Positions 1 to 64,000 of a DNA stretch of 64,000 nt are shown in pieces; position 1 is the stretch's first letter; each line of letters begins with the position of its first letter. The notes beneath the pieces were generated by a model. That model made no database searches. It was not told the origin of the DNA and saw nothing but the letters and a program-made list of their open reading frames with translations. This stretch comes from Brucella thiophenivorans (GTDB taxonomy: Bacteria; Pseudomonadota; Alphaproteobacteria; Rhizobiales; Rhizobiaceae). Made by a program: the position numbers and the translations under genes. The stretch covers positions 1-64,000 of the forward strand of contig NZ_NNRJ01000052.1 in the NCBI RefSeq assembly GCF_002252445.1, written 5' to 3'.

Positions 1-121
1 CTATGCCTGGGCCGACAACAAATACATGCTCTATGGAGAAGGTTCCATCAAAACATCCCTCAACCACTTCTCTCAAAGCTATGCTCTCAAAGGCAATGTC
101 GGCTTTAAAGTAAAGTGGTAA
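1..121 (+). CDS. C-terminal end of an autotransporter outer-membrane beta-barrel protein (partial)
   Basis: Reading frame open from base 2 and ending in TAA at 119-121; 39 residues are visible. The segment is rich in alternating aromatic and polar residues ([14 protein letters not shown], then NVGFKVKW at the very end), the pattern of the last two beta-strands of a type V autotransporter translocator domain. The terminal residue is Trp rather than the more usual Phe; an aromatic last residue is the expected Bam recognition signal. The passenger domain lies outside the window, so its function cannot be given. Its stop codon is followed at once by IS remnants, so the gene may mark an old insertion point. 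Family call is fairly secure; it could also be another beta-barrel protein. Confidence 0.6.
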
Positions 122-236
122 AAAGTCTACGGTCTTCTGCGAATTCAGCTCTCCGGCATCGGATCGGAGGGCTGTTCGTTTCAAATGAACAAACTGGGGC
201 TGCGGATAAAAACTTGGACTATCAAGGAGGTAGTTC

Positions 237-341
237 ATGTATTCCTACGAAGATCGGATGCGAGCAGTTGCGCTTTATATCAAACTGGGTAAGCGTGCGA
301 ATGGACTTCCCCTTCAAAAGTGCAGGGCTTCTGTTAGATGA
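237..341 (+). pseudogene. IS3-family transposase OrfA, N-terminal fragment
   Basis: A 34-codon frame starting ATG at 237, seven bases after an AGGAGG Shine-Dalgarno sequence. The first about 20 residues (MYSYEDRMRAVALYIKLGKR) are a typical start of an IS3-family OrfA helix-turn-helix protein. After the LGKR motif the reading leaves the family pattern and stops at TGA 339-341. The rest of the HTH and the leucine zipper are absent. Normal OrfA proteins are about 90-110 or more residues, so this is a truncated relic. Confidence 0.65.
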
Positions 342-362
342 AACTGACAGGAGACCTTAGAA

Positions 363-626
363 TTGAAGCAGCGAGAATTTACAGAAGAGTTCAAACGCGA
401 AACCCACGGCATGCTCCCGTCTATGAGCGGGAAAGGCAATTGTTATGATAATGCTATGGTGGAGACTGTCTTCAAGACAATTAAATCAAAACTGATCTGG
501 CGCACGGTGTTTCAAACAAGAATTGATGCCATTAAAGCTATTGGACAAAATATTGATGGCTTATATATAATCCCATCCGCAGACATTCCGCACTGCGATA
601 TAAATCGCCAATCTCATATGAGATGA
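363..626 (+). pseudogene. Chimeric transposase relic: OrfA-like start joined to OrfB C-terminus
   Basis: An 87-codon frame from TTG 363. The first about 13 residues (LKQREFTEEFKRE) look like the start of another IS3-type OrfA. They are joined directly to the C-terminal part of an OrfB integrase, recognisable by PSMSGKGNCYDNAMVETVFK and IWRTVFQTR, which lie around the catalytic Glu of the DDE domain. Near 561-570 (ttatatataa) two extra bases shift the frame. Reading on in the other frame restores the family ending Y-N-P-I-R-R-H-S-A-L. So there is both an internal deletion and a 2-nt frameshift. Non-functional. Confidence 0.7.
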
Positions 627-723
627 CAACGCGAAATCTAGAGCCGGAAACTCTCCACTAATCCAGGGCAAGTCCATCGGAATTTTGCCTGTTTGACCGG
701 CACCAGATCAGGAGTACGGGAGG

Positions 724-1269
724 TTAAAACCCGAGCGAACGGTAGCCGCCATTATGATAGACAAGTGGTTCTCCTCCGCGTGAAACAATCTTCAAAGCGC
801 TACCGATAATGATGGCATGTGTATGACGTTCGATCACATCTTCGACCGCGCAATCGACGGATGCCAATGCACCAGAAAGCGCAAGTGCTCCACTTTCCAG
901 TTCAAACCATTCAGCACCGTCATAACGCGCAATGCCTTTGATACCGTCTTTACCGGCAAAACGATCCGCCACATACTGCTGACCCGCGGACAGGATATTG
1001 AGACAGAAATGATTGTGCCGGTTGATAATTGGCCAGACAGACGCGCTGCGATTGATATTGACGATGATTGGCGGCTCCATCGACAAAGCTGTCGCAGACG
1101 TGACCGTCGCACCTGACCTATGTTCACCCCGACCGGCAGTGACAACGCTTGCACCAGCTGCCAATAGACGCATCGCCAACTGCAACTCAGCTGATTCCAC
1201 GAGCGCGCTCGTCAATTCATCCGAAGTTTCAGAACGCGTATCACGAAGATAAGTCACCGTCGAAGCCAT
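724..1269 (-). CDS. Flavin reductase domain protein (two-component monooxygenase reductase type)
   Basis: 181 residues, the usual length of small FMN-binding NAD(P)H:flavin oxidoreductases of the HpaC/flavin_reduct family. The core runs from LAMRLLAAGASVVTAG through RSGATVTSATALSMEPP to FCLNILSAGQQYVADRFAGKDG, which match the flavin-binding barrel and its conserved TAxxSMEPP and FxVNxLxxxQ blocks. Such proteins supply reduced flavin to a partner monooxygenase. The C-terminal YHNGGYRSL motif is also typical. No monooxygenase lies beside it, so the partner is unknown. It is separated by 118 bp from the kinase upstream and probably has its own promoter. The first about 30 residues are poorly conserved, so the start could be internal. 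Confidence 0.75.
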   Translation of the reverse strand: MASTVTYLRDTRSETSDELTSALVESAELQLAMRLLAAGASVVTAGRGEHRSGATVTSATALSMEPPIIVNINRSASVWPIINRHNHFCLNILSAGQQYVADRFAGKDGIKGIARYDGAEWFELESGALALSGALASVDCAVEDVIERHTHAIIIGSALKIVSRGGEPLVYHNGGYRSLGF

Positions 1270-1387
1270 AAAATGAGCCGTCTCAATATTCCAACCGACT
1301 GAGAATTAACATGCTCTCAGACTACATCCGAGGTCGACTTTTCCTTATTCGACAAAGTTAATAGAAAATTGTCGGCGTCAGTGCCTG

Positions 1388-2368
1388 TCATGTTCTGCGC
1401 TTTGTTGCGGCTATGAATGCATCAAGTTCCGAGCGCGATCCCGCACCCTCCATCGGGCCTCGAACCGTGACATTACGCGCACCGGCTGCACAGGCGTAGG
1501 TAACCGCAATATCAGGCGAAAGCCCCAGCCTGCGGCTTGCAACATATGCGCCACCAAAACAATCGCCTGCGCCGGTGGGATCAATTTCATCAACGATGAA
1601 CGCTTGCTGATGCAATCGCGTCCCGTCGGCGGCAAAGTAGCTTGCCCCATCACCGCCACGCTTGAGCACGATTTCCTTCACGCCCAGTTTGAAAAGACGC
1701 TCAATTGCCTTCTCTTCGCCTTCCACACCCGCCGCAAGTTCCAGCTCGTCACCCGATGGTAGCAACAAATCAGTCATTGAAATCAATCGTGCAAAAAACT
1801 GCGCCGTATTTTCATCCTGTTTGATTTCCTTGCGCAGATTGGGGTCAACAGAGAGCGTTCCGCCGCGCGCCTTGATGATGGTAACGGCTTGCTCGATCAC
1901 CGCGCGCGCACCCGGCATAGTCAGTGCCGATCCCATGACATGAAGATGTCCCGCCCGCTGGCCGAGCTCTTCAACGTTGGATGTCCAGCCAAAACGGGAC
2001 GCAGCAGATTGCACAATATTAAAGACGAAGTCGCGTGAACCGTTGGAGCGATAACGCACAAAAGCGCTTCCCGTTGGAAAATCCGGATCAATGGATATGC
2101 CGGTGACATCGACCCCATCACTCTCAAGACGACGGATATTCACGCGTCCAAAATCATCATCGCCGACGCATCCGATCATGGCTGACTGATTGCCCATACG
2201 CGCGCATTGGGAAATGAAAATTGCCGGAGCGCCACTCGGAAAAGGGCCGATCAGCGGCTGCGCTTCAACAAAACCGTCGCCAACAGTTGTTGCAACGATC
2301 TCAACCAGTATTTCGCCAGCACAGATTGTCGGACCAAGCTCATCGGGGGAAAGCACGCTTAAGGCCAT
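1388..2368 (-). CDS. PfkB-family sugar kinase
   Basis: About 326 residues. The ribokinase fold is shown by the N-terminal GxxxxE region, the substrate-binding segment around PSGAPAIFISQCARMG and the C-terminal signature DPTGAGDCFGGAY, whose Asp is the catalytic base. It should phosphorylate a free sugar or sugar acid with ATP. Overall resemblance is to the rhizobial PF00294 proteins that include D-tagatose kinase; this narrower call is weak. It shares direction with the ABC operon to its right, but a strong terminator (2469-2497) lies between them, so it is probably transcribed separately. GTG 2377 is an alternative start three codons upstream; ATG 2368 was preferred because a weak GAG lies about 8 bases before it. 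Confidence 0.75.
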   Translation of the reverse strand: MALSVLSPDELGPTICAGEILVEIVATTVGDGFVEAQPLIGPFPSGAPAIFISQCARMGNQSAMIGCVGDDDFGRVNIRRLESDGVDVTGISIDPDFPTGSAFVRYRSNGSRDFVFNIVQSAASRFGWTSNVEELGQRAGHLHVMGSALTMPGARAVIEQAVTIIKARGGTLSVDPNLRKEIKQDENTAQFFARLISMTDLLLPSGDELELAAGVEGEEKAIERLFKLGVKEIVLKRGGDGASYFAADGTRLHQQAFIVDEIDPTGAGDCFGGAYVASRRLGLSPDIAVTYACAAGARNVTVRGPMEGAGSRSELDAFIAATKRRT

Positions 2369-2468
2369 TCTATTCACTCGCTATGTCATCGCCGAAATTC
2401 GGTAAAGAGTCGCAGAATAGATAATCTTCAGTTATTTTGAAGAGATAAAGCCCCAAACACTGAAAGAA

Positions 2469-2497
2469 AAAGCGGCTGTCATCGTTACAGCCGCTTT
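2469..2497 (-). terminator. Rho-independent terminator of the sugar ABC operon
   Basis: Perfect 11-bp stem (2469-2479 with 2487-2497) and a 7-base loop. On the minus strand it is followed by TTTTTCTTTC, placing it about 75 bp after the stop of the ATPase gene. A short T-rich stretch on the other side suggests it may work in both directions. Confidence 0.8.
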
Positions 2498-2522
2498 ATT
2501 TGTATATTGGCCGCGCATTTTA

Positions 2523-2562
2523 CCCGAAAGCGGTTTCATACTTTTCAGGATGCACTCTAATT
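2523..2562. repeat. Dispersed intergenic repeat, copy A
   Basis: The 23 bases at 2540-2562 recur exactly, in inverted orientation, at 28784-28806. Similarity extends to the left through a cGAAA-rich stretch at 2523-2539. The copy lies between the ATPase stop and the terminator. Short repeats of this type are common in Hyphomicrobiales intergenic DNA; the assignment to a specific named family is not made here. Confidence 0.6.
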
Positions 2563-2572
2563 TGCAAATCGT

Positions 2573-3697
2573 TCAATTCGCTGGCAGATCAGAAAAATCG
2601 CGCTGACGCGTAAAGGCTATGCCCTTGCTGTCGAACAAATGGCACGATTGCGGATCAATGCCGACCCTGATTTCGGCATCACCGCTGATCGGAGCTGTTC
2701 CCGGCGTGATGATGCAAAAGGTTTCGCTCATGCCTTCCGGCACGCTGTAAACAATTGTCTGCTGTCCAAGGCGCTCAACCACCGAAGAGCGCACGGTAAT
2801 TGTCGTCTTACTTTCGCCGATAGTGACATGTTCGGGGCGAATGCCCAGTGTTAGCGTCTCACCAGTTTGCGGGCAGGCTGCTTCTTCGCAAAGAACCGGC
2901 AGAACCAGTTCATTGTTTCCGAGCTTCACACGCGGATGCCCGTTGCTCTCAAAGCCCGCGAACGTCACAGGCAGCATGTTCATGCGCGGGTTGCCGATGA
3001 AGCCCGCGACGAAGCTGTTGCGCGGACGGTGGTACAGTTCAAGCGGCGTACCAACCTGCGAGATGTTGCCGCCTTCAAGCACCACGATACGATCAGCCAT
3101 GGTCATCGCTTCCACCTGATCATGCGTCACATAGATCATGGTTGCGCCCAGCTGCTTGTGCAGCTTTGTCAGTTCGATACGCATATCAGCGCGAAGCGCT
3201 GCATCTAGGTTGGAAAGCGGCTCATCGAACAGGAAAATCTTCGGTTCGCGCACAATCGCACGGCCAATCGCCACGCGCTGACGCTGACCGCCGGACAACA
3301 TGCCCGGCTTTTGTTCAAGGCGCTGATCGAGATGCAGGATCGAGGCCGCATGTTCCACCTTACGCTTGATGGTGGCATTGTCAGCACCTTCGACGCGCAA
3401 CGGGAATGCAATATTTTCGTAAACGCTCATATGCGGATAGAGCGCATAGCTCTGGAACACCATCGCGATGCCGCGCTTGACCGGAGGCAAATCGTTGACG
3501 CGCTTTTCATCGATGACAATATCGCCCGACGTCGTATCCTCTAGGCCTGCGATCATACGCAGAAGCGTGGACTTGCCACAGCCCGATGGGCCGACAAAGA
3601 CCATGAACTCGCCTTCGTTCACTTCAAGGGATACGTTCTTGACGACGTCAAACTGGCCGAAGCTCTTGACAATATTCTTGAGGGATAATTTTCCCAC
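2573..3697 (-). CDS. Carbohydrate ABC transporter ATP-binding protein (MsmK/UgpC type)
   Basis: 374 residues, the usual length of CUT1-family ATPases. Walker A GPSGCGKST is at about residues 36-44, followed by the Q-loop (FQSYALYPHMSV), the ABC signature LSGGQRQRVAIGRA, Walker B (KIFLFDEPLSNLDA) and the H-loop (YVTHDQVEAMTMADR). A C-terminal TOBE/MalK-type regulatory domain contains LGIRPEH. It energises import of the oligosaccharide or sugar bound by the upstream binding protein. A longer frame reaches ATG 3745, but the GTG at 3697 is preferred: it follows AGGAG with proper spacing and gives the family N-terminus GKLSLKNIVKSFG. It is the last gene of the operon. Confidence 0.9.
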   Translation of the reverse strand: MGKLSLKNIVKSFGQFDVVKNVSLEVNEGEFMVFVGPSGCGKSTLLRMIAGLEDTTSGDIVIDEKRVNDLPPVKRGIAMVFQSYALYPHMSVYENIAFPLRVEGADNATIKRKVEHAASILHLDQRLEQKPGMLSGGQRQRVAIGRAIVREPKIFLFDEPLSNLDAALRADMRIELTKLHKQLGATMIYVTHDQVEAMTMADRIVVLEGGNISQVGTPLELYHRPRNSFVAGFIGNPRMNMLPVTFAGFESNGHPRVKLGNNELVLPVLCEEAACPQTGETLTLGIRPEHVTIGESKTTITVRSSVVERLGQQTIVYSVPEGMSETFCIITPGTAPISGDAEIRVGIDPQSCHLFDSKGIAFTRQRDFSDLPAN

Positions 3698-3731
3698 GCT
3701 GCTCTCCTGCGGCCAAAACTTGGTCCAAAAC

Positions 3732-3761
3732 CCGCCCTGTCCCATACAGAAGACAGGGCGG
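3732..3761 (-). other. Stable hairpin after the binding-protein gene
   Basis: Perfect 10-bp GC-rich stem (3732-3741 with 3752-3761) and a 10-base loop, in the gap between the binding-protein stop and the ATPase start. No T-run follows on the minus strand, so it is more likely an mRNA 3'-end stabiliser that raises binding-protein transcript levels than a full terminator. Confidence 0.6.
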
Positions 3762-3771
3762 ATCAGTTTGA

Positions 3772-5004
3772 TTACTTCAGATTTTTCAGTTCTTCAGTTG
3801 CCTTGGTAAGCGCTGCTTCAGGCTTTGCATCGCCTGTGACAACGGACTGAACCATCGAAATCATCACATTCTGGAAACCGCGCCAGTCGGTGAAAAGCGG
3901 CTCTGCGCCACCATACTGGATGCCTTCGATCAGCGGGCGCCAGTAAGGAATGTCAACCATAACCTTATCAACGGCTGGCGACGGACGCATTGGTGTCAGG
4001 CCTTCATCGGTTGCAAGCTCATACTCTTCCTGAATAGCAGGAGAAGTGATGTACTTGGCAAACTCAGCAGCCTTTTCCTCAACGCCTGAATCCTTGAACA
4101 CGGCAAGGCTGTCGGTGATGACAAGCGTACCCGAACCCTTGGCATCAGGACCAACAGGAAGCGTTGCAATGCCCCAGTTGAACTTGGAATCCTGAAGACG
4201 AACGGCAGCACCCGATCCACCCTGGATCATAGCGACTTTGCCATCAAGGAAGATCGCGCGAACTTCGTTCTGTTCGTAAGCGGTCGGGCCTTCCTGCGAA
4301 TAGGCCTTGATGTCATTATAGGCTTTAAGCGCTGCCAAAACCTGCGGATTGTCCATAACGACTTCACCCTTGTCATCAAGTATCTTGCCGTCATTGGTGT
4401 AAACCCAATGCAGGAACTGATGCACGGTGTTGTCAAAGGTCTTGGCAGAAAGGCCATAGCCCGGAATACCGGTCTTTTCCTTGATGATCTTGGCAAATTC
4501 GATCTCTTCCGCCCATGTGCGCGGTGGCTGTTCCGGATCAAGACCTGCCTGCTTGAACAGGTCCTTATTCCAGTAGAGAACCTTGGTCGAAAGCGCGACC
4601 GGAACGCCCCACTGGGTGCCGTCATAAGTGACGGTTTCAACCACATGCGGGAAATAAGCGGCTTTTTCTTCATCGGTCATCGGAACTTCAACGATCATAT
4701 CGTTGTCAGCAAATTCCTTGAGCGTGCGCGAACCGACATATGCGATTGCTGGCGGTGTGCCTGCAGCAGCAAGTGTGGTTGCCTTGTCCTGGCACTGTGC
4801 CCAGCCGACCACTTCAACAGCGATCTTCCAATCCGGGTTTTTTTCTTCCCATGCCTTGATGTATTTGTCATGCGTCTTGTCAAGCTTGTCGCCGCAATAG
4901 ATCCACGAGATCTCCTGCGCTGCTGCTGATGCACCGAGTGTGCCAAGCATCGTGCTGCCTGCGAGAACAAGCGCCGCAGCCCCCATTTTGAATATCGTCG
5001 TCAC
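3772..5004 (-). CDS. Carbohydrate ABC transporter substrate-binding protein
   Basis: 410 residues beginning with a Sec signal peptide (hydrophobic run AAALVLAGSTMLGTLGASAAA, cleavage near residue 29). The mature part is a family 1 extracellular solute-binding protein: GTPPAIAYVGS, VPVALSTKVLYWNKDLFKQAGLDP and PRTWAEEIEFAK are typical MalE/UgpB-class segments. A late TPMRPS segment and SMVQSVVTGDAKPEAALTKA close the domain. It acts in the periplasm and delivers ligand to the two permeases encoded just upstream. Start is GTG at 5004, with GGAG and AGG close before it. Genes for intracellular N-acetylhexosamine use nearby suggest an amino-sugar glycan as ligand; this is inferred from context, not from the sequence of the pocket. 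Confidence 0.88.
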   Translation of the reverse strand: MTTIFKMGAAALVLAGSTMLGTLGASAAAQEISWIYCGDKLDKTHDKYIKAWEEKNPDWKIAVEVVGWAQCQDKATTLAAAGTPPAIAYVGSRTLKEFADNDMIVEVPMTDEEKAAYFPHVVETVTYDGTQWGVPVALSTKVLYWNKDLFKQAGLDPEQPPRTWAEEIEFAKIIKEKTGIPGYGLSAKTFDNTVHQFLHWVYTNDGKILDDKGEVVMDNPQVLAALKAYNDIKAYSQEGPTAYEQNEVRAIFLDGKVAMIQGGSGAAVRLQDSKFNWGIATLPVGPDAKGSGTLVITDSLAVFKDSGVEEKAAEFAKYITSPAIQEEYELATDEGLTPMRPSPAVDKVMVDIPYWRPLIEGIQYGGAEPLFTDWRGFQNVMISMVQSVVTGDAKPEAALTKATEELKNLK

Positions 5005-5047
5005 CTCTGGAAACTCCCTTATGTTGATAGATTGTTGAGATGGATTG

Positions 5048-5914
5048 TCATTGCTTCACAGCACCTGCGGTCAGGCCTCCAACCAGATAGCGCTGTAGTA
5101 AGAAAATAATGATCATCGCCGGTGCGATGCCAACGAATGACGCTGCCATCAGCTCATTCCAGACGACTTCCTGCTTGCCGAAGAAGGCAAAAAGGCCAAC
5201 CGGCAGCGGCATATATTCCGCCTTGGAATTGAACGTCAGCGCGAAGATAAACTGCTGCGCATAGGCACCGATGAAGGTTGTAATCGCCACAACGATTATC
5301 CCCGGCATGGCTATCGGCAGGATAACCCGGCGCAGCGTGTAGAAGTGACTTGCACCATCCATATAGGCCGCTTCATTCAGCTCACGCGGAATACGCATCA
5401 TGTAAGTGCGCAAAAGCCAGATAGCCGCCGGAATGAGGAAGGCAACGCCCGGCACGATCATCGCGGCATAGGTGTTGAGCAGCTGAAAACTGCGCATCAA
5501 GCGGAACAGCGGGATTAGCAGAACCGCGCCCGAGAACATGTTGATCGCCAGAAAGCCGCCAAGGATCAGCCCTGCCCCACGAAAATCAAACCGCGAGAAA
5601 GCGTAAGCCGCTGGCACCACTAGGAGCAGCACGATGATCGTGACCACCGACGAGATGAAGAACGAGTTGAAGATATAGCGTCCGAATTGCGGAACGCTCT
5701 TCCACATCGAGAAATAGGCATCAAAACTGCCATTTTCCGGCCAGAACCTGTAGGGCGAAGAGAATAGCTGGTTCAATGGCTTCAATGAAACCAGAAAGCC
5801 TTCAAGGAAAGGTGCCAGCAGAAAAAACAGAAACAATGCAATCCCTGCATAGGCTGCGATTTTTTCATACCACGTATAGCGGTCGATAAGCGGCGTGTTT
5901 TGCGGTTGGCTCAT
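5048..5914 (-). CDS. Carbohydrate ABC transporter permease (MalG type)
   Basis: About 288 residues with six predicted membrane segments. The cytoplasmic EAA loop is visible as LNEAAYMDGASHFYTLRRVILPIAMPGI, which docks on the ATPase. The N-terminal TM segment is ALFLFFLLAPFLEGFLVSL. A longer frame reaches 5980, but ATG 5914 follows GGAG with 6 bases spacing and gives the usual length. It is 11 bp downstream of the partner permease, so the two are co-transcribed. Confidence 0.9.
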   Translation of the reverse strand: MSQPQNTPLIDRYTWYEKIAAYAGIALFLFFLLAPFLEGFLVSLKPLNQLFSSPYRFWPENGSFDAYFSMWKSVPQFGRYIFNSFFISSVVTIIVLLLVVPAAYAFSRFDFRGAGLILGGFLAINMFSGAVLLIPLFRLMRSFQLLNTYAAMIVPGVAFLIPAAIWLLRTYMMRIPRELNEAAYMDGASHFYTLRRVILPIAMPGIIVVAITTFIGAYAQQFIFALTFNSKAEYMPLPVGLFAFFGKQEVVWNELMAASFVGIAPAMIIIFLLQRYLVGGLTAGAVKQ

Positions 5915-5925
5915 TCTGGTGCTCC

Positions 5926-6810
5926 CTATGCCAGCTTTTCGGGGCTGATGCGCCGTGTGACACGGAAATAGGCAAGGCAAAACAGCGAGAGGAATATGCA
6001 GATGGTGACGGCACGCGCTGCGCCCTCACCATAACGCTTGGAGCCAATAGCCGTCTGATAGGTGTCGATAATCATCGTGGTGGTCGAACCGTTCGGGCCG
6101 CCCTGCGTCAAAATCCAGATAATGTCGAACGAGTTGAATGTCGCAATCGTAGACAACATCGACATAGTGATGATAGCAGGCAGCATCAGCGGCAATGTCA
6201 CCCGGCGGAAGCGATACATGCGACCAGCGCCGTCCGTCCACGCGGCTTCATAAAGATCTTTCGGAATAGCCTGCATGGCGGCAAGGAAATAGAGCGTCAC
6301 CATCGGCACGCCGATCCAGACGTCCGTGACAATCGTCGCCCAGAAGGCTGTATTACCATAAGCAAGGAAAGCAATTGGCCCATCGACCAGACCGAAACGC
6401 TGGAGCATACCGGAAATCATGCCGAACTGGCCGTTATACATCCAGCTCCACATGAAAATGCCAATCGCCATTGGCACGATCCAAGGCGGCATGATCATCA
6501 GGCGGAACAGCGCGCGCCCCGGCAAAGCCATATTGAGAAGCACCGCTCCAAACATGCCAATCGTGATCTTCATCAGCACCGAAAAGAACGTCCAGACGAA
6601 TGTCCGGCCAATAACAGCCATAAACTGCGCATTGGCGATCTTTTCATAATTGGCCCAGCCGACCCAATTGGTCGTTCGGCGCAACGATGCGTCGGTGAAG
6701 GAAAGGATGAAGGTGTCGATCAGCGGATAGGCGACGATTGCCAGCACATAGATAAGTGCCGGTGCAAGCATGACCCAAGCAAAGATGACTTTGGAGCGTT
6801 GCATTCCCAT
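5926..6810 (-). CDS. Carbohydrate ABC transporter permease (MalF type)
   Basis: 294 residues, six predicted transmembrane helices. The N-terminus MGMQRSKVIFAWVMLAPALIYVLAIVAYPLI and the EAA loop LYEAAWTDGAGRMYRFRRVTLPLMLPAI mark a CUT1 permease of the UgpA/MalF class. The segment LTQGGPNGSTTTMIIDTY before the last helix is a common family motif. It follows the oxidoreductase gene after 8 bp and precedes the MalG-type permease, forming the heterodimeric channel. Confidence 0.9.
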   Translation of the reverse strand: MGMQRSKVIFAWVMLAPALIYVLAIVAYPLIDTFILSFTDASLRRTTNWVGWANYEKIANAQFMAVIGRTFVWTFFSVLMKITIGMFGAVLLNMALPGRALFRLMIMPPWIVPMAIGIFMWSWMYNGQFGMISGMLQRFGLVDGPIAFLAYGNTAFWATIVTDVWIGVPMVTLYFLAAMQAIPKDLYEAAWTDGAGRMYRFRRVTLPLMLPAIITMSMLSTIATFNSFDIIWILTQGGPNGSTTTMIIDTYQTAIGSKRYGEGAARAVTICIFLSLFCLAYFRVTRRISPEKLA

Positions 6811-6818
6811 GTATCAGA

Positions 6819-7973
6819 TCAAACTTTCTGAAGTGCTGCGTCGAAGCGATCCCAGACGGGACGCAGATCGATGACCGTGCGCTTTTCACGCGCCTCATCC
6901 ATTGCCATGGCAAGAATGCCCGCTTCCATCGCATCAAGCGGCGACACAGGAAGTGGCCCGCCATGCATGACATGGGCGATCACTTCTTCCGCCATCTTTT
7001 CGTCAGCGCCATAATGCTGAGAGAGCTCGGTGCGTGTCGCATATTCCTTGTGAATGGTACGCTTTTCGTTCAGCACTTCATGCACATCGAAATAACCACG
7101 AATGAAATCACCCTCAGCCTGACCGCGCGTTCCGAAAATCGCAAAGCGGCGGAACTGGTCCGGTGCATTCAGATTGGTGTGGAAGTTCATGCCGACGCCG
7201 TTGGCATATTCAATAATCGCGACTTGATAATCGATGATGTCACCATCGGAATCGAAAACCTTGTCGGAACCCTCCCAGCCCGTTGGCTTGCGATGGAACA
7301 GCGACATGTCGTTGATGCCTTCACGACGCGGATCATTTTCCGGAATGAAGGTCTTGCGGCCACCAAAGCTCGCAACGCGTTCTGGGCGTGAGCCGATAAC
7401 GCTGTTGTAAAGATCGAGATCGTGGCAGCACTTCTCAAGAAGGAAGCTGCCCGACCACTTTGAATAGCGGCGCCAGTCGCGCATGAAGAATGCGCCGTGA
7501 TATGGATAGATGTGTTCTGCCGCTTCAACCGAAACGATATTGCCAAGCAAACCATCGGTCTTGGCCTGCATCAGATCGCGATACATCGGTGCATAGCGCA
7601 GCACCAGACCAACCAGCAAACGGTCCTGACCGTGTTTAGCAAGAAGCTCAGCCAGCGCGTAAGTCTGCTCAATCGAGGATACAATTGGCTTTTCGGTGAA
7701 AACCGTAAGACCAGCTTCAAGACCCACACGAATATGATCGAGATGCATATGGTTTGGCGAGCCGATCATCAGCAGATCGAACGTCTCATTGGCGATCAGC
7801 TCTTCCGGCGTCGCATATTGCTTGCCAGCCGAAATGCCATGCTCATCCAGCTCTGCCATACCCGCAGGCGCAGGGTCTACATAGCCGACAATCTCGAACT
7901 CGGGATCAAGTGCATTGAAGACAAAACCCAAATAACCCAGACGATAGCCCAGTCCTACAATGCCGACTTTCAC
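6819..7973 (-). CDS. Gfo/Idh/MocA family oxidoreductase
   Basis: 384 residues. An N-terminal Rossmann fold starts with VGIVGLGYRLGYLGFV; the dinucleotide-binding loop departs slightly from the strict GxGxxG pattern. The conserved EKP motif is present (VFTEKPIVSS), as is the C-terminal alpha/beta domain with HDLDLYNSVIGS. Enzymes of this family oxidise or epimerise sugars, inositols or amino sugars using NAD(P). It is the first gene of the leftward ABC operon, so it probably acts on the imported sugar. The exact substrate cannot be deduced. The 564-bp region upstream carries the operon promoter. Confidence 0.85.
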   Translation of the reverse strand: MKVGIVGLGYRLGYLGFVFNALDPEFEIVGYVDPAPAGMAELDEHGISAGKQYATPEELIANETFDLLMIGSPNHMHLDHIRVGLEAGLTVFTEKPIVSSIEQTYALAELLAKHGQDRLLVGLVLRYAPMYRDLMQAKTDGLLGNIVSVEAAEHIYPYHGAFFMRDWRRYSKWSGSFLLEKCCHDLDLYNSVIGSRPERVASFGGRKTFIPENDPRREGINDMSLFHRKPTGWEGSDKVFDSDGDIIDYQVAIIEYANGVGMNFHTNLNAPDQFRRFAIFGTRGQAEGDFIRGYFDVHEVLNEKRTIHKEYATRTELSQHYGADEKMAEEVIAHVMHGGPLPVSPLDAMEAGILAMAMDEAREKRTVIDLRPVWDRFDAALQKV

Positions 7974-8537
7974 GATAAACTCCCAATCGATTTTTTAGTA
8001 AGATGAAAATTATCACCACAAAATGTCAAGAAAAAACACAAGGAATTTAGCAAAACCAAAACTTTTCACACAGACTTGATGAGGTCCAGAAATAGCATTC
8101 CCGACCACCTGCCTTAAAAGAAATCAAATTGCTCGAAATCAGTTCAATATGTACAAATTGCAATCATTCTGCATTAAAATTGCAATTTTAATAAATAAAA
8201 ACAGTTATTTAATGGATTTACGGTTTCGTAAGCAGCACATCGAAATACCAAAAAGGGATGTATTTTGTTATAAATTCTGGCTGCGTGAAGCGCATGAAGT
8301 CATGCAAAATTCGCAACAAAAGAATTTAATAACCATTAAATCACAACCGGCTAAATTTTAGGATGGACAAAATCCATTGAAGGCGATGATATAGTTGCTA
8401 ACAAGGCCAAGGCCTCTATCCCGCATGATTTGTGGCCAAGCCGACAAAGACTCAGCGGGATCTCACTTATCTAAAACGCGCCCCCGAAATTGGGTTTACC
8501 TTTCGGAATGCGCATAAATCTGCTGGTGGAGAATTGC
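7974..8537. promoter_or_regulatory. Long AT-rich divergent promoter region
   Basis: 564 bp between the divergent oxidoreductase and hexosaminidase genes. It is markedly more AT-rich than its surroundings and contains no convincing gene. It includes a perfect 20-bp palindrome (8173-8192), an extra AAATTGCAAT copy at 8155-8164, and the 10-mer acacaaggaa at 8036-8045 that also occurs at 12611-12620 just before the locus regulator. Promoters for both operons are expected here; individual -35/-10 elements were not assigned. Confidence 0.6.
8173..8192. promoter_or_regulatory. Candidate operator: perfect 20-bp palindrome
   Basis: ATTAAAATTGCAATTTTAAT reads identically on both strands. Its core AAATTGCAAT (8177-8186) is repeated 22 bp to the left at 8155-8164, which is two helical turns away, consistent with co-operative dimer binding. 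The cognate regulator is not known. Confidence 0.45.
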
Positions 8538-10451
8538 ATGCCTAGCCTATTCCGACTTGAAAATTCGTGGATCGCAAATCCCGCACCAGCCGGAACCATG
8601 ACAATCGAAGTGTTTAACCTGTCGGATGAAACACTCACCGATTTCTCACTTTGCTACACCAGCATCACCCGCATTGTTGGAGAGCCGCAGATCACGAACG
8701 GACACTTTGTCCTGCATGATGGCAGCTTCAACGAAATAGCTACGCTCAAAGGCTTCGCATTGAAGCCGGGCGAAACATGGACTTTGAGCGTCGCACCACT
8801 TAATCGCTCACCGTTCCATGTTAATGACGGAGCGAAGACGGCTTATCTCAAATGTGCTGATGGCCGTTTGATCCACATTGAGACCGGCGAATTAGCGCTT
8901 TCGGGACAGAACCTCCCTCTGCCCGGCCCGCGCCTGCCGGAAGGCCGTCTTACGCTTCCGTTTGCTCTGCTGCCATGGCCCGTGAAATTCAATGCTGAAG
9001 CAGGCAGCACGCCAATTGCATTGCATCCCGCAGAGGGCACAGATCTTTCGGGTCTGCGTGCACTTTCGCTGGTTGAGGAGCTTCATGCGCGACTGTTCCC
9101 GCAAGCCCGTCAGGTATTTTCGCTCAAGTCTGTCGAAGGCGGTCGCGCTGTTGCGATCAAATCCGACGCGAGCATCAAGAAGAGCGGCTTCGCAATCGAT
9201 TTCACGGCTGAGCTGATCACAGTTACAGCCTCTGATGCCGATGGCACACGCCATGGTCTTGTCGCGCTCGCGCACATTCTTGACGGTGCAAAACAAGATG
9301 CAGAAAGCTTCAAATTCCCGGTTTCGGGCCGCATTGAAGATGCACCACGCCATGATTGGCGCGGCTGCCTGCTTGATGTGTCGCGTCATTTCTGGACGCA
9401 TAATGAAGTCACGCGCTTTCTCGACATTATGGCCTGGTATCGCCTCAACACGTTCCACTGGCATCTGACCGACGACGAAGCATGGCGCATTGAAATCCCA
9501 GAACTGCCGGAACTGACAGGGATTGGCGCAACCCGCGCTCCGAATAGCCCAATGCTGCCGCAGCTTGGCGATACGACTGAAACTTCGCACGGCTTTTATA
9601 CCCAGGAACAAATCCGCTTAGTGGTTGCACATGCGCAATCCCTCGGCATCGAAGTGGTGCCGGAAGTCGACATGCCCGGCCATTGCAAGGCGGTACTGAC
9701 CGCGCTCCCTTATCTTCAGGATCGCAATGAAGCCAATGAGTCTTACAAAACTGTTCAGGGCTTCACGAACAATGCGCTCAATCCCGCCATGCCAGCGACA
9801 TGGGAGTTTGTGAAGACGATCCTTGACAATATCGTCGCTCTCTTCCCCGGTCGCTATATCCATATCGGCGGCGACGAAGTGGCAGATAATTCATGGATTG
9901 GCTCGCCGCTTGCACGCGAATTGATGGAACGCGAAGGGCTTAAAGGCACGTTTGAACTGCAATCATGGTTCATGCGTAAGCTCAAGATCATGCTGGAACA
10001 GCGCGGCCGTGTTCTCGCTGGCTGGAACGAAGTCGCTCATGGTGGCGGCGTGCAGCCGGAAGGCACTTTGCTGATGGCATGGCAGGCACCGGAAATCGGT
10101 ATCGAGCTTGCAAAGCAGGGTTATGACGTCGTCATGACGCCGGGTCAGGCCTATTATCTTGATATGGCACAGTCGCATAACTGGTGGGAACCGGGCGCTG
10201 GCTGGGCGGGCGCTTCCACGCCGGAAGAAAGCTACGCTTACGAAGCTGCTGGTGATTTCCCACCAGAACTGGCGCAGCATCTCAAAGGCGTTCAGGCTTG
10301 TATCTGGTGTGAGCATTTCACCACGCACGCCTATTTCAACGACCTCACCTTCCCACGGCTACTGGCTGTGGCGGAAGCTGCGTGGACCCCGGCATCGGAA
10401 AAAGATTGGCTGCGCTTTGCTGTGCAGGCACGCCGTCATCCGCTATTCTGA
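8538..10451 (+). CDS. Beta-N-acetylhexosaminidase, GH20 family
   Basis: 637 residues. The N-terminal domain is followed by the GH20b-like segment and the (beta/alpha)8 catalytic domain beginning near RHDWRGCLLDVSRHFW. The catalytic Asp-Glu pair lies in HIGGDEVADNSW (D446, E447), and WHLTDDEAWRIEI is another family hallmark. It removes terminal GlcNAc or GalNAc from glycans. No signal peptide is evident, so it should act in the cytoplasm on oligosaccharides brought in by the ABC importer. An upstream in-frame TTG at 8490 is less likely; ATG 8538 has GGAG six bases before it. It heads the rightward cluster. Confidence 0.9.
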   Translation: MPSLFRLENSWIANPAPAGTMTIEVFNLSDETLTDFSLCYTSITRIVGEPQITNGHFVLHDGSFNEIATLKGFALKPGETWTLSVAPLNRSPFHVNDGAKTAYLKCADGRLIHIETGELALSGQNLPLPGPRLPEGRLTLPFALLPWPVKFNAEAGSTPIALHPAEGTDLSGLRALSLVEELHARLFPQARQVFSLKSVEGGRAVAIKSDASIKKSGFAIDFTAELITVTASDADGTRHGLVALAHILDGAKQDAESFKFPVSGRIEDAPRHDWRGCLLDVSRHFWTHNEVTRFLDIMAWYRLNTFHWHLTDDEAWRIEIPELPELTGIGATRAPNSPMLPQLGDTTETSHGFYTQEQIRLVVAHAQSLGIEVVPEVDMPGHCKAVLTALPYLQDRNEANESYKTVQGFTNNALNPAMPATWEFVKTILDNIVALFPGRYIHIGGDEVADNSWIGSPLARELMEREGLKGTFELQSWFMRKLKIMLEQRGRVLAGWNEVAHGGGVQPEGTLLMAWQAPEIGIELAKQGYDVVMTPGQAYYLDMAQSHNWWEPGAGWAGASTPEESYAYEAAGDFPPELAQHLKGVQACIWCEHFTTHAYFNDLTFPRLLAVAEAAWTPASEKDWLRFAVQARRHPLF

Positions 10452-10461
10452 TCCTCATGTC

Positions 10462-10483
10462 CTGCACGGTTATAGCCGTGCAG
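10462..10483 (+). other. Short hairpin between hexosaminidase and MFS genes
   Basis: Perfect 8-bp stem (10462-10469 with 10476-10483), loop ttatag. There is no T-run after it, so it may be a processing or attenuation site rather than a terminator. Confidence 0.4.
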
Positions 10484-10517
10484 CACAAAGCCTATTTTGG
10501 AAATAGTGGCGCACTGA

Positions 10518-11720
10518 ATGTCGACCTCGAGCCTCGATCTTGTCCGGCAATATCCGATCGTGCGAGCCAGCACGATCGCGATCCTGTTTTTTGGTTTCGC
10601 AGGGGCAGCAACAACACCTTATCAGCCGATTGTCGGCATTAAAGTCATCGGCTTAAGCGACTTCACCTATTCGGTCGTGGCTTTCTGTGCCGTTGTCGCC
10701 AATCTCGCGGCCAGCATTGCCATCGGATTAGTATCTGACCGCATCGGGCGTTATCGCGCGCCAATGATCATCGTCACAGCCCTTGGTGTTGTGGGCTTTG
10801 GCCTGATCTGGCTATTTCCAACGCCTTGGGTGTTTGCACTGGCGACTATTGGACCAATCGCGCTTTTTAACGTCGTCAGCACGCTTCTGTTTGCCAATAT
10901 CCGCAATCACTCTGCTGGAATGACGCCAATTGAACTCGGTGATTCCATCACCATTGTTCGCATGGCGATTTCGATTGCATGGATTCTTGTACCCGGACTT
11001 GTCGGTGCAGCACTCGCCGGAACTGGCTCTGCCCTCACCGCTTATTCCTTCGCAACATTGCTCGCGCTCGGCTGCTTTGCATCAATTGCCACATTGATGC
11101 CACATGATCACCACAAGAATCTTGAAAAAAGCCACAAAAAAGCCTCTAGTTTTGACGGCTTCAAGCGCCTTTTCTCACCTTTTGTCGTCACAAGACTGCT
11201 TGGAATCGCACTCATCACATCCGTTTTGCATGTGAACGCCATTGCACTTCCGCTGATCATTACAGGGCGCGGTGGTGGATCGGTCGAAGATGTCGGCATG
11301 GTCATGGGCTTCGTGGCAGGACTTGAAGCAATTCTCATGCTGGTATGGGCGCGTATTGGTCGCCGCCGAAGTCAGATCGGCATCTTCTTTGTCGCATCAT
11401 TGCTTTACGCAATCTATCTTATCTGGCTTGCATTCCTTACCACACGATGGGAGATTTACGCGGCATCAACGATTGGGGGGATTGGTGCAGCTGCAATCGT
11501 GAGCCAGCCAATAAGCTATCTGCTTGGCATCATTCACGATCGGCCTGGCCTGTCGGCTTCCCTGATCGCAATAAACATGTTTGTCGGCGGTGGCATCGGC
11601 ACAGCGCTTTTCGCTATTGGAACAAGCTTTGCTGGCTATGGAACTGTCACCATCATGGGGGCTATCGCAGGATTGGCCGGTGTCGCGATACTGGCAAAGG
11701 CAGAGTACAAGAAAAACTGA
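10518..11720 (+). CDS. MFS transporter (sugar efflux/uptake type)
   Basis: 400 residues with about twelve hydrophobic segments. The loop between helices 2 and 3, LVSDRIGRYRAPMIIV, is the standard MFS motif A. A central basic cytoplasmic loop (DHHKNLEKSHKKASSFDGFKR spans part of it) separates the two six-helix halves. General appearance is that of the SetA-like sugar exporters. It lies 66 bp after the hexosaminidase and 10 bp before cutC, so it belongs to the same operon. It may export surplus sugar or import the free N-acetylhexosamine. The direction of transport cannot be read from the sequence. Confidence 0.75.
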   Translation: MSTSSLDLVRQYPIVRASTIAILFFGFAGAATTPYQPIVGIKVIGLSDFTYSVVAFCAVVANLAASIAIGLVSDRIGRYRAPMIIVTALGVVGFGLIWLFPTPWVFALATIGPIALFNVVSTLLFANIRNHSAGMTPIELGDSITIVRMAISIAWILVPGLVGAALAGTGSALTAYSFATLLALGCFASIATLMPHDHHKNLEKSHKKASSFDGFKRLFSPFVVTRLLGIALITSVLHVNAIALPLIITGRGGGSVEDVGMVMGFVAGLEAILMLVWARIGRRRSQIGIFFVASLLYAIYLIWLAFLTTRWEIYAASTIGGIGAAAIVSQPISYLLGIIHDRPGLSASLIAINMFVGGGIGTALFAIGTSFAGYGTVTIMGAIAGLAGVAILAKAEYKKN

Positions 11721-11730
11721 GGGGATTGCT

Positions 11731-12480
11731 TTGAGCCGGATACTACTGGAAGTCTGCGTCGATGATGCTGAAGGCCTGGACGCCGCGATCAAAGGCGGCG
11801 CAGATCGGATTGAGCTTTGCGCAGCACTCGCAATCGGCGGGCTGACGCCTTCCATCGGTCTCATGCAACTTTCAGCCAAAGCGCCAATTCTGATCATGGT
11901 AATGATACGGCCCCGCGCTGGCAGCTTCGTCTGGACCGAAGATGAATTGCAGATCATGGAAGCTGAAATTGCAGCAACACGTGCCCTCGGCCTTGCAGGT
12001 GTTGTGATTGGTGCCAATCTGCCCGATGGCAAGCTTGATAAGCCTGCATTGCAGCGGCTAGTGAAAGCGGCTCAAGGCCTTGAAATTGCACTGCATCGCT
12101 CAATCGATCTGACACCTGATGCGGCAGAAGGGGTGCAAATAGCTATCGAGCTTGGCATCGACCGCATTTTGAGTTCAGGCGGCGCCTTGAAAGCCGTATC
12201 CGGCCTCGAACGCCTTGCGGAAATGCAGATTGCTTCCAAAAACAAAATCACCATCATGCCGGGTTCGGGCGTGAATATGGGGACACTTGCCGAGATCGCT
12301 GCGGCATTGCCTGATCTCACTGAAATTCATGCATCCTGCAGTGCGCCCATCGATGCGGATGAGATTCTGCTGAATTTTGGCTTCGCTGTGCCGGGCGCGA
12401 CAAGAACCACGGCAGCGAAAGTTGCCGAGCTGCGTACAGCTCTCAACGCCATTGCCGATGGCAGACAGCCACCTTCCTGA
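11731..12480 (+). CDS. cutC: CutC family protein
   Basis: 249 residues, a TIM-barrel protein. The start LSRILLEVCVDDAEGLDAA, then GGADRIELCAALAIGGLTPS and the C-terminal region ITIMPGSGVN match CutC, first described as a copper-homeostasis factor in E. coli. Its biochemical function is unsettled; copies inside amino-sugar operons suggest a role in carbohydrate metabolism. The start is TTG at 11731, ten bases after the MFS stop and just after a GAGGGGA ribosome-binding site. Longer in-frame starts would lie inside the MFS gene. Confidence 0.85.
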   Translation: MSRILLEVCVDDAEGLDAAIKGGADRIELCAALAIGGLTPSIGLMQLSAKAPILIMVMIRPRAGSFVWTEDELQIMEAEIAATRALGLAGVVIGANLPDGKLDKPALQRLVKAAQGLEIALHRSIDLTPDAAEGVQIAIELGIDRILSSGGALKAVSGLERLAEMQIASKNKITIMPGSGVNMGTLAEIAAALPDLTEIHASCSAPIDADEILLNFGFAVPGATRTTAAKVAELRTALNAIADGRQPPS

Positions 12481-12534
12481 TTTAAACAGCCATCCCTTGC
12501 TCAGGAATGGCCGACATACAAACGGAGCAAAAAT

Positions 12535-12620
12535 AAATTTGTGTTGAAATAAACAACTGACTTGAGAAATTTGTGTTGAAGTAAAATTTTCTTTTCAATA
12601 GAAAATTACGACACAAGGAA
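12535..12620. promoter_or_regulatory. Candidate operator: direct repeats upstream of the RpiR/DeoR hybrid regulator
   Basis: Two 19-bp direct repeats, AAATTTGTGTTGAAATAAA (12535-12553) and a copy with one change (12567-12585), lie exactly 32 bp apart, or three helical turns. A partial inverted copy beginning TTGTGT on the minus strand follows at 12601-12616. The site sits 50-100 bp before the regulator start, the expected place for auto-regulation of the operon. Confidence 0.55.
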
Positions 12621-12630
12621 AGGGCCGGAG

Positions 12631-13488
12631 TTGCAACCGACAGAAGACCTCTATCAGACTGTGCAAGCAGCAGTGCCGGAGCTTACTCCGAAGCTGCGTG
12701 GCATATGCCTGTTGATCGAAAACGATCCGGTAGGCTTCATTCGCTCAACTGCACGCGAATTGTGCAGCCAGCTTGGCACATCTGAGCCAACGCTCATCCG
12801 CTTCTGCCAGCGTTTTGGCTATGCGGGCCTTGCCGATTTCCGCATCGATCTTGCTTTGTCGCTTGCCCAGCGCCCCGGCCTGGTGCCCGCTGGTGTGGAA
12901 GCCAATCCGGTTGATCGTCGTGCCGTCAATTTCGACGCCAAGGATGCAATCGGACGCAAGGCAGTCAGTCTCCTTGAAGGCGATACCGCGGTGCTGTTCG
13001 ATAACGGCTCCAGCACCGAAAGACTGGCAGCACATCTGGGCGATCTTGCACCCCTTATCGTCATGACCCGCAGTCTCGACGTTGCGCAGACCGTGCTTCG
13101 CCACAAGCAGCATCAGGTGATGCTGACCGGCGGCAGCATCCGCCGCGAAACCATGTCGGTCTCCGGACGACTGGTCGATACGGCTCTTTCGGAAATGCGT
13201 TTCGACACCTTTGTTATGGGTGCGGATAGTGTTGATCCCGAAACAGGTGTGAGCACTTTTCTGGAAGACGAAGCCCATCAGAACCGCGCGATGATCGAGG
13301 CTTCTGGCCGTGTCATCGTTCTGGCCGACAAGACCAAATTCAGCAAACCACGGCTGCATCGTATCTGCGCAATGGATCGGATTACAGCGATTATAACCGA
13401 TATTGAGCCCAATCACGAAATAGCCAACCGCATCCGCGAACGCGGCGTGCGTGTCATCAGTACTCAAGAGGACGGCGTAAATGACTAA
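12631..13488 (+). CDS. Hybrid transcriptional regulator: RpiR-type HTH with DeoR-type sugar-phosphate sensor
   Basis: 285 residues. Residues about 1-80 form an RpiR/MurR-type winged HTH (LRGICLLIENDPVGFIRSTA, then LGTSEPTLIRFCQRFGYAGL). RpiR proteins normally carry a SIS sensor domain, but here the rest (about 95-275) is a DeoR C-terminal sensor: GDTAVLFDNGSSTERLA, the MLTGGSIRRETMSVSG motif and DKTKFSKPRLHRI. It should bind a phosphorylated sugar intermediate and control the aga-like operon it heads. Start is TTG 12631 with AAGGAAAGG 7-15 bases upstream. It overlaps agaS by 8 bp, implying translational coupling. DNA-binding sites are probably the direct repeats at 12535-12585. Confidence 0.8.
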   Translation: MQPTEDLYQTVQAAVPELTPKLRGICLLIENDPVGFIRSTARELCSQLGTSEPTLIRFCQRFGYAGLADFRIDLALSLAQRPGLVPAGVEANPVDRRAVNFDAKDAIGRKAVSLLEGDTAVLFDNGSSTERLAAHLGDLAPLIVMTRSLDVAQTVLRHKQHQVMLTGGSIRRETMSVSGRLVDTALSEMRFDTFVMGADSVDPETGVSTFLEDEAHQNRAMIEASGRVIVLADKTKFSKPRLHRICAMDRITAIITDIEPNHEIANRIRERGVRVISTQEDGVND

Positions 13489-14563
13489 ACTGGAAACGAG
13501 CCACACCTGGCAGGAAATTCATGCACAGCCGGGCATCTGGCAGGCTTGGGCAGCACCTCTTGCCACCCAGTCGGCTGAAATCCGTGAATGGATCGCCGCC
13601 AAGGGTATCAAGCGTATCGTTTTCAGCGGCGCAGGCACCTCGGCTTTCATCGGTCAGGCTCTTGCATCGGTCAAGGCTGGCGCGATTTCGCTTAACGCCA
13701 TTCCAACCACCGACATTGTTTCCAATCCGTCCGAAACGCTGTCTGATGATGGCGAACTGCTCGTCGTGCAGTTTGGCCGCAGCGGCAACAGCTCGGAAAC
13801 CATCGCAACGCTCGACCTGCTGGACGAGCATTTCCCGAAGGCTCACCGCCTCAACATCACCTGCAATGGCGAAAGCGCACTGGCCGTTCGCCCAGCAAAA
13901 GGCCCGGGCGAACAACGCGTCATCGTTCTGCCAGCAGCAACCCACGATCAGGCTTTTGCCATGACCTCGAGCTATACGACGATGCTTTTGTCGGCGCTCG
14001 CCTGCATTGATGGCACAGCTGATGTCGCCGACAAGCTAAACAATCTCTCGGCTGCCGGTGCTAAGGCACTTGCACAGCTCGACGCAACGCCTGCCCCGCA
14101 TCCAGACCGTGCAATTTTCCTCGGCTCCGGCGCATTGACCGGCGTTTCGCGCGAAAGCGCACTCAAGGTTCTGGAGCTGACTGCAGGTCAGGTCATGACC
14201 AACTGGGACAGCACGCTCGGCTTTCGCCACGGACCAAAGGCTTCAGTTGTCGGTAACACCCGTGTTGTGGTTTTCATTCACCCGGATCAGCACACCGCTC
14301 GCTATGATCGCGACATCGCAGTTGAAATTGCTCAGCAGTTCCCGACGGCGACGGTTACGACTGTTGGCGGCGAAGACTGTGATCTTGCGCTTGATCTTAC
14401 CGGCGACAGCCGCTGGGATGCCGTACTTTATGTGCTTCTGGCGCAGATATGGTCTGCCCGCTGGTCGGCAGAACTCGATCTCAACATCGACAATCCATTT
14501 ATTGATCAGGGCAACCTGACACGCGTTGTTTCCGGGGTTAAGATTTACCCCTTTGCAGCATGA
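13481..14563 (+). CDS. agaS: AgaS-type SIS sugar isomerase/deaminase
   Basis: 360 residues with two SIS domains. The start motif HTWQEIHAQPGIWQAW is typical of AgaS, and the phosphosugar-binding loops are FSGAGTSAFIG, QFGRSGNSSET and LGSGALTGVSRESALKVLELT. AgaS converts galactosamine-6-phosphate to tagatose-6-phosphate with release of ammonia; related proteins act on glucosamine-6-phosphate. The neighbouring deacetylase and PF08013 protein favour the galactosamine reaction. Cytoplasmic. It is translationally coupled to the regulator upstream (8-bp overlap) and to the ROK kinase downstream (ATGA overlap). Confidence 0.85.
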   Translation: MTKLETSHTWQEIHAQPGIWQAWAAPLATQSAEIREWIAAKGIKRIVFSGAGTSAFIGQALASVKAGAISLNAIPTTDIVSNPSETLSDDGELLVVQFGRSGNSSETIATLDLLDEHFPKAHRLNITCNGESALAVRPAKGPGEQRVIVLPAATHDQAFAMTSSYTTMLLSALACIDGTADVADKLNNLSAAGAKALAQLDATPAPHPDRAIFLGSGALTGVSRESALKVLELTAGQVMTNWDSTLGFRHGPKASVVGNTRVVVFIHPDQHTARYDRDIAVEIAQQFPTATVTTVGGEDCDLALDLTGDSRWDAVLYVLLAQIWSARWSAELDLNIDNPFIDQGNLTRVVSGVKIYPFAA

Positions 14564-15501
14564 AACACGAGGTCAGCATGATCTGCGGCGCCATTGATCT
14601 GGGCGGCACCAAAATTGAGGGCCGACTGTTCGACGCAAATATGGAAACGGTTCTGACACGGCGTATTCCAACGCCTGTCAGCGACTTTGAGGCCTTTATT
14701 GATGGGCTTTCGGCGCAGATTGAATGGCTGACCGAGACGGCGGGCAATCCAAATCTGCCCGTCGGCATCAGCCTGCCGGGCTGGATTGATCCGGCCAACG
14801 GACATGGCTTTGCATCCAACATTCCGATCACAGGTCGCGATGTCGGTGCAGCCCTCACCAAACGTTTCGGACGCAGCTTTCCGCTGATGAACGACTGCAT
14901 GGCTTTCGCCTATTCAGAAGCGCATGGCGGTGCAGCCGAGGGCAGCGAAGCGATGATTGGCCTGATTGTCGGCACCGGCATGGGTGCTGGTGTGGTCATC
15001 AACGGCGAGATTCCGCCGCGCTATAATGGTCTTGCACTGGAAATCGGTCACACGGGTATGCCTGCACGCATTCTAAGCGAGCAGAACATGCCATTGATCC
15101 CTTGCGGTTGCGGTAAGACGGGTTGCATGGAACGCTATGTTTCCGGCACGGGCCTTGCCGATATTTCCAAGATTAAGCTCAATGAGACCATTTCCAATCA
15201 GGAACTGACATTGCGCGCGTCCAATGGCGATGCGAACGCAGAAAAGGTTCTCGATGACTGGGCTGATCTGATGGCGGAATCGCTTCTGACCATGCAGCTT
15301 GTTGTCGATCCGGATTGCTTTGTGCTGGGCGGTGGCCTTTCCAATATGGATGGTGTTACTGAGCGCGTCTCAAAGGCATTTGAAAAGCGCAAACTCGGAC
15401 CCACACGCATACCCGCCATCAGAACTGCACGTTTCGGTGATAGCTCTGGGGCACGCGGTGTTGCGCTATATGCATTAAATAAAGCTGGAGAAAGCCAATG
15501 A
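14560..15501 (+). CDS. ROK-family sugar kinase (N-acetylhexosamine kinase candidate)
   Basis: 313 residues. The ATP-binding motif AIDLGGTKIEGRL opens the protein. The ROK zinc site is intact (H-TGMPARIL region, then PCGCGKTGCMERYVSG). The segment GISLPGWIDPANGHGFASNIP is the usual substrate-side loop. In this position it is expected to phosphorylate N-acetylgalactosamine or N-acetylglucosamine at C6, supplying substrate to the deacetylase encoded next. Four-base ATGA overlaps on both sides show tight coupling. The sugar preference cannot be decided by eye. Confidence 0.8.
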   Translation: MKHEVSMICGAIDLGGTKIEGRLFDANMETVLTRRIPTPVSDFEAFIDGLSAQIEWLTETAGNPNLPVGISLPGWIDPANGHGFASNIPITGRDVGAALTKRFGRSFPLMNDCMAFAYSEAHGGAAEGSEAMIGLIVGTGMGAGVVINGEIPPRYNGLALEIGHTGMPARILSEQNMPLIPCGCGKTGCMERYVSGTGLADISKIKLNETISNQELTLRASNGDANAEKVLDDWADLMAESLLTMQLVVDPDCFVLGGGLSNMDGVTERVSKAFEKRKLGPTRIPAIRTARFGDSSGARGVALYALNKAGESQ

Positions 15502-16595
15502 CCCGTCTTGTCGCCCCCGATTATGTCTTTCTGAACGGGCGGCTTCAGACTGGTCTGGTGGCCGAGATCGGCCAGCATGGCATCACCCGTCTTCGCCCGC
15601 GCAAATCGGATGAAACGCCGGACTTGACGCCGCGTGTGCTGATGCCAGCCTGCATCGACCTGCAGGTCAACGGTGCGGGCGGCATCATGCTGAACTCGGA
15701 AACCAGTGCAAAGGGCATCGCGCATATCATCTCGACACTGCGCAAACTCGGCACTGCTTGGGTTCTGCCAACGCTCATTACCTGCGAGCCGGAGCGCATC
15801 ATTCAGGCAGCCCATGCAGCCGTTGAATGTAAAGACATGGATGGCTTCTTCGGTCTGCACATTGAAGGCCCGCATCTCAACCCTGCCCGCAAGGGCACGC
15901 ATCGCGTTGAATTCATCCGCCCGATGGATGCATCCACGCTTGAAGCGCTGAAAATTCTGCGCAAGGCGGATGTGCCTGTCATGCTGACGCTGGCACCGGA
16001 AATGGTGCCGGGCGACACGATCCGCGAGATCGCTGATATGGGTGTCGTGGTTTCCGCCGGTCACACCAACGGCACGACGGAACAGGCCCGCGCCGGGCTT
16101 GCTGCCGGTGTGAGTTGTTTCACCCATCTTTACAACGCCATGCCGCCAATGACCTCACGTGAGCCGGGTGTGGTCGGCACTGCAATTGGCAGCGATGCTT
16201 TCGTCGGCATCATTGTTGATGGACATCATGTGACATGGGAAATGGTCGGCGTCGCATGGCGTGCGCGCCCAAAGCGTGACCGCATGTTCCTTGTATCAGA
16301 CGCCATGTCGACCATTGGCGGCCCAGATCATTTCGAACTTTATGGCGAGCGCATCGAAGTGCGCGATGGTGCACTCGTTAATGCAGCCGGTTCCTTAGCT
16401 GGCGCCCATATCGATATGGTCGGCTGCCTTGCCAATCTCGTTCAGCATGTCGGTGTGCCGCTTGAAGAAGCCATTCGCGCAGCCTGTGTTGTGCCTGCCG
16501 ATGTGATGGGCGTAGCTTCACCGAACCTTGGTGCCGAAACGCCACTGCCAGAGATTCTTGCTCTGGATAGCAATCTTCAGCGCATTTCTCTCTAA
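15498..16595 (+). CDS. nagA: N-acetylhexosamine-6-phosphate deacetylase (NagA/AgaA)
   Basis: 365 residues, amidohydrolase-superfamily barrel. Metal and substrate residues are visible in HIEGPHLNPARKGTH, SAGHTNGTTEQARAG, CFTHLYNAMPPMTSREPG and the late VSDAM motif carrying the catalytic Asp. It removes acetate from GlcNAc-6-P or GalNAc-6-P, giving the amino-sugar phosphate used by AgaS. Length is close to the family norm of about 380. It overlaps the ROK kinase by four bases. The symbol is given for the family; agaA would be right if the substrate is GalNAc-6-P. Confidence 0.85.
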   Translation: MTRLVAPDYVFLNGRLQTGLVAEIGQHGITRLRPRKSDETPDLTPRVLMPACIDLQVNGAGGIMLNSETSAKGIAHIISTLRKLGTAWVLPTLITCEPERIIQAAHAAVECKDMDGFFGLHIEGPHLNPARKGTHRVEFIRPMDASTLEALKILRKADVPVMLTLAPEMVPGDTIREIADMGVVVSAGHTNGTTEQARAGLAAGVSCFTHLYNAMPPMTSREPGVVGTAIGSDAFVGIIVDGHHVTWEMVGVAWRARPKRDRMFLVSDAMSTIGGPDHFELYGERIEVRDGALVNAAGSLAGAHIDMVGCLANLVQHVGVPLEEAIRAACVVPADVMGVASPNLGAETPLPEILALDSNLQRISL

Positions 16596-16624
16596 AATTT
16601 TCTTTCTATCTATGGAGTCCCATC

Positions 16625-17914
16625 ATGAGCAGCACTCAGACCTTGAGCAAACTTCCCGCCCGCTACGCGAGCGGTGCGCGCGGAGGCATCACCTCGATCT
16701 GCTCGGCACATCCTCTTGTTATCGAAGCAGCTCTTCTTGAAGGCATTGCAACCAAGACCGACGTTCTGATCGAAGCCACCTGCAATCAGGTCAATCAGGA
16801 TGGCGGCTATACCGGCATGACACCGGCTGATTTCCGCCGTTTTGTCGAAGACATCGCATCGCGTCTCGGCTTTGATACCAAGCACCTTATTCTGGGTGGC
16901 GATCACCTCGGCCCAAATCCCTGGAAGCACTTGTCTGCTGAAGAAGCCATGGCCAAGTCCGAAGTGATGATGGATGGCTTTGTGCGTGCTGGCTTCACCA
17001 AAATCCACCTCGACACCTCCATGGGCTGCGCCGGTGAACCAGTCGCACTGCCCGATGCTGTGACCGCTGAGCGTGCGGCCCGTCTTGCCAAGGTTGCTGA
17101 AAAAGCAGCCGCTGAATCTGGTTTTGATCTGCCTGTCTATATTGTTGGCACGGAGGTTCCGATCCCGGGCGGCGCGATGGAAGAAATCGAAGATCTGGAA
17201 CTGACCAAGCCCGATGCAGCACTTGAAACCATAGCCATTCATCGCAGAGCCTTTGCAGCACTTGGTTTAGAAGATGCATTCTCGCGCGCCATCGGTGTTG
17301 TCGTGCAGCCGGGCGTGGAATTCGGCAATGAAAATGTCGTCTATTACGACAGCGAAAAGGCGACTGCTTTAAGCGGTGTTCTCAACCAGACGCCGCAGTT
17401 TGTCTTTGAAGCCCACTCGACCGACTATCAGCCGGTTGAGGCGCTGTCGGCTCTGGTTCATGATGGCTTTGCCATTCTGAAAGTTGGACCGGGCCTGACT
17501 TTTGCGCTGCGTGAAGCACTCTACGGTCTCGATCAGATTGCAGCCTTCCTCGACAAGCTTCCAGAAGAAGAAACCGTTCGCGGCAAGCTTGAGAAGCTGC
17601 TTCTCAACGAGCCCAAGAACTGGGAGAAATATTATCATGGCGATGCGGAAGAACTGCGCCTTCAGCGCCATTTCTCCTATAGCGACCGCATTCGCTATTA
17701 CTGGCCGCATCCGGAAGCAACGGCTGCCGTCAATTCGCTACTCACGCGCCTTGAAGGCCGCAAAATCCCGGAAACGCTGATCAGCCAATATCTCGGCACG
17801 CTTTATCCATCTGTTGCATCCGGCAAGGTTGAAGCCACGTCGCATGCACTGATGGTGGAAGCCGTTCGCAATGTCATCCGCATTTATGGACAGGCTGTCG
17901 GAACACATTCGTGA
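16625..17914 (+). CDS. GatZ/KbaZ-family protein (PF08013), likely D-tagatose-6-phosphate 4-epimerase
   Basis: 429 residues, full length for PF08013. Family landmarks are LPARYASGARGGITSICSAH at the start, EATCNQVNQDGGYTGMTP, LGGDHLGPNPWK and IHLDTSMGCAGEP. The E. coli homologues GatZ and KbaZ are helper subunits of tagatose-1,6-bisphosphate aldolase and need the catalytic partner GatY/KbaY. No such aldolase occurs in this window. A stand-alone Agrobacterium member of PF08013 has been shown to epimerise D-tagatose-6-phosphate to D-fructose-6-phosphate (established for the family). That reaction would complete the pathway here without kinase or aldolase. It follows nagA by 29 bp and ends the operon. 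Confidence 0.75.
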   Translation: MSSTQTLSKLPARYASGARGGITSICSAHPLVIEAALLEGIATKTDVLIEATCNQVNQDGGYTGMTPADFRRFVEDIASRLGFDTKHLILGGDHLGPNPWKHLSAEEAMAKSEVMMDGFVRAGFTKIHLDTSMGCAGEPVALPDAVTAERAARLAKVAEKAAAESGFDLPVYIVGTEVPIPGGAMEEIEDLELTKPDAALETIAIHRRAFAALGLEDAFSRAIGVVVQPGVEFGNENVVYYDSEKATALSGVLNQTPQFVFEAHSTDYQPVEALSALVHDGFAILKVGPGLTFALREALYGLDQIAAFLDKLPEEETVRGKLEKLLLNEPKNWEKYYHGDAEELRLQRHFSYSDRIRYYWPHPEATAAVNSLLTRLEGRKIPETLISQYLGTLYPSVASGKVEATSHALMVEAVRNVIRIYGQAVGTHS

Positions 17915-17927
17915 GGCAAAATAATTC

Positions 17928-17960
17928 AGCGAAGCGAGGCTATACCCTAGCTTCGCTTTT
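17928..17960 (+). terminator. Rho-independent terminator at the end of the amino-sugar operon
   Basis: Stem agcgaagc (17928-17935) with gcttcgct (17950-17957), 14-base loop, followed by a T-run at 17957-17961. It partly overlaps the 3' end of the convergent gntR gene. Confidence 0.65.
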
Positions 17961-18618
17961 TGCGCTGGAGTGCTGCAAGAACAGAACGCTCCGAGCTTAA
18001 AAGATAGCTATCGAGCTCGTGTGCGGCGCGCTCATTATTGCCCGCTTGAAGCGAACCCAAAAGCTCCGCATTCAGCGCGATATAGGAGTCGTGCATATGC
18101 GCGGTATCTTCCAACTGCGCGAACACCAGACGCAGTTCCGCAAGCACCAGATCAAAACAAACGCTCAATCTCGTGCTGTCGCAAAGCTCGACCATGGCGC
18201 GGTGAAATTCCATATTGATGGTGCCAACCTGCCTCCAGTCACCATTTTCCTGCGCTGAAACTGCCTGCACTAATAGCGCGTTCATGCGCGCCAACGCCGG
18301 GTGCGCAGGAACTGCAATCTGAACAGCCCCCTTCTGGATAACGCGCCGAACGCGATAAATATCAACTACCGTGGCCTCGTCGGGCGTCGCAACAAAAACA
18401 CCGCGATTGGGAATATAGGTCAGTAAGCTTTGGCTAGTGAGAAGGCGGAAAACCTCGCGCAATGTATTGCGCGATATGCCAAATTGCGCTGAAATCTGCT
18501 GCTCGGAAAGCTTGCTGCCGGGCAATAATTCGCCTGTAATCAACATTTCGCGGATTTTGGCAGCTGTTTGGGTCGCCAATGGCTGGTCATCGTCAAGCGA
18601 AGGCATTGCGTTCGTCAT
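17947..18618 (-). CDS. GntR-family (FadR/FCD subfamily) transcriptional regulator
   Basis: 223 residues. The N-terminal winged HTH contains the family pattern LLPGSKLSEQQISAQFGISRNTLREVFRLLTSQSLL. The C-terminal all-helical FCD domain has the metal/ligand residues of the D-x4-R, H-x3-H type (VYRVRRVIQ region, MEFHRAMVELC). It binds a small carboxylic acid ligand in related proteins. It is divergent from pxpA, with a GntR-like double operator (18809-18845) in the gap, so it most likely controls the 5-oxoproline genes. Its 3' end converges on the amino-sugar operon. Confidence 0.85.
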   Translation of the reverse strand: MTNAMPSLDDDQPLATQTAAKIREMLITGELLPGSKLSEQQISAQFGISRNTLREVFRLLTSQSLLTYIPNRGVFVATPDEATVVDIYRVRRVIQKGAVQIAVPAHPALARMNALLVQAVSAQENGDWRQVGTINMEFHRAMVELCDSTRLSVCFDLVLAELRLVFAQLEDTAHMHDSYIALNAELLGSLQAGNNERAAHELDSYLLSSERSVLAALQRKKRS

Positions 18619-18692
18619 GAATATCCTTCAAACTTTCATTATTCGGAACAGCGCGGCATGATCCCAAGCTATCCCCCACCATTTTCCAGCGA

Positions 18693-18729
18693 GAGCGGTT
18701 CTTATTAAAATTATTCGTTAGAACCGCTC
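18693..18729. other. Inverted repeat in the gntR-pxpA intergenic region
   Basis: Perfect 10-bp arms gagcggttct (18693-18702) and agaaccgctc (18720-18729), 17-base loop, then a T-rich stretch on the plus strand. It may be a dispersed palindromic unit or a weak terminator for read-through; function unproven. Confidence 0.4.
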
Positions 18730-18808
18730 TATTTCTTTATTTTTTCGCATTATCCGGCGCAAAACCGCTACACACTTTTGCTGGAAATGCTCAGATACAC
18801 AAATTACA

Positions 18809-18845
18809 TATTGTTGAACAATACATAATAGGTTATTCAACAATA
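18809..18845. promoter_or_regulatory. Candidate GntR/FadR-type operator pair before pxpA
   Basis: TTGTTGAACAA (18811-18821) fits the FadR-subfamily pattern TNGTN(0-3)ACNA. A near-inverted copy, TTATTCAACAA, lies at 18833-18843, 22 bp centre to centre, and the outer arms TATTGTTGAA and TTCAACAATA are perfectly inverted. It ends 35 bp before the pxpA start, overlapping the expected promoter. Confidence 0.6.
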
Positions 18846-18880
18846 ACTCGTAAAATGCCTTTATTCAACTGGGATGAGAC

Positions 18881-19654
18881 ATGGCAGCTATCGATCTCAA
18901 CAGCGATCTTGGAGAAGGCTTTGGGCCTTGGCCGATGGGAGACGATACGTCGATGCTTGCAATCGTGACCAGCGCCAATATTGCCTGCGGCTTTCATGCG
19001 GGTGATCCTGCCGGAATTATGACCGTGTTGCGTGAAGCGGCTCGCCATGGTGTGACTGTTGGGGCGCATATCGGCTATCGCGATCTGGTCGGTTTTGGCC
19101 GTCGCAATATGGACCCTTCAAGCAGCGAACTGATTGCCGATACGATTTACCAAATTGGAGCTTTGCAAGGCCTGGCGCAAGCCGCCGGAACAACGGTCAG
19201 CTATGTGAAGCCGCATGGCGCGCTTTATAACACCATCGCTCATGATAAACGTCAGGCAGCGGACGTCATTGCCGGGATCAAGGCGATTGATCAAACACTT
19301 GTACTAATGGCATTGGCCGGTGCACCCATTGTCGATCAGGCACGCGATGCGGGACTGCGCGTAGTTGGCGAGGCTTTTGCGGACCGCGCTTATAATGCCG
19401 ATGGCAGCCTTGTTAATCGTCGGCTTGAGGGCGCGGTTATTCATGATCCGCAGATCATTGCCGAGCGGATGCTGCGTATGATCAACGAACAGCGCATAAC
19501 AGCCATTGATGGCACCGAGATTGCGCTCGACGCCCAGTCGATATGCATTCATGGTGACAACCCGACAGCCGTTCAAATCGCCCGTACTTTGCGCTCAACA
19601 CTGGAAGCGCGCGGAGTCGAGCTTAAGGCTTTTGTCAATGTTGACCATGACTGA
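18881..19654 (+). CDS. pxpA: 5-oxoprolinase subunit PxpA (LamB/YcsF family)
   Basis: 257 residues, full family length. The opening [19 protein letters not shown], the [13 protein letters not shown] motif, [15 protein letters not shown] and [10 protein letters not shown] are all diagnostic of LamB/YcsF proteins. PxpA is one of three subunits that hydrolyse 5-oxo-L-proline to L-glutamate at the expense of ATP. Cytoplasmic. It is the first gene of a three-gene operon behind the GntR operator. It overlaps the next gene slightly (8-17 bp depending on start choice). Start ATG 18881 follows GGGATGAG. Confidence 0.92.
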
Positions 19655-21239
19655 ACGCCTGCGCTTTCTACCGTCAGGCAGCGACAGTTTTCTTGTCGAG
19701 CTTGACGATCTCGGCATAACGCTGACCTTGCTCGATGCCTTGCTTGCCGCAAAACTTGAGGGCGTTTGCGAAGTGATCCCCGGGGCGCGAACGATCATGC
19801 TACGCTTTGATCCTTTCGTGACCGACCGCGCAAAACTGACAGTGCAGATTGCAAAGCTGGACCTGTCGGTTCGCAGTTCGCGCAGCGGTGAATTGTTTGA
19901 AATCCCTGTTTGTTATGATGGTGAAGACCTTCGCGATGTCGCCGCCATTCTTGGCTGCACCATCAATGAGCTTATTGAGCGCCATACGGAAGCGACCTAT
20001 ATGGTGGCCTTTACCGGCTTTGCGCCCGGCTTTGCCTATATGACGTGCGATGATCCGAGCTTTGATGTGCCACGCCGCAAAAGCCCGCGTATGAAAATTC
20101 CGGCAGGATCAGTCGCACTGGCAGGCAAATTCGGCGGAATTTATCCCTCCGACAGCCCCGGCGGCTGGCAATTGCTTGGCACGACACCGCTTGCAATGTG
20201 GGATACAACGCGTGAACGCGCGGCCTTGCTTGCGCCGGGTGATCGCGTGCGCTTTTGCGATATAGCAAAGAGTAAAACCATTCAGGTTTCAAAGCCCGCA
20301 CCAAAGCTGGAAAATCCTCGCAAAGCCACAGAGGGCCTGCTTGTCACCCGTGCCGACCGTCCCGTGCTGTTTCAGGATTTAGGCCGTCCTGGTCTTGCAA
20401 GCCAGGGGGTCTCTCAATCCGGTGCGCTTGATCGTATTGCGATGCAGCACGTCAATCGTTGTCTCGGCAATCCGCGCAATGCTGCGGTTCTCGAAATCTC
20501 CTTTGGCGGCTTTGCCTTCAAGACCGATCGTCCTGTTACCGTCGCCGTAACCGGCGCGCCCTGTCCCTTGACCATACACACGTCGACGGGAACAAAAATC
20601 ACAGCCACATTTGCAAGCCCAATCGCATTGGATGCTGGCGATGAATTGCTCCTCGGCATCCCGCGGGAAGGAATGTTGAGCTATCTTGGTCTTCGTGGCG
20701 GGTTCGATGTCGAGGAAGTTCTCGGCTCAAAATCACGCGATACACTTGCCAAAATAGGTCCAGAACCCATTGCAATTGGCGACGTGATGGTGCCTGCCAA
20801 TCGAACCGCACTTGCAGTCAATTGTGGTGAAAGCATAGAGCGCCGCCTGCCGCATGCAGGCGACGTCGTGACACTCGACATTGTACTTGGTCCCCGCACC
20901 GACTGGTTCACCCAGCAAGGGCTTGCAACGCTGACCGCACAGGAATGGGATGTGACACCGCAATCAAGTCGTGTCGGCATGCGCCTGTCAGGTCGGGCAA
21001 ACATCGAACGCGCCAATCACGATGAGCTGCCATCGGAAGGCACAGCCCTTGGGGCAATTCAGGTACCGCATACGGGACAACCTGTGCTTTTCCTCGCAGA
21101 TCACCCGCTGACAGGTGGCTATCCGGTCATAGGTGTTGTGGCGAGCCACCATCTTGATTTAGCGGGGCAAGTACCCATCGGTGCCCGCATCCGTTTTAAC
21201 CCTATATCCGCTTTCGAACCGCAAGAAGTAATACGCTGA
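19638..21239 (+). CDS. Fused 5-oxoprolinase subunits PxpB-PxpC
   Basis: About 533 residues. The first about 215 residues form the PxpB (KipI, carboxyltransferase C/D-like) domain with [15 protein letters not shown] and [15 protein letters not shown]. After a short linker, a PxpC (KipA, AHS2) domain begins at [32 protein letters not shown]. Usually these are two proteins; here they are one chain. The same pair of domains forms the carboxyltransferase part of urea carboxylase. The frame extends back to 19506 inside pxpA. ATG 19638 is preferred because AAGG lies nine bases upstream; ATG 19647 is the alternative. The stop overlaps the next start by one base (TGATG). Confidence 0.88.
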
Positions 21240-22948
21240 TGAAAAAGCTGCTTATCGCCAATCGTGGCGAAATTGCCATCCGCATCATACGCGCAGCAGC
21301 CGATTATGGTGTTAAGTCTGTTGCAATTTATTCCGACGCCGATGCAAATTCGCTGCATGCAGAGTTTGCCGATGAAGCCTATGGGCTGGGCGCAGGGCGT
21401 CCTAATGACACCTATCTCAATATTGCGAAGATACTCGACATTGCAAAGCGCGCTGGTGCCGATGCAGTGCACCCGGGCTACGGCTTCTTGTCGGAACGCG
21501 CCGAATTTGCAAAAGCCGTTATCGATGCAGGTCTGATGTGGGTCGGCCCATCGCCGGAAGTGATCACCGCTTTGGGCGACAAAGTCGCAGCACGTCGCAT
21601 CGCCGAACAAGTTGGCGCACCACTCGTCAGGGGATCGGACGGCCCATTGGAATCGGCAGCGGAAGCGGTGGCGTTTGCGCGTGAAGCAGGCTTGCCGCTG
21701 GCGATCAAAGCTGCCTTTGGCGGCGGCGGTCGCGGTATGAAGGTCGCCTATCATCTCGAAGAAGTCGGCGAATTATTCGATTCCGCCGTCCGCGAAGCGG
21801 TAGAAGCTTTCGGTCGCGGCGAATGCTATGCAGAACAGTTTCTTGAGAAGCCACGCCACATCGAAGCGCAAGTGATCGCAGACACTCACGGCAACACCGT
21901 GGTTCTTGGTACACGCGATTGCTCGCTGCAACGCCGTAATCAGAAGCTTGTTGAAGAAGCACCGGCGCCCTTCATCACACAAGACCAGCGCAATCGCATT
22001 CATGAATCCGCGCGCGCAATCTGTGCCGCTGCAGGCTATACTGGGGCAGGAACCGTCGAGTTTCTGCTTTCGCAAAACGGAACGATCTCGTTTCTGGAAG
22101 TGAACACCCGCCTTCAGGTCGAGCATCCGATCACCGAAGAAACCACCGGCGTTGATATTGTCATCGAACAATTGCGCATTGCTGATGGTAAAAAACTGTC
22201 GGTCACGGAAACGCCAGAACCGCGCGGTCATGCCTTTGAGTTTCGCATCAATGCGGAAGATCCGGGTCGCGGCTTCCTGCCAACGCCGGGCCTGATCACC
22301 CGTTTCCGCGCGCCTTCGGGTCCGGGTGTGCGTCTTGACACTGGCGTTGAAAGTGGATCGGAAATCCCCGGCCTTTATGACTCGATGATGGCCAAGCTTA
22401 TTGTCTGGGGTGCCACACGCGAAGAAGCGCTTATTCGCGCGCGCCGCGCACTGGCCGAATTCCACATCGAAGGTGTTGCTTCCGTGCTGCCGTTCCATCG
22501 CGCCGTGGTTGAAGATAAAGACTTTATCGGCGAAGACGGTTTCAAGGTTTTCACCAACTGGATCGAAACCGAATTTCGCGGTGTTGAACCATCTGTAAGG
22601 ATCGATCCGGTCGATGGCGGATTGTTGCGCAGCTTTATCGAGATCGATGGCAAGCGCCATGCAATCGGATTGCCAGCGGCGCTCTTCTCCGGGTTCAGTG
22701 CACCACAGCAAGCAACATCCAGCGCTCCCCAGGCCACAGAGGGTGCCGTCACTGCCCCTATTCCCGGCACGTTTCAGCAATGGCTGGTCGAAGACGGTGC
22801 AATGGTGAGCGAAGGCGAAATCGTCGCCATTATCGAAGCCATGAAGATGGAAACGCGTATTGGAGCTCCCAAATCAGGCAAAATCAGTCTTCGTGCAGAG
22901 GCAGGCAAGAGCGTAAGCCTCGGCGCGGAACTGGCCATTATCGAATAG
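21239..22948 (+). CDS. Fused biotin carboxylase - biotin carboxyl carrier protein
   Basis: 569 residues. Residues 1 to about 445 are a complete biotin carboxylase: [17 protein letters not shown], the glycine-rich ATP-grasp loop [11 protein letters not shown] and [18 protein letters not shown]. After an Ala/Ser/Thr/Gln linker (about 490-505), a BCCP domain ends the protein, with the biotinyl-lysine motif EAMKMET (K536). It is the ATP-dependent CO2-activating half of a carboxylase. No conventional acyl-CoA carboxyltransferase is adjacent; the only carboxyltransferase-like partner is the PxpBC fusion directly upstream, with which it is translationally coupled. Confidence 0.9.
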
Positions 22949-22959
22949 TTCTTTCGGAA

Positions 22960-24438
22960 CTAATCCAGCCCCAATGGATCGGCGATGCGCGGCCAAAGCT
23001 CCATGCTCGCCTTTCTGTATTCTGTGGCGGTTGCATCGGTCGGGTAGGATGTCGGGGCGGCGATATAGACAATCTCAGACGTGATCGGCTGAAAGCCAGC
23101 CTGAAAATGATTTGTCGATTTAACCAGCAGATAGTCCTTAGCCGCAAAATCAATATCGAGATTGGAAAAGATATTCGGCTCATAGGTCTGTGACCGGCTG
23201 GTAATGAGGATAATATCAATGCTCGTTCCGACCGGCCTTATAACTGCCACACGGCCAAGATTAACCCGGCTATTGCGAAAACTCTGCCAGCCAGCATCCA
23301 TCACTTTTTGAATTGTCACACGCAGATCAAGCGGCTCGCCACCATGCCATGACGATTTTCCGCCAATGCGAAGCTCCAGCTCGGCCCCCTCACCTGCCGC
23401 ATGACAGAACGAAACCGCTATCGGATCCCAGATCGTTGCCAAGGCGAAATTATCCATTCCGCGTTCAAGCATATGACGCAGAATAAAAGTTGCATCACCG
23501 GCAACACCGCCACCGGGATTGTCCCATATATCCGATATGACTACGGGCAGAGACGGATTGGCTTTGCGCACCGCAACAACGTGATCAAGCCCTGAATCCG
23601 TTTCGAACATCGGCATCGCTGTCAGTTTACGCATGCGGTAAAGCTCATGGCCAAGCTTTTGCGCCAGCGCGTCGCCCTTCGATTTTTCATTGTCGCTTAC
23701 GACGACAATCCGCGTCCCCATATCCGGCACATCGCCAGCCATGAAGCCGTGAATGACGGAAATAGACAGAATATCGTCGTTGCCCTGCATGGCATTTATC
23801 CGATCCACAAAAGAACGCATCGGCTCACGGTTCGTCGGATAGAGCGTGATCATGCGACAGTCGAAGGTGGAGATGATGGGATTTATCTCGCCGCGCAAGG
23901 CACGAAGTGCCAAGTCAACGACATGCTCGCCACGCTCCTCAAAATCCGTATGCGGAAATTCGAGAAATGCTGCCATCAGATCAAGATTAGCAACACGCTT
24001 CGGCGTCAAGTGGCTATGTGGATCAAATTCGGCTGCAACCAGAATATCCGGCCCAACGATCTCGCGAATATGTTCAAGAAAATCCCCTTCCGGGTCGTCA
24101 TAGCCCTGTGCAACCATCGCCCCATGCAGACCCAACACCACGCCATCCACCGGCATAGCTGCTTTCAATTCTTCAAGAATTGTATCGCGTAAAGTCTCAT
24201 AGGTTTCACGCTGGATAAGACCCGCAGGTTCAGCCCAGCACGATGTTCCTTCAATGACGTCAAGCCCTTCCGCTTGCGCACGCCGCCGCAGGATCGGAAC
24301 GACCGAAGAACACAGGGTCGGCGTATCCGGATGTTCGCCCGGCCCCGCATAAAATGCCGCTTTAAACGCATCCATATCCGTTGGAACCGGAGAAAATGTG
24401 TTGGTTTCAGTTGCAAGGGAAGCGGTAAAAATGCGCAT
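22960..24438 (-). CDS. M81 family (MlrC-like) metallopeptidase
   Basis: About 492 residues. N-terminal M81 domain from MRIFTASLATETNTFSP through VLGLHGAMVAQGYDDPEGDFL, the metal ligands in EFDPHSHLTP, and the central DIWDNPGGGVAGDATFILRHML. The MlrC_C domain follows, with DLDIDFAAKDYLLVKSTNHF. The founder, MlrC of Sphingomonas, hydrolyses linear microcystin peptides; most members have unknown amide substrates. The gene converges on the Pxp operon (12 bp between stops), so a link with pyroglutamyl compounds is possible but unproven. The frame extends to 24483; ATG 24438 gives the family start. Confidence 0.82.
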   Translation of the reverse strand: MRIFTASLATETNTFSPVPTDMDAFKAAFYAGPGEHPDTPTLCSSVVPILRRRAQAEGLDVIEGTSCWAEPAGLIQRETYETLRDTILEELKAAMPVDGVVLGLHGAMVAQGYDDPEGDFLEHIREIVGPDILVAAEFDPHSHLTPKRVANLDLMAAFLEFPHTDFEERGEHVVDLALRALRGEINPIISTFDCRMITLYPTNREPMRSFVDRINAMQGNDDILSISVIHGFMAGDVPDMGTRIVVVSDNEKSKGDALAQKLGHELYRMRKLTAMPMFETDSGLDHVVAVRKANPSLPVVISDIWDNPGGGVAGDATFILRHMLERGMDNFALATIWDPIAVSFCHAAGEGAELELRIGGKSSWHGGEPLDLRVTIQKVMDAGWQSFRNSRVNLGRVAVIRPVGTSIDIILITSRSQTYEPNIFSNLDIDFAAKDYLLVKSTNHFQAGFQPITSEIVYIAAPTSYPTDATATEYRKASMELWPRIADPLGLD

Positions 24439-24730
24439 GATATGAACCCGAAATAGCGCCAAGCGCGAGACAACTGAAAGCAATTAAAGGACGCGCAAAC
24501 AACTGCGATTTGATAATATGAACGCTATTCCGCTCGCTTTTCCATATCATAAAGCAGCGCTGTGCACAGAAATTCAACTTCATTGATGAGTTGCGATCAG
24601 AATATCTGAATTTCAAGCGCCGCCCTACTCGCAATTTGCCCTTTCCATTACCATTTGCAGCCAGAAACAATTCTATCCCCATTCTATAAGCGGTGCCTAA
24701 AGACAGTTTCACCGCGCCGCAGGAGTATTT

Positions 24731-25252
24731 ATGGAACGTTTGATTGAGCGCAGCCTCTTTGCCAGCCGCTGGCTGATGGCGCCAATGTATCTTGGCCTCG
24801 CATTGTCGCTGCTCATTCTGGTTTGGGTTTTTCTGGTCGAGCTATGGCGCTTTGCTATGATCATCCCAACCATGACTGTCAATGATGCCGTTCTTGGCGT
24901 GCTAGCACTGATCGATCTTAGTCTCGCAGCCAATCTCCTGATGATCGTGATTTTCGCAGGCTATGAAAACTTCGTCAGCCGCATGGATATTGCCGATCAC
25001 AAAGACCGTCCCGATTGGCAGGGCGAAGTCGACTTTTCGGCTCTTAAGCTCAAGCTAGTTGCCTCTATCGTTGCAATCTCCGGCATTCATCTTCTGAAGG
25101 TGTTTATGGATGTCGCCAAATATTCCGCCGATCACATCAAATGGATGGTCATTATCCACCTGGTTTTCGTAATCTCAGGCGTCCTGCTCGCGGTCATGGA
25201 TTGGGTTGCCAATCATGGCAAAACGCTCAAGAAAAGCGTCAGCAAGAGCTGA
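24731..25252 (+). CDS. YqhA/UPF0114-family membrane protein
   Basis: 173 residues. The opening MERLIERSLFASRWLMAPMYLGLALSLL and the later FAGYENFVSRMDIADHKDRPDW are characteristic of the TIGR00645/YqhA family. About four hydrophobic segments indicate an inner-membrane protein of unknown function. AGGAG lies seven bases before ATG 24731. It is monocistronic, followed by a strong terminator. The 292 bp between it and the M81 gene hold only the two divergent promoters as far as can be seen. Confidence 0.85.
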   Translation: MERLIERSLFASRWLMAPMYLGLALSLLILVWVFLVELWRFAMIIPTMTVNDAVLGVLALIDLSLAANLLMIVIFAGYENFVSRMDIADHKDRPDWQGEVDFSALKLKLVASIVAISGIHLLKVFMDVAKYSADHIKWMVIIHLVFVISGVLLAVMDWVANHGKTLKKSVSKS

Positions 25253-25267
25253 TCATTGAAGAAACTT

Positions 25268-25304
25268 GGCGTCGGCTTTGCACATGCGGAGCCGACGCCA
25301 CTAT
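25268..25304 (+). terminator. Rho-independent terminator after the YqhA gene
   Basis: Perfect 10-bp GC-rich stem (25268-25277 with 25290-25299), 12-base loop, followed by a short T-rich stretch. Confidence 0.75.
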
Positions 25305-25400
25305 TTTACACCAAATTGAATTCTGCCTGATCACAACTTGCCAACCCGAATTAAGATGATTAAATAACTCATCTTTCATGGGCGGACCATTTGTAGTTAG

Positions 25401-26309
25401 GTGGTAACAAGGTTGAGTTTCTGGCACTCTATGATTTGGAACACCGAAGGCATCCGCGTTGTGTCTCCGGTCAAATGGCGTGTTCTCAACGGCCTGGTGA
25501 GCGTTTACTGGGAAGCTGAAAGCGCATCAGGCGCGTCCGGCTATTTTCTATCGCATGATCCGCGCATCATGATTTTCTTTCAGGACGTTTCAGCAAAAGT
25601 CCGAATTTCCAATGCGGACGGCCAAAACAACAATTACCATAGACCCATGTCACGGGCTATTTATATCCCGGCAGGCGTCCCACTATGGACCAGTACCGTG
25701 GCCACGCATCGGTTTTCTCATTTAAATCTGCATTTTCATAAGGATCGCTTGCTGAAATATCTTCGTCCGGCGCTCGGTCCATCTTTGGCAATGTCGATCA
25801 TTCAAAAGCCGATAGAAATTCAGGATTTAGGCACACTCGAAGTTCTGGCCAGACTGTTGGAAGAGGAAGTTTCTAATCCGTCCCAGCATTCTCTTTATGT
25901 TGAAAACCTAATTGGTGCGATCCTCGCGCGTCTTCTTGTCGAGCCAGAAAATGACGAGAAGCAGGAATATGGACGCCTCACGCAAGCGCAGATGAACAAG
26001 CTGAAAGCCCATGTCAGCGTTTCTAATGATGGTCGCCTCAGCGTCGCAGAAATGGCTGCAGCCGTTGGTCTCTCGGAAAGCTGGTTTTCAAACGTATTCA
26101 AACAAACGACAGGGCAAACGCCATTTCAATGGCAGTTGACCAAGCGCATCGACCGCGCTCAGAAACTGTTATCTGATAGTGATGCGACGGTGGCAGGTGT
26201 TGCAGCCCAGCTTGGCTTCACCGATCAGGCACATCTCACGAAAGCCTTCCGGCAGATCGTCGGCGAAACGCCTGCGGCATGGCGCCGGTTACAACAACAG
26301 CGCCAGTAA
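25401..26309 (+). CDS. AraC-family transcriptional regulator, probably of siderophore uptake
   Basis: 302 residues. The N-terminal part is a poorly conserved ligand-sensing domain. The C-terminal 100 residues hold the two AraC HTH motifs: LSVAEMAAAVGLSESWFSNVFKQTTGQTPFQW, then ATVAGVAAQLGFTDQAHLTKAFRQIVGETPAAWR (each read here as family signatures). It is convergent with a TonB-dependent receptor gene and close to a siderophore ABC operon; AraC proteins of this kind often sense the ferric siderophore and activate its receptor. Start uncertain: GTG 25401 is the longest, ATG 25431 is possible. Confidence 0.85.
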   Translation: MVTRLSFWHSMIWNTEGIRVVSPVKWRVLNGLVSVYWEAESASGASGYFLSHDPRIMIFFQDVSAKVRISNADGQNNNYHRPMSRAIYIPAGVPLWTSTVATHRFSHLNLHFHKDRLLKYLRPALGPSLAMSIIQKPIEIQDLGTLEVLARLLEEEVSNPSQHSLYVENLIGAILARLLVEPENDEKQEYGRLTQAQMNKLKAHVSVSNDGRLSVAEMAAAVGLSESWFSNVFKQTTGQTPFQWQLTKRIDRAQKLLSDSDATVAGVAAQLGFTDQAHLTKAFRQIVGETPAAWRRLQQQRQ

Positions 26310-26327
26310 AATCTTAAACTATATAAA

Positions 26328-26359
26328 TTGCCCCCGTTCATTCGCACAAACGGGGGCAA
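26328..26359. terminator. Bidirectional terminator between araC-type and receptor genes
   Basis: Perfect 11-bp stem ttgcccccgtt (26328-26338) with aacgggggcaa (26349-26359), loop of 10. It lies between two convergent stops, with A/T-rich flanks on both sides. Confidence 0.8.
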
Positions 26360-26364
26360 AATCA

Positions 26365-28518
26365 TTACCAGCTCCGGCGCAAGGTTGCGGTGACTTCACG
26401 CCCCGGATTGTAGAAATCAGCACCGAAGCCACCGAATGCGACATATTTTTGGTCGAACAGATTACTGACATTGAGCTGCAACGTCGTCTTGTCGATGAAC
26501 TCATAGGTATAAGCCAGATCGAGGACCACGTTATCATCCGAACCGAACGTATTGGCGCTGTCGAAATAATACGAACCTGTATAGCGCGCACCGACGCCGA
26601 AGGTCATATCACCGCGTTTACCACTGCCTTCCCAACGATAGTTACCCCAAAGCGATGCTGTATGATTGGGGACCAGCGTCAATTGGTTGCCCGCCGCGCC
26701 ATTGTTGGCATCTTCGAGAATCTCGTGATTCAGATATGAATAAGCGGCAGTCATACTGATATTGTTGGTGACCTCCGCTTTGGCTTCGAGATCAAGACCG
26801 CGGACACGGATTTTGCCAATTGCCGACTCTTCCCGCGTCACCGGATCAGTCTGCGTGATGTTAGTTTTGGTCAGATCGTAAACCGAAGCCGTGAAGAGAG
26901 CAGGAAACCCTATAGGGCTGTACTTTACGCCAACCTCATATTGTTCACCGCGTTCTGGTTCCGTATTCAGAGATGCTGGAACTGCCGACTGGGCATAACT
27001 GGTGAAAACCATGAATTCATCGGTAAACTTATAGGCAAGCCCCACGCGCGTGGTAAACTCGCTCAAGTCACCTTCCGCCGTCGTACTGTCCATTTTGTTA
27101 AACTGGTTGATGTCCATCCAGTCATTACGCAAACCAAGGGTAACGATCAGCTTATCCGCAAAGGTGAGGTCCTGCTGCGCATAAAGAGCCTTGGTTTCCT
27201 GTTTGTTACGCCGGTTGGTCGTCGTTGGCAGATTAAGCGGCGCACCAGTATAAACCGGGTTTGTCCAGTCGATGCCAGTCACACCGGGCATACCAGGATT
27301 ATAATAGGAATCGGCCCAGGTACCAAAACTTGTGCCCGAATAATTATTATATTCGAAACCAACGAGGCTGCGACTTTTTACATTCTCAAAGTCTGCTTCA
27401 TATTGCAGATGCGTATCGATAATGAATTGCCTGTTTGACGCATCACTCGTCATGAAACCGCGATCAGCAAACGTCGAGCCGTCCGTCGGCGTTCTGGAAA
27501 TATAGGCGTAGCCATAACTCTTGTCGCCTTTGCTGTAGCGCGCATTGGAGTTAAAGCTCAATCCGTTTCCAAAATCATGCTCCAAAAGCATCGTCAGCGT
27601 ATCGCGTTTGGTTTTGCCATAATTGAAATCTGGCTCGCCAAAGAAACGCTTTCTGCTGAAATCAATACCAACGGGATAGCCACCACTGTTTGGCGTATCG
27701 TTGAGATAGAGGTGATCATAAAGAACTGTGAGACTTGTCGCATCTGTGGGGCGCCATGTCAGACCACCCATAAAAAACTTCTCATCGTCTCGAGAATAAT
27801 CATATTCCCGATCCGCCTTTTTAAACTTGCCTGTTAAGCGATAGGACAGAGTTTCATCTTCAGTCAGGTTATCACCGAAATCGAAACCAGTTTCGATGTG
27901 GTCATAGGAGCCGCCCGAAATATAGGCTTCGCCAAAACGTTCCGTTCTTGGCTTCTTGCTCGTGAAGTTTACCGATCCGCCCGGATCAGAGACGCCGAAA
28001 ACGCTTGAGCTGCCGCCCTTGAGAACTTCTACCCGTTCGAATGCATAAGGCTCTTCACGAATGCCACCAAAAGGCTTTCCGAGCGACAGCCCATCGCGAT
28101 ACATATAGGCGTCAAAGCCACGGATTTTGAAATAATCGAAGCGATCATCGGAGCCGTAAAAAGTCGTAACAACACCCGACGTATAATTGAGAACCTCTTC
28201 AACGTCCGTTGCGTTGCGCTCCTGAATTTCTTTGGCGGTTATCACGGAGATGGACGCCGGTGTGTCCATAATATCGGTGGGTATTTTTCCACCACTTGTG
28301 GTTTTTGTTGCCACAATAGAATTGCGGTCGTCATCCTGTTTGCCTTTGCCATCCACCGTGATGGTTTCCAGAACCAATGGGGCGGCTGAGGTTGTGGCTT
28401 GTTGCGCAAGCGAGACATTGGGAACACAGACTGCCAGTGCCGAACAACCGAAAAGGAATGCTAAGCGCTTTCGCATCGCAGATCGCGGATCGTTAGCAGT
28501 GGTCATGTTCATATTCAT
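26365..28518 (-). CDS. TonB-dependent siderophore receptor
   Basis: 717 residues. The signal peptide is preceded by a short polar stretch (RKRLAFLFGCSALAVCVPNVSLA). The plug domain includes IMDTPASISVITAKEIQERNA, the IRGFD motif, and VEVLKGGSSSVFGVSDPGG. A 22-strand barrel follows, ending with NLFDQKYVAFGG and the C-terminal aromatic signature ending in TLRRSW. General layout matches FhuA/FoxA-class receptors for hydroxamate siderophores such as ferrichrome or ferrioxamine; ligand identity is not decidable. It is divergent from the ABC siderophore operon with 385 bp between the starts. Outer-membrane location, energised by TonB. Confidence 0.9.
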   Translation of the reverse strand: MNMNMTTANDPRSAMRKRLAFLFGCSALAVCVPNVSLAQQATTSAAPLVLETITVDGKGKQDDDRNSIVATKTTSGGKIPTDIMDTPASISVITAKEIQERNATDVEEVLNYTSGVVTTFYGSDDRFDYFKIRGFDAYMYRDGLSLGKPFGGIREEPYAFERVEVLKGGSSSVFGVSDPGGSVNFTSKKPRTERFGEAYISGGSYDHIETGFDFGDNLTEDETLSYRLTGKFKKADREYDYSRDDEKFFMGGLTWRPTDATSLTVLYDHLYLNDTPNSGGYPVGIDFSRKRFFGEPDFNYGKTKRDTLTMLLEHDFGNGLSFNSNARYSKGDKSYGYAYISRTPTDGSTFADRGFMTSDASNRQFIIDTHLQYEADFENVKSRSLVGFEYNNYSGTSFGTWADSYYNPGMPGVTGIDWTNPVYTGAPLNLPTTTNRRNKQETKALYAQQDLTFADKLIVTLGLRNDWMDINQFNKMDSTTAEGDLSEFTTRVGLAYKFTDEFMVFTSYAQSAVPASLNTEPERGEQYEVGVKYSPIGFPALFTASVYDLTKTNITQTDPVTREESAIGKIRVRGLDLEAKAEVTNNISMTAAYSYLNHEILEDANNGAAGNQLTLVPNHTASLWGNYRWEGSGKRGDMTFGVGARYTGSYYFDSANTFGSDDNVVLDLAYTYEFIDKTTLQLNVSNLFDQKYVAFGGFGADFYNPGREVTATLRRSW

Positions 28519-28668
28519 GGTAGGTTCCGCAATCTCGTTATGCAGTTACAAGCGATAAGGTCCGCCGACAATCGTGCAATCGCGAGGTGTTGTGTGTCCA
28601 AATTTTCCGTACAACTCATACACCGCGATTGTCTGTTCACGCCACTAACTTGAGATTGTTTGTCCAGT

Positions 28669-28696
28669 ATTGTAAAAATCGGCTTTATTGTAAAAA
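28669..28696. promoter_or_regulatory. Candidate AraC-type direct repeats
   Basis: ATTGTAAAAA occurs twice, 18 bp apart (28669-28678, 28687-28696), about 150 bp before the receptor start on the minus strand. Tandem half-sites are the usual target of AraC regulators. Confidence 0.4.
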
Positions 28697-28783
28697 GCCA
28701 CGGTTAATTCGCCGCAAAATTGACATGGTTCCGCTCGTGCCCTTGACGCCCCAATTTTAACCTGAGACTGAAAGGCCACTTTT

Positions 28784-28885
28784 AATTAGAGTGCATCCTG
28801 AAAAGTGAGAAACGTTTTTCGAAAACAGATGCTCGTTAAAACAAATGATTTAAAGAACCGATCTGATCCAATCAGATCGGTTCTC
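28784..28885. repeat. Intergenic repeat, copy B, with terminal hairpin
   Basis: The first 23 bases (28784-28806) are an exact inverted copy of 2540-2562. The far end is a perfect 13-bp inverted repeat (28855-28867 with 28871-28883) with a 3-base loop. The whole about 100-bp unit resembles mosaic palindromic repeats common in the order; that it is one element is inferred. Confidence 0.55.
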
Positions 28886-28903
28886 TATTGGGAGAATGCA
28901 CCT

Positions 28904-29902
28904 GTGCGCCATTTTATCCGCTCGATCCTCGTATTGGTCGCAATCACTATGTTCCCCAATATTGCGGGCGCTGCATCTTCAAACAGTGATCAGACTTATC
29001 CAATTGTTATAAAACATGCTTTCGGCAAGACCACTATATCCAAAAAGCCGCAACGCATAGCAACGGTCGCCTGGGCCAATCACGAGGTTCCGCTTGCACT
29101 CGGCGTTATCCCGGTCGGAATGGCGGCTGCTAATTTTGGCGATAATGAGGGTGATGGATTGCTGCCCTGGGTTTCTGAGCGCCTTAAAGAATTGGGTGCG
29201 GACAAGCCGGTTCTGTTCGATGAAGGCGATGGCATTGATTTTGAAGCGGTTGCAGCGACCAGTCCCGATGTCATTCTGGCGTCCTATTCCGGCTTGAGCC
29301 AGTCGGATTATGACACGCTGAGCCAGATTGCACCGGTCGTCGCCTATCCTGAAGCTCCATGGTCGACGGATTGGCGCGACATGATCCGCCTCAATAGTGC
29401 AGGCATGGGGATGTCGAATGAGGGGGACGCTCTTATTAAGAAAATTGACGCCGATATTGCGAAGACTATTAGCGAGTATCCGCACCTTAAAGGTAAATCA
29501 GCTATGTTCGTTACGCATCTTGATGCGACGAACTTAAGCACAATCAATTTCTATACGACCAATGATACCCGCGTAAAATTCTTTGAGGATTTGGGGCTGA
29601 TCTCGCCAAAGAGTGTCGTTCAGGCATCGCAGCCGGGACAGTTTTCCGGTTCTGTGAGTGCCGAACGCATCGATCTGTTTGACGATGTCGATATTGTCGT
29701 AACCTATGGTGGCGATGAGCTTTTCACGGCAATGCGTGCAAATCCACTTCTTTCCAAATTGCCGGTTGTGACGAATGATGCGGTTGTGATGCTTGGGAGA
29801 GACCCCTTGGGTACAGCCGCCAATCCCACCCCGCTTTCCATCTCATGGGTGCTTAAGGATTATGTTGCGCTGCTTTCAAGTGCTGCGGACAAGGCCAAAT
29901 GA
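28904..29902 (+). CDS. Iron-siderophore ABC transporter substrate-binding protein
   Basis: About 332 residues. The signal peptide runs RHFIRSILVLVAITMFPNIAGAA. The mature protein is a class III (FhuD/FecB/FepB) periplasmic binding protein: PQRIATVAWANHEVPLALGVIPVGM and ATSPDVILASYSGLSQSDYDTLSQIAPVV are standard. It carries ferric siderophore from the receptor to the permeases. The frame extends to 28805, but GTG 28904 has GGAGA nine bases before it and directly starts the signal peptide. It overlaps the permease gene by 4 bp. Confidence 0.88.
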   Translation: MRHFIRSILVLVAITMFPNIAGAASSNSDQTYPIVIKHAFGKTTISKKPQRIATVAWANHEVPLALGVIPVGMAAANFGDNEGDGLLPWVSERLKELGADKPVLFDEGDGIDFEAVAATSPDVILASYSGLSQSDYDTLSQIAPVVAYPEAPWSTDWRDMIRLNSAGMGMSNEGDALIKKIDADIAKTISEYPHLKGKSAMFVTHLDATNLSTINFYTTNDTRVKFFEDLGLISPKSVVQASQPGQFSGSVSAERIDLFDDVDIVVTYGGDELFTAMRANPLLSKLPVVTNDAVVMLGRDPLGTAANPTPLSISWVLKDYVALLSSAADKAK

Positions 29903-30942
29903 TTTCCGAGAGCATTCAGCCAGCCCGGCCTGACGTTCAAATGGGCCGCTCTAACAATATCCGATCTCTGTCTTTGTTGCTGCTCCTGCTGCTTCTTAGC
30001 GCTATATGTTTTCTGTCCGTGGCCCTTGGCACGAGAGACGTTGCTTGGCCAGAAATATGGGCGGCACTCAATGGCCACGTCGACACAATCGGGCAAGCTG
30101 CCGTTTCAACGCGTATTCCCCGCACGCTGCTTGCCGTTATGGCAGGGGCAGCACTTGGACTTTCCGGCGCAGTCATGCAGGGCATAACCCGCAACCCGCT
30201 TGCAGACCCCGGCATATTGGGCGTCAATATGGGCGCGTCACTTGCTATCGTGATCGCCATCGTGTGGTTTGGGATTGCATCCGCCCATGCTTACATCTGG
30301 GTCGCAATTCTTGGTGCCGGATCGGCAGCAGTCTTCGTATACGCAGTCGGATCGCTGGGGCGCGGTGGTGCCACGCCGCTTAAACTCGCATTGGCCGGGG
30401 CTGCAACCTCAGTTGCCTTTTCCTCTCTGACAATCGCGATCATATTGCCGCGTGCCGATCTTGCGGGCGGCATTCGTTCATGGCAGATCGGTGGCGTGGG
30501 AGGCGCTACGATGGATCGTATCGCCTATGTCATCCCATTTCTGCTTGTGGGTGCTGCAATTAGCCTGCTTTCAGCGCGCAAACTCAATTCACTGGCACTT
30601 GGTGATGAATTGGCGGCGGGGCTTGGAGAGAATGTCGCCGTTGCCCGCGCAGTCTCTGCAATAGGCGCTATTCTTTTGTGCGGTGCTACAACAGCCATAT
30701 GCGGACCGATCGGCTTTGTTGGCCTGATTATCCCGCATTTATGCCGCCTGCTGGTTGGCGTCGATCATCGCTGGCTTCTGCCGTTTTCTGCAATTGTGGG
30801 TGCCTGTCTTCTCGTCTCGTCAGATATTGTCGGACGGCTCATTGCACGACCAGCCGAAATTGACGTTGGCATTATTACAGCCTTTGTCGGGGCTCCGTTC
30901 TTTATCTGGATTGTAAGACGCCAGCGCGTGCGAGAGCTATGA
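29899..30942 (+). CDS. Iron-siderophore ABC transporter permease (FecCD family)
   Basis: 347 residues and about ten membrane segments. The family motifs RIPRTLLAVMAGAALGLSGAVMQGITRNPLADPGILGVNMGA and GPIGFVGLIIPHLCRLLVG are clear, each shown here in conserved pieces of the FecCD superfamily. An unusual poly-Leu run opens the first helix. ATGA overlaps at both ends show co-translation with the binding protein and second permease. Inner membrane. Confidence 0.9.
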   Translation: MISESIQPARPDVQMGRSNNIRSLSLLLLLLLLSAICFLSVALGTRDVAWPEIWAALNGHVDTIGQAAVSTRIPRTLLAVMAGAALGLSGAVMQGITRNPLADPGILGVNMGASLAIVIAIVWFGIASAHAYIWVAILGAGSAAVFVYAVGSLGRGGATPLKLALAGAATSVAFSSLTIAIILPRADLAGGIRSWQIGGVGGATMDRIAYVIPFLLVGAAISLLSARKLNSLALGDELAAGLGENVAVARAVSAIGAILLCGATTAICGPIGFVGLIIPHLCRLLVGVDHRWLLPFSAIVGACLLVSSDIVGRLIARPAEIDVGIITAFVGAPFFIWIVRRQRVREL

Positions 30943-31979
30943 CCCTGATTTCACCCATATATGACCAACTGATCAGCGCCCGCAGACGAAAAGCACGAAC
31001 CCGCCTCCTGTTGATCTTAAGCCTTGTTGTCATTCTCGGCAGCGTTTTCGCTTTAACTTTGATGCTGGGGCAATCCTTCACACCGCCGGGAGACGTTCTA
31101 CGTGTAATGCTGGGCGAAGACGTCGCGGGAGCGAGTTTTACAGTGGGTCAATTACGCCTGCCCCGCGCGATATTGTCGATCCTTGCGGGTTTGAGCTTCG
31201 GGCTGGGTGGCGTGGCTTTTCAAACCATGCTGCGCAATCCACTTGCAAGCCCGGACATTATCGGCATCAGCTCCGGCGCAAGTGCGGCAGCAGTTTTTGC
31301 CATTGTGGTCCTGTCGATGAGCGGTCCCGCCGTGTCGGTATTTGCCGTCGTCAGCGGGTTAGGCGTAGCACTGCTCGTTTATGCCCTATCTTTCAGAAAT
31401 GGTGTCGCCGGTACGCGCCTTATTCTGGTTGGCATCGGTGTTTCTGCGATGCTCGAAAGCTTCATTGCCTATATTCTTTCAAGCGCGCCTGCTTGGAATA
31501 TGCAGGAAGCAATGCGGTGGCTCACAGGCAGTGTGAATGGTGCGCGGCTCGATCAGATGGCACCATTGCTGATCGCACTCATCGTCTTTGGCGGGTTGCT
31601 TTTAAGCCGGACACGCGATCTGGAATCTTTACGCCTTGGTGACGATACGGCTGCAGCGTTGGGAACCAAGGTTGCCCGAACACGCATCATTATCATCATC
31701 GCGGCCGTTGGCATGATCTCCTTTGCCACTGCGATTGCTGGCCCCATATCGTTTGTTGCCTTCTTATCCGGTCCGATTGCCGCGCGCATCGTCCGCAACA
31801 ACGGATCGCTGCTACTTCCATCGGCATTGGTCGGAGCCATCCTTGTTCTGGCAGGCGATTATGTCGGCCAGTTTATGTTGCCCGGGCGTTACCCGGTTGG
31901 CGTCGTCACCGGCGCTCTCGGCGCGCCCTATCTCATCTATCTCATAATTCGGGTCAATCGGACCGGAGGATCGCTATGA
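30939..31979 (+). CDS. Iron-siderophore ABC transporter permease (FecCD family), second subunit
   Basis: 346 residues with about ten membrane segments. Motifs include LRLPRAILSILAGLSFGLGG, MLRNPLASPDIIGISSGASA and the cytoplasmic coupling helix near GPISFVAFLSGPIAARIV. It pairs with the previous permease as a heterodimer, as in FepD/FepG. ATGA overlaps with both neighbours. In this subunit the usual P-H of the coupling region is replaced by SGP, a common variation in the second subunit. Confidence 0.9.
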   Translation: MTLISPIYDQLISARRRKARTRLLLILSLVVILGSVFALTLMLGQSFTPPGDVLRVMLGEDVAGASFTVGQLRLPRAILSILAGLSFGLGGVAFQTMLRNPLASPDIIGISSGASAAAVFAIVVLSMSGPAVSVFAVVSGLGVALLVYALSFRNGVAGTRLILVGIGVSAMLESFIAYILSSAPAWNMQEAMRWLTGSVNGARLDQMAPLLIALIVFGGLLLSRTRDLESLRLGDDTAAALGTKVARTRIIIIIAAVGMISFATAIAGPISFVAFLSGPIAARIVRNNGSLLLPSALVGAILVLAGDYVGQFMLPGRYPVGVVTGALGAPYLIYLIIRVNRTGGSL

Positions 31980-32791
31980 CAAGTCATTCGCTCAAAGTCA
32001 GCCAGCTCTCTTCGGGTTATGGCGATACAATGATTTTGGAAGACTTGAGCCTTAATGTGCCTTCCGGGCAGATCACGGTGATTGTCGGTGCCAACGCATG
32101 TGGTAAATCGACATTGCTGCGTAGCATGTCACGCCTTCTAAAGCCGTGTCATGGCCATGTTTTGCTTGATGGTAAATCCATTCACAAAATACCGTCGCGT
32201 GAGCTTGCGCAATCCCTTGGATTGCTCCCACAGTCCCCGATTGCGCCTGAAGGAATTACGGTCACTGATCTGGTAAGCCGTGGCAGACACCCTTATCAAG
32301 GTATTTTTTCGCGATGGACGAAAGAAGACAATGAAGCGGTGACGGCTGCATTGTCCGCTACAAAAACCGACGCATTAGCCGAACGGGCGATTGACGAACT
32401 TTCCGGCGGGCAAAGGCAGCGTGTGTGGATTGCCATGGCACTTGCGCAGGAAACGGAAATATTGCTGCTCGACGAGCCAACGACATTTCTTGACATCAGC
32501 CACCAGATGGAAGTTCTCGACCTTTTAACCGACCTTAACAAACAGCGGGATACGACGATTGTCATGGTGTTGCATGACCTCAATCTCGCCGCACGCTATG
32601 CCGATCATCTGGTCGCAATGAAAAACGGCAAGCTTTATGTGTCAGGCAGTCCCGATGAGGTTCTAACCGAACAAAATGTTCGGGAGATATTCAATATTGA
32701 AAGCAGGATCATCACTGATCCCACATCCAATCGACCGATGATGCTCCCCATCGGTCGGCATCGCATGTCTAATGAGACATGCCGAAGATAA
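31976..32791 (+). CDS. Iron-siderophore ABC transporter ATP-binding protein
   Basis: 271 residues, FecE/FepC class. Walker A is GANACGKSTLLR, with Ala-Cys in place of the commoner Gly-Cys or Ser-Gly; the signature is ELSGGQRQRVWIAMALAQ, Walker B ILLLDEPTTFLD, and the H-loop VLHDLNLAARYAD. It powers ferric-siderophore uptake. Last gene of the four-gene operon, converging on the aldolase/SDR gene with only 7 bp between stops. Confidence 0.92.
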   Translation: MTSHSLKVSQLSSGYGDTMILEDLSLNVPSGQITVIVGANACGKSTLLRSMSRLLKPCHGHVLLDGKSIHKIPSRELAQSLGLLPQSPIAPEGITVTDLVSRGRHPYQGIFSRWTKEDNEAVTAALSATKTDALAERAIDELSGGQRQRVWIAMALAQETEILLLDEPTTFLDISHQMEVLDLLTDLNKQRDTTIVMVLHDLNLAARYADHLVAMKNGKLYVSGSPDEVLTEQNVREIFNIESRIITDPTSNRPMMLPIGRHRMSNETCRR

Positions 32792-32798
32792 TAGCGCC

Positions 32799-34856
32799 TT
32801 ATCGCATCATCGCAGCAACATTGCCGCCATCGACTGTGATCACAGCACCCGTTGATGTGCGCGCTGTGATGAGATGTAGAAATGCTTGTGCTACATCATC
32901 CGCCATCACTTCGCGCTTGAGAAGATTGCCACGCATATAGACTTCTGGTGTCACGCTGCGTGCCTGGGCGCGTTCCTCAACCATTTCGTCGGTCATCAGG
33001 CCCGTGCGGATGCGATCAGGATTAACGGCATTCACCGTAATGCCATCACAGGCATGTTCCAGCGAATATTGACGCATCAAGGCCATCAATGCCGCTTTCG
33101 ATGTGCCATATGGACCAAAATCCGGGCCCGGATTAACCGCCTGTTTGCTCACATTGAACACGATTGAGCCACCGGTCTTCTGTTGCTTCATGACCTTGAC
33201 TGCGGCTCGTGCAATATAGTGATGGCTCCAGAAATTGAGATCAAAAGCGCGTTTGAACAGCGCATCATCAACGGACTCCAACGCACCCTGAAAAGCAGCG
33301 CCGGCATTCGAAACCAGAATATCAACACCGCCATAGGTGGCTATGATTTCTGCAATCGCCTTTTCTGCCGCCAATGGATCGGTCAGATCGCAGGCTACAG
33401 CTTTGCCACCCAGTCGCTTGGCTTCGGCTGAAACACGTTCCGCATCAATGTCGATCAGTGCAATCTCCGCGCCCTGCTCTTTCAAGCGCTGCGCAATCGC
33501 CAAGCCCAAACCACCTGCTCCGCCAGTGATCACCGCGACTTGTCGTGTCAGTGGCTTCTCGGTTTGTTTGGCAAGTTTCGCCTGCTCAAGCGACCAATAT
33601 TCGATGTCGAAAAGGTCTTCTTCACTCAAGGCTTCAAACTGATGAATTCCTTCTGCACCGCGAATAACTTCTATGGTTGCTTCCGCGACATCCGCGCCGA
33701 TACGCGCAGCCTTTTGTGTCGGTCCGGCAGAAAACACTCCGATGCCATCGACATAAAACACCCGCGGCATAGGATCGAGCATCGTCTTACCACCGCCGAC
33801 CCGCGCATTGTTGCGATCAAAATAGCCCTTATAGTCAGTGACATAAGCAGAAACCGCATCTTTAACTTTTGCCGCCCAACCAGCAAGATCATCAGCAAGT
33901 GGTGCAGGCAGAGCCACGCCATAACGCTTGATGTGAATCACATGTTCAGGTGTTGCATTGCCGCGACGCACGAGATCAGCGACATTGGGGGCGCCACAGA
34001 AATCAAGGATTTCACGATTGGAACGATGCTCGATAATGAAGCGTCGTGGTTGGCCTTCTTGTCTGCCCGGAAGGGCAATCGCGCCGCGCAGGATGGGTGC
34101 AATGTCAGCAACAGACGCCAATTCCTGTTTATATTCTTTTGTACTTGCCTGACCGAAAGGATGAGGATTTCCCTTCGCAATACGCTTTTCCGCACGGTCA
34201 ATTGCCTCAATCATATTCTCATAGGCAATACGCGGATCGTCAGACCAGGTGAAAATACCGTGCTTGAGGAGGATCATGCCCGGCGCATCCGGGCGCTCTG
34301 AAAATGCCTTGAGACAGGCTTTGGAAAGATCAAACCCCGGCATGACATAAGGCACGATGATCATTTCGGGGAATAATTCCCGGATGATCGCCTCGCCATT
34401 TGGCTGGTTTGTCAGTGCTACAATCGCATTGGCATGCGTATGGTCAACATGCTTGAAAGGCAGGATAGCGTGAAGGATCGCTTCCACCGACGGATTGGGT
34501 GAGGAAGGATCAAGCAGCAACCGGCGCTGCAACATCACCATGTCATCGTCGCTCAAAGTTTCATAATTCACCATAGCTTTCAGCTTCTCAAGGTGAAGGG
34601 CGGGCAGACCGGCAGGCTCAATTTTGCCCATGTCCCAGCCGCTGCCCTTCACGCAAAGCACTTCCACCGGTGTGCCATCATGATCGCTGATTGTCGTCTT
34701 GACGGATGTGTTGCCACCACCATGCAGAACAAGCTTCGGTTCGGAGCCCAACAAACGAGTGGTATATGTACGGATGGCAACGTCGCGATTGATACCTGCT
34801 TTTTCATAGGCATCGATGATTGCTGTAAAATCCGTATCCGACCAGTTCGACTTCAT
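32799..34856 (-). CDS. Bifunctional class II aldolase / short-chain dehydrogenase (RhaD-like)
   Basis: 685 residues. The N-terminal half (to about 420) is a class II aldolase/adducin domain with the zinc ligands in VDHTHANAIVAL and a catalytic Glu region early in the chain (HGGGNTSVKT). The C-terminal SDR domain starts at AVITGGAGGLGLAIAQRL and has the catalytic Tyr-Lys in YGTSKAAL. Such fusions cleave rhamnulose-1-phosphate (or a similar deoxyketose-1-P) to dihydroxyacetone phosphate and lactaldehyde, and oxidise the aldehyde in the same protein. No rhamnose isomerase or FGGY kinase is nearby, so the true substrate may differ. It is divergent from the SorC regulator. Confidence 0.85.
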   Translation of the reverse strand: MKSNWSDTDFTAIIDAYEKAGINRDVAIRTYTTRLLGSEPKLVLHGGGNTSVKTTISDHDGTPVEVLCVKGSGWDMGKIEPAGLPALHLEKLKAMVNYETLSDDDMVMLQRRLLLDPSSPNPSVEAILHAILPFKHVDHTHANAIVALTNQPNGEAIIRELFPEMIIVPYVMPGFDLSKACLKAFSERPDAPGMILLKHGIFTWSDDPRIAYENMIEAIDRAEKRIAKGNPHPFGQASTKEYKQELASVADIAPILRGAIALPGRQEGQPRRFIIEHRSNREILDFCGAPNVADLVRRGNATPEHVIHIKRYGVALPAPLADDLAGWAAKVKDAVSAYVTDYKGYFDRNNARVGGGKTMLDPMPRVFYVDGIGVFSAGPTQKAARIGADVAEATIEVIRGAEGIHQFEALSEEDLFDIEYWSLEQAKLAKQTEKPLTRQVAVITGGAGGLGLAIAQRLKEQGAEIALIDIDAERVSAEAKRLGGKAVACDLTDPLAAEKAIAEIIATYGGVDILVSNAGAAFQGALESVDDALFKRAFDLNFWSHHYIARAAVKVMKQQKTGGSIVFNVSKQAVNPGPDFGPYGTSKAALMALMRQYSLEHACDGITVNAVNPDRIRTGLMTDEMVEERAQARSVTPEVYMRGNLLKREVMADDVAQAFLHLITARTSTGAVITVDGGNVAAMMR

Positions 34857-34995
34857 CTACCAGGCTCCTCAGTTGGCAATCTGCGGCCACAACAGCGCAG
34901 ACATAGACAAGCACCCATGGAAATTACATTTTTCCAAGGCATAACAATGATTTATGGAGATAACTCCTCACCTGATATACAATTGACACTATATA

Positions 34996-35009
34996 TTGAC
35001 ATTAGTCAA
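34996..35009. promoter_or_regulatory. Candidate SorC-regulator operator
   Basis: TTGACATTAGTCAA, a perfect TTGAC-N4-GTCAA palindrome, lies in the 226-bp gap between the divergent aldolase/SDR and sorC-type genes. Two very similar palindromes lie before the transporter operon (41964-41977, 42110-42123). Confidence 0.65.
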
Positions 35010-35082
35010 CTTGATTGATTGGCTTATTGATTAAAAGCGTTTTCTATGCAACTCAGATGAGCAGTGAAAACAGGAAATGAGT

Positions 35083-36063
35083 ATGACATCGGACGATCTG
35101 ACACCGTCTACGCATGCCATCCCGGCTGAATTTGATGACGCTATCGTCTGGGCTGCCTGGCTCTATTATGAAGACCAGCTCACCCAGAACGATATTGCCA
35201 AAAGAATGGGTGTGTCCCGGGCCACAATCGTCAATTATCTGCAAGAAGCACGACAGCGCGGCGTCGTGAGAATTCTGATGAATTCCGAAATACTCGCTCG
35301 CACGGAAATTGCTCATAAGCTTGCCGATCAATATGGGCTTGAAGAAGTTATGGTCATTCCAAGTGATCAGAGCGCATCATCTACATCACGTTTAAAAGCG
35401 CTTGGAACCGGCGGCGCGCGTCTCGTTGAGCGCATGGTCAAAGCGGGCGATACAATATGCGTTTCGTGGGGCCGTACGGTGCTGGCATTGGCCGATGAAA
35501 TTGCATTGCCGCGACCACTGGAAGGCTTACAGGTCGTTCAGGTGACGGGTTCGTCTATCGGCAAGCGGGAATTCGCAGCCGAGCTGTGTGCATCAATCAT
35601 GGCGCGTAACATCGGAGCCACGAGTATCAACATGCTCGCCCCCGCCGTGTTGAGCAGCGCCGAGTTGCGCGATGCTCTTATGGGCGAGCCTGCTTTAGTG
35701 AAACAGTTCGAGCTGATTGCTGAGGCAGATATGATCATTTTCGGCGTTGGCACACTTTCCTCGGAAAGCACGATGCGGATTGCAGATGTTACCAGCAATG
35801 AAGAAATAGACGCCTATGCCAAAGATGGAGCGGTCGCGGTTCTCATCTGTCGCTTTCTGGATGAAACCGGCAAACAGGTTGTTCGCGAGCTGGACAAACG
35901 GGTGATTGGTATCGAGCTTGATGAATTGCGCGGCGTTCCACGCAGGCTTTGTGTTGCGGGCGGTGCCAGCAAAGTTGAGGCAATTCATGCTGTGCTCACA
36001 GGCGGCTATGCCACGCATCTGGTGACTGACTTCGAAGCCGCCCGGCTATTATTATCGAGATAA
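35083..36063 (+). CDS. SorC/DeoR-type sugar-binding transcriptional regulator
   Basis: About 326 residues. The N-terminal HTH is AWLYYEDQLTQNDIAKRMGVSRATIVNYLQEAR, the standard SorC-family opening. The large C-terminal sugar-phosphate-binding domain contains CVSWGRTVLALADEI and GVGTLSSESTMRIADV. LsrR and EryD belong to the same family. It probably senses a phosphorylated intermediate of the nearby pathway and controls both the aldolase/SDR gene and the kinase-transporter operon through the shared palindrome. ATG 35077 is an alternative start, but ATG 35083 has the better distance from AGGA. Confidence 0.88.
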   Translation: MTSDDLTPSTHAIPAEFDDAIVWAAWLYYEDQLTQNDIAKRMGVSRATIVNYLQEARQRGVVRILMNSEILARTEIAHKLADQYGLEEVMVIPSDQSASSTSRLKALGTGGARLVERMVKAGDTICVSWGRTVLALADEIALPRPLEGLQVVQVTGSSIGKREFAAELCASIMARNIGATSINMLAPAVLSSAELRDALMGEPALVKQFELIAEADMIIFGVGTLSSESTMRIADVTSNEEIDAYAKDGAVAVLICRFLDETGKQVVRELDKRVIGIELDELRGVPRRLCVAGGASKVEAIHAVLTGGYATHLVTDFEAARLLLSR

Positions 36064-36071
36064 AATAAAGA

Positions 36072-36099
36072 GGTGCGGATTATAAAACATATCCGCACC
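36072..36099. terminator. Bidirectional terminator between sorC-type and kinase genes
   Basis: Stem ggtgcggat (36072-36080) with atccgcacc (36091-36099), 10-base loop, between two convergent stops. On the minus strand it is followed by CTTTATTTTAT. Confidence 0.7.
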
Positions 36100-36106
36100 C
36101 TCAAAT

Positions 36107-37051
36107 TTAATGCTTGATCGGCGTGGTGTTCATAAAGTGCAGCGTATCCTCAAAAGAGCGAATACCTGCATCAGAGCCTAATCCGGTGGCAACAAGTGCT
36201 GCCGATGACTGCGCGAAATTGAGAGCGGTTTTTACGTCCATCTTGTGATGAAGCGCAGTGATGAAACCTGCATCAAAAGCATCGCCGCAGCCGGTTGTGT
36301 CGACCACTTCGATCTGGAATGCAGGCTGGCGCAATATCTCGCCCGAAGCTGCCATGTAACAAACGCCATCGCCACCGAGGGTAAAGACACAGTGCTTTAC
36401 ACCACGGTCGATGAAAAAGCGCCCGGCACCTTCCACATCGTCAGCACCTGAAATTTGCTTGGCTTCTTCAATCGAAGGCATGAAATAGTCGATGTAAGGA
36501 AACAGCGGCGCAATCAGGTCGAGCGTGCCTTCATTGGCACCCAAAAGATCGAAAGTCGTGGTGCGGCCACGCGCTTTTGCCTCGGCAAGCAATTTGCGGC
36601 TTGGCTCGCCATCAAGTTTTGCAAGCAGGCCCGTTCCACCCAGGTGGATAATCGGAGGCGCTAAAACTGCATCAAGTGTTTCGTCCGCAACCTCAAAATG
36701 ATCCGATGCGCCACGCGCATGCAAGGCAGGGCGATCACCATTGCGGCGAATATTGAGAATTGACGCTGACGTCGGAACCCCTTTGAGACGCTGCATCTGT
36801 GCTGTATCGACACCAAAACGTTGCAGGGTTGCAAGAACAAAATCAGCCTTTTCATCATCTCCCACTGCACCCACTGCGAGGCAATCGAGGCCAAGCTTCG
36901 CAAGATCGACAACGGTTCCGCCTGCTGTCCCGGCAACGGTCAGTCGGATTTCATCGATGAAATCCACATTGCCGCCTTGCGGAATTGCATCCACGGGGCG
37001 CCCGAGAACGTCGAGAATATAAAGTCCGATAACGGACACATCGTGAGACAT
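36107..37051 (-). CDS. PfkB/ribokinase-family carbohydrate kinase
   Basis: 314 residues. N-terminal GGNVDFIDEIRLTVAGTAGGTVVDLAKLGL and the catalytic motif DTTGCGDAFDAGF, in which Cys replaces the usual Ala. It should phosphorylate a ketose or pentose at a terminal or C1 hydroxyl before cleavage by the aldolase/SDR. It is the last gene of the transporter operon, 45 bp after the permease. The operon contains no isomerase, so the kinase may take the imported sugar directly. Confidence 0.85.
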   Translation of the reverse strand: MSHDVSVIGLYILDVLGRPVDAIPQGGNVDFIDEIRLTVAGTAGGTVVDLAKLGLDCLAVGAVGDDEKADFVLATLQRFGVDTAQMQRLKGVPTSASILNIRRNGDRPALHARGASDHFEVADETLDAVLAPPIIHLGGTGLLAKLDGEPSRKLLAEAKARGRTTTFDLLGANEGTLDLIAPLFPYIDYFMPSIEEAKQISGADDVEGAGRFFIDRGVKHCVFTLGGDGVCYMAASGEILRQPAFQIEVVDTTGCGDAFDAGFITALHHKMDVKTALNFAQSSAALVATGLGSDAGIRSFEDTLHFMNTTPIKH

Positions 37052-37096
37052 GAAATCCTCCCAGATGACGAACAGCTAGGCTCGCCATTGAATGTA

Positions 37097-38128
37097 TTAG
37101 CTACGATTGCGCAGCGCGAAAATTGTGCCTGCAAGCAAAATAAAGATGCCGATAATGGCAAGTTGCAGGGTGCTGGGGATGCCCACAAAAATCAGCACAT
37201 TGCTGACCAGCGTGATGAGAAAAACCCCGAGCAGCGTTCCGATAACCGAGCCGGAGCCGCCGGTAATGCGAGCGCCGCCAAGTACAACCGCTGCAATGAT
37301 TTCAAGCTCCATCCCCGCGAGATCAAACGGATTGGCTAAGCGATTGCTCGAAACATGCACAACGCCGGCAATGCCCGCCAGTAGCCCCGCGTAGGCAAAG
37401 ACAAAAATACGCACACGGAAGAGGTTGATACCAAGGCGTTCAGCGATGGAGGGATTGCCGCCAACCGCAAAGATCGCACGGCCCATCAAAGTGCGTTCAA
37501 GAATGAACCACGTCACAAAAGCCGCAACAACCAGTACAAGCACAGTTGCAGGCAGGACCGAAACAACGCCATTTGATGCCTGATGCGTAAACAAGGAAGC
37601 TTTGCCGAAAGCATCCATTGCGGACGGAATATTCATGAACAGCGCTGTGCCAACGAAAGTCAGCAGGAAGCTTCTTATGACATATTGCGTTCCAATGGTG
37701 ACAATCAGCGATGGCGCGTGCAGCTTCTGCACGAGAAAGCCGTTCAGCGCGCCAAAACAAGCGCCCCCCGTAGCTGCAAGCACCAGAATGACCGCCATGG
37801 GCATTTCTGGAAACCAGTTCGTCACCAGCATGGTCAAAGCATACATCACAAATGCAGCGATTGCAGTAAAGGATACGTCAATACCGCCGGATGCAAGCAC
37901 CACAAGCACACCCATGGCAAACAGTCCCCGCACCACGGAAGCACGCAGAATATCGACCATATTGCTCATCTGAAGAAAATCAGGGTTTGCAGCAATAACA
38001 ACCAGACAGGTAATGACCACCAGCAACAGCGTGAAAAGCTCGGGTCTTGTTCCCATCAAATCCCATGCGCGGCGCAAAATGCCCCGGTTTTGAGCGCCGG
38101 ATTTTTCTGCCGAAACAATATCGGTCAT
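37097..38128 (-). CDS. Sugar ABC transporter permease (RbsC type), first copy
   Basis: 343 residues, eight to ten membrane segments, BPD_transp_2 family. Conserved parts include GGIDVSFTAIAAFVMY, IVTIGTQYVIRSFLLTFVGT and the late AAVVLGGARITGGSGSVIGTLLG. It overlaps the ATPase gene by 4 bp. Together with the second permease (40897-41883) it probably forms a heterodimeric channel. Confidence 0.88.
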   Translation of the reverse strand: MTDIVSAEKSGAQNRGILRRAWDLMGTRPELFTLLLVVITCLVVIAANPDFLQMSNMVDILRASVVRGLFAMGVLVVLASGGIDVSFTAIAAFVMYALTMLVTNWFPEMPMAVILVLAATGGACFGALNGFLVQKLHAPSLIVTIGTQYVIRSFLLTFVGTALFMNIPSAMDAFGKASLFTHQASNGVVSVLPATVLVLVVAAFVTWFILERTLMGRAIFAVGGNPSIAERLGINLFRVRIFVFAYAGLLAGIAGVVHVSSNRLANPFDLAGMELEIIAAVVLGGARITGGSGSVIGTLLGVFLITLVSNVLIFVGIPSTLQLAIIGIFILLAGTIFALRNRS

Positions 38129-39693
38129 TGCGCGATCTCCTTTGCAGTGCTGGCCATGGATGCGTAGATCGCGTCTTCAGTCAGTCCATCGGCATTGTGT
38201 GCAGCAACGATACGGCCCTGGCGCATGACCAGAATGCGGTCGCAATTCTGTAAAAGCTCAGGCAAGTCATCGCTAATTATGATGACACCCATCCCATCGT
38301 CGGCGAGACGCTGGATGATGCGAAAAATTGTGTCTTTCGATCCCACATCCACACCCACCGTTGGTCCATGCAGGATAAGCAGTTGCGGATTAATAGTTAG
38401 CCAGCGACCGATTAAGACACGCTGCTGATTGCCGCCGGAAAGCGATTGCACAGGGATAGAAACATCGGGTGCAACAATTTGCAGATCGGAAACGCTATCT
38501 TCCGCAACTTTTCGGGCTCTGCGCGAACTGATGACACCCAGAGCATTGCGCAGGCGGTTCAGAATTGGCAGCGTGATATTGTCCTGAATAGGCTTTTCAA
38601 GGAAAAGGCCTTCCGTCAGTCGATCTTCGGGAACATAGCCAATACCATATTTAATAGCGTCGGCTGCAGATTGCGGTGCGATATCTTTGCCATTCAGTTT
38701 TATCGTGCCCGATTGCGCAGGCACAACGCCCGACAGCGCCAGAGCAAGCTCATTGCGCCCTGAATCGAGCAATCCGGTAATGCCAAGAATTTCGCCCTTT
38801 TTAACTGTCAGCGAGACCGACTGAAAGTTTTGTCCATCGCTTAGCTGATCGACATCCAGCATCACCGAACCAAGTTTCGCATCCGTGCGATAGCGCGTTT
38901 CGCTGATCTCGCGGCCTGTCATCCAATGGCTGAATTCGGCCTTGGTATGCGTGGCAACATCAAGTTCCGCCACCTTCAAACCATCGCGCATGATAAGTGC
39001 GCGACCGCCCAGTGATTTACACTCATCGAGCTTGTGCGTGACAAAAAGAACGGCAACGCCTTTTTTCAACAGCTTCTCGACAACGCGCAAAAGATTGACA
39101 ACCTCCTGCCGTGTCAGCGAGGTGGTCGGTTCATCCATGATAACCAGACGTGCTTCGGAAGCGACCGCACGCGCAATGGCGATCAACTGGCGTGTTGCAA
39201 GCGGCAGCGTATCTGTGCGGCGCTTTAGAAATGCGCCATCTGTCGGCAGATGAACTTCTGCCAATGCGCGTCGCGCTGTTTCATGCAGTCCTGCAATATC
39301 GAGCCTGCGGGCAAGCTTGCCAGAAGCTTCGACAAGCTGTTCAGTAAAGGCAACATTCTCTGCTACTGAAAGATTGGGCAGCAGCGATAAGTCCTGATAA
39401 ACGGTTTCAATTCCCGCGCGCAAAGAACCGATGGCACCAATGTCGCCTGCACGGGCGCCTGTTGGTTCACCATCAATGAAAATCTGCCCTTCATCGGCAG
39501 GCTGTGCGCCGGAAAGAATTTTGATCAACGTACTTTTGCCACAGCCATTCTCTCCCATCAGATGGTAGATCTGGCCTGCTTCAATCACAAGGCTGACTTC
39601 TTTAAGCGCCTTGACGCCACCAAAGGATTTCTTGACGTTTCTGATTTCAAGAAATGGTGGCGGTGATGCAGTTTTTGAATCTGTAGCGTGCAT
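38125..39693 (-). CDS. Sugar ABC transporter ATP-binding protein (RbsA type)
   Basis: 522 residues, two ABC domains as usual for this class. The first has Walker A GENGCGKSTLIK and Walker B RLVIMDEPTTSL; its signature is degenerate (LPLATRQLIAIARA). The second has a degenerate Walker A (GITGLLDSGRNELALAL) and a full signature LSGGNQQRVLIGRWL. This asymmetry is normal in RbsA/XylG proteins. It drives uptake of the ligand of the adjacent binding protein. Confidence 0.9.
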   Translation of the reverse strand: MHATDSKTASPPPFLEIRNVKKSFGGVKALKEVSLVIEAGQIYHLMGENGCGKSTLIKILSGAQPADEGQIFIDGEPTGARAGDIGAIGSLRAGIETVYQDLSLLPNLSVAENVAFTEQLVEASGKLARRLDIAGLHETARRALAEVHLPTDGAFLKRRTDTLPLATRQLIAIARAVASEARLVIMDEPTTSLTRQEVVNLLRVVEKLLKKGVAVLFVTHKLDECKSLGGRALIMRDGLKVAELDVATHTKAEFSHWMTGREISETRYRTDAKLGSVMLDVDQLSDGQNFQSVSLTVKKGEILGITGLLDSGRNELALALSGVVPAQSGTIKLNGKDIAPQSAADAIKYGIGYVPEDRLTEGLFLEKPIQDNITLPILNRLRNALGVISSRRARKVAEDSVSDLQIVAPDVSIPVQSLSGGNQQRVLIGRWLTINPQLLILHGPTVGVDVGSKDTIFRIIQRLADDGMGVIIISDDLPELLQNCDRILVMRQGRIVAAHNADGLTEDAIYASMASTAKEIAQ

Positions 39694-39734
39694 GGAAAAT
39701 TCCCGAAACTCTCAGATATTCTTAGTGATGCATT

Positions 39735-39773
39735 GGTTCCGGGGCTGTCGTGGTGCGAAACAGCCCCGGAACC
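39735..39773 (-). other. Strong hairpin after the sugar-binding-protein gene
   Basis: Perfect 14-bp stem (39735-39748 with 39760-39773), 11-base loop, between the binding-protein stop and the ATPase start. No T-run follows on the minus strand. A likely mRNA stabiliser or partial attenuator. Confidence 0.7.
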
Positions 39774-39796
39774 CTATTGATTGGATCTATTCGTTA

Positions 39797-40804
39797 TCAG
39801 AACGGATAGTTCTTATAGTTGGACTTGTCGACGTCCACCCATGCCTGACCCTGAATGATCACGCCTTTGCCTGGACCTTTAACGACGGTGACTTTCTCAT
39901 AGCCCGGAACACCAAGGTCCATTCCGTCCTTGATTTCCTGACCTTGCAGAACCAGATCAGCGACCTTGTTCATCACATACCCAGCATCCTTCGGATCCCA
40001 GAAGAATATCTGGTCAACAGCGCCGGTATCGAGATATGGGCCGGTGTCTTTCGGCAAACCAAGACCATAGACGCAGGTTTTATCCTGAAGGCCGGCTTCT
40101 TCAACAGCGCGGCCAATACCGATCACGTCAATTGCAGAAGAACCCTGAAAGCCCTTGATGTCCGGATATTTGCGTAGAATTTCCTTGGCCTTTTCATAGG
40201 CTTTGTTGGCGTCGTTGAAGGATTCATTCTTCTCGGCAACCAGTTCCATTTCCGAATACTGCTTTGCATTTTCTGCGCCAGCGTCAACCCACTGGTTGTG
40301 GGTCAGACTACCCAGTGAACCCACGAAGGAAGTCCATTTACCCGACTTGCCCATGCAGTTTGCAAGCGCTTCGTTGATACGCTTGCCAAAGGCCTTGTTA
40401 TCGAATGCTTCAATGTCGACATCGACATTGGTCATGCTGTCGCCTTCATGCGCAATAACCTTGATGCCACGTTGTGCGGCGCGGCGCAGAACACCTTCAA
40501 GGGCGGATGGATCCATTGGCACAACGGCAATCGCAGAGACATTCTTGGCAACGAGATCTTCGAGAATGCGTGCCTGCTGAGCCGCATCAGCCTTCGCCGG
40601 GCCGACCTGGTTCGTGCTGACATTGGTATTGTCTTTGCCATAGGCATCGACACCTTCGTTCATGCGGGTAAACCAGTTTTCACCAGTCACCTTCACAACG
40701 GTGGTGATTGTCGGCTTGTCCTGCGCGATGGCAGTTCCGGCCAACATAACGCCTGCAAGCCCGGCAAGCATTGTACAGGTCATAAGTTTGGAAATTCTAC
40801 GCAT
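39797..40804 (-). CDS. Sugar ABC transporter substrate-binding protein (RbsB/LsrB/RhaS-like)
   Basis: 335 residues with the signal peptide [20 protein letters not shown] and cleavage near AIAQD. Mature protein is a Peripla_BP_4 type: [51 protein letters not shown] and [18 protein letters not shown]. Proteins of this subgroup bind rhamnose, AI-2 or related deoxy or branched sugars. Start ATG 40804 follows a GGAGG. It sits between the two permease genes, 92 bp after one of them. Confidence 0.88.
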
Positions 40805-40896
40805 ATTTTTCCTCCAATAATAAAAGATGCTTATTCTCGAACTTCACTCTTTTGGGTCGGCAAGTTCCCTCCCGGCCAAACCCATCAGAGAATTGG

Positions 40897-41883
40897 TCAT
40901 CGCCTCAGCCGAAGCCAGTAACCGATGTGCACACGGGCCGATGCCAACAAAACCAGCAGCAATACGCCCCACGCCAGATCGCGGAAAAAATTGGAAATGT
41001 TCATGAAATTAAACAGGCTTGAGAGAATCTGAAGTGCAGTCGCAGCAAGAAGTACACACAACACTTTGCCATATCCGCCTTCCGGCTTTACGCCGCCAAG
41101 CACTGCGATCAGAATTGCAATGAGCACGTAGGAGCCGCCGTAATCCCATTTCACTGATGAGTTGCGGGCTGCAATGATAATCCCTGCAACTGACGCAAGC
41201 ACACCGCAGATTGTGTAGGTTAAAAGCAGCATACGCTTTTCGTTGATGCCGCCATACCGAGCAGCCTTTGAATTGCTGCCCAACAACATCAGCTTGACAC
41301 CAAACGGCGTATATTTGAGCACAAATGCCAGCAATGCGGCTATAGCAAGAAACAAAGCAAAGCACATTGGGATGCTCAGGATGGGCATATTGCCGAAATT
41401 ATCTAGCGGCTCAATGTAGCCCAGACTGATGGCCGAACCATTGGTGAGAAACACCGCAAATCCAGTAAATACGAGCTGCGTGCCGAGCGTGGCAATCAGC
41501 GGCGTGAGACGAGCATAGGCAATCATAATGCCGTTTATCAGTCCGCCAACCAGTCCAACCACCAGCGCCAGACCAGCGAAAGTCCATGAAAACAGAAGCG
41601 GCGCATCATCTACCGGAATGAAATTGCGCGTCAAAAGAAAAGCGATAATGCCTGCAAGATTAGCAAGAGCTATACCAGACAGATCAATACCGCCATTTCC
41701 CGAAATCATAGCGAGCATAACGCCGAGCGCCAGAAGGCCGAGCTCTGGAACCTGTGCTGCCATGGACTGCAAATTATAGCTGTCCATAAAGTTGGCGCCT
41801 GCAAATGCAGCTCCAGCAGCAAGCACTGCAACATTGATCAAAAGCAGAAAGAGTGTCTGCCTGTCCACGCCGTTCGATGACAC
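40897..41883 (-). CDS. Sugar ABC transporter permease (RbsC type), second copy
   Basis: About 328 residues, BPD_transp_2 family, first gene of the operon. Conserved stretches are MISGNGGIDLSGIALANLAG, IATLGTQLVFTGFAVFLTNG and IAVLGGVKPEGGYGKVLCV. The open frame begins at TTG 41904, but GTG 41883 is preferred because an AGGAG lies 5 bases before it. The promoter region upstream carries two candidate SorC operators. Confidence 0.85.
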   Translation of the reverse strand: MSSNGVDRQTLFLLLINVAVLAAGAAFAGANFMDSYNLQSMAAQVPELGLLALGVMLAMISGNGGIDLSGIALANLAGIIAFLLTRNFIPVDDAPLLFSWTFAGLALVVGLVGGLINGIMIAYARLTPLIATLGTQLVFTGFAVFLTNGSAISLGYIEPLDNFGNMPILSIPMCFALFLAIAALLAFVLKYTPFGVKLMLLGSNSKAARYGGINEKRMLLLTYTICGVLASVAGIIIAARNSSVKWDYGGSYVLIAILIAVLGGVKPEGGYGKVLCVLLAATALQILSSLFNFMNISNFFRDLAWGVLLLVLLASARVHIGYWLRLRR

Positions 41884-41963
41884 GTCATCTCCTCCCAATA
41901 TCAAGGGCTCCCACCCTCAAATGCACCGGCTACACCAGCTCACCCGAACTATGTCACCCGATA

Positions 41964-41977
41964 CTGACATTTGTCAG
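41964..41977. promoter_or_regulatory. Candidate SorC-regulator operator (proximal)
   Basis: CTGACATTTGTCAG, a perfect CTGAC-N4-GTCAG palindrome, about 80 bp before the permease start. Its inner TGAC-N4-GTCA is shared with 34996-35009. Confidence 0.65.
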
Positions 41978-42109
41978 TAGTCATTATCGTTTGTCAACAT
42001 ATTTCGCTTAACACCCGGAAAAACCCCGCAAATACGCGTTTTTAAACAGGTTTTTTGAAGGCACTTGTGGCGCTGCAACAAATGGCAGATCGCGCCAACA
42101 AATCATATT

Positions 42110-42123
42110 TTGACATTTGTTAA
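42110..42123. promoter_or_regulatory. Candidate SorC-regulator operator (distal)
   Basis: TTGACATTTGTTAA, one mismatch from a perfect palindrome and closely matching the other two sites, 146 bp upstream of the proximal one (about 14 turns), so looping is possible. Confidence 0.5.
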
Positions 42124-42244
42124 ATATTAATCGAATACTTTCAGAAATTGCAAACCGTAATTTATTGCTGCTCAAATTCAGGGCAAAATAGTGCGCGCGC
42201 AGTTTCGTGCGCGATAAAAATTTCGTTTGTATAATGAAGGGTGG

Positions 42245-42994
42245 TCACATGAACGGTCTAGCCGCCATCTCGGACCCAAGCAGCAAAAGACAAACCAGAA
42301 AACCGCGGCGGAAGGTAATAGGGCTAATCCGTTGACGAACGAATTGCCCCACACACATGCCAATCAACGCCGGAATAAGTGCGCCGGTTGAAAGAACAAG
42401 CTGCTCAACCTGAAAAGCTCCATGTGTCCCAAGCCCAATAGCCATTGCTATGGTTGAAACTGTAAATGATATGCCGAGCGCCTGAATCAGATCATCTTTA
42501 GACAGACCAAGAGCCTGAAGATAGGGTACGGCCGGAATGACAAACACGCCTGTTGCACCCGTGATCAAGCCGGTCATTAACCCAATCAATGGCGACAGCC
42601 AGTATTCAGTTCTTTGTGCGACAGTGATCTGACGTGCGCAGAGTGTGTAACCGGAATAAATAACCAGAGCGAGACCAAGCAGGCCTGCCGTCAGGTCAGG
42701 ATCGATATTGGCGATCCATGCCGATCCAATTACCGTCCCCGCAGAAATAGCCAGCATCATCGGCCAGAGTCTCCGCAAGAGCGCACCGAAGCTCGGCCCG
42801 GCCAGAAGTTGCCAGATGTTGGTAACAAGCGAAGGCACGATCAGCAGGCTTGCAGCCGCAAGTGGCGAGACAAGCGCACCAAGCACGCCCATGGCCACGG
42901 TTGGCAACCCCATTCCGGTGACGCCCTTGACAAGGCCAGCGACCAGAAAAGTCAAAAAGACGATAGATAATAACGGAAAAGAGAAATCAGACAT
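42245..42994 (-). CDS. TauE/SafE-family membrane transporter
   Basis: 249 residues with about eight hydrophobic helices. The opening FLTFLVAGLVKGVTGMGLPTVAMG and the central ISFTVSTIAMAIGLGTHG repeat-like segment, plus LITGATGVFVIPAVPYLQALGL, define TauE/SafE permeases. They export sulfite, sulfoacetate or organic anions. It is divergent from a LysR gene, its likely regulator; the substrate is unknown. Confidence 0.85.
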   Translation of the reverse strand: MSDFSFPLLSIVFLTFLVAGLVKGVTGMGLPTVAMGVLGALVSPLAAASLLIVPSLVTNIWQLLAGPSFGALLRRLWPMMLAISAGTVIGSAWIANIDPDLTAGLLGLALVIYSGYTLCARQITVAQRTEYWLSPLIGLMTGLITGATGVFVIPAVPYLQALGLSKDDLIQALGISFTVSTIAMAIGLGTHGAFQVEQLVLSTGALIPALIGMCVGQFVRQRISPITFRRGFLVCLLLLGSEMAARPFM

Positions 42995-43049
42995 GCCAAA
43001 AAATCACAAATAAAACGATCATCCGCAATGTGGATAAATCGGTACCTGA

Positions 43050-43066
43050 CTTCGGCTATACCGAAG
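43050..43066. promoter_or_regulatory. Candidate LysR-type binding palindrome
   Basis: CTTCGG-N5-CCGAAG lies 26 bp before the LysR start and 56 bp from the divergent tauE-type start, a usual place for a LysR recognition site. Confidence 0.4.
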
Positions 43067-43091
43067 GCTGATTGTTGTGTAATCTTCGCAA

Positions 43092-43976
43092 ATGCGATTT
43101 GATTTAACCGACCTTCGATTGTTTCTTGCCGTTGTCGATGCCGGTAGCATCACGCACGGTGCTGTGGAAGCAAGTCTCTCCCTGCCCGCCGCAAGCGAAC
43201 GCTTGCGCGATATGGAACTTACAGGTGAAGTCCTGCTACTTCATCGCGGGCGCAGGGGTGTGGTTCCAACAGAAGCAGGTGAAGCACTTGCCCATCATGC
43301 ACGTACGATCCTTCACCAAATGGCGCAAATGCGTGGTGAACTGGGACATTATGCGAAGGGAATGCGCGCCACAGTTCGCATTCTGGCCAACACGGCAGCC
43401 ATTACCGAATATCTGCCAGAAAGGTTGGCATCATGGATGGCGGTCAATCCTCAAATCGATGTCGAAATGAAAGAACGACAAAGTACAGATATTGCGAGAA
43501 GTATCTCGGCAGGCTTTGCGGAATTGGGAATTCTATCGAGTGCTGGCGAGACCAGCGGTCTGATTTTGTACCCGTTCGCCGTTGATCGACTGGTCGTGGT
43601 ATTTGCGCCGGATCATGAGCTCGCACTCAAACCGCAACTTCGCCTCGCCGATTTGTTGAATGAGCATTTTATCGGCCTGACCAATGGTGCATTGCAGCAG
43701 CATATCTCTTTTCAGGCAGCGCAGCTTGGTGCGAAACTCAAATTCCGCATTACACTTCCAAGTTTTGATAATATTTGCCACATGGCGGGTAAGGGAGTGG
43801 GTATTGGTATCGTGCCGGAATCGGCAGCACGTCGCTGCAAGCACTCAAGCCGCATCGCCATTACTCGACTTATGGACCACTGGGCAATGCGCCAATTGTC
43901 TGTCTGCGTGCGCGACGATGCAGACCTTACATTGCCTGCCAAAAGCTTGCTGGAACAGCTGACCAAATCGGCATGA
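43092..43976 (+). CDS. LysR-family transcriptional regulator
   Basis: 294 residues. The N-terminal HTH reads MRFDLTDLRLFLAVVDAGSITHGAVEASLSLPAASERLRDME, a clear LysR opening; GRRGVVPTEAGEALAHHARTI follows. The C-terminal LysR_substrate domain closes the protein. It is divergent from the TauE/SafE transporter with a 97-bp gap and presumably regulates it. Ligand unknown. Confidence 0.9.
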   Translation: MRFDLTDLRLFLAVVDAGSITHGAVEASLSLPAASERLRDMELTGEVLLLHRGRRGVVPTEAGEALAHHARTILHQMAQMRGELGHYAKGMRATVRILANTAAITEYLPERLASWMAVNPQIDVEMKERQSTDIARSISAGFAELGILSSAGETSGLILYPFAVDRLVVVFAPDHELALKPQLRLADLLNEHFIGLTNGALQQHISFQAAQLGAKLKFRITLPSFDNICHMAGKGVGIGIVPESAARRCKHSSRIAITRLMDHWAMRQLSVCVRDDADLTLPAKSLLEQLTKSA

Positions 43977-44016
43977 TTGTCATCAAGAGCGGCGGAAACT
44001 CTGGAACACTTCTGAT

Positions 44017-44940
44017 TCAAACCTTGATGATGTTATTTGGCCATGGATTACGGCCTTCACGAAGCCACATCAACGTATCGAGCCAGAAGCCATTGACATG
44101 ACTATCGTGGAAAAGCCCGAAATGGCCGATTGCGTCACAATCATAATCTGATGGCTGGAGGAGAACCGAAGTCCGCTCGGCACTGACATAGTAATCAAGC
44201 GTGCGCCCAATTGCGGCGGGCGTGCCAAGTTCATCGTCTGAGAACGCAACAGCAAGCGTCGGGGCTGTCATAGAGGCCATGCGAGCTATTGCTTGTTGCC
44301 GTTCTGAACGCGAATGACTGCGCTCAAACCGCGGCCCTCGAAAACTCCACTCATTGGCAACACCTGATGGTAGATCTTCCAGCCAACCAAGTTTACGGCC
44401 TGGAAAATATCCTAAGATTGCGGTCAATAGAGGCATGACGACATGCCATTTAAGCACCAGTGGAAGCCGTCGACGCAAAGCATAATCGCCCCACCATGCA
44501 TATTGTGCGCCGACCGTTAACATTCGGTCGATCCGATATGCGCTTTGAGCAAGCCCCGGAAGAAAGCCTCCGATACTGTGTCCGACCACGATCAAATGAC
44601 CGCCGCCGCCTCGGTTCCCAGCAAACCGCAGGACCGCTTCGAAATCGCGCTCACCCCAGTCGCGCCAGCGATAATCACACTCCCTTAGGCGTTCAGGTCT
44701 GGAAAGACCTATTCCCCGATAGTCATAGGTGATGACGTCGAAACCATGCGATGCCAGAAACCGTGCATAACGATGATAATATCGGGCAAGCACACCTGTT
44801 GCAGGGTTGATGATGACGGTTCCCAGTCGATTTTCTTCGGCGGTACGCCAGTAATGCCCACCGAGACGGACCGCGTCATGGCAGACAATAGTGACTGGCT
44901 CCGCATCAAAGCGGCTGTCTTGCGAAGGTTGAATCCTCAT
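44017..44940 (-). CDS. Alpha/beta-fold hydrolase (serine aminopeptidase S33 type)
   Basis: 307 residues. The nucleophile elbow is VVGHSIGGFLPGL with Ser in the G-H-S-I-G motif. The oxyanion strand FDVITYDYRGIGLSRP precedes it, and a late His (ALGHFGLFHDSHVNGFW region, read as DAIGHFGLF) would complete the triad with an Asp in VAFSDDELG. Substrates of such enzymes are esters or lipids. It is divergent from a TetR regulator with an operator-like palindrome between the genes. Confidence 0.8.
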   Translation of the reverse strand: MRIQPSQDSRFDAEPVTIVCHDAVRLGGHYWRTAEENRLGTVIINPATGVLARYYHRYARFLASHGFDVITYDYRGIGLSRPERLRECDYRWRDWGERDFEAVLRFAGNRGGGGHLIVVGHSIGGFLPGLAQSAYRIDRMLTVGAQYAWWGDYALRRRLPLVLKWHVVMPLLTAILGYFPGRKLGWLEDLPSGVANEWSFRGPRFERSHSRSERQQAIARMASMTAPTLAVAFSDDELGTPAAIGRTLDYYVSAERTSVLLQPSDYDCDAIGHFGLFHDSHVNGFWLDTLMWLREGRNPWPNNIIKV

Positions 44941-44970
44941 CGTGTAAACATACCTGCATCACGCGCTTGT

Positions 44971-44992
44971 GTATATTCACTAGTCGGTATAC
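44971..44992. promoter_or_regulatory. Candidate TetR operator
   Basis: A 22-bp region with inverted GTATA/TATAC arms and an ACTAGTCGGTATAC core of the sort bound by TetR/AcrR repressors. It lies 9 bp before the TetR start and 31 bp from the divergent hydrolase start. Confidence 0.5.
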
Positions 44993-45000
44993 TTTTGGAT

Positions 45001-45621
45001 ATGGTCAAAACCCGTATTTCCACACGAGAGAGGATTATTGAGGCAGCCGGAAAGTTGTTTCACGCGGAAGGCATTCGCGATGTCAGCGTCGATACGGTCG
45101 CCCAAAACGCGGGACTGACGAAACGAACCCTCTATTATCATTTCAGCAGCAAAGATGATCTGATTGCTGCCTATCTTGAGGCGCGCGACCAGCCCAATCT
45201 CCTGCTATTCCAGCGCTGGTTTGCGGAGACAGAAGGCAGTGTCGCAGACAAAGTGCGCGGTATTTTCCTTAATCTCGCCCGGTCTGCAAAACACCCCAAA
45301 TGGAAAGGGTGTGGCTTTCTTCGAACGTCTGTTGAACTCATTCAATTTCCAGGCCACCCCGCCATGATTGCTGCACGCATACACAAGATGCGGGTCGAAG
45401 ATTGGCTGTGTTCGATTTTCGAAGAACAGCAAGCCCCCGACGAGGCTCGAATTCTTGCGCGTCAGATCATTCTGTTGCTTGATGGCGCCTTCGCCGTCGT
45501 ACTTCTGCATCGGGATGAGAACTATATGCTTTGCGCAGGCGAGGCAGCAGCGCAGTTAATCAATCAACGGCTTGCAGCGCCTTCTGCGCAAAACCTTGAA
45601 GAGGCCATCCGAGAGAGTTGA
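45001..45621 (+). CDS. TetR/AcrR-family transcriptional repressor
   Basis: 206 residues. The HTH is ERIIEAAGKLFHAEGIRDVSVDTVAQNAGLTKRTLYYHFSSKDDL, a textbook TetR N-terminus; the C-terminal half is variable and ligand-binding. A longer frame from 44746 runs antisense to the hydrolase gene and is not credible, so ATG 45001 is used. It probably represses the divergent hydrolase gene and itself, and perhaps the metallo-hydrolase that follows after 152 bp. Confidence 0.88.
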   Translation: MVKTRISTRERIIEAAGKLFHAEGIRDVSVDTVAQNAGLTKRTLYYHFSSKDDLIAAYLEARDQPNLLLFQRWFAETEGSVADKVRGIFLNLARSAKHPKWKGCGFLRTSVELIQFPGHPAMIAARIHKMRVEDWLCSIFEEQQAPDEARILARQIILLLDGAFAVVLLHRDENYMLCAGEAAAQLINQRLAAPSAQNLEEAIRES

Positions 45622-45773
45622 GAAATTCGCTCCACGAATTTTATTATAGCGCCTAGATAAAAGCTGTCTTTGGCTTCCAGATTTATTGGCCCTAGCCTCC
45701 GTGTGTGAGTTCTGCCGCATTCAGAGCGCCGACTTTCAACAAGGACGCTCTGCCTTTCTTGGGAGGAGGGGTC

Positions 45774-46772
45774 ATGACTAAATTATTCACGCCTTATATC
45801 AATCGTCGCCACCTGTTAGTCGCCATGGGGGCAAGTGCATTTGCTTCAAGTTTCGACGCACTTGCACCCTCATCGGCTTTCGCTAAAGCTGAGAAACTTG
45901 GCACGACCATTCCAGGCTGGTACCGCTTCAATATCGGCGATATTGAAGCCTCAATCATTTCGGATGGTTTGCTTGATCTGGGGTCAGCAACTGACCAGTT
46001 TCCGGCTGCACCCGCCGACGAAATCACTGAGATTATGAAAAGTGAATTTCTACCGGTAAAGCCTATGATGCTGGAACAAAATTGTCTCGTCATCAATACG
46101 GGCGACAGGCTTGTCTTGTTCGACAGTGGTATGGGAGCGGACAAGCTCTTCGGGCCGGAATCGGGTCGGATGCTTAAAAATCTGGCGGCTGCTGGCATAA
46201 ATCCCGCAGATATTGATGATATTGTTTTAACACATGCGCATTGCGACCATTGCTGGGGCATGGTGGCAGAAGATGGCAACTTGAATTTTCCAAATGCACA
46301 AGTGCATATTTCTGAGGCTGATTTCGATTTCTGGACAGATGAAGAAAAGCTAAAAGCGGATGGCTTTGTGCCGAAGTTTGTAGCAGGTGCGCGCAAAAAC
46401 CTTTTGCCATATCGTGACCGCATGCATTTCGTAAAAAACGATAAGGAAGTGTTGCCGGGCGTAACAGCATTGACAACGCCGGGGCATACGGTGGGGCATA
46501 CATCCTACGTAATCTCGTCAGGCGATAAAACCTTCCTCAATGTCGGCGATGTTGTGCATCACTACGCTTTGCTGTTTCAGAATCCACAATGGGAATTTGC
46601 GTTCGACAGCGATCCCAAAGTAGCAGCACAGACCCGAATGAAGCTTTTCGACATGGCGTCCACGGATGAAATGCCGATGATCGGCTATCACTTTCCGTTC
46701 CCTGGCCTTGGTCACATCCGGCGCGAGGGCGATGCCTTTGACTATGTACCGATCCCGATTAAGCACGCCTGA
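45774..46772 (+). CDS. Tat-exported MBL-fold hydrolase, methyl parathion hydrolase-like
   Basis: 332 residues. The N-terminus contains a twin-arginine signal (INRRHLLVAMGASAFA) with an Ala-rich cleavage region. Metal ligands of the metallo-beta-lactamase fold are intact: LTHAHCDHCWG, TTPGHTVGHTSYV, NVGDVVHH and the late YHFPFPGLGHIRREG. The order of motifs, the ADFDFW-type helix and the ending FDYVPIPI match methyl parathion hydrolase and related lactonases, though the core is HAHCDH rather than HMHPDH. It should act in the periplasm on a lactone, ester or organophosphate. A GGGAGGAGG lies just before ATG 45774; the frame extends upstream to 45705. Confidence 0.85.
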   Translation: MTKLFTPYINRRHLLVAMGASAFASSFDALAPSSAFAKAEKLGTTIPGWYRFNIGDIEASIISDGLLDLGSATDQFPAAPADEITEIMKSEFLPVKPMMLEQNCLVINTGDRLVLFDSGMGADKLFGPESGRMLKNLAAAGINPADIDDIVLTHAHCDHCWGMVAEDGNLNFPNAQVHISEADFDFWTDEEKLKADGFVPKFVAGARKNLLPYRDRMHFVKNDKEVLPGVTALTTPGHTVGHTSYVISSGDKTFLNVGDVVHHYALLFQNPQWEFAFDSDPKVAAQTRMKLFDMASTDEMPMIGYHFPFPGLGHIRREGDAFDYVPIPIKHA

Positions 46773-46776
46773 TATG

Positions 46777-46806
46777 AAAACGGCCGGAACTTCCGGCCGT
46801 TTTTTT
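46777..46806. terminator. Bidirectional rho-independent terminator
   Basis: Near-perfect stem of 12 bp around ccggaacttccgg with A-run on one side and T-run on the other (46777-46806), between the convergent MBL and itaconyl-CoA hydratase genes. Confidence 0.9.
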
Positions 46807-46812
46807 CAATTC

Positions 46813-47661
46813 TCAATCATCAGACGTTTGAGCCTGCATGGTCATAGCACCATCAGCGTTCAAAACCCAGAACCTGTTGCCGCTGTCCTCGCGTTTGGCG
46901 TTAATCGTAAAGGATGAACCATCAAACAACGGCGACAGGCCCCGGAAGCTGAAGCGCTTTGGCAAACGATTATCATTTAACTGATACGCCATACGCAGCA
47001 TGTAATTTGCTTGAAGCGGGCCATGCACGATCAGGCCTGGGTAAAACTCTTCATCAATGCAATAATCACGATCATAATGAATTCTGTGACCATTAAAGGT
47101 CACCGCCGAATAACGCATAAGCAACGTCGGCGTTCCATCGATTTCAAGCATCATATCCGGTTCGACAAAGTCCGCCTTGGGCGGCTTATTATCACTCGGC
47201 GCTTCCAGCGCACGATAGACAATATCATGACGTTCATTGAGTATGACATTACCATCGACAGAATATTCGTGATGAACAGTGACGAAGCACAGCGTTCCGC
47301 TGCGCCCCGCTTTGACGGCAATATCATCAACCCGTGAAAGGCGACGAACACTATCCCCGACCCGAAAACCGCTGGAGAAACAGAGTTCTCCGCCCGCCCA
47401 CATTCTGCGGGGTAGCTGCACCGGCGGCAGGAATGCACCGCGGGCAGGATGACCATCTGCACCAAGGCCAGACATCGGCACAATGTCTGGAGACAGGCAC
47501 CAGTGGATACCAACCGGCGCAAGATCGCCTGCCTTCAGGTCGCATGGTTCATCGAGAACCGCGGCCAATCCGTTTGCAAGGCGTGGCGTGATGATATCGA
47601 AAGTTTCACGCTCGGAACCCAGCCATTTTTTCAGATGTTCGACATCGATTTTCTCAGACAT
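46813..47661 (-). CDS. ich: Itaconyl-CoA/mesaconyl-CoA hydratase (MaoC/FAS1-like dehydratase)
   Basis: About 282 residues. A double hot-dog protein. The N-terminal half carries GIHWCLSPDIVPMSGLGADGHP then GAFLPPVQLPRRMWAGG and SRVDDIAVKAGRSGTLCFVTVHHEY, closely recalling Ich of the Pseudomonas/Yersinia itaconate pathway and mesaconyl-C4-CoA hydratase. The C-terminal half has HRIHYDRDYC and GLIVHGPLQANYM with the hydratase His residues. It hydrates itaconyl-CoA to citramalyl-CoA. TTG 47673 is an alternative start; ATG 47661 (MSEKIDVEHL) is preferred. Last gene of the leftward operon, 8 bp after the dehydrogenase stop. Confidence 0.8.
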   Translation of the reverse strand: MSEKIDVEHLKKWLGSERETFDIITPRLANGLAAVLDEPCDLKAGDLAPVGIHWCLSPDIVPMSGLGADGHPARGAFLPPVQLPRRMWAGGELCFSSGFRVGDSVRRLSRVDDIAVKAGRSGTLCFVTVHHEYSVDGNVILNERHDIVYRALEAPSDNKPPKADFVEPDMMLEIDGTPTLLMRYSAVTFNGHRIHYDRDYCIDEEFYPGLIVHGPLQANYMLRMAYQLNDNRLPKRFSFRGLSPLFDGSSFTINAKREDSGNRFWVLNADGAMTMQAQTSDD

Positions 47662-47669
47662 GACAAATC

Positions 47670-48839
47670 TCAATATGAGCGGGGAAGACCGAGAACGTGT
47701 TCGGCGACATAGCTGAAGATGAGGTTGGTGGATATTGGCGCAACCTGATACAAGCGGGTTTCACGGAATTTGCGTTCAACATCGTATTCGCTGGCAAAAC
47801 CAAAGCCGCCGTGAAATTGGATGCAGGCATTGGCGGCTTCCCATGAAGCCTGAGCCGCGAGATATTTTGCCATGTTGGCCTCTGCACCACAGGGTCTTCC
47901 GGCATCGTACAATCGGCAGGCCTGATAGCGCATCAAATTAGCGGCTTCAATCTCGATATGCGCCTGTGCAATCGGGAATTGGACGCCTTGATTTTGACCT
48001 ATGGGACGACCGAAAACGATGCGCTCCTTGGTATATTCAACCACTTTGTCGATAAACCAATAACCGTCACCAATACATTCTGCTGCAATCAATGCGCGTT
48101 CGGCATTGAGGCCGGTCAGGATATATTTAAACCCCTGGCCTTCCTCCCCGATCAGATTTTCAGCAGGGATTTCAAGATCATCGAAAAATAGCTCATTGGT
48201 CTCATGATTGACCATATTGCGTATGGGGCGCACCTCCATACCCTGCTTGATGGCATCTTTAATATCGACGAGGAAAATGGATAGACCTTCAGACTTCTTT
48301 TTCACCTGATCGAGCGGTGTCGTGCGCGCAAGAAGAACCATGAGATCAGAATGCTGGATACGCGAAATCCAGACTTTTTGACCATTTATGACGTAGCGGT
48401 CGCCCTTTTTGATAGCGGTCGTTTTAATACGTGTCGTATCCGTGCCGGTTGTTGGCTCGGTCACGCCCATGGATTGAAGACGCAATTCGCCGGAAGCAAT
48501 TTTTGGCAAATAATGTCGCCGCTGCTCTTCGGAACCATGCCGGACCAGCGTATTCATATTATACATCTGTCCGTGACATGCGCCCGAATTACCGCCCGCA
48601 CGATTGATTTCCTCCATGATGACAGAGGCCTCGGTTAGACCAAGACCTGCTCCACCATATTCTTCCGGGATCAGTGCTGCCATCCAGCCTTCGCGCGTCA
48701 AAGCTGCCACAAATTCATCAGGATAGGCACGCTCTTCATCGATGCGGCGATGATACTCAGCCGGAAAGCTTTGGCAAAGGGTCCTGATACCGTCGCGAAT
48801 ATCGGCAAAGGCTTCATTTGGATTCAGAAAATCATTCAC
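47670..48839 (-). CDS. Acyl-CoA dehydrogenase of the itaconate/mesaconate locus
   Basis: 389 residues. FAD- and substrate-binding signatures are clear: the MGVTEPTTGTDTTRIKTTA segment, the NGQKVWISRIQHSD segment, the helix KYILTGLNAERALIAAECIGD, the stretch ANACIQFHGGFGFASEYDVER, and the C-terminal LGLPRSY. It is the same position as PA0879 in the P. aeruginosa itaconate cluster. A likely role is oxidation of methylsuccinyl-CoA to mesaconyl- or itaconyl-CoA, feeding saturated C5 acids into the path; unproven. Start GTG 48839 has GGAG eight bases before it. Confidence 0.82.
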   Translation of the reverse strand: MNDFLNPNEAFADIRDGIRTLCQSFPAEYHRRIDEERAYPDEFVAALTREGWMAALIPEEYGGAGLGLTEASVIMEEINRAGGNSGACHGQMYNMNTLVRHGSEEQRRHYLPKIASGELRLQSMGVTEPTTGTDTTRIKTTAIKKGDRYVINGQKVWISRIQHSDLMVLLARTTPLDQVKKKSEGLSIFLVDIKDAIKQGMEVRPIRNMVNHETNELFFDDLEIPAENLIGEEGQGFKYILTGLNAERALIAAECIGDGYWFIDKVVEYTKERIVFGRPIGQNQGVQFPIAQAHIEIEAANLMRYQACRLYDAGRPCGAEANMAKYLAAQASWEAANACIQFHGGFGFASEYDVERKFRETRLYQVAPISTNLIFSYVAEHVLGLPRSY

Positions 48840-48907
48840 TGGTCATACTCCGGAAGAGCGAGCGGCACGAGATTGACTTCACTGATCTCGCGCTTCGATA
48901 AAATTAC

Positions 48908-50269
48908 TCAGGACAAAAGCGTGCGAATATCCGCAGTTGAAGGCAGGTTTTGCAGCTTGCTGAAAAGCACATCGGCGTCGGCATTTAATACCGGGCCAGC
49001 AAGTGTGCTGAACTTTGCCGCCAGTGCCTTAGGCGAAGGAAACGTTTCGGGTTCGCCAGAGGGGTCAGCAATACGCAGGCGATGCGTTTTGCCATCCACG
49101 GTGACGTCAAGCGTTGCACCAAAAGGATGCTTGAGCCCTTCCAGCCGTTCATCATGTACGACATCCACCCGATCGCTCAGCGCATCAACTTGCGGATCGC
49201 CCAACAGATCGTAATCGTCCCAGCCAAATTCCCCGCGCAGCAATGCGACCGCTGCCGCAAACGGCATGGAAAACTGACCTTCGACGATCGTACGGGATCG
49301 GCGTTTCTTATCGAGTGGCGCACCGACCAGCGTGATACCGTTTATATGCAGCCCGACGGTAATACTTTCGATGTCATCTGCCTTGAATTGATGCTCACGC
49401 TTGAGTGCAAGAAGGCCATCGACAGCAGCGTGGGTGTAACGACAAGCCGGATAAGGCTTGACGCCGATATTCATGGTTTCCCAGACAGAACCGAGCCCGG
49501 TAATTACAAGGGCAGGATCGGCATTGTCGCTATAGCCTTTCAGGAAACCATGCTTGCCATCGATAACATCAATCGCACCGACAAAACCCTCGGATGCGAG
49601 TGTCGCTGCCATCAGCCCTTTCATCGCCGTCTCGCCAACCTGATAGCGCTTGTTCCATGCTCCATTGATCAAAAACTGCAGTGAGCCCGATGCCTGACTA
49701 CCAGCAACGCCGAAAGCGCTCACCATGGCATCTGTATCAAGACCGAAAATTCGCCCGGCTGCAGCGGCGGCACCAAACGTACCGGCAGTAGCAGTGGGGT
49801 GAAAACCGCGTGCATAATGCGCGCCTGGATCCAGTGCCATTCCAAGCCGGCAACAAACTTCAAAGCCAACAACAATCGCTGCAAGAAGATCGTCGCCCGA
49901 CGCACCAGTCATTTCGGCTGCCGCAAAGGCTGCGGGAACAACCGGTGCACTGGGATGCAAGGAACTGTCGGCATGTGTGTCGTCAAAATCAAGAGAATGC
50001 CCGAATGCACCGTTTAAAAGGGCAGCAGCAGCGGGTGGATAGCGACGATTAAGCCCGAATACGGTGCACTCGCCATCCCCATCCATTCCCATCCGTCTTA
50101 GCATTGCCAGAATGGATGCTGTGGAATCGGCTTCATGTGCGGCGCGTATGCCAGATCCAATCAGATCCGTTGCAAGTGCAAGCGCACGTTGTTTGACCTC
50201 TTGAGGAATTTTGGCAGAAGAAGTGTCGGTTGCGAAATGAGCCAGAGTGTTTGTGACGGACATCGTCAT
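48908..50269 (-). CDS. MmgE/PrpD-family protein
   Basis: 453 residues. Helical domain 1 has FDDTHADSSLHPSAPVVPAAF, the strongest MmgE/PrpD motif, and GFHPTATAGTFGAAAAAGRIFGLD; the small domain 2 includes KPYPACRYTHAAVDGLL. Family members include 2-methylcitrate dehydratase, cis-aconitate decarboxylase (the itaconate-forming enzyme) and imino-disuccinate epimerase. Within an itaconate cluster its job is unknown; a P. aeruginosa homologue sits at the same place. The start ATG overlaps the stop of the lyase gene by one base (TGATG). Confidence 0.82.
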   Translation of the reverse strand: MTMSVTNTLAHFATDTSSAKIPQEVKQRALALATDLIGSGIRAAHEADSTASILAMLRRMGMDGDGECTVFGLNRRYPPAAAALLNGAFGHSLDFDDTHADSSLHPSAPVVPAAFAAAEMTGASGDDLLAAIVVGFEVCCRLGMALDPGAHYARGFHPTATAGTFGAAAAAGRIFGLDTDAMVSAFGVAGSQASGSLQFLINGAWNKRYQVGETAMKGLMAATLASEGFVGAIDVIDGKHGFLKGYSDNADPALVITGLGSVWETMNIGVKPYPACRYTHAAVDGLLALKREHQFKADDIESITVGLHINGITLVGAPLDKKRRSRTIVEGQFSMPFAAAVALLRGEFGWDDYDLLGDPQVDALSDRVDVVHDERLEGLKHPFGATLDVTVDGKTHRLRIADPSGEPETFPSPKALAAKFSTLAGPVLNADADVLFSKLQNLPSTADIRTLLS

Positions 50270-51096
50270 CAGCCTTCAGTCTTGAATTCAGTACCAGCAC
50301 GCAGGCAAATCTGACGGGCACGCAATATGACGGGCGCATCAACCATGGCACCATCAACACGAAGTGCAGCATCGCCGCTTTGAGCAGCGTCTAAAACGCG
50401 GCAAGCCCAATCGAGTTCTTTTTGTGACGGCTTAAAGCCCTCGCGCGCTAAAACGATCTGGGCAGGGTGAATAAGCAGCTTGCCGCCAAAACCAAGCTCC
50501 ACGGAATGAGCGCAATCATTAAGAAGTATATCTTCGGCGTTGATTGCCGTTGTCACACCATCCAGCGGTGCCGGAATATTCGCAAGCCGAGAAGCCAATA
50601 CGATTTCGCTGCGTGCATTCAGAAGCGACAGCTGCGTATGCCCCATCGCAAGATCAGCGGCATAGTCAATGGAGCCAAATGCGAGACGCGCAGAAGTTTT
50701 TGCAATTTTGCGAGCGTTCTCAAGCCCTTTGGCACTCTCGATCAGGGCAATGACAGGATGTTCGCATCGGGCTGCAACGCACTTGATATTGTCATCGCTT
50801 TCAGACTTCGGCAACATAACGGCAGCAAGTGGCAGTTGCTTGACGATGCGCAGATCATCGTAATGCCATGCCGTACCGATCGCGTTAATCCGCACAATCA
50901 GAGGCAAAGCGGATGATAATTCTGCGAGTACTCTAGCAAGTCCCTGACGGGCTGCGGCTTTATTGTCCGGTGCGACAGCATCCTCAAGATCGAAAATGAC
51001 TGCATCAGGGCGAGCATTTATAGCCTTTGCAAAACGTTCAGGCCTATCTGCCGGAACAAAAAGCGGGAGCGATATTTTGTCTATCATCGTGTGCAT
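50269..51096 (-). CDS. ccl: (S)-citramalyl-CoA lyase-type CitE protein (HpcH/HpaI family)
   Basis: About 275 residues. The family start ISLPLFVPADRPERFAKAI, the metal/carboxylate site AVIFDLEDAVAPDNKAAAR, the catalytic LIESAKGLENARKIA, and LLIHPAQIVLAREGF are all visible. It would cleave citramalyl-CoA to pyruvate and acetyl-CoA, the last step of itaconate use. The frame extends to 51234, but ATG 51096 (or 51087) gives the family N-terminus. Divergent from the CoA-transferase gene. Confidence 0.82.
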   Translation of the reverse strand: MHTMIDKISLPLFVPADRPERFAKAINARPDAVIFDLEDAVAPDNKAAARQGLARVLAELSSALPLIVRINAIGTAWHYDDLRIVKQLPLAAVMLPKSESDDNIKCVAARCEHPVIALIESAKGLENARKIAKTSARLAFGSIDYAADLAMGHTQLSLLNARSEIVLASRLANIPAPLDGVTTAINAEDILLNDCAHSVELGFGGKLLIHPAQIVLAREGFKPSQKELDWACRVLDAAQSGDAALRVDGAMVDAPVILRARQICLRAGTEFKTEG

Positions 51097-51318
51097 AGAT
51101 ACTGATCCGATCAATTCTCGAAAAAGCATGGGCGACGATGTGCTATATTGGAAATATATTTTTAATCGGGTCTGTATAGCGAAACGTGATAGTTCACCCC
51201 AATCATCCGCATTCGAATTTATATGGCGCGCCATAAGGCATTATAACATTGCGATATAACCGATGGAGGAAGCTGTTATTTGAAGTGATAGCTTATTTGG
51301 CCAATTCTAGAGCAACAT

Positions 51319-51337
51319 GAAGCTCTCCCTGAGCTTC
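51319..51337. other. Short hairpin in the ccl-ict intergenic region
   Basis: Perfect 7-bp arms GAAGCTC (51319-51325) and GAGCTTC (51331-51337), 5-base loop, 34 bp before the CoA-transferase start. It may be a leader hairpin or binding site. Confidence 0.35.
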
Positions 51338-51371
51338 GCTTTAAAAAGTTTAAGAAGCCAAGGTTTGCTCA

Positions 51372-52511
51372 ATGAAATCCAACGATCTGGAAGGCCTCCT
51401 TGTCGTATCCGTAGAACAGGCAGTTGCTGCGCCTTATGTGTCATCCCGTCTTGCAGAAGCAGGCGCACGCGTTATCAAAATTGAACGCCCTGAAGGCGAT
51501 TTTGCCCGCGGCTATGACGCTCTCGTTCACGGTGAAAGCGCTTACTTTGTCTGGCTCAATCGTGGCAAAGAGTCGGTTTGTCTGGATCTTCGCGAAGAGC
51601 AGGCACGCACCACACTTTCAAACATCATCACCAAGGCTGATGTGTTTATTCAGAATCTCGCGCCCGGCGCCATTGATCGACTTGGCTTTGCGCCAGACAA
51701 ACTGCGCAAAGAGAATCCACAGCTCATAACAGTGTCTATATCGGGCTATGGAGACGAAGGGCCTTTCCAATATTTGAAAGCTTATGATCTTCTCGTTCAG
51801 GCAGAAAGCGGGCTTTCATCTATAACCGGCACGCCGGAAGGCATGACGCGGGTGGGCGTATCTGTCTGTGACATTGCGGCAGGAATGACCGCCTATCAGG
51901 CCGTTCTGCAAGCTCTGATCGCTCGTGGAAAAACCGGACAAGGACGGCATCTTTCCATATCGCTTTTCCACGCTCTCGCCGACTGGATGAACGTACCTTA
52001 TCTTCAGTATACGTATGGTGGAAAAACACTGGGGCGTAATGGCCTGACGCATCCGACAATTGCACCTTACGGCGCTTATGCAGGCAGTGACGACAAGGAA
52101 GTTTTATTCTCGATTCAGAATGAGCGGGAATGGCATCAGTTTTGTGCTGAAGTTCTCAATCAGGCTGAGCTGGCTAAAGACCCGCGTTTTGATAATAATT
52201 CAAATCGGGTTGCCAATCGGGTATCGTTGAACGACATCATCAATGCAGTCTTCAAAACACTCACACGCGATCAGCTTGTTGAGCGTTTAAAAATCGCCAA
52301 CATCGCCTTTGGGCGTGTGTCGACGATGGAGGATCTGTCTGAACATCCTCAAAACCGTTATATCGAAGTAGAAACACCGACCGGCCCCGTGCGTATGCTT
52401 GCCACAGGCATTCTTACAGACGGCGAAGATATTCAACCCGGACCTGTACCCGCACTGGGGCAGCATACCGGATCAATATTGGCAGAGTTTAGCAAAACTT
52501 GTCCTGCCTGA
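51372..52511 (+). CDS. ict: CaiB/BaiF (class III) CoA-transferase, itaconate CoA-transferase candidate
   Basis: 379 residues. The catalytic Asp is D139 in the segment AYDLLVQAESGLSSITG. ARVIKIERPEGDFAR and VFIQNLAPGAIDRLGF are conserved family blocks. In the itaconate pathway this enzyme moves CoA from succinyl-CoA to itaconate. The rest of the locus (hydratase, lyase, LysR) supports that substrate; mesaconate or citramalate are alternatives. AAGG lies eight bases before ATG 51372. Transcribed away from the other pathway genes, with the methyltransferase 15 bp downstream. Confidence 0.82.
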   Translation: MKSNDLEGLLVVSVEQAVAAPYVSSRLAEAGARVIKIERPEGDFARGYDALVHGESAYFVWLNRGKESVCLDLREEQARTTLSNIITKADVFIQNLAPGAIDRLGFAPDKLRKENPQLITVSISGYGDEGPFQYLKAYDLLVQAESGLSSITGTPEGMTRVGVSVCDIAAGMTAYQAVLQALIARGKTGQGRHLSISLFHALADWMNVPYLQYTYGGKTLGRNGLTHPTIAPYGAYAGSDDKEVLFSIQNEREWHQFCAEVLNQAELAKDPRFDNNSNRVANRVSLNDIINAVFKTLTRDQLVERLKIANIAFGRVSTMEDLSEHPQNRYIEVETPTGPVRMLATGILTDGEDIQPGPVPALGQHTGSILAEFSKTCPA

Positions 52512-52526
52512 ACGAAGGAACAATCT

Positions 52527-53255
52527 ATGTCCCTTGATCGTCCGCATAAGAACTCATCAATCGCCCGTGCACGTGCGGTCAAGGCTGACACATTCAGCAT
52601 TATTGCCAATGCTTTACACAAAGTGCAGGCCAGACAAATTGTTGATTTTGGCTGCGGTTATGGCGAGATGGCCGCAAGGCTCGCGGCTGATGGCTTTGAC
52701 GTGACAGGCGTTGATCCATCAGCTGAATCGATTGAGCAAGCTCGCAAGTCACACCAACATTTAAGCTTTATTGAAGGAACGGCTGAACAACCTCCTCTTG
52801 AAGTAGGGAGTTTCGACGCCGCATATTTCCTCAATTCTCTACATCATGTGCCGCCCGCCGATATGCAACAGGCTGTTATGGCAGCCGCCACTATTGTGCG
52901 TCCTGGCGGTTTGGTTCTGGTCATCGAACCACTGGCTGCTGGAAGCTTTTTTCGTGCCATGCGACCCGTCGAAGACGAAAGCGAAATCAGGGCACTTGCC
53001 GCACATGCCGTCGATATGCTGATTGGCGATGGAACGCTAAAGCTGGTTGATCTACAACGCTGGGATCGCGAGAGTAAATTTCAATCTCTGGAAGACTTTA
53101 CAGATTATCTCCTGCGTGTTGATCCACAACGCTCTGAATCTATTCATAAAAACAGTGTTCAGCTGGCGAAGGCGTGGCGGGAGAATGTGACCATTCGCGA
53201 AAACAGCGCATCTCTGTCTCAGCCCTTGGTTTGCTGGATTCTCACGCGTCGATAA
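52527..53255 (+). CDS. Class I SAM-dependent methyltransferase
   Basis: 242 residues. Motif I is VDFGCGYGEMAARLAADGF with the acidic residue in GVDPSAES; motif post-I and II follow (FDAAYFLNSLHHVPPADM, then IVRPGGLVLVIEPLA). It is 15 bp downstream of the CoA-transferase, so co-expressed. It is not part of the known itaconate gene set. A trans-aconitate-type carboxyl methyltransferase acting on C5/C6 dicarboxylates is one idea, but nothing in the sequence proves the substrate. Confidence 0.75.
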   Translation: MSLDRPHKNSSIARARAVKADTFSIIANALHKVQARQIVDFGCGYGEMAARLAADGFDVTGVDPSAESIEQARKSHQHLSFIEGTAEQPPLEVGSFDAAYFLNSLHHVPPADMQQAVMAAATIVRPGGLVLVIEPLAAGSFFRAMRPVEDESEIRALAAHAVDMLIGDGTLKLVDLQRWDRESKFQSLEDFTDYLLRVDPQRSESIHKNSVQLAKAWRENVTIRENSASLSQPLVCWILTRR

Positions 53256-53332
53256 ACATTATATTGCGTTCAATAAATTCAATAGCTATGCTTTTCGCTT
53301 ATAAATGTTAGCCTCTTTCATAAGGTAAAGTG

Positions 53333-54295
53333 ATGGATATTCGACAGCTTCGGTATTTCGTCGCTATTGCCGAGCAAGGCTCATTTTCGCGCGCAGCCAA
53401 TCTATTGCACATCGCTCAGCCCGCCTTGTCGCTGCATGTTCGAAATATGGAATTTGATCTCGGAACGCCGCTGCTTTCCAGAAGCCCGAAGGGCGTTGTT
53501 CCTACCGAAGCCGGTGAAATCCTTCTTAAAAATGCTCGCATCATTCTCGACCAGCTCACAATCGCCGAGGAAGAAATACGCGGGCACGACAATGACCCGA
53601 GCGGAGAAGTAAGACTGGGGCTTCCGGGTACGATAAGCCAAATTCTGGCAGTACCGCTCATTCTAGCTGCCCGAATGCGTTACCCGAAAATCAAACTGCG
53701 TATAGCAGAAGCCATGAGTGGCTTTGTTCTGGAATGGATGCGTGATGCGCGGATCGATCTTGCAGTCCTTTATCGCAACGTCGATGATCGCGGCATAGCG
53801 ATGGTGCGCATGCTGGAAGAGGAACTCGTTTTCTTTGGTCCCGCCGAGCCTGTAAAAGATGTGACTGTTCCTGCACCGGGGGAGATTCTGGACTACAAGC
53901 TTATCGCTCAGTTGCCATTGATACTGCCAAGTGAAGCGCATGGCCTGCGCGAGCTTCTGGAACGGCAGGCAATTTCGTTTGATCTGCGGCTCAACACAAT
54001 TATTGATGTCGATTCTTACTCCAATATTAAGGAACTGGTTCGCTCCGGCATCGGCTATTCCATCCTGCCGTTCAATGCCATCGCGCGTGAAGTGGAAGCA
54101 GGAATTCTCACGTGTTGGAAGATTGCTAACCCTCAGATTCAACGTTCCATCTATCTGACGCACTCAATTGAACGGCCGATGACAAATGCCGTTGCGGCCA
54201 TCGAAGCGCTTAGTCGGGAGGTCTTGCGCGATCTGGCTCGAACGGGTCAGTGGGCAGGCGCAACGATCCTTCCTAACAATTCCGATAGCGTTTAA
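53333..54295 (+). CDS. LysR-family regulator of the itaconate locus (candidate)
   Basis: 320 residues. N-terminus MDIRQLRYFVAIAEQGSFSRAANLLHIAQPALSLHVRNME is a standard LysR HTH; the LysR_substrate domain follows. Related LysR genes (RipR, PA0877) flank itaconate operons in other bacteria. It lies 77 bp after the methyltransferase gene in the same direction and 169 bp before the liv operon, so either could be its target. GTG 53330 is one codon upstream of the chosen ATG, which has AAGG eight bases before it. Confidence 0.85.
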   Translation: MDIRQLRYFVAIAEQGSFSRAANLLHIAQPALSLHVRNMEFDLGTPLLSRSPKGVVPTEAGEILLKNARIILDQLTIAEEEIRGHDNDPSGEVRLGLPGTISQILAVPLILAARMRYPKIKLRIAEAMSGFVLEWMRDARIDLAVLYRNVDDRGIAMVRMLEEELVFFGPAEPVKDVTVPAPGEILDYKLIAQLPLILPSEAHGLRELLERQAISFDLRLNTIIDVDSYSNIKELVRSGIGYSILPFNAIAREVEAGILTCWKIANPQIQRSIYLTHSIERPMTNAVAAIEALSREVLRDLARTGQWAGATILPNNSDSV

Positions 54296-54464
54296 AAACT
54301 CCCTTTTATCCAAGGCTTTGCCATATAAACTTTATCGCTTTGGCTTTAGCTAGAACGTTTTTATATGGCGGGAAGCGAATTAATCAATTTGATACGCGCC
54401 CCTCTCCTCATCACAATATGGCTAACCTTCGAGGGATTTGGGATCGGAGGAACTGGGAGGAATT

Positions 54465-55793
54465 ATGGGAACGATGAATCATTTTTTTGGAGCAACGGGT
54501 AAATTGACCTCGGCAGCTCTGATTTTCGCTGCCGCAACCGCACTTTCGACAACCGCATATGCTGCCGAAAAGCCAAAAGAACTTCAGATCGGAATTACCA
54601 CCTATTCGTCAGGTGCACCTTCAGTCTTTGGTGTTCCGGGACGCGAGGCAGCCGTCATGCTTGCCGAGCAGATCAATGCAAAAGGCGGCATCGATGGCGT
54701 GCCAATCAAATTGCACTTCGTCGATGAAGGTGCAGGTCTTGAAACATTGATGACCGAATATCGCCGTCTCGCTGAAGATGTCGGCGTTGATGTGATGTTC
54801 GCCTCCATTTCCTCAGGCGTTTGTAATAAAATAGCGCCCCTTGCAGAAGATCTCGAAGTCGTCAACTTCATGTGGGATTGCGGCACGCAACGCATCCTCG
54901 AAGACGACAAATATAATTATGTGTTCCGTACACAGGCCAATGCAACGCCCGAAGTGCTTGCACCGCTGGCCTATCTGCTCAAGCACAATCCTGATTTCAA
55001 GACTATTGCAGTGGTTAATCAGGACTATGCCTGGGGACGTGATAGCTGGGAAATTTTCTCAACAGCTTTGAAAACCCAACGTCCTGACGTTGAGGTGGTC
55101 GCCGAACTGTTCCCAGCTTTTGGTGCAGCAGACTTCTCGACAGAAGTTTCGCGCCTGCAAGCTCTCAAGCCAGATGTCATTCTGTCCACCTCATGGGGTG
55201 GCGATCTTGATACTTTTGTGCGTCAGGCCAAGCAGCGCGGTCTCTTTGACCAGTCAAAATTTGTTCTGGCGCTGGCAGAATCCTCACTTGAACGTCTTGG
55301 CGACGATCTTCCGGAAGGCGTTATCGTAGCAGCCCGCGGGGACCATTATTTCCTGCATCCGGAAATGCTTGAAGACGAAAAGTTTAAGAAATTCAATGCG
55401 GACTTCAAAGCCAAGACCGGTGCCTATCCAATCTATTCCGTCTATCACATGGCTCAGGCCTTCGCGGCTCTAGAGGCCGTTTATGCAAAGGCCATTGCAG
55501 CCAATGGTGGTGAGTGGCCGGATAAAGATCAGATAGCAGAGGCCATGGTTGGCCTCGAATATAAGGGCTTTGGGCGTCCGCTGGTTATCCGTGAAGATGG
55601 TCAGGCTGTTGAAGCGCAGCTTGTCGGGACGACCGCCAAAGCGGAAGCCTATCCATTCAAGATTATAGATAAAATGGAAATCTACGATGGTGCCGGAATT
55701 ACAGCACCTGTCGGGGAAAACTCGATCGAATGGATTAAGACTTTCCCTGCGGACAAGCTCAAGATCGACGGCACAAGCTACAACCACAAATAA
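54465..55793 (+). CDS. Branched-chain amino-acid-type ABC transporter substrate-binding protein
   Basis: About 442 residues. Signal peptide runs through LTSAALIFAAATALSTTAYAAE. Mature protein is a type I periplasmic-binding fold of the LivJ class (Peripla_BP_6): AEQINAKGGIDGVPIKLHFVDEGAG and VDVMFASISSGVCNKIAPLAE. The Liv class binds many ligands besides amino acids, including amides, urea and aromatic acids. The chosen start ATG 54465 follows GGGAGG; the frame reaches 54438. It begins a seven-gene operon. Confidence 0.88.
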   Translation: MGTMNHFFGATGKLTSAALIFAAATALSTTAYAAEKPKELQIGITTYSSGAPSVFGVPGREAAVMLAEQINAKGGIDGVPIKLHFVDEGAGLETLMTEYRRLAEDVGVDVMFASISSGVCNKIAPLAEDLEVVNFMWDCGTQRILEDDKYNYVFRTQANATPEVLAPLAYLLKHNPDFKTIAVVNQDYAWGRDSWEIFSTALKTQRPDVEVVAELFPAFGAADFSTEVSRLQALKPDVILSTSWGGDLDTFVRQAKQRGLFDQSKFVLALAESSLERLGDDLPEGVIVAARGDHYFLHPEMLEDEKFKKFNADFKAKTGAYPIYSVYHMAQAFAALEAVYAKAIAANGGEWPDKDQIAEAMVGLEYKGFGRPLVIREDGQAVEAQLVGTTAKAEAYPFKIIDKMEIYDGAGITAPVGENSIEWIKTFPADKLKIDGTSYNHK

Positions 55794-55802
55794 TGATGGC
55801 AC

Positions 55803-55832
55803 CGGCCCCATCGCAGAGCATCGATGGGGCCG
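55803..55832 (+). other. Strong hairpin after the Liv-type binding-protein gene
   Basis: Perfect 11-bp stem cggccccatcg (55803-55813) with cgatggggccg (55822-55832), 8-base loop, in the 92-bp gap before livH. No T-run. Same architecture as at 3732 and 39735. Confidence 0.7.
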
Positions 55833-55885
55833 TTCAACTGATCATTGCGGATTGTGCTGGATAAAAAGCAAGCAGGAACAAATCT

Positions 55886-56791
55886 ATGACTTCTAATTTC
55901 GTCGTTCTGGCATTGCTCGACGGCATTGCCTACGCGTCATTGCTTTTCCTTGTCGCTGTTGGCCTCACACTCATTTTCGGTGTTCTGGGTATTCTCAACA
56001 TAGCGCATGGTAGCCTCTATGCAATTGGCGCGTATGTTGCAGCAACAATGGGTCAATGGCTAGTGAGTAATGGCTATAATCCCTGGCTCACCTACCCCGC
56101 ACTGCTTGCCGCAGCCATTCTTGTCGGCGTTTTGCTCGGCGGTGTGATCGAAAGATTTCTGCTTCAGCGCATTTACAACAAAGAACCCGTTCTCCAGCTT
56201 CTGGTGACGTTTGCGGTGTTCATGATCCTCGAAAATCTGCAGCGCATGATCTGGGGTGTGCAGCCCTATTATATGTCTACGCCGCTGACATTGCTCGGCA
56301 ATGTGTCTTTCCTCGGTATAAATTATACCGTCTATCAGGTACTCTTCCTGCCATTTGCTGCCGTGATTGTGCTGATCTTCCTGCGTTATTTTTTACGCCA
56401 CACCAATACCGGCTCACAAATTCTGGCAGTCACAGAAGATCGTGAAGCCGCAACTGCAATTGGCATCAATGCAACCCGCGTTTATCTGCTGACATTCGTG
56501 CTCGGCGCATGCTTTGCAGCGCTTGGCGGCGCGCTGGCAACGCCCACGACATCTTTGGTCACGGGCATGGGTGCCAATATGATCGTGCTGTCTTTTGCTG
56601 TTGCCGCGACCGCCGGTCTTGGTCAGATCGAGGGTGCTGCAATCTCCGCTTTGATGATTGGTATTGCGCGCGCTTTTGCCGTGCATCTTAGCCCGGAACT
56701 TGAAGTCATTACGCCTTATCTCATCATGGTGCTTGTTCTTCTGGTGAAGCCCAACGGCCTGTTTGGCAAAGAAACCGTGAGGAAAATCTGA
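55886..56791 (+). CDS. livH: Branched-chain-type ABC transporter permease LivH
   Basis: 301 residues, eight or so membrane segments. ALLDGIAYASLLFLVAVGLTLIFGVLGILNIAHGSLYAIGAY is the classic LivH opening, here read in overlapping conserved pieces. The coupling region contains EDREAATAIGINATRVYLL and ALATPTTSLVTGMG. Its stop shares one base with the livM start (TGATG). Confidence 0.9.
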   Translation: MTSNFVVLALLDGIAYASLLFLVAVGLTLIFGVLGILNIAHGSLYAIGAYVAATMGQWLVSNGYNPWLTYPALLAAAILVGVLLGGVIERFLLQRIYNKEPVLQLLVTFAVFMILENLQRMIWGVQPYYMSTPLTLLGNVSFLGINYTVYQVLFLPFAAVIVLIFLRYFLRHTNTGSQILAVTEDREAATAIGINATRVYLLTFVLGACFAALGGALATPTTSLVTGMGANMIVLSFAVAATAGLGQIEGAAISALMIGIARAFAVHLSPELEVITPYLIMVLVLLVKPNGLFGKETVRKI

Positions 56792-57777
56792 TGGATAAGC
56801 GATTTCTAGCCTTTATTGCCGTCATCCTCGCACTTGGAATCCTTCCCTTCGCGATGGACAGTTCGACGACGTTTGTCGCCATGGTCATGGCAAAGAGCCT
56901 GGCAGTGCTTGGAATTCTGATCCTGCTGCGTGCAGATCAGGTTTCATTCGGGCATGCGATGTTTTTCGCAATAGGCGCTTATGCTGCCGCGTTTCTTTCA
57001 ACGAGTTTCCGCGGGATTGACCTCTCGCTTCTGATTTTGGCCGCTCTTGTCGCCTCACTGCTTGCGGGCTTGATCGTTGGCGTTTTTGTTACGCGCTATC
57101 GCGGCATTTTCTTTGGCATGATCAATCTTGCCTTCTCGATGGTTTTTTATTCCATTCTGGAAAAAGCCTTCCACATCACCGGCGGTTCCGATGGCATGCG
57201 TATTCGGCGTCCGACATTCCTTGGAATGGAGTTCAAGCGCGCTGAATTCGATCTGGTGATCTATTTTGTTATCCTCGCTTTGGCGGCGCTCTGTTTCTTT
57301 CTGGTCTGGCGTTACCTTCGCTCTCCGCTGGGACAGGCGCTGCGCGCCATCAAAACCAATGAAACCCGCCTTGAATATCTCGGCCTCTCGGCAAAGGCAG
57401 TTTTGTTAACCGGCTATGTTATCTCTGCCGTATTGTGCGGACTTGGCGGTGTTTTGATGGGTATCGTGCAGGGACTTGCTACGCCCGAACATGCATTCTG
57501 GACCCGCTCATCCGAGTTTGTCTTTATCGCAGTCCTCGGAGGCCCCGGTCACGTTGCAGGTGCATTGAGTGGAACCTTTATCTTCGAGCTTATCCGCACT
57601 TACGCAGCTTCACTGCTCACCGATAGCTGGCAGCTCATTCTAGGCGTAACGCTGATCATCATCATCCTTTGGGCTCCGGGCGGCATCGTTGAACTTTGGA
57701 ACCGCGCTTTCAACCGAAAGCGGGCAAAATCCGAAGGCAGTGTCACAGCAACCACATCTTCAGAGGCAAACCAATGA
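56791..57777 (+). CDS. livM: Branched-chain-type ABC transporter permease LivM
   Basis: 328 residues. GHAMFFAIGAYAAAFLST and the EAA-like loop ALRAIKTNETRLEYLGLSAKAV are typical LivM motifs. The C-terminal tail past the last helix is short and basic. Translationally coupled to livH and, through an ATGA overlap, to livG. Confidence 0.9.
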   Translation: MDKRFLAFIAVILALGILPFAMDSSTTFVAMVMAKSLAVLGILILLRADQVSFGHAMFFAIGAYAAAFLSTSFRGIDLSLLILAALVASLLAGLIVGVFVTRYRGIFFGMINLAFSMVFYSILEKAFHITGGSDGMRIRRPTFLGMEFKRAEFDLVIYFVILALAALCFFLVWRYLRSPLGQALRAIKTNETRLEYLGLSAKAVLLTGYVISAVLCGLGGVLMGIVQGLATPEHAFWTRSSEFVFIAVLGGPGHVAGALSGTFIFELIRTYAASLLTDSWQLILGVTLIIIILWAPGGIVELWNRAFNRKRAKSEGSVTATTSSEANQ

Positions 57778-58532
57778 CAGCTCAGACGACTACGCCGCTG
57801 TTGCTAAGGGCTGAAGGTCTCAAGCTCCGTTTTGGCGGCATCATTGCCGCCGATGGGATCAACCTTTCGCTTTACGAAGGTGAGCATCTGGCAATTATCG
57901 GTCCCAATGGGGCGGGGAAAACCACGTTCCTCAATATCTGCACCGGTTATCTGCGCCCGCAGGCGGGGTCGGTGGTGTTTGAAGGCAAGGAAATTACAGC
58001 GCAAAAGCCGCGTTCGATCACGCGTCTCGGCATCGCACGTGCGTTTCAGATCCCGCAACTCTTTGCCGAACAGACGGTTCTGGAAAACATGCTGCTTGCG
58101 GCCTCGGTTCGCGAACGGCATTGGAACCTTCTCAGATCGCTTTATGCGATCCCTGAGCGCGGCGAAATGGAAGCGCTTCTGGAACTGGTTGGCTGCGCCG
58201 ATATTCGTGACCGTTTGGCCAGCGAGCTGCCGGAAGGCAAGCGTAAGCTTGTGGATATAGCAATCGCACTTGCGCTGAAACCACGCGTGCTCCTCATGGA
58301 TGAGCCGACTTCCGGTGTCGCCTCTGCCGACAAATTTGCGGTGATGGAAACACTCATGAACGCATTGCACAAAGCCAAAGTCAGTTCGGTCTTTGTGGAA
58401 CACGATATGGAAATGGTCTCGCGATACGCAACCCGTGTTGCCGTCTGGGCACAAGGCGTCATCCAGACGACTGGTGACCCTAAAAGCGTACTCAATGATC
58501 CAGAAGTCATTCGCAATGTGATCGGAGGCTGA
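57774..58532 (+). CDS. livG: Branched-chain-type ABC transporter ATP-binding protein LivG
   Basis: 252 residues. Walker A GPNGAGKTTFLN, the Q-loop region ARAFQIPQLFAEQTVLENML, and Walker B RVLLMDEPTSGV are intact. The signature loop reads LPEGKRKLVDIAIALAL instead of LSGGQQRxxEIARAL: a real departure in the ABC signature seen in some Liv ATPases. The H-loop is VEHDMEMV. The frame reaches 57696 inside livM; ATG 57774 is chosen for the ATGA overlap. Confidence 0.88.
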   Translation: MTAQTTTPLLLRAEGLKLRFGGIIAADGINLSLYEGEHLAIIGPNGAGKTTFLNICTGYLRPQAGSVVFEGKEITAQKPRSITRLGIARAFQIPQLFAEQTVLENMLLAASVRERHWNLLRSLYAIPERGEMEALLELVGCADIRDRLASELPEGKRKLVDIAIALALKPRVLLMDEPTSGVASADKFAVMETLMNALHKAKVSSVFVEHDMEMVSRYATRVAVWAQGVIQTTGDPKSVLNDPEVIRNVIGG

Positions 58533-58534
58533 CG

Positions 58535-59212
58535 ATGCTTGTTTTCAAAAACGTAGACGCCTCAATTGGTAACATTCCCATTCTGCGCAACATCAATTTT
58601 AGTCTTGATGCTGCGGAGTCTGTGGCATTGGTTGGGCGCAATGGCGCCGGCAAAACCACGCTGTTACGCACACTCATGGGCTTTACCCGTTCCACCGGTG
58701 AAATCAGCTTCGAAGGTAATGATCTTTCGAAAGTTGCACCCTATAAGCGGCCATCTTTGGGGATCGGTTATGCGCCGGAAGACCGGCGCTTATTCTCCCG
58801 GTTCACGATCACCGAAAATATTCTGCTTCCGGCGCAAGTGGCACAATTAAGTGCAGCAGAAACCAGGCAGCGGCTGGAACGCATTTATCTCGTCATGCCG
58901 GAACTTGAAACGCTTGGCCCACGGCCTGCAGGTTCCGTGTCTGGCGGTCAGGGTAAAATGGTGGCTCTCGGACGCGCGCTGATGCTGTCTACAAAATTGC
59001 TGCTGCTGGACGAACCGTTTCAAGGGTTGGCACCTGTTCTGGCAAACCGCTACGCCGAGGCACTGGGCAAGCTGCGCGAAATAGACCCCACTCTGGCTAT
59101 CATCATCACTGAATCCAATCCCCATTTGCTGCGTAATTTTGCGTCTCGCACCATCACCGTGGAGCGCGGACAAATCGACAGCGACATTGCATTCGAAAGG
59201 AACGTCGCGTGA
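58535..59212 (+). CDS. livF: Branched-chain-type ABC transporter ATP-binding protein LivF
   Basis: 225 residues. Walker A GRNGAGKTTLLRTLMG, signature VSGGQGKMVALGRAL (with Gly-Lys after the GGQ instead of the usual Gln-Gln), and Walker B LLLLDEPFQGLAPV. The final switch His is replaced in IITESNPHLLRNFA, where the usual EQN/H element has an Asn-Pro-His order. It pairs with LivG. The start is three bases after the livG stop; its end overlaps the aldehyde dehydrogenase start by 4 bp. Confidence 0.85.
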   Translation: MLVFKNVDASIGNIPILRNINFSLDAAESVALVGRNGAGKTTLLRTLMGFTRSTGEISFEGNDLSKVAPYKRPSLGIGYAPEDRRLFSRFTITENILLPAQVAQLSAAETRQRLERIYLVMPELETLGPRPAGSVSGGQGKMVALGRALMLSTKLLLLDEPFQGLAPVLANRYAEALGKLREIDPTLAIIITESNPHLLRNFASRTITVERGQIDSDIAFERNVA

Positions 59213-60684
59213 GTTTTCATTACCCTCGTGCTAGCAAAATTCTCCCCGCCAAAGGCTGCTTCATCAACAATCGCTGGGAGAAGGTTTCCAGCGGCAAAAC
59301 AGTGGATGTTGTCGCGCCTGCTGAAGGCATTGTGTTTGCCGAAATTTCTGCATCCGGAGCGGAAGATGTCGATCGTGCGGTGAAAGCCGCGCGCGCAGCA
59401 TTTGAAGGCGGTGCATGGTCAAAACTGACTGCAACTGAACGTGGTCGGTTATTGTCAAAGCTTGGTGAGGCCATTCTTGCAAATGCCGATGAACTTGCGG
59501 AGCTTGAAGCGCGCGATTGCGGCAAACCTATCAAGCAAGCACGCGCAGATATTGATGCATCGGCACGATATTTTGAATTTTACGGCGGTGCCGCCGACAA
59601 GGTTCATGGCGAACAAATTCCGTTCCTCAAAGGCTATTTTGTAACGGGAGAGCGCGAGCCTCTTGGTGTGACAGGCCATATTATTCCATGGAATTATCCT
59701 GCACAGATGATCGGTCGTACACTTGGACCAGCGCTTGCAATGGGCAATGCAACTGTTCTGAAACCTGCGGAAGATGCATGTCTGACACCATTGCGCATCG
59801 CAGAGCTCGCCGCAGAAGTAGGCTTCCCTGAAGGTGCTATCAATGTCGTTCCCGGTCTGGGGCATGAGGCTGGATCAGCACTGTCCGAACATCCGGGGAT
59901 TGATTTCATCGCTTTCACAGGTTCGCCACAGGTTGGCGTGCTGATCCAGACGGCTGCTGCCAAAAATCATATTGGCTGCGTACTGGAACTGGGCGGTAAA
60001 AGCCCACAGATCGTTTTCGAAGACGCAGACCTTAAAGCATGTGTTCCTGTTCTGGTGGCGGCCATCATCCAGAATGCCGGTCAGACATGTTCCGCCGGTG
60101 CACGTCTTTTGGTCCAGAAATCCATATGGGATAAGGTTATCCCACTTGTCGCGGAACGCTTCAAAGCGCTTCGTGCGGGCGCACCGCATGACAATCCTGA
60201 TTTAGGGCCGGTCATCAACGCGAAACAGAAAGACCGTGTCGAAACCTTCTTCACGCGTGCGGAGACTGAAGGCGTTCCAATGCTTGCTCAGGGCAAACGT
60301 CATGAGAATGCGCCGAAAGACGGTTTCTATGTATTGCCAACGCTCTATGGCCCTGTCGCACGAGACAACCAACTGGCTTGCGACGAGGTGTTTGGACCGG
60401 TGCTTGCAGCCATGCCATTTGATGATGAAGCCGACGCAATCGCGCTTGCCAATGCCACTGAATACGGTCTGGTGGCGGGCGTATGGACACGAGATACCTC
60501 TCGCGCTGTGCGCGTAGCACGCAAGGTCCGCGCTGGTCAGGTCTATATCAATGCTTATGGCGCAGGCGGCGGCATTGAACTGCCTTTCGGTGGCGTCAAG
60601 AAATCTGGCCACGGGCGGGAAAAGGGCTTTGAAGCACTCTATGAATTCTCTGCCCTGAAGACACTTGTGATCAAACACGACTGA
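59209..60684 (+). CDS. Aldehyde dehydrogenase (NAD(P)-dependent)
   Basis: 491 residues, normal length. The catalytic Cys is in NAGQTCSAGARLLV, the general base Glu in LELGGKSPQIVFEDAD, and the cofactor site in VTGHIIPWNYPAQM with TVLKPAEDACL. It oxidises an aldehyde to the acid. The start is GTG 59209, overlapping livF by four bases, so the enzyme is made together with the transporter and probably acts on its cargo or a product of it. Substrate unknown; betaine- or semialdehyde-type enzymes look similar. Confidence 0.88.
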   Translation: MSFHYPRASKILPAKGCFINNRWEKVSSGKTVDVVAPAEGIVFAEISASGAEDVDRAVKAARAAFEGGAWSKLTATERGRLLSKLGEAILANADELAELEARDCGKPIKQARADIDASARYFEFYGGAADKVHGEQIPFLKGYFVTGEREPLGVTGHIIPWNYPAQMIGRTLGPALAMGNATVLKPAEDACLTPLRIAELAAEVGFPEGAINVVPGLGHEAGSALSEHPGIDFIAFTGSPQVGVLIQTAAAKNHIGCVLELGGKSPQIVFEDADLKACVPVLVAAIIQNAGQTCSAGARLLVQKSIWDKVIPLVAERFKALRAGAPHDNPDLGPVINAKQKDRVETFFTRAETEGVPMLAQGKRHENAPKDGFYVLPTLYGPVARDNQLACDEVFGPVLAAMPFDDEADAIALANATEYGLVAGVWTRDTSRAVRVARKVRAGQVYINAYGAGGGIELPFGGVKKSGHGREKGFEALYEFSALKTLVIKHD

Positions 60685-60693
60685 GGAATAACA

Positions 60694-61458
60694 ATGACCA
60701 ATCCTAAGGGGCGACTTGACGGCAAAATAGCGATTGTTACCGGTGCAGGCGGTGGTTTTGGCGAAGGGATTGCCAAGCTTTTCGCCGATGAAGGCGCGAA
60801 AGTTGGTGTGCTAGATCTGCGTGCCGATGCTGCCGAACGCGTAGCGTCAGAAATTGGAGCGAGCGCCATTGCACTCACGGCAGATGTGACATCCCGCGAG
60901 CAAATTGAACAAGCGGTCAATAAAATGGTCGATGCTTTCGGCACGCCTGATGTTTTTGTCAATAATGCAGGCTGGACCCACCGTAACAAGCCGATGCTGG
61001 ACGTAACGGAAGAAGAGTTTGATCGCGTTTACGCTATTAACGTAAAATCGATCTATCATATTTCGAATGTCATCGTACCATTGATGCGCGAAAATGGTGG
61101 AGGCTCGATTGTAAACATCGGCTCCGTTGCGGGTATCAGACCCCGCCCGGGTCTGACCTGGTATAATTCGACCAAGGGCGCGGTCAATATCCTGTCGCAA
61201 TCAATGGCGGTTGAACTTGCGCCGGATAAAATCCGCGTCAATGCGATTTGTCCGGTTATGGGTGAAACGGGGTTGCTGGAATCGTTTATGGGTCAACCGG
61301 ACACGCCGGAAAACAGAGCAAAATTTGTCTCGACAATCCCACTGGGACGCATGTCGCGACCAGATGATATTGCGCGTGCAACCCTTTATCTCTCATCAGA
61401 CGACGCCGCCTTCATCACCGGGGTTCTGCTTCCAGTTGATGGTGGACGCACCGTCTGA
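60694..61458 (+). CDS. Short-chain dehydrogenase/reductase (FabG-like)
   Basis: 254 residues, classical SDR. NAD(P) motif TGAGGGFGEGIAKLF, then NNAGW, Ser of the triad in IVNIGSVAGIRPRPG and the catalytic Tyr-Lys in WYNSTKGAVNILSQS. It interconverts a secondary alcohol and ketone. It is 9 bp after the aldehyde dehydrogenase gene and 49 bp before the zinc alcohol dehydrogenase, all in one operon. Confidence 0.88.
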   Translation: MTNPKGRLDGKIAIVTGAGGGFGEGIAKLFADEGAKVGVLDLRADAAERVASEIGASAIALTADVTSREQIEQAVNKMVDAFGTPDVFVNNAGWTHRNKPMLDVTEEEFDRVYAINVKSIYHISNVIVPLMRENGGGSIVNIGSVAGIRPRPGLTWYNSTKGAVNILSQSMAVELAPDKIRVNAICPVMGETGLLESFMGQPDTPENRAKFVSTIPLGRMSRPDDIARATLYLSSDDAAFITGVLLPVDGGRTV

Positions 61459-61507
61459 CCCTGATAAGATCGTCGCTCAATACGACTTGCAATATGGAAC
61501 AAGCTTG

Positions 61508-62641
61508 ATGAAAACCCGCGCTGCCGTTCTCAGACATTCTCCCGTTTCGGCCCCTTATGCCCAGACCCGCCCTCTCATCATTGAAGATGTCGAACTGGAC
61601 GAACCCGGACCAGAAGAACTGCTGATCAAGATCGGTGCCGCGGGTCTTTGTCATTCTGACCTGTCGGTTATCAATGGCAACCGCCCACGACAGACCCCGA
61701 TGGTGCTGGGGCACGAAGCTGCCGGAACTGTGATCAAGGTAGGTTCTGCAATCAGGGATCTTGCGGAAGGTGACCGGGTTGTCATGACTTTCCAGCCCAC
61801 ATGCGGCCATTGTCTTCCCTGTGCGGAAGGCCGTGCTGCATTGTGTATTCCGGGAGCGGTTGCAAACGGCAATGGCGTGCTGATGTCAGGTGCAATCCGT
61901 ATCCACGACTTTGCAGATGGCGAAGATATTTATCATCATTGCGGTGTCTCAGCCTATGCAGAATATGCCGTGATTTCGCGCAATTCCGTCGTGAAGGTTG
62001 ATGCTGATCTTCCATTTGCTGAACTGGCACTTTTTGGTTGTGCAGTGCAAACCGGTGTCGGCGCAATTATCAACACCTGCAAGGTGCAGCCGGGGCAAAG
62101 TGTTGCAATTGTTGGCCTGGGCGGCGTTGGCCTTGCTGCTTTATTGGGTGCGGTTGCAGCGGGTGCCACTGAAATCATCGCCATCGATTTATCGAGTGAA
62201 AAGCTGGCAATTGCCGCTGAGCTCGGTGCAACCAAAACCTATCTTGCGAGCGAAGCGGGTATCGTTGAAAAAATCCGCTCCGATACGCGTGGCGGCGTTG
62301 ATCATGCGGTGGAACTTGCGGGGGCCGTGCCAGCTTTCGAACTCGCTTACAAAATCACCAAACGCGGCGGCCAGACTGTGACCGCAGGTCTTGCAGCGCC
62401 AAATTCGGAATTCAAAATACCAGCCGTTAATCTGGTGGGAGACGAGCGCACCGTTAAAGGCAGCTATATGGGCTCTTGCGTGCCTCAGCGCGATATTCCC
62501 CGTTATATTGCGCTTTATAAGGCTGGGAAACTGCCCGTAAACAAGCTCTTGACCGGCGTTCTGACACTTGATGAGATCAATGAGGGTTTTGACCTTCTTG
62601 ATCAGGGAAAAGCGATTAGGCAAGTGATTGTCTTTGACTAA
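61508..62641 (+). CDS. Zinc-dependent alcohol dehydrogenase (MDR superfamily)
   Basis: 377 residues. Catalytic zinc ligands in AGLCHSDLSVINGNRP and LGHEAAGTV, the structural zinc loop CGHCLPCAEGRAALC with four cysteines, and the NAD-binding GLGGVGLAAL motif. Similar to class III-like and aryl-alcohol dehydrogenases. The open frame extends back to 61211 inside the SDR gene; ATG 61508 gives the true family start. It ends the liv operon and converges on the gntR gene. Confidence 0.88.
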   Translation: MKTRAAVLRHSPVSAPYAQTRPLIIEDVELDEPGPEELLIKIGAAGLCHSDLSVINGNRPRQTPMVLGHEAAGTVIKVGSAIRDLAEGDRVVMTFQPTCGHCLPCAEGRAALCIPGAVANGNGVLMSGAIRIHDFADGEDIYHHCGVSAYAEYAVISRNSVVKVDADLPFAELALFGCAVQTGVGAIINTCKVQPGQSVAIVGLGGVGLAALLGAVAAGATEIIAIDLSSEKLAIAAELGATKTYLASEAGIVEKIRSDTRGGVDHAVELAGAVPAFELAYKITKRGGQTVTAGLAAPNSEFKIPAVNLVGDERTVKGSYMGSCVPQRDIPRYIALYKAGKLPVNKLLTGVLTLDEINEGFDLLDQGKAIRQVIVFD

Positions 62642-62652
62642 ACACTTTTTAA

Positions 62653-63432
62653 TTAACCGGAAGAACGGGTGAGCAAATCGCTGTTAAAAGCAGCATCCAA
62701 TTGGCACATAAAATCTTCCGCACAACACATATGGTCTTCCATGATCTTGGCCGCAGCTTGTTTATCATGGCGCTTGAAAGCCTCAACCAATGCGATATGG
62801 CTTGCCACATTATGATCGCCGAACAGCTCATGCTCCTTCAGGCTTTGAGACCGGAAACTCACCAGATCACGCAAAAGACTATTGAGAAAGCGGCAGATAA
62901 AAATCAGCAGCGGATTATCGGAAGCATCACATAAAATGTCATGAAATTCCGTCTCAGCAGAACGCCCGACGGCGCGGTTGCCATCTCGATTGGCATTGAC
63001 ACAGATGTCGATATTCTCTTCCAGTTTGCGATAATCATCATCTGTCAGTTTGCCCATCACACTCTGTGCTAATGCCACTTCTATAGATTTTCGCACTTCA
63101 TAGACATTTTGAAATGTCAGTGTCTGAAAATGCATATATTGACGAAGCTGTTGCATCGCAATTTCAAGTGAAGACGGCTGAATTTCCGGCCCTCCGTTGG
63201 GGCCGGATTGCATGGCGATCAAGCCTTCAACTTCAAGTGCCTTTAAGGCTTCTCTGATAGTGCCTTTAGCGCAGCCATAATGCTCCATCAGTGCTTTTTC
63301 ATTTGGCAAACGGTCACCGGGAACCATCTTTTCGCCAGCGATAGTTCGACGTAAATCCTCGGCAATCTGATCCGAGAGTTTTATGCGTTTGAACTTAACC
63401 GCCTTATCAATTTTGCCTGACATCTGATACAT
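62653..63432 (-). CDS. GntR-family (FadR/FCD subfamily) transcriptional regulator
   Basis: 259 residues. The winged HTH region runs KLSDQIAEDLRRTIAGEKMVPGDRLPNEKALMEHYGCAKGTIREALKALEVEGLI, and the C-terminal FCD domain has ETEFHDILCDASDNP and the late DHNVASHIALVEAF metal-ligand helix. It is convergent with the dehydrogenase operon and immediately downstream (11 bp) of an M81 peptidase gene, so it probably controls the peptidase operon and possibly the liv-dehydrogenase genes. Start ATG 63432 follows CGGGAT. Confidence 0.85.
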   Translation of the reverse strand: MYQMSGKIDKAVKFKRIKLSDQIAEDLRRTIAGEKMVPGDRLPNEKALMEHYGCAKGTIREALKALEVEGLIAMQSGPNGGPEIQPSSLEIAMQQLRQYMHFQTLTFQNVYEVRKSIEVALAQSVMGKLTDDDYRKLEENIDICVNANRDGNRAVGRSAETEFHDILCDASDNPLLIFICRFLNSLLRDLVSFRSQSLKEHELFGDHNVASHIALVEAFKRHDKQAAAKIMEDHMCCAEDFMCQLDAAFNSDLLTRSSG

Positions 63433-63443
63433 ATTTTATCCCG

Positions 63444-64000
63444 TCACTGCCAGACGGCCTCATCATCCAGAGGGTAAATGGGCCTTGCTAATTTTTTGAA
63501 CGAAAACAATTGGTAATTGGAACTGGTTACACCACCGCTCGCACATTCAACAACAGCTAAAGCGTGAGGTTCGAATACTGGGCGACAATACATGCGCGAC
63601 TTTAATATCAGATAATCGGCTTGCAAAGCGTCAATATTGGCGCAGTTGAATACACCCAGATCCCATGGCTCATGCGGCAATTCTGAAATCAGAATTGTAG
63701 CTTCGTTCGTTTTAAATGCAACACTACGCCCCATATGGCATAACTGGCCTGTATAAATCGGCCCCGAGACAACATAATCACCATCACTGAGAGCTGTCAC
63801 GGTTCCTGTCAGCTCAAGAGGCGGGTTTGGCAGAATGAAGTCATCCGCAGAGATTTTGTTGCCAAGTTTGATCGTGGTTTGTGCGCCGACGCCTGCCTTA
63901 AACAACTGATCAACAACATCAGGATCACTGAATGGACCTGCCACAATATTGGTAAGTCCCGCTTCAACGGAAGCTTGTAAAACATCCATATTTTCGCATG
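63444..64000 (-). CDS. M81 family (MlrC-like) metallopeptidase, C-terminal part (cut by window edge)
   Basis: The frame is open to the right edge; about 184 residues of the C-terminal half are visible. It begins just after the catalytic DNPGGG region expected for the family and contains LTNIVAGPFSDPDVVDQLFKAGVGAQ, then the MlrC_C hallmarks IYTGQLCHMGRSVAFKTN, YLILKSRMYCRPVFEP and the ending RPIYPLDDEAVWQ. This second M81 protein is clearly diverged from the one at 22960-24438. An ATG at 63989 is internal and should not be taken as the start. Amide substrate unknown. Confidence 0.78.
   Translation of the reverse strand, partial: CENMDVLQASVEAGLTNIVAGPFSDPDVVDQLFKAGVGAQTTIKLGNKISADDFILPNPPLELTGTVTALSDGDYVVSGPIYTGQLCHMGRSVAFKTNEATILISELPHEPWDLGVFNCANIDALQADYLILKSRMYCRPVFEPHALAVVECASGGVTSSNYQLFSFKKLARPIYPLDDEAVWQ

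What the first reader, a model, noticed from the sequence alone, without database searches (positions are those of the whole stretch)
46813..54295. Itaconate degradation (rip-like) locus in a probable Brucella relative
The gene set hydratase, acyl-CoA dehydrogenase, MmgE/PrpD, CitE-type lyase and class III CoA-transferase plus LysR is the same set as in the P. aeruginosa PA0877-PA0883 itaconate cluster. Itaconate is an antimicrobial made by macrophages, so its breakdown matters for organisms related to intracellular pathogens. The order is rearranged: ict is divergent, and a methyltransferase replaces the glyoxalase-like gene.
Basis: partly seen in the sequence, partly recalled or inferred. 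Interest (0 to 1): 0.7.

Follow-up and report, generated by a model that had tools for sequence, protein, structure and literature searches.

The report
Branched C5-diacid breakdown gene cluster
A relative of Brucella carries a known kind of gene set for breaking down itaconate and its saturated cousin methylsuccinate, joined to a transporter and alcohol- and aldehyde-oxidising genes that hint at an undescribed source of these acids, rather than an obvious weapon against macrophages.

Summary
The genes are real and in place: ich, acyl-CoA dehydrogenase, MmgE/PrpD, ccl, divergent ict, a methyltransferase and LysR. The genome shares a genus with Ochrobactrum sp. Q0168. The core is a known kind of locus: in print, the five-gene set serves itaconate and methylsuccinate and is likelier in saprophytes (PMC12290011), so the macrophage reading is weak.

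Corrections. (1) MmgE/PrpD is not an orthologue of characterised methylsuccinate isomerase: Asp for Glu, 2-residue spacing shift, 36% identity to a Variovorax protein that fits, separate clade. (2) The methyltransferase is a recurrent partner: 9 of 11 best other places adjoin ich/ict/ccl/mcd homologues. (3) The locus is larger: ABC transporter, ALDH, SDR and ADH follow. All 12 genomes with a close binding-protein orthologue have ich (83 of 296 background); 6 of 12 lie within 10 kb, in two families. A Chelatococcus plasmid adds the MBL hydrolase seen beside ich.

Boldest reading: a lactone, diol or hydroxy-acid is imported and oxidised to methylsuccinate or itaconate, then cleaved to acetyl-CoA and pyruvate. 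Substrate unproven.

The parts
45705..46772 (+). MBL-fold hydrolase with an RR-containing N-terminal signal (read by eye) and HAHCDH motif, lactonase-like; convergent with ich; possible member of the wider locus
   Evidence: Lactamase_B E 8e-21; AidB lactonase model 159.8 bits, below cutoff 360; 50% to the MBL inside the Chelatococcus supercluster; sequence
46813..47673 (-). ich: itaconyl-CoA / mesaconyl-C4-CoA hydratase (an ATG at 47661 may be the start instead of the TTG)
   Evidence: 8khg E 2e-62; 44% identity; YSAxTFNxHRIHYD motif kept in the 12 aligned homologues
47670..48839 (-). mcd: probable (RS)-methylsuccinyl-C4-CoA dehydrogenase
   Evidence: acyl-CoA dehydrogenase domains; 79-81% identity to dehydrogenases beside ich in Cupriavidus, Variovorax and Paraburkholderia
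48908..50269 (-). MmgE/PrpD-family protein, probably an isomerase/epimerase of a C5 diacid, not an orthologue of characterised Msi
   Evidence: MmgE_PrpD domains; IDS-epimerase best solved relative; His91/Asp94/His105/His157/Lys207/Lys271 and Tyr152; separate clade
50269..51234 (-). ccl: citramalyl-CoA lyase; true start probably about 51096
   Evidence: 9nzb/8khl E 1e-46 from residue 56 on; RipC model 156.8 bits, below cutoff 375; start argument
51097..51371 (.). region between ccl and ict with two conserved blocks, presumed divergent promoters
   Evidence: blocks conserved in window, L098, L108, L092; function inferred
51372..52511 (+). ict: itaconate/methylsuccinate CoA-transferase (class III)
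   Evidence: CoA_transf_3 E 1e-101; inside one starred 61-row clade with betaproteobacterial cluster transferases
52527..53255 (+). class I SAM-dependent methyltransferase recurrently linked to ict/ich clusters; substrate unknown
   Evidence: model pLDDT 93.4; Foldseek hits include trans-aconitate methyltransferase 2p35, JHAMT and HvrF among many others
53330..54295 (+). LysR-type regulator, putative regulator of the divergent operons
   Evidence: LysR homologue near ict in many loci
54438..55793 (+). periplasmic binding protein of a LIV/HAAT ABC transporter
   Evidence: Peripla_BP_6 E 3e-53; co-occurrence with ich; model pLDDT 85.6
55886..56791 (+). ABC permease (LivH type)
   Evidence: BPD_transp_2; 62-69% in superclusters
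56791..57777 (+). ABC permease (LivM type)
   Evidence: BPD_transp_2
57774..58532 (+). ABC ATPase (LivG type; ORF open from 57696, start 57774 inferred)
   Evidence: ABC_tran; start
58535..59212 (+). ABC ATPase (LivF type)
   Evidence: ABC_tran
59209..60684 (+). aldehyde dehydrogenase; the ORF as listed overlaps the ATPase gene by 4 bases
   Evidence: Aldedh E 8e-159; Shinella 78%, Chelatococcus 70%
60694..61458 (+). SDR dehydrogenase
   Evidence: 89% in Shinella, 65% in Chelatococcus
61508..62641 (+). Zn alcohol dehydrogenase (nearest model NDMA-dependent type, 319.8 bits, below cutoff 440)
   Evidence: 75% in Shinella; start

Best explanation
A catabolic locus for branched C5 dicarboxylates. 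Ict moves CoA from succinyl-CoA to methylsuccinate or itaconate. The acyl-CoA dehydrogenase turns methylsuccinyl-C4-CoA into mesaconyl-C4-CoA. Ich hydrates mesaconyl- or itaconyl-CoA to (S)-citramalyl-CoA, and Ccl cleaves it to acetyl-CoA and pyruvate. The MmgE/PrpD protein probably interconverts stereoisomers of the diacid, but belongs to a different subfamily from known methylsuccinate isomerase. A LysR regulator is the third gene of the ict operon. The ABC transporter and ALDH-SDR-ADH genes downstream are inferred to import a more reduced C5 precursor and oxidise it to the diacid. Shown: genes, order, homology, recurrence. Inferred: every substrate and every reaction.
For: Family and structure matches. 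Dehydrogenase 79-81% identical to genes beside ich in three betaproteobacteria; this enzyme type is proven in C. necator and P. aeruginosa (PMC12290011), whose own sequences I could not compare. CoA-transferase in one starred clade with betaproteobacterial cluster enzymes. Same order and partners on a Shinella plasmid. Binding-protein orthologues: 12 of 12 genomes have ich against 83 of 296 (hypergeometric 1.3e-7, not corrected for kinship); 6 of 12 within 10 kb, 0 of 8 weaker paralogue places within 15 kb. Larger clusters in L139-L142, L152, L153, ABC genes beside ict-mcd-ich in L075 and L084, and L167.
Against: No activity was tested. Ich outside G012 is only 36-63% identical to its cluster homologues here and Ccl 36-61%, and no NCBIfam equivalog cutoff is reached by the core enzymes. 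MmgE/PrpD misses one of six published Msi residues, and in the f41/f18 superclusters the slot holds yet another subfamily. ALDH, SDR and ADH are common elsewhere: only 5 of 34, 6 of 85 and 5 of 27 other genomes with a match have it within 15 kb of ich. The 12 binding-protein genomes come from six families, four each from f18 and f41, and the 6 near ich from f18 and f41 only, so events are few; in 4 of the 12 (L146, L149-L151) neither ich nor ict is in the stretch.
Confidence: 0.7

Rival explanations
1. Lactone/diol supercluster: an exported MBL-fold hydrolase opens a methyl- or methylene-butyrolactone, the LIV-type ABC transporter imports the hydroxy-acid, ADH/SDR and ALDH oxidise it through a semialdehyde to methylsuccinate or itaconate, and the core genes finish it. 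This would be a methylated counterpart of the Agrobacterium blcABC route from butyrolactone to succinate semialdehyde.
For: Chelatococcus plasmid: MmgE, ich, mcd, LysR, ict, ABC, ALDH, SDR, MBL and ccl in one stretch. S. meliloti plasmid: LIV ABC, ADH, MBL (49% to the window's) and an annotated succinate-semialdehyde dehydrogenase. blcABC chemistry (PMC5924552, passages). The ALDH ORF as listed overlaps the ATPase gene.
Against: In the loci examined only two lineages have a close MBL beside the core genes (window with G012, and Chelatococcus). MBL homologues are common: 53 of 64 genomes at E<=1e-40, and in the 12 binding-protein genomes none of 48% or more is near the binding protein; G135 has a 35% one 9 kb from ich. 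AidB and AttM models score below cutoff. No ligand is known for the binding protein. The other genes of the S. meliloti cluster are only 24-46% identical to the window's.
Confidence: 0.3
2. Itaconate detoxification system that helps survival in macrophages.
For: Core ict/ich/ccl genes would degrade itaconate; itaconate is made by macrophages (PMC12290011). Homologues of ripABC are noted in B. abortus and B. melitensis (PMC8443048, passages). Some plasmid ich homologues are from clinical isolates.
Against: The five-gene form is said to be likelier in saprophytes. ich is found in 9 of 34 other genomes of the genus and in many plasmid-bearing genera such as Shinella, Bosea and Sulfitobacter. The Brucella homologues cited are at three separate loci and of the rip type.
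Confidence: 0.1
3. The MmgE/PrpD gene encodes a different activity, such as a dehydratase or decarboxylase acting on a larger diacid, so that the true substrate is not methylsuccinate.
For: Asp replaces the Msi Glu, as in IDS epimerase; separate clade from the Msi type; a third clade fills the slot in f41/f18 superclusters.
Against: His105 and Tyr152 align with His99 and Tyr145, the two catalytic residues proposed for IDS epimerase. The gene sits beside a methylsuccinyl-CoA dehydrogenase-type gene. Some tree placements are unsure because of long branches.
Confidence: 0.3

Closest known systems
P. aeruginosa PA0878-PA0886 / C. necator E6A55_22580-22600 itaconate and methylsuccinate cluster
   Same: ich, mcd, ict and ccl gene types; an MmgE/PrpD member
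   Different: divergent ict; MmgE/PrpD of another subfamily; a methyltransferase and no glyoxalase-like gene among the ORFs scanned; LIV-type ABC instead of the IctPQM TRAP transporter of P. aeruginosa (PMC12599236 abstract)
Shinella sp. HZN7 pShin-09 cluster (L108)
   Same: identical order lysR-mt-ict / ccl-mmgE-mcd-ich, plus ALDH-SDR-ADH
   Different: no ABC transporter between LysR and ALDH; carried on a conjugative plasmid
Yersinia pestis ripABC
   Same: same overall chemistry for itaconate
   Different: described as convergent, with nonhomologous or distantly homologous enzymes (PMC12290011); lacks the methylsuccinate genes
Agrobacterium blcABC (attKLM) butyrolactone operon
   Same: works like it at most: metallo-lactonase and steps through gamma-hydroxybutyrate to succinic semialdehyde (PMC5924552 passages)
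   Different: AttM lactonase model not met; no CoA pathway; analogy only

Membership tests
P. aeruginosa/C. necator-type itaconate-methylsuccinate cluster | ich homologue of the solved itaconyl-CoA hydratase | tested here: met
   E 2e-62, 44% identity to 8khg; that 8khg is from P. aeruginosa is recalled
P. aeruginosa/C. necator-type itaconate-methylsuccinate cluster | class III CoA-transferase of the Ict clade | tested here: met
   99* clade of 61 rows with betaproteobacterial cluster members; own-genome paralogues L001, L002, L004 outside; PA0882 itself was not available
P. aeruginosa/C. necator-type itaconate-methylsuccinate cluster | methylsuccinyl-C4-CoA dehydrogenase | tested here: met
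   homology only: 79-81% to genes beside ich in three betaproteobacteria; PA0879 and the C. necator enzyme themselves were not available
P. aeruginosa/C. necator-type itaconate-methylsuccinate cluster | citramalyl-CoA lyase homologue adjacent | tested here: met
   9nzb/8khl E 1e-46
P. aeruginosa/C. necator-type itaconate-methylsuccinate cluster | MmgE/PrpD with the His88, Glu91, His102, His152, Lys202, Lys266 pattern of Msi | tested here: not met
   Asp instead of Glu; offsets 3, 14, 66, 116, 180 against 3, 14, 64, 114, 178; Variovorax L159 fits exactly
P. aeruginosa/C. necator-type itaconate-methylsuccinate cluster | growth on itaconate or methylsuccinate | not testable with these tools
   needs bench work
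P. aeruginosa/C. necator-type itaconate-methylsuccinate cluster | linked TRAP transporter IctPQM (P. aeruginosa; no homologue in C. necator) | tested here: not met
   none among the 24 ORFs between 39797 and 63989 scanned with Pfam; an ABC transporter instead
Yersinia rip system | RipC equivalog score | tested here: not met
   156.8 bits against cutoff 375
blcABC lactone operon | AttM-type lactonase | tested here: not met
   AttM model 35.5 bits against 390
blcABC lactone operon | works like it: MBL hydrolase with alcohol- and aldehyde-oxidising enzymes | tested here: inconclusive
   present in the window and in L167/L178; substrates unknown

The most novel reading that the evidence does not exclude
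The window holds one version of a horizontally spread alphaproteobacterial supercluster of about 16-17 genes that turns an exogenous branched C5 lactone, diol or hydroxy-acid (for example a methyl- or methylene-butyrolactone) into methylsuccinate or itaconate and on to acetyl-CoA and pyruvate. It would have its own LIV-type importer, a new MmgE/PrpD isomerase subfamily and a dedicated methyltransferase. It would supply a missing biological origin for methylsuccinate in soils.
Probability: 0.3. Interest if true: 0.6.

Novelty: new variant of a known kind. Interest (0 to 1): 0.42.

Why it matters
PMC12290011 calls methylsuccinate important in soils and says its environmental origin was unclear until itaconate reduction by gut bacteria was found (Discussion part 1). 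A recurrent importer and alcohol/aldehyde-oxidising module joined to the methylsuccinate genes would make a second origin testable. In the loci seen here the MmgE/PrpD slot is filled by at least three subfamilies, so annotating methylsuccinate isomerase by family alone is unsafe; and this gene set in a Brucella relative is weak evidence for a pathogenic trait.

Tried and rejected
Close DNA relatives of the locus on plasmids: none. Plasmid origin of the window's contig: not shown; four RepC-type genes lie on other contigs and none was found on C47, which could still be a fragment of one of those replicons. Macrophage role: not supported (see rivals). Methyltransferase as trans-aconitate methyltransferase: weak only (E 5e-5; Foldseek rank 8, TM 0.60). 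Ligand of the binding protein from structure: the 50 listed matches are 16-23% identical and those with a named ligand bind mostly aromatic acids, urea, amino acids or GABA-type ligands, so none can be named. MBL linkage in the 12 binding-protein genomes: no close one. Literature on a methyltransferase or ABC partner, tulipalin, diols or methyl-butyrolactone: nothing relevant in the lists; that library lacks most subscription journals. P. aeruginosa and C. necator reference proteins were not obtained, so betaproteobacterial plasmid loci stood in. A first ORF-based annotation of relatives was unusable in high-GC loci and was replaced by tblastn.

Limits of the counts: genome searches scored only the best 5 to 9 candidates per genome for the binding protein, ALDH, SDR, ADH and methyltransferase; the named-genome scan kept 80 of at least 594 loci; L095 and L142 are probably the same contig (both 62,952 bases, identical MmgE rows) and were not counted twice. 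The spacings for Msi were worked out by hand, whose printed offsets had been reduced twice by the script.


Full report
What is there. The seven ORFs of the finding are present at the stated coordinates. Pfam and NCBIfam give a FAS1-like/MaoC-type hydratase, an acyl-CoA dehydrogenase, MmgE/PrpD, a CitE-type lyase, a class III CoA-transferase, a class I methyltransferase and a LysR regulator. By sequence, the hydratase's only solved relatives at E<=0.01 are 8khg, named itaconyl-CoA hydratase, and 8huc; identity to 8khg is 114 of 257 aligned residues. The lyase's best solved relatives are 9nzb and 8khl. That these PDB entries come from P. aeruginosa is recalled, not shown by a call.

Which organism. 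The genus member G024 is Ochrobactrum sp. Q0168: the 16,837 bases of L020 lie identical in L099 and the contig lengths agree (taxonomy). The window's genome is in the same genus. In that genus 9 of 34 other genomes have an ich homologue at E<=0.001. One (G012) has a near-copy of the locus, 82-97% per protein for the nine genes on its contig. Two (L099; L100 without an MmgE hit) have ict divergent from the other core genes. Four (L101, L103-L105) have an mcd-ict-ich-ccl layout. In the last two (L106, L107) no full set of close homologues was seen in the stretch fetched. Such patchiness fits repeated gain and loss.

Comparison with the literature. I read parts 1 and 3 of 9 and Discussion part 1 of PMC12290011, plus passages. 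It shows that the five-gene cluster encodes methylsuccinyl-C4-CoA dehydrogenase and (S)-(R)-methylsuccinate isomerase, so the set serves methylsuccinate as well as itaconate. It says the five-gene form is likelier in saprophytes and that Brucella has a three-gene form. PMC9875883 (passages) gives PA0880 as a 2-hydroxyparaconate lactonase and PA0884-0886 as the transporter; PMC12599236 (outline and abstract) names that transporter IctPQM. PMC8443048 (passages) lists rip homologues in Brucella at three separate loci.

Orthology tests. The dehydrogenase is 79-81% identical to the genes beside ich in Cupriavidus sp. EM10, Variovorax and Paraburkholderia, above the 62-68% group of Bradyrhizobium and others. 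The CoA-transferase falls in one starred clade of 61 rows with the betaproteobacterial cluster enzymes, apart from three own-genome paralogues; within it, a sub-clade of 26 rows (support 93, not starred) holds the window and the ABC-linked loci in the tree except L140. The MmgE/PrpD protein does not pass. Published Msi residues are His88, Glu91, His102, His152, Lys202, Lys266. Variovorax L159 keeps Glu and the exact offsets, while the window has Asp94 and a two-residue shift. The tree puts the window with Shinella, Ochrobactrum Q0168, Hoeflea, Aureimonas, Paracoccus and others, separate from the L159 group and from a third group in L095/L142, L141 and L152. Some long branches make deeper joins unsure. 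His105 and Tyr152 align with His99 and Tyr145 of IDS epimerase, the pair proposed there as catalytic, so an isomerase or epimerase remains the best guess.

The methyltransferase. Of 297 order genomes, 17 including the window's own match at E<=1e-20. Of the 11 best places other than the own one (E up to 4e-37), 9 have an ich, ict, ccl or mcd homologue of 40% or more within the fetched flanks; G161 and G329 do not. These 9 come from three families (f41 four, f34 three, f13 two), so they are not nine independent events. Of the 7 weaker places none does. The gene also lies beside ict in Shinella and Xanthobacter L057, beside the MmgE gene in Pseudogemmobacter L064, and near LysR or core genes in L036, L078 and L081. 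Its model is confident (pLDDT 93.4) but structure only places it among small-molecule methyltransferases.

The wider locus. Downstream of LysR, on the same strand, are a binding protein, two LIV permeases, two ATPases, an aldehyde dehydrogenase whose ORF as listed overlaps the last ATPase gene, an SDR and a Zn-ADH. The binding protein has 12 orthologues at E<=1e-150 in the other 296 genomes. All 12 genomes carry ich, against 83 of 296. Six lie 4-10 kb from ich, and two more (L145, L148) have an Ict-type gene in the same stretch; the remaining four (L146, L149-L151) show neither there. Eight weaker paralogue places include none within 15 kb of ich. The 12 come from six families, with f18 and f41 supplying four each, and the six near ich are from f18 and f41 alone, so the P value of 1.3e-7 overstates independence. 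ALDH, SDR and ADH taken alone are not specific: 5 of 34, 6 of 85 and 5 of 27 other genomes have the match within 15 kb of ich. Near-complete superclusters appear in L139, L140, L141, L142, L152 and L153 (L141 without ALDH and methyltransferase hits, L142 without ALDH, ADH, ccl and methyltransferase hits; their MmgE is not of the window's subfamily). ABC genes also adjoin ict-mcd-ich in L075 and L084. On the Chelatococcus sp. CO-6 plasmid an MBL-fold hydrolase 50% identical to the window's 45705-46772 gene sits between SDR and ccl. A Sinorhizobium meliloti plasmid pairs a LIV transporter with an iron-type ADH, an MBL hydrolase (49%) and an annotated succinate-semialdehyde dehydrogenase, and a Salipiger plasmid has a 69-73% MBL beside a LIV transporter, a CoA-transferase, an acyl-CoA dehydrogenase, MmgE/PrpD, ALDH and an SDR (60%), although the other neighbours are only distantly related to the window's.

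Mechanism. Shown: gene content, order, homology and recurrence. Inferred: import of a reduced C5 compound, oxidation to methylsuccinate or itaconate, CoA activation, dehydrogenation, hydration and cleavage. The lactone variant resembles blcABC (PMC5924552 passages) but has only two core-linked examples, and MBL homologues are common (53 of 64 genomes).

Verdict. The core is a known kind of cluster. The variant with a different MmgE/PrpD, a linked methyltransferase and a linked importer plus oxidation genes is the part worth following. I saw no paper on such an extended cluster in the lists, which cover open-licence papers only.

Noticed in passing
window 51097-51371; L098, L108, L092: Two conserved blocks between ccl and ict, around TGGAAATATATTTTT and TTATTTGAAGTGATAGC, perhaps promoter or LysR sites; parts persist in L020 and L047.
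   Followed up: partly
G000:C47:104712-105524 (beyond the window): A second CitE-like lyase, 38% identical to the window's, on the same contig.
   Followed up: no
L168 (Klebsiella plasmid pHNLC3): ALDH (60%) and SDR (65%) of the same type sit with an alcohol dehydrogenase (36%), an AtuA-family protein, DUF4387 and an annotated fumarate hydratase, another hint that this pair feeds a dicarboxylate.
   Followed up: partly
L110 (Bosea sp. F3-2 plasmid): A cluster with mcd, ict, ich and ccl homologues and an MmgE/PrpD gene upstream, with ALDH, TPP enzymes, isocitrate dehydrogenase, pyruvate carboxylase and a TTT binding protein nearby.
   Followed up: no
plasmid listing: 36 Prescottella plasmid records (those listed are P. 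equi) carry a distant ich homologue, annotated on some as mesaconyl-C4 CoA hydratase; seen in the listing only.
   Followed up: no
L017 (Agrobacterium leguminum): The closest named ich homologue in the genome scan (62-63%) has no ict, ccl, mcd or MmgE relative of comparable identity in its 16.8-kb locus.
   Followed up: no
window 39797-44940: Upstream neighbours: sugar-type binding protein, a permease, TauE, a LysR and an alpha/beta hydrolase; no link to the cluster found.
   Followed up: no
G000 contigs C53, C19, C52, C39: Four RepC-type replication genes, so the genome probably has several secondary replicons.
   Followed up: no
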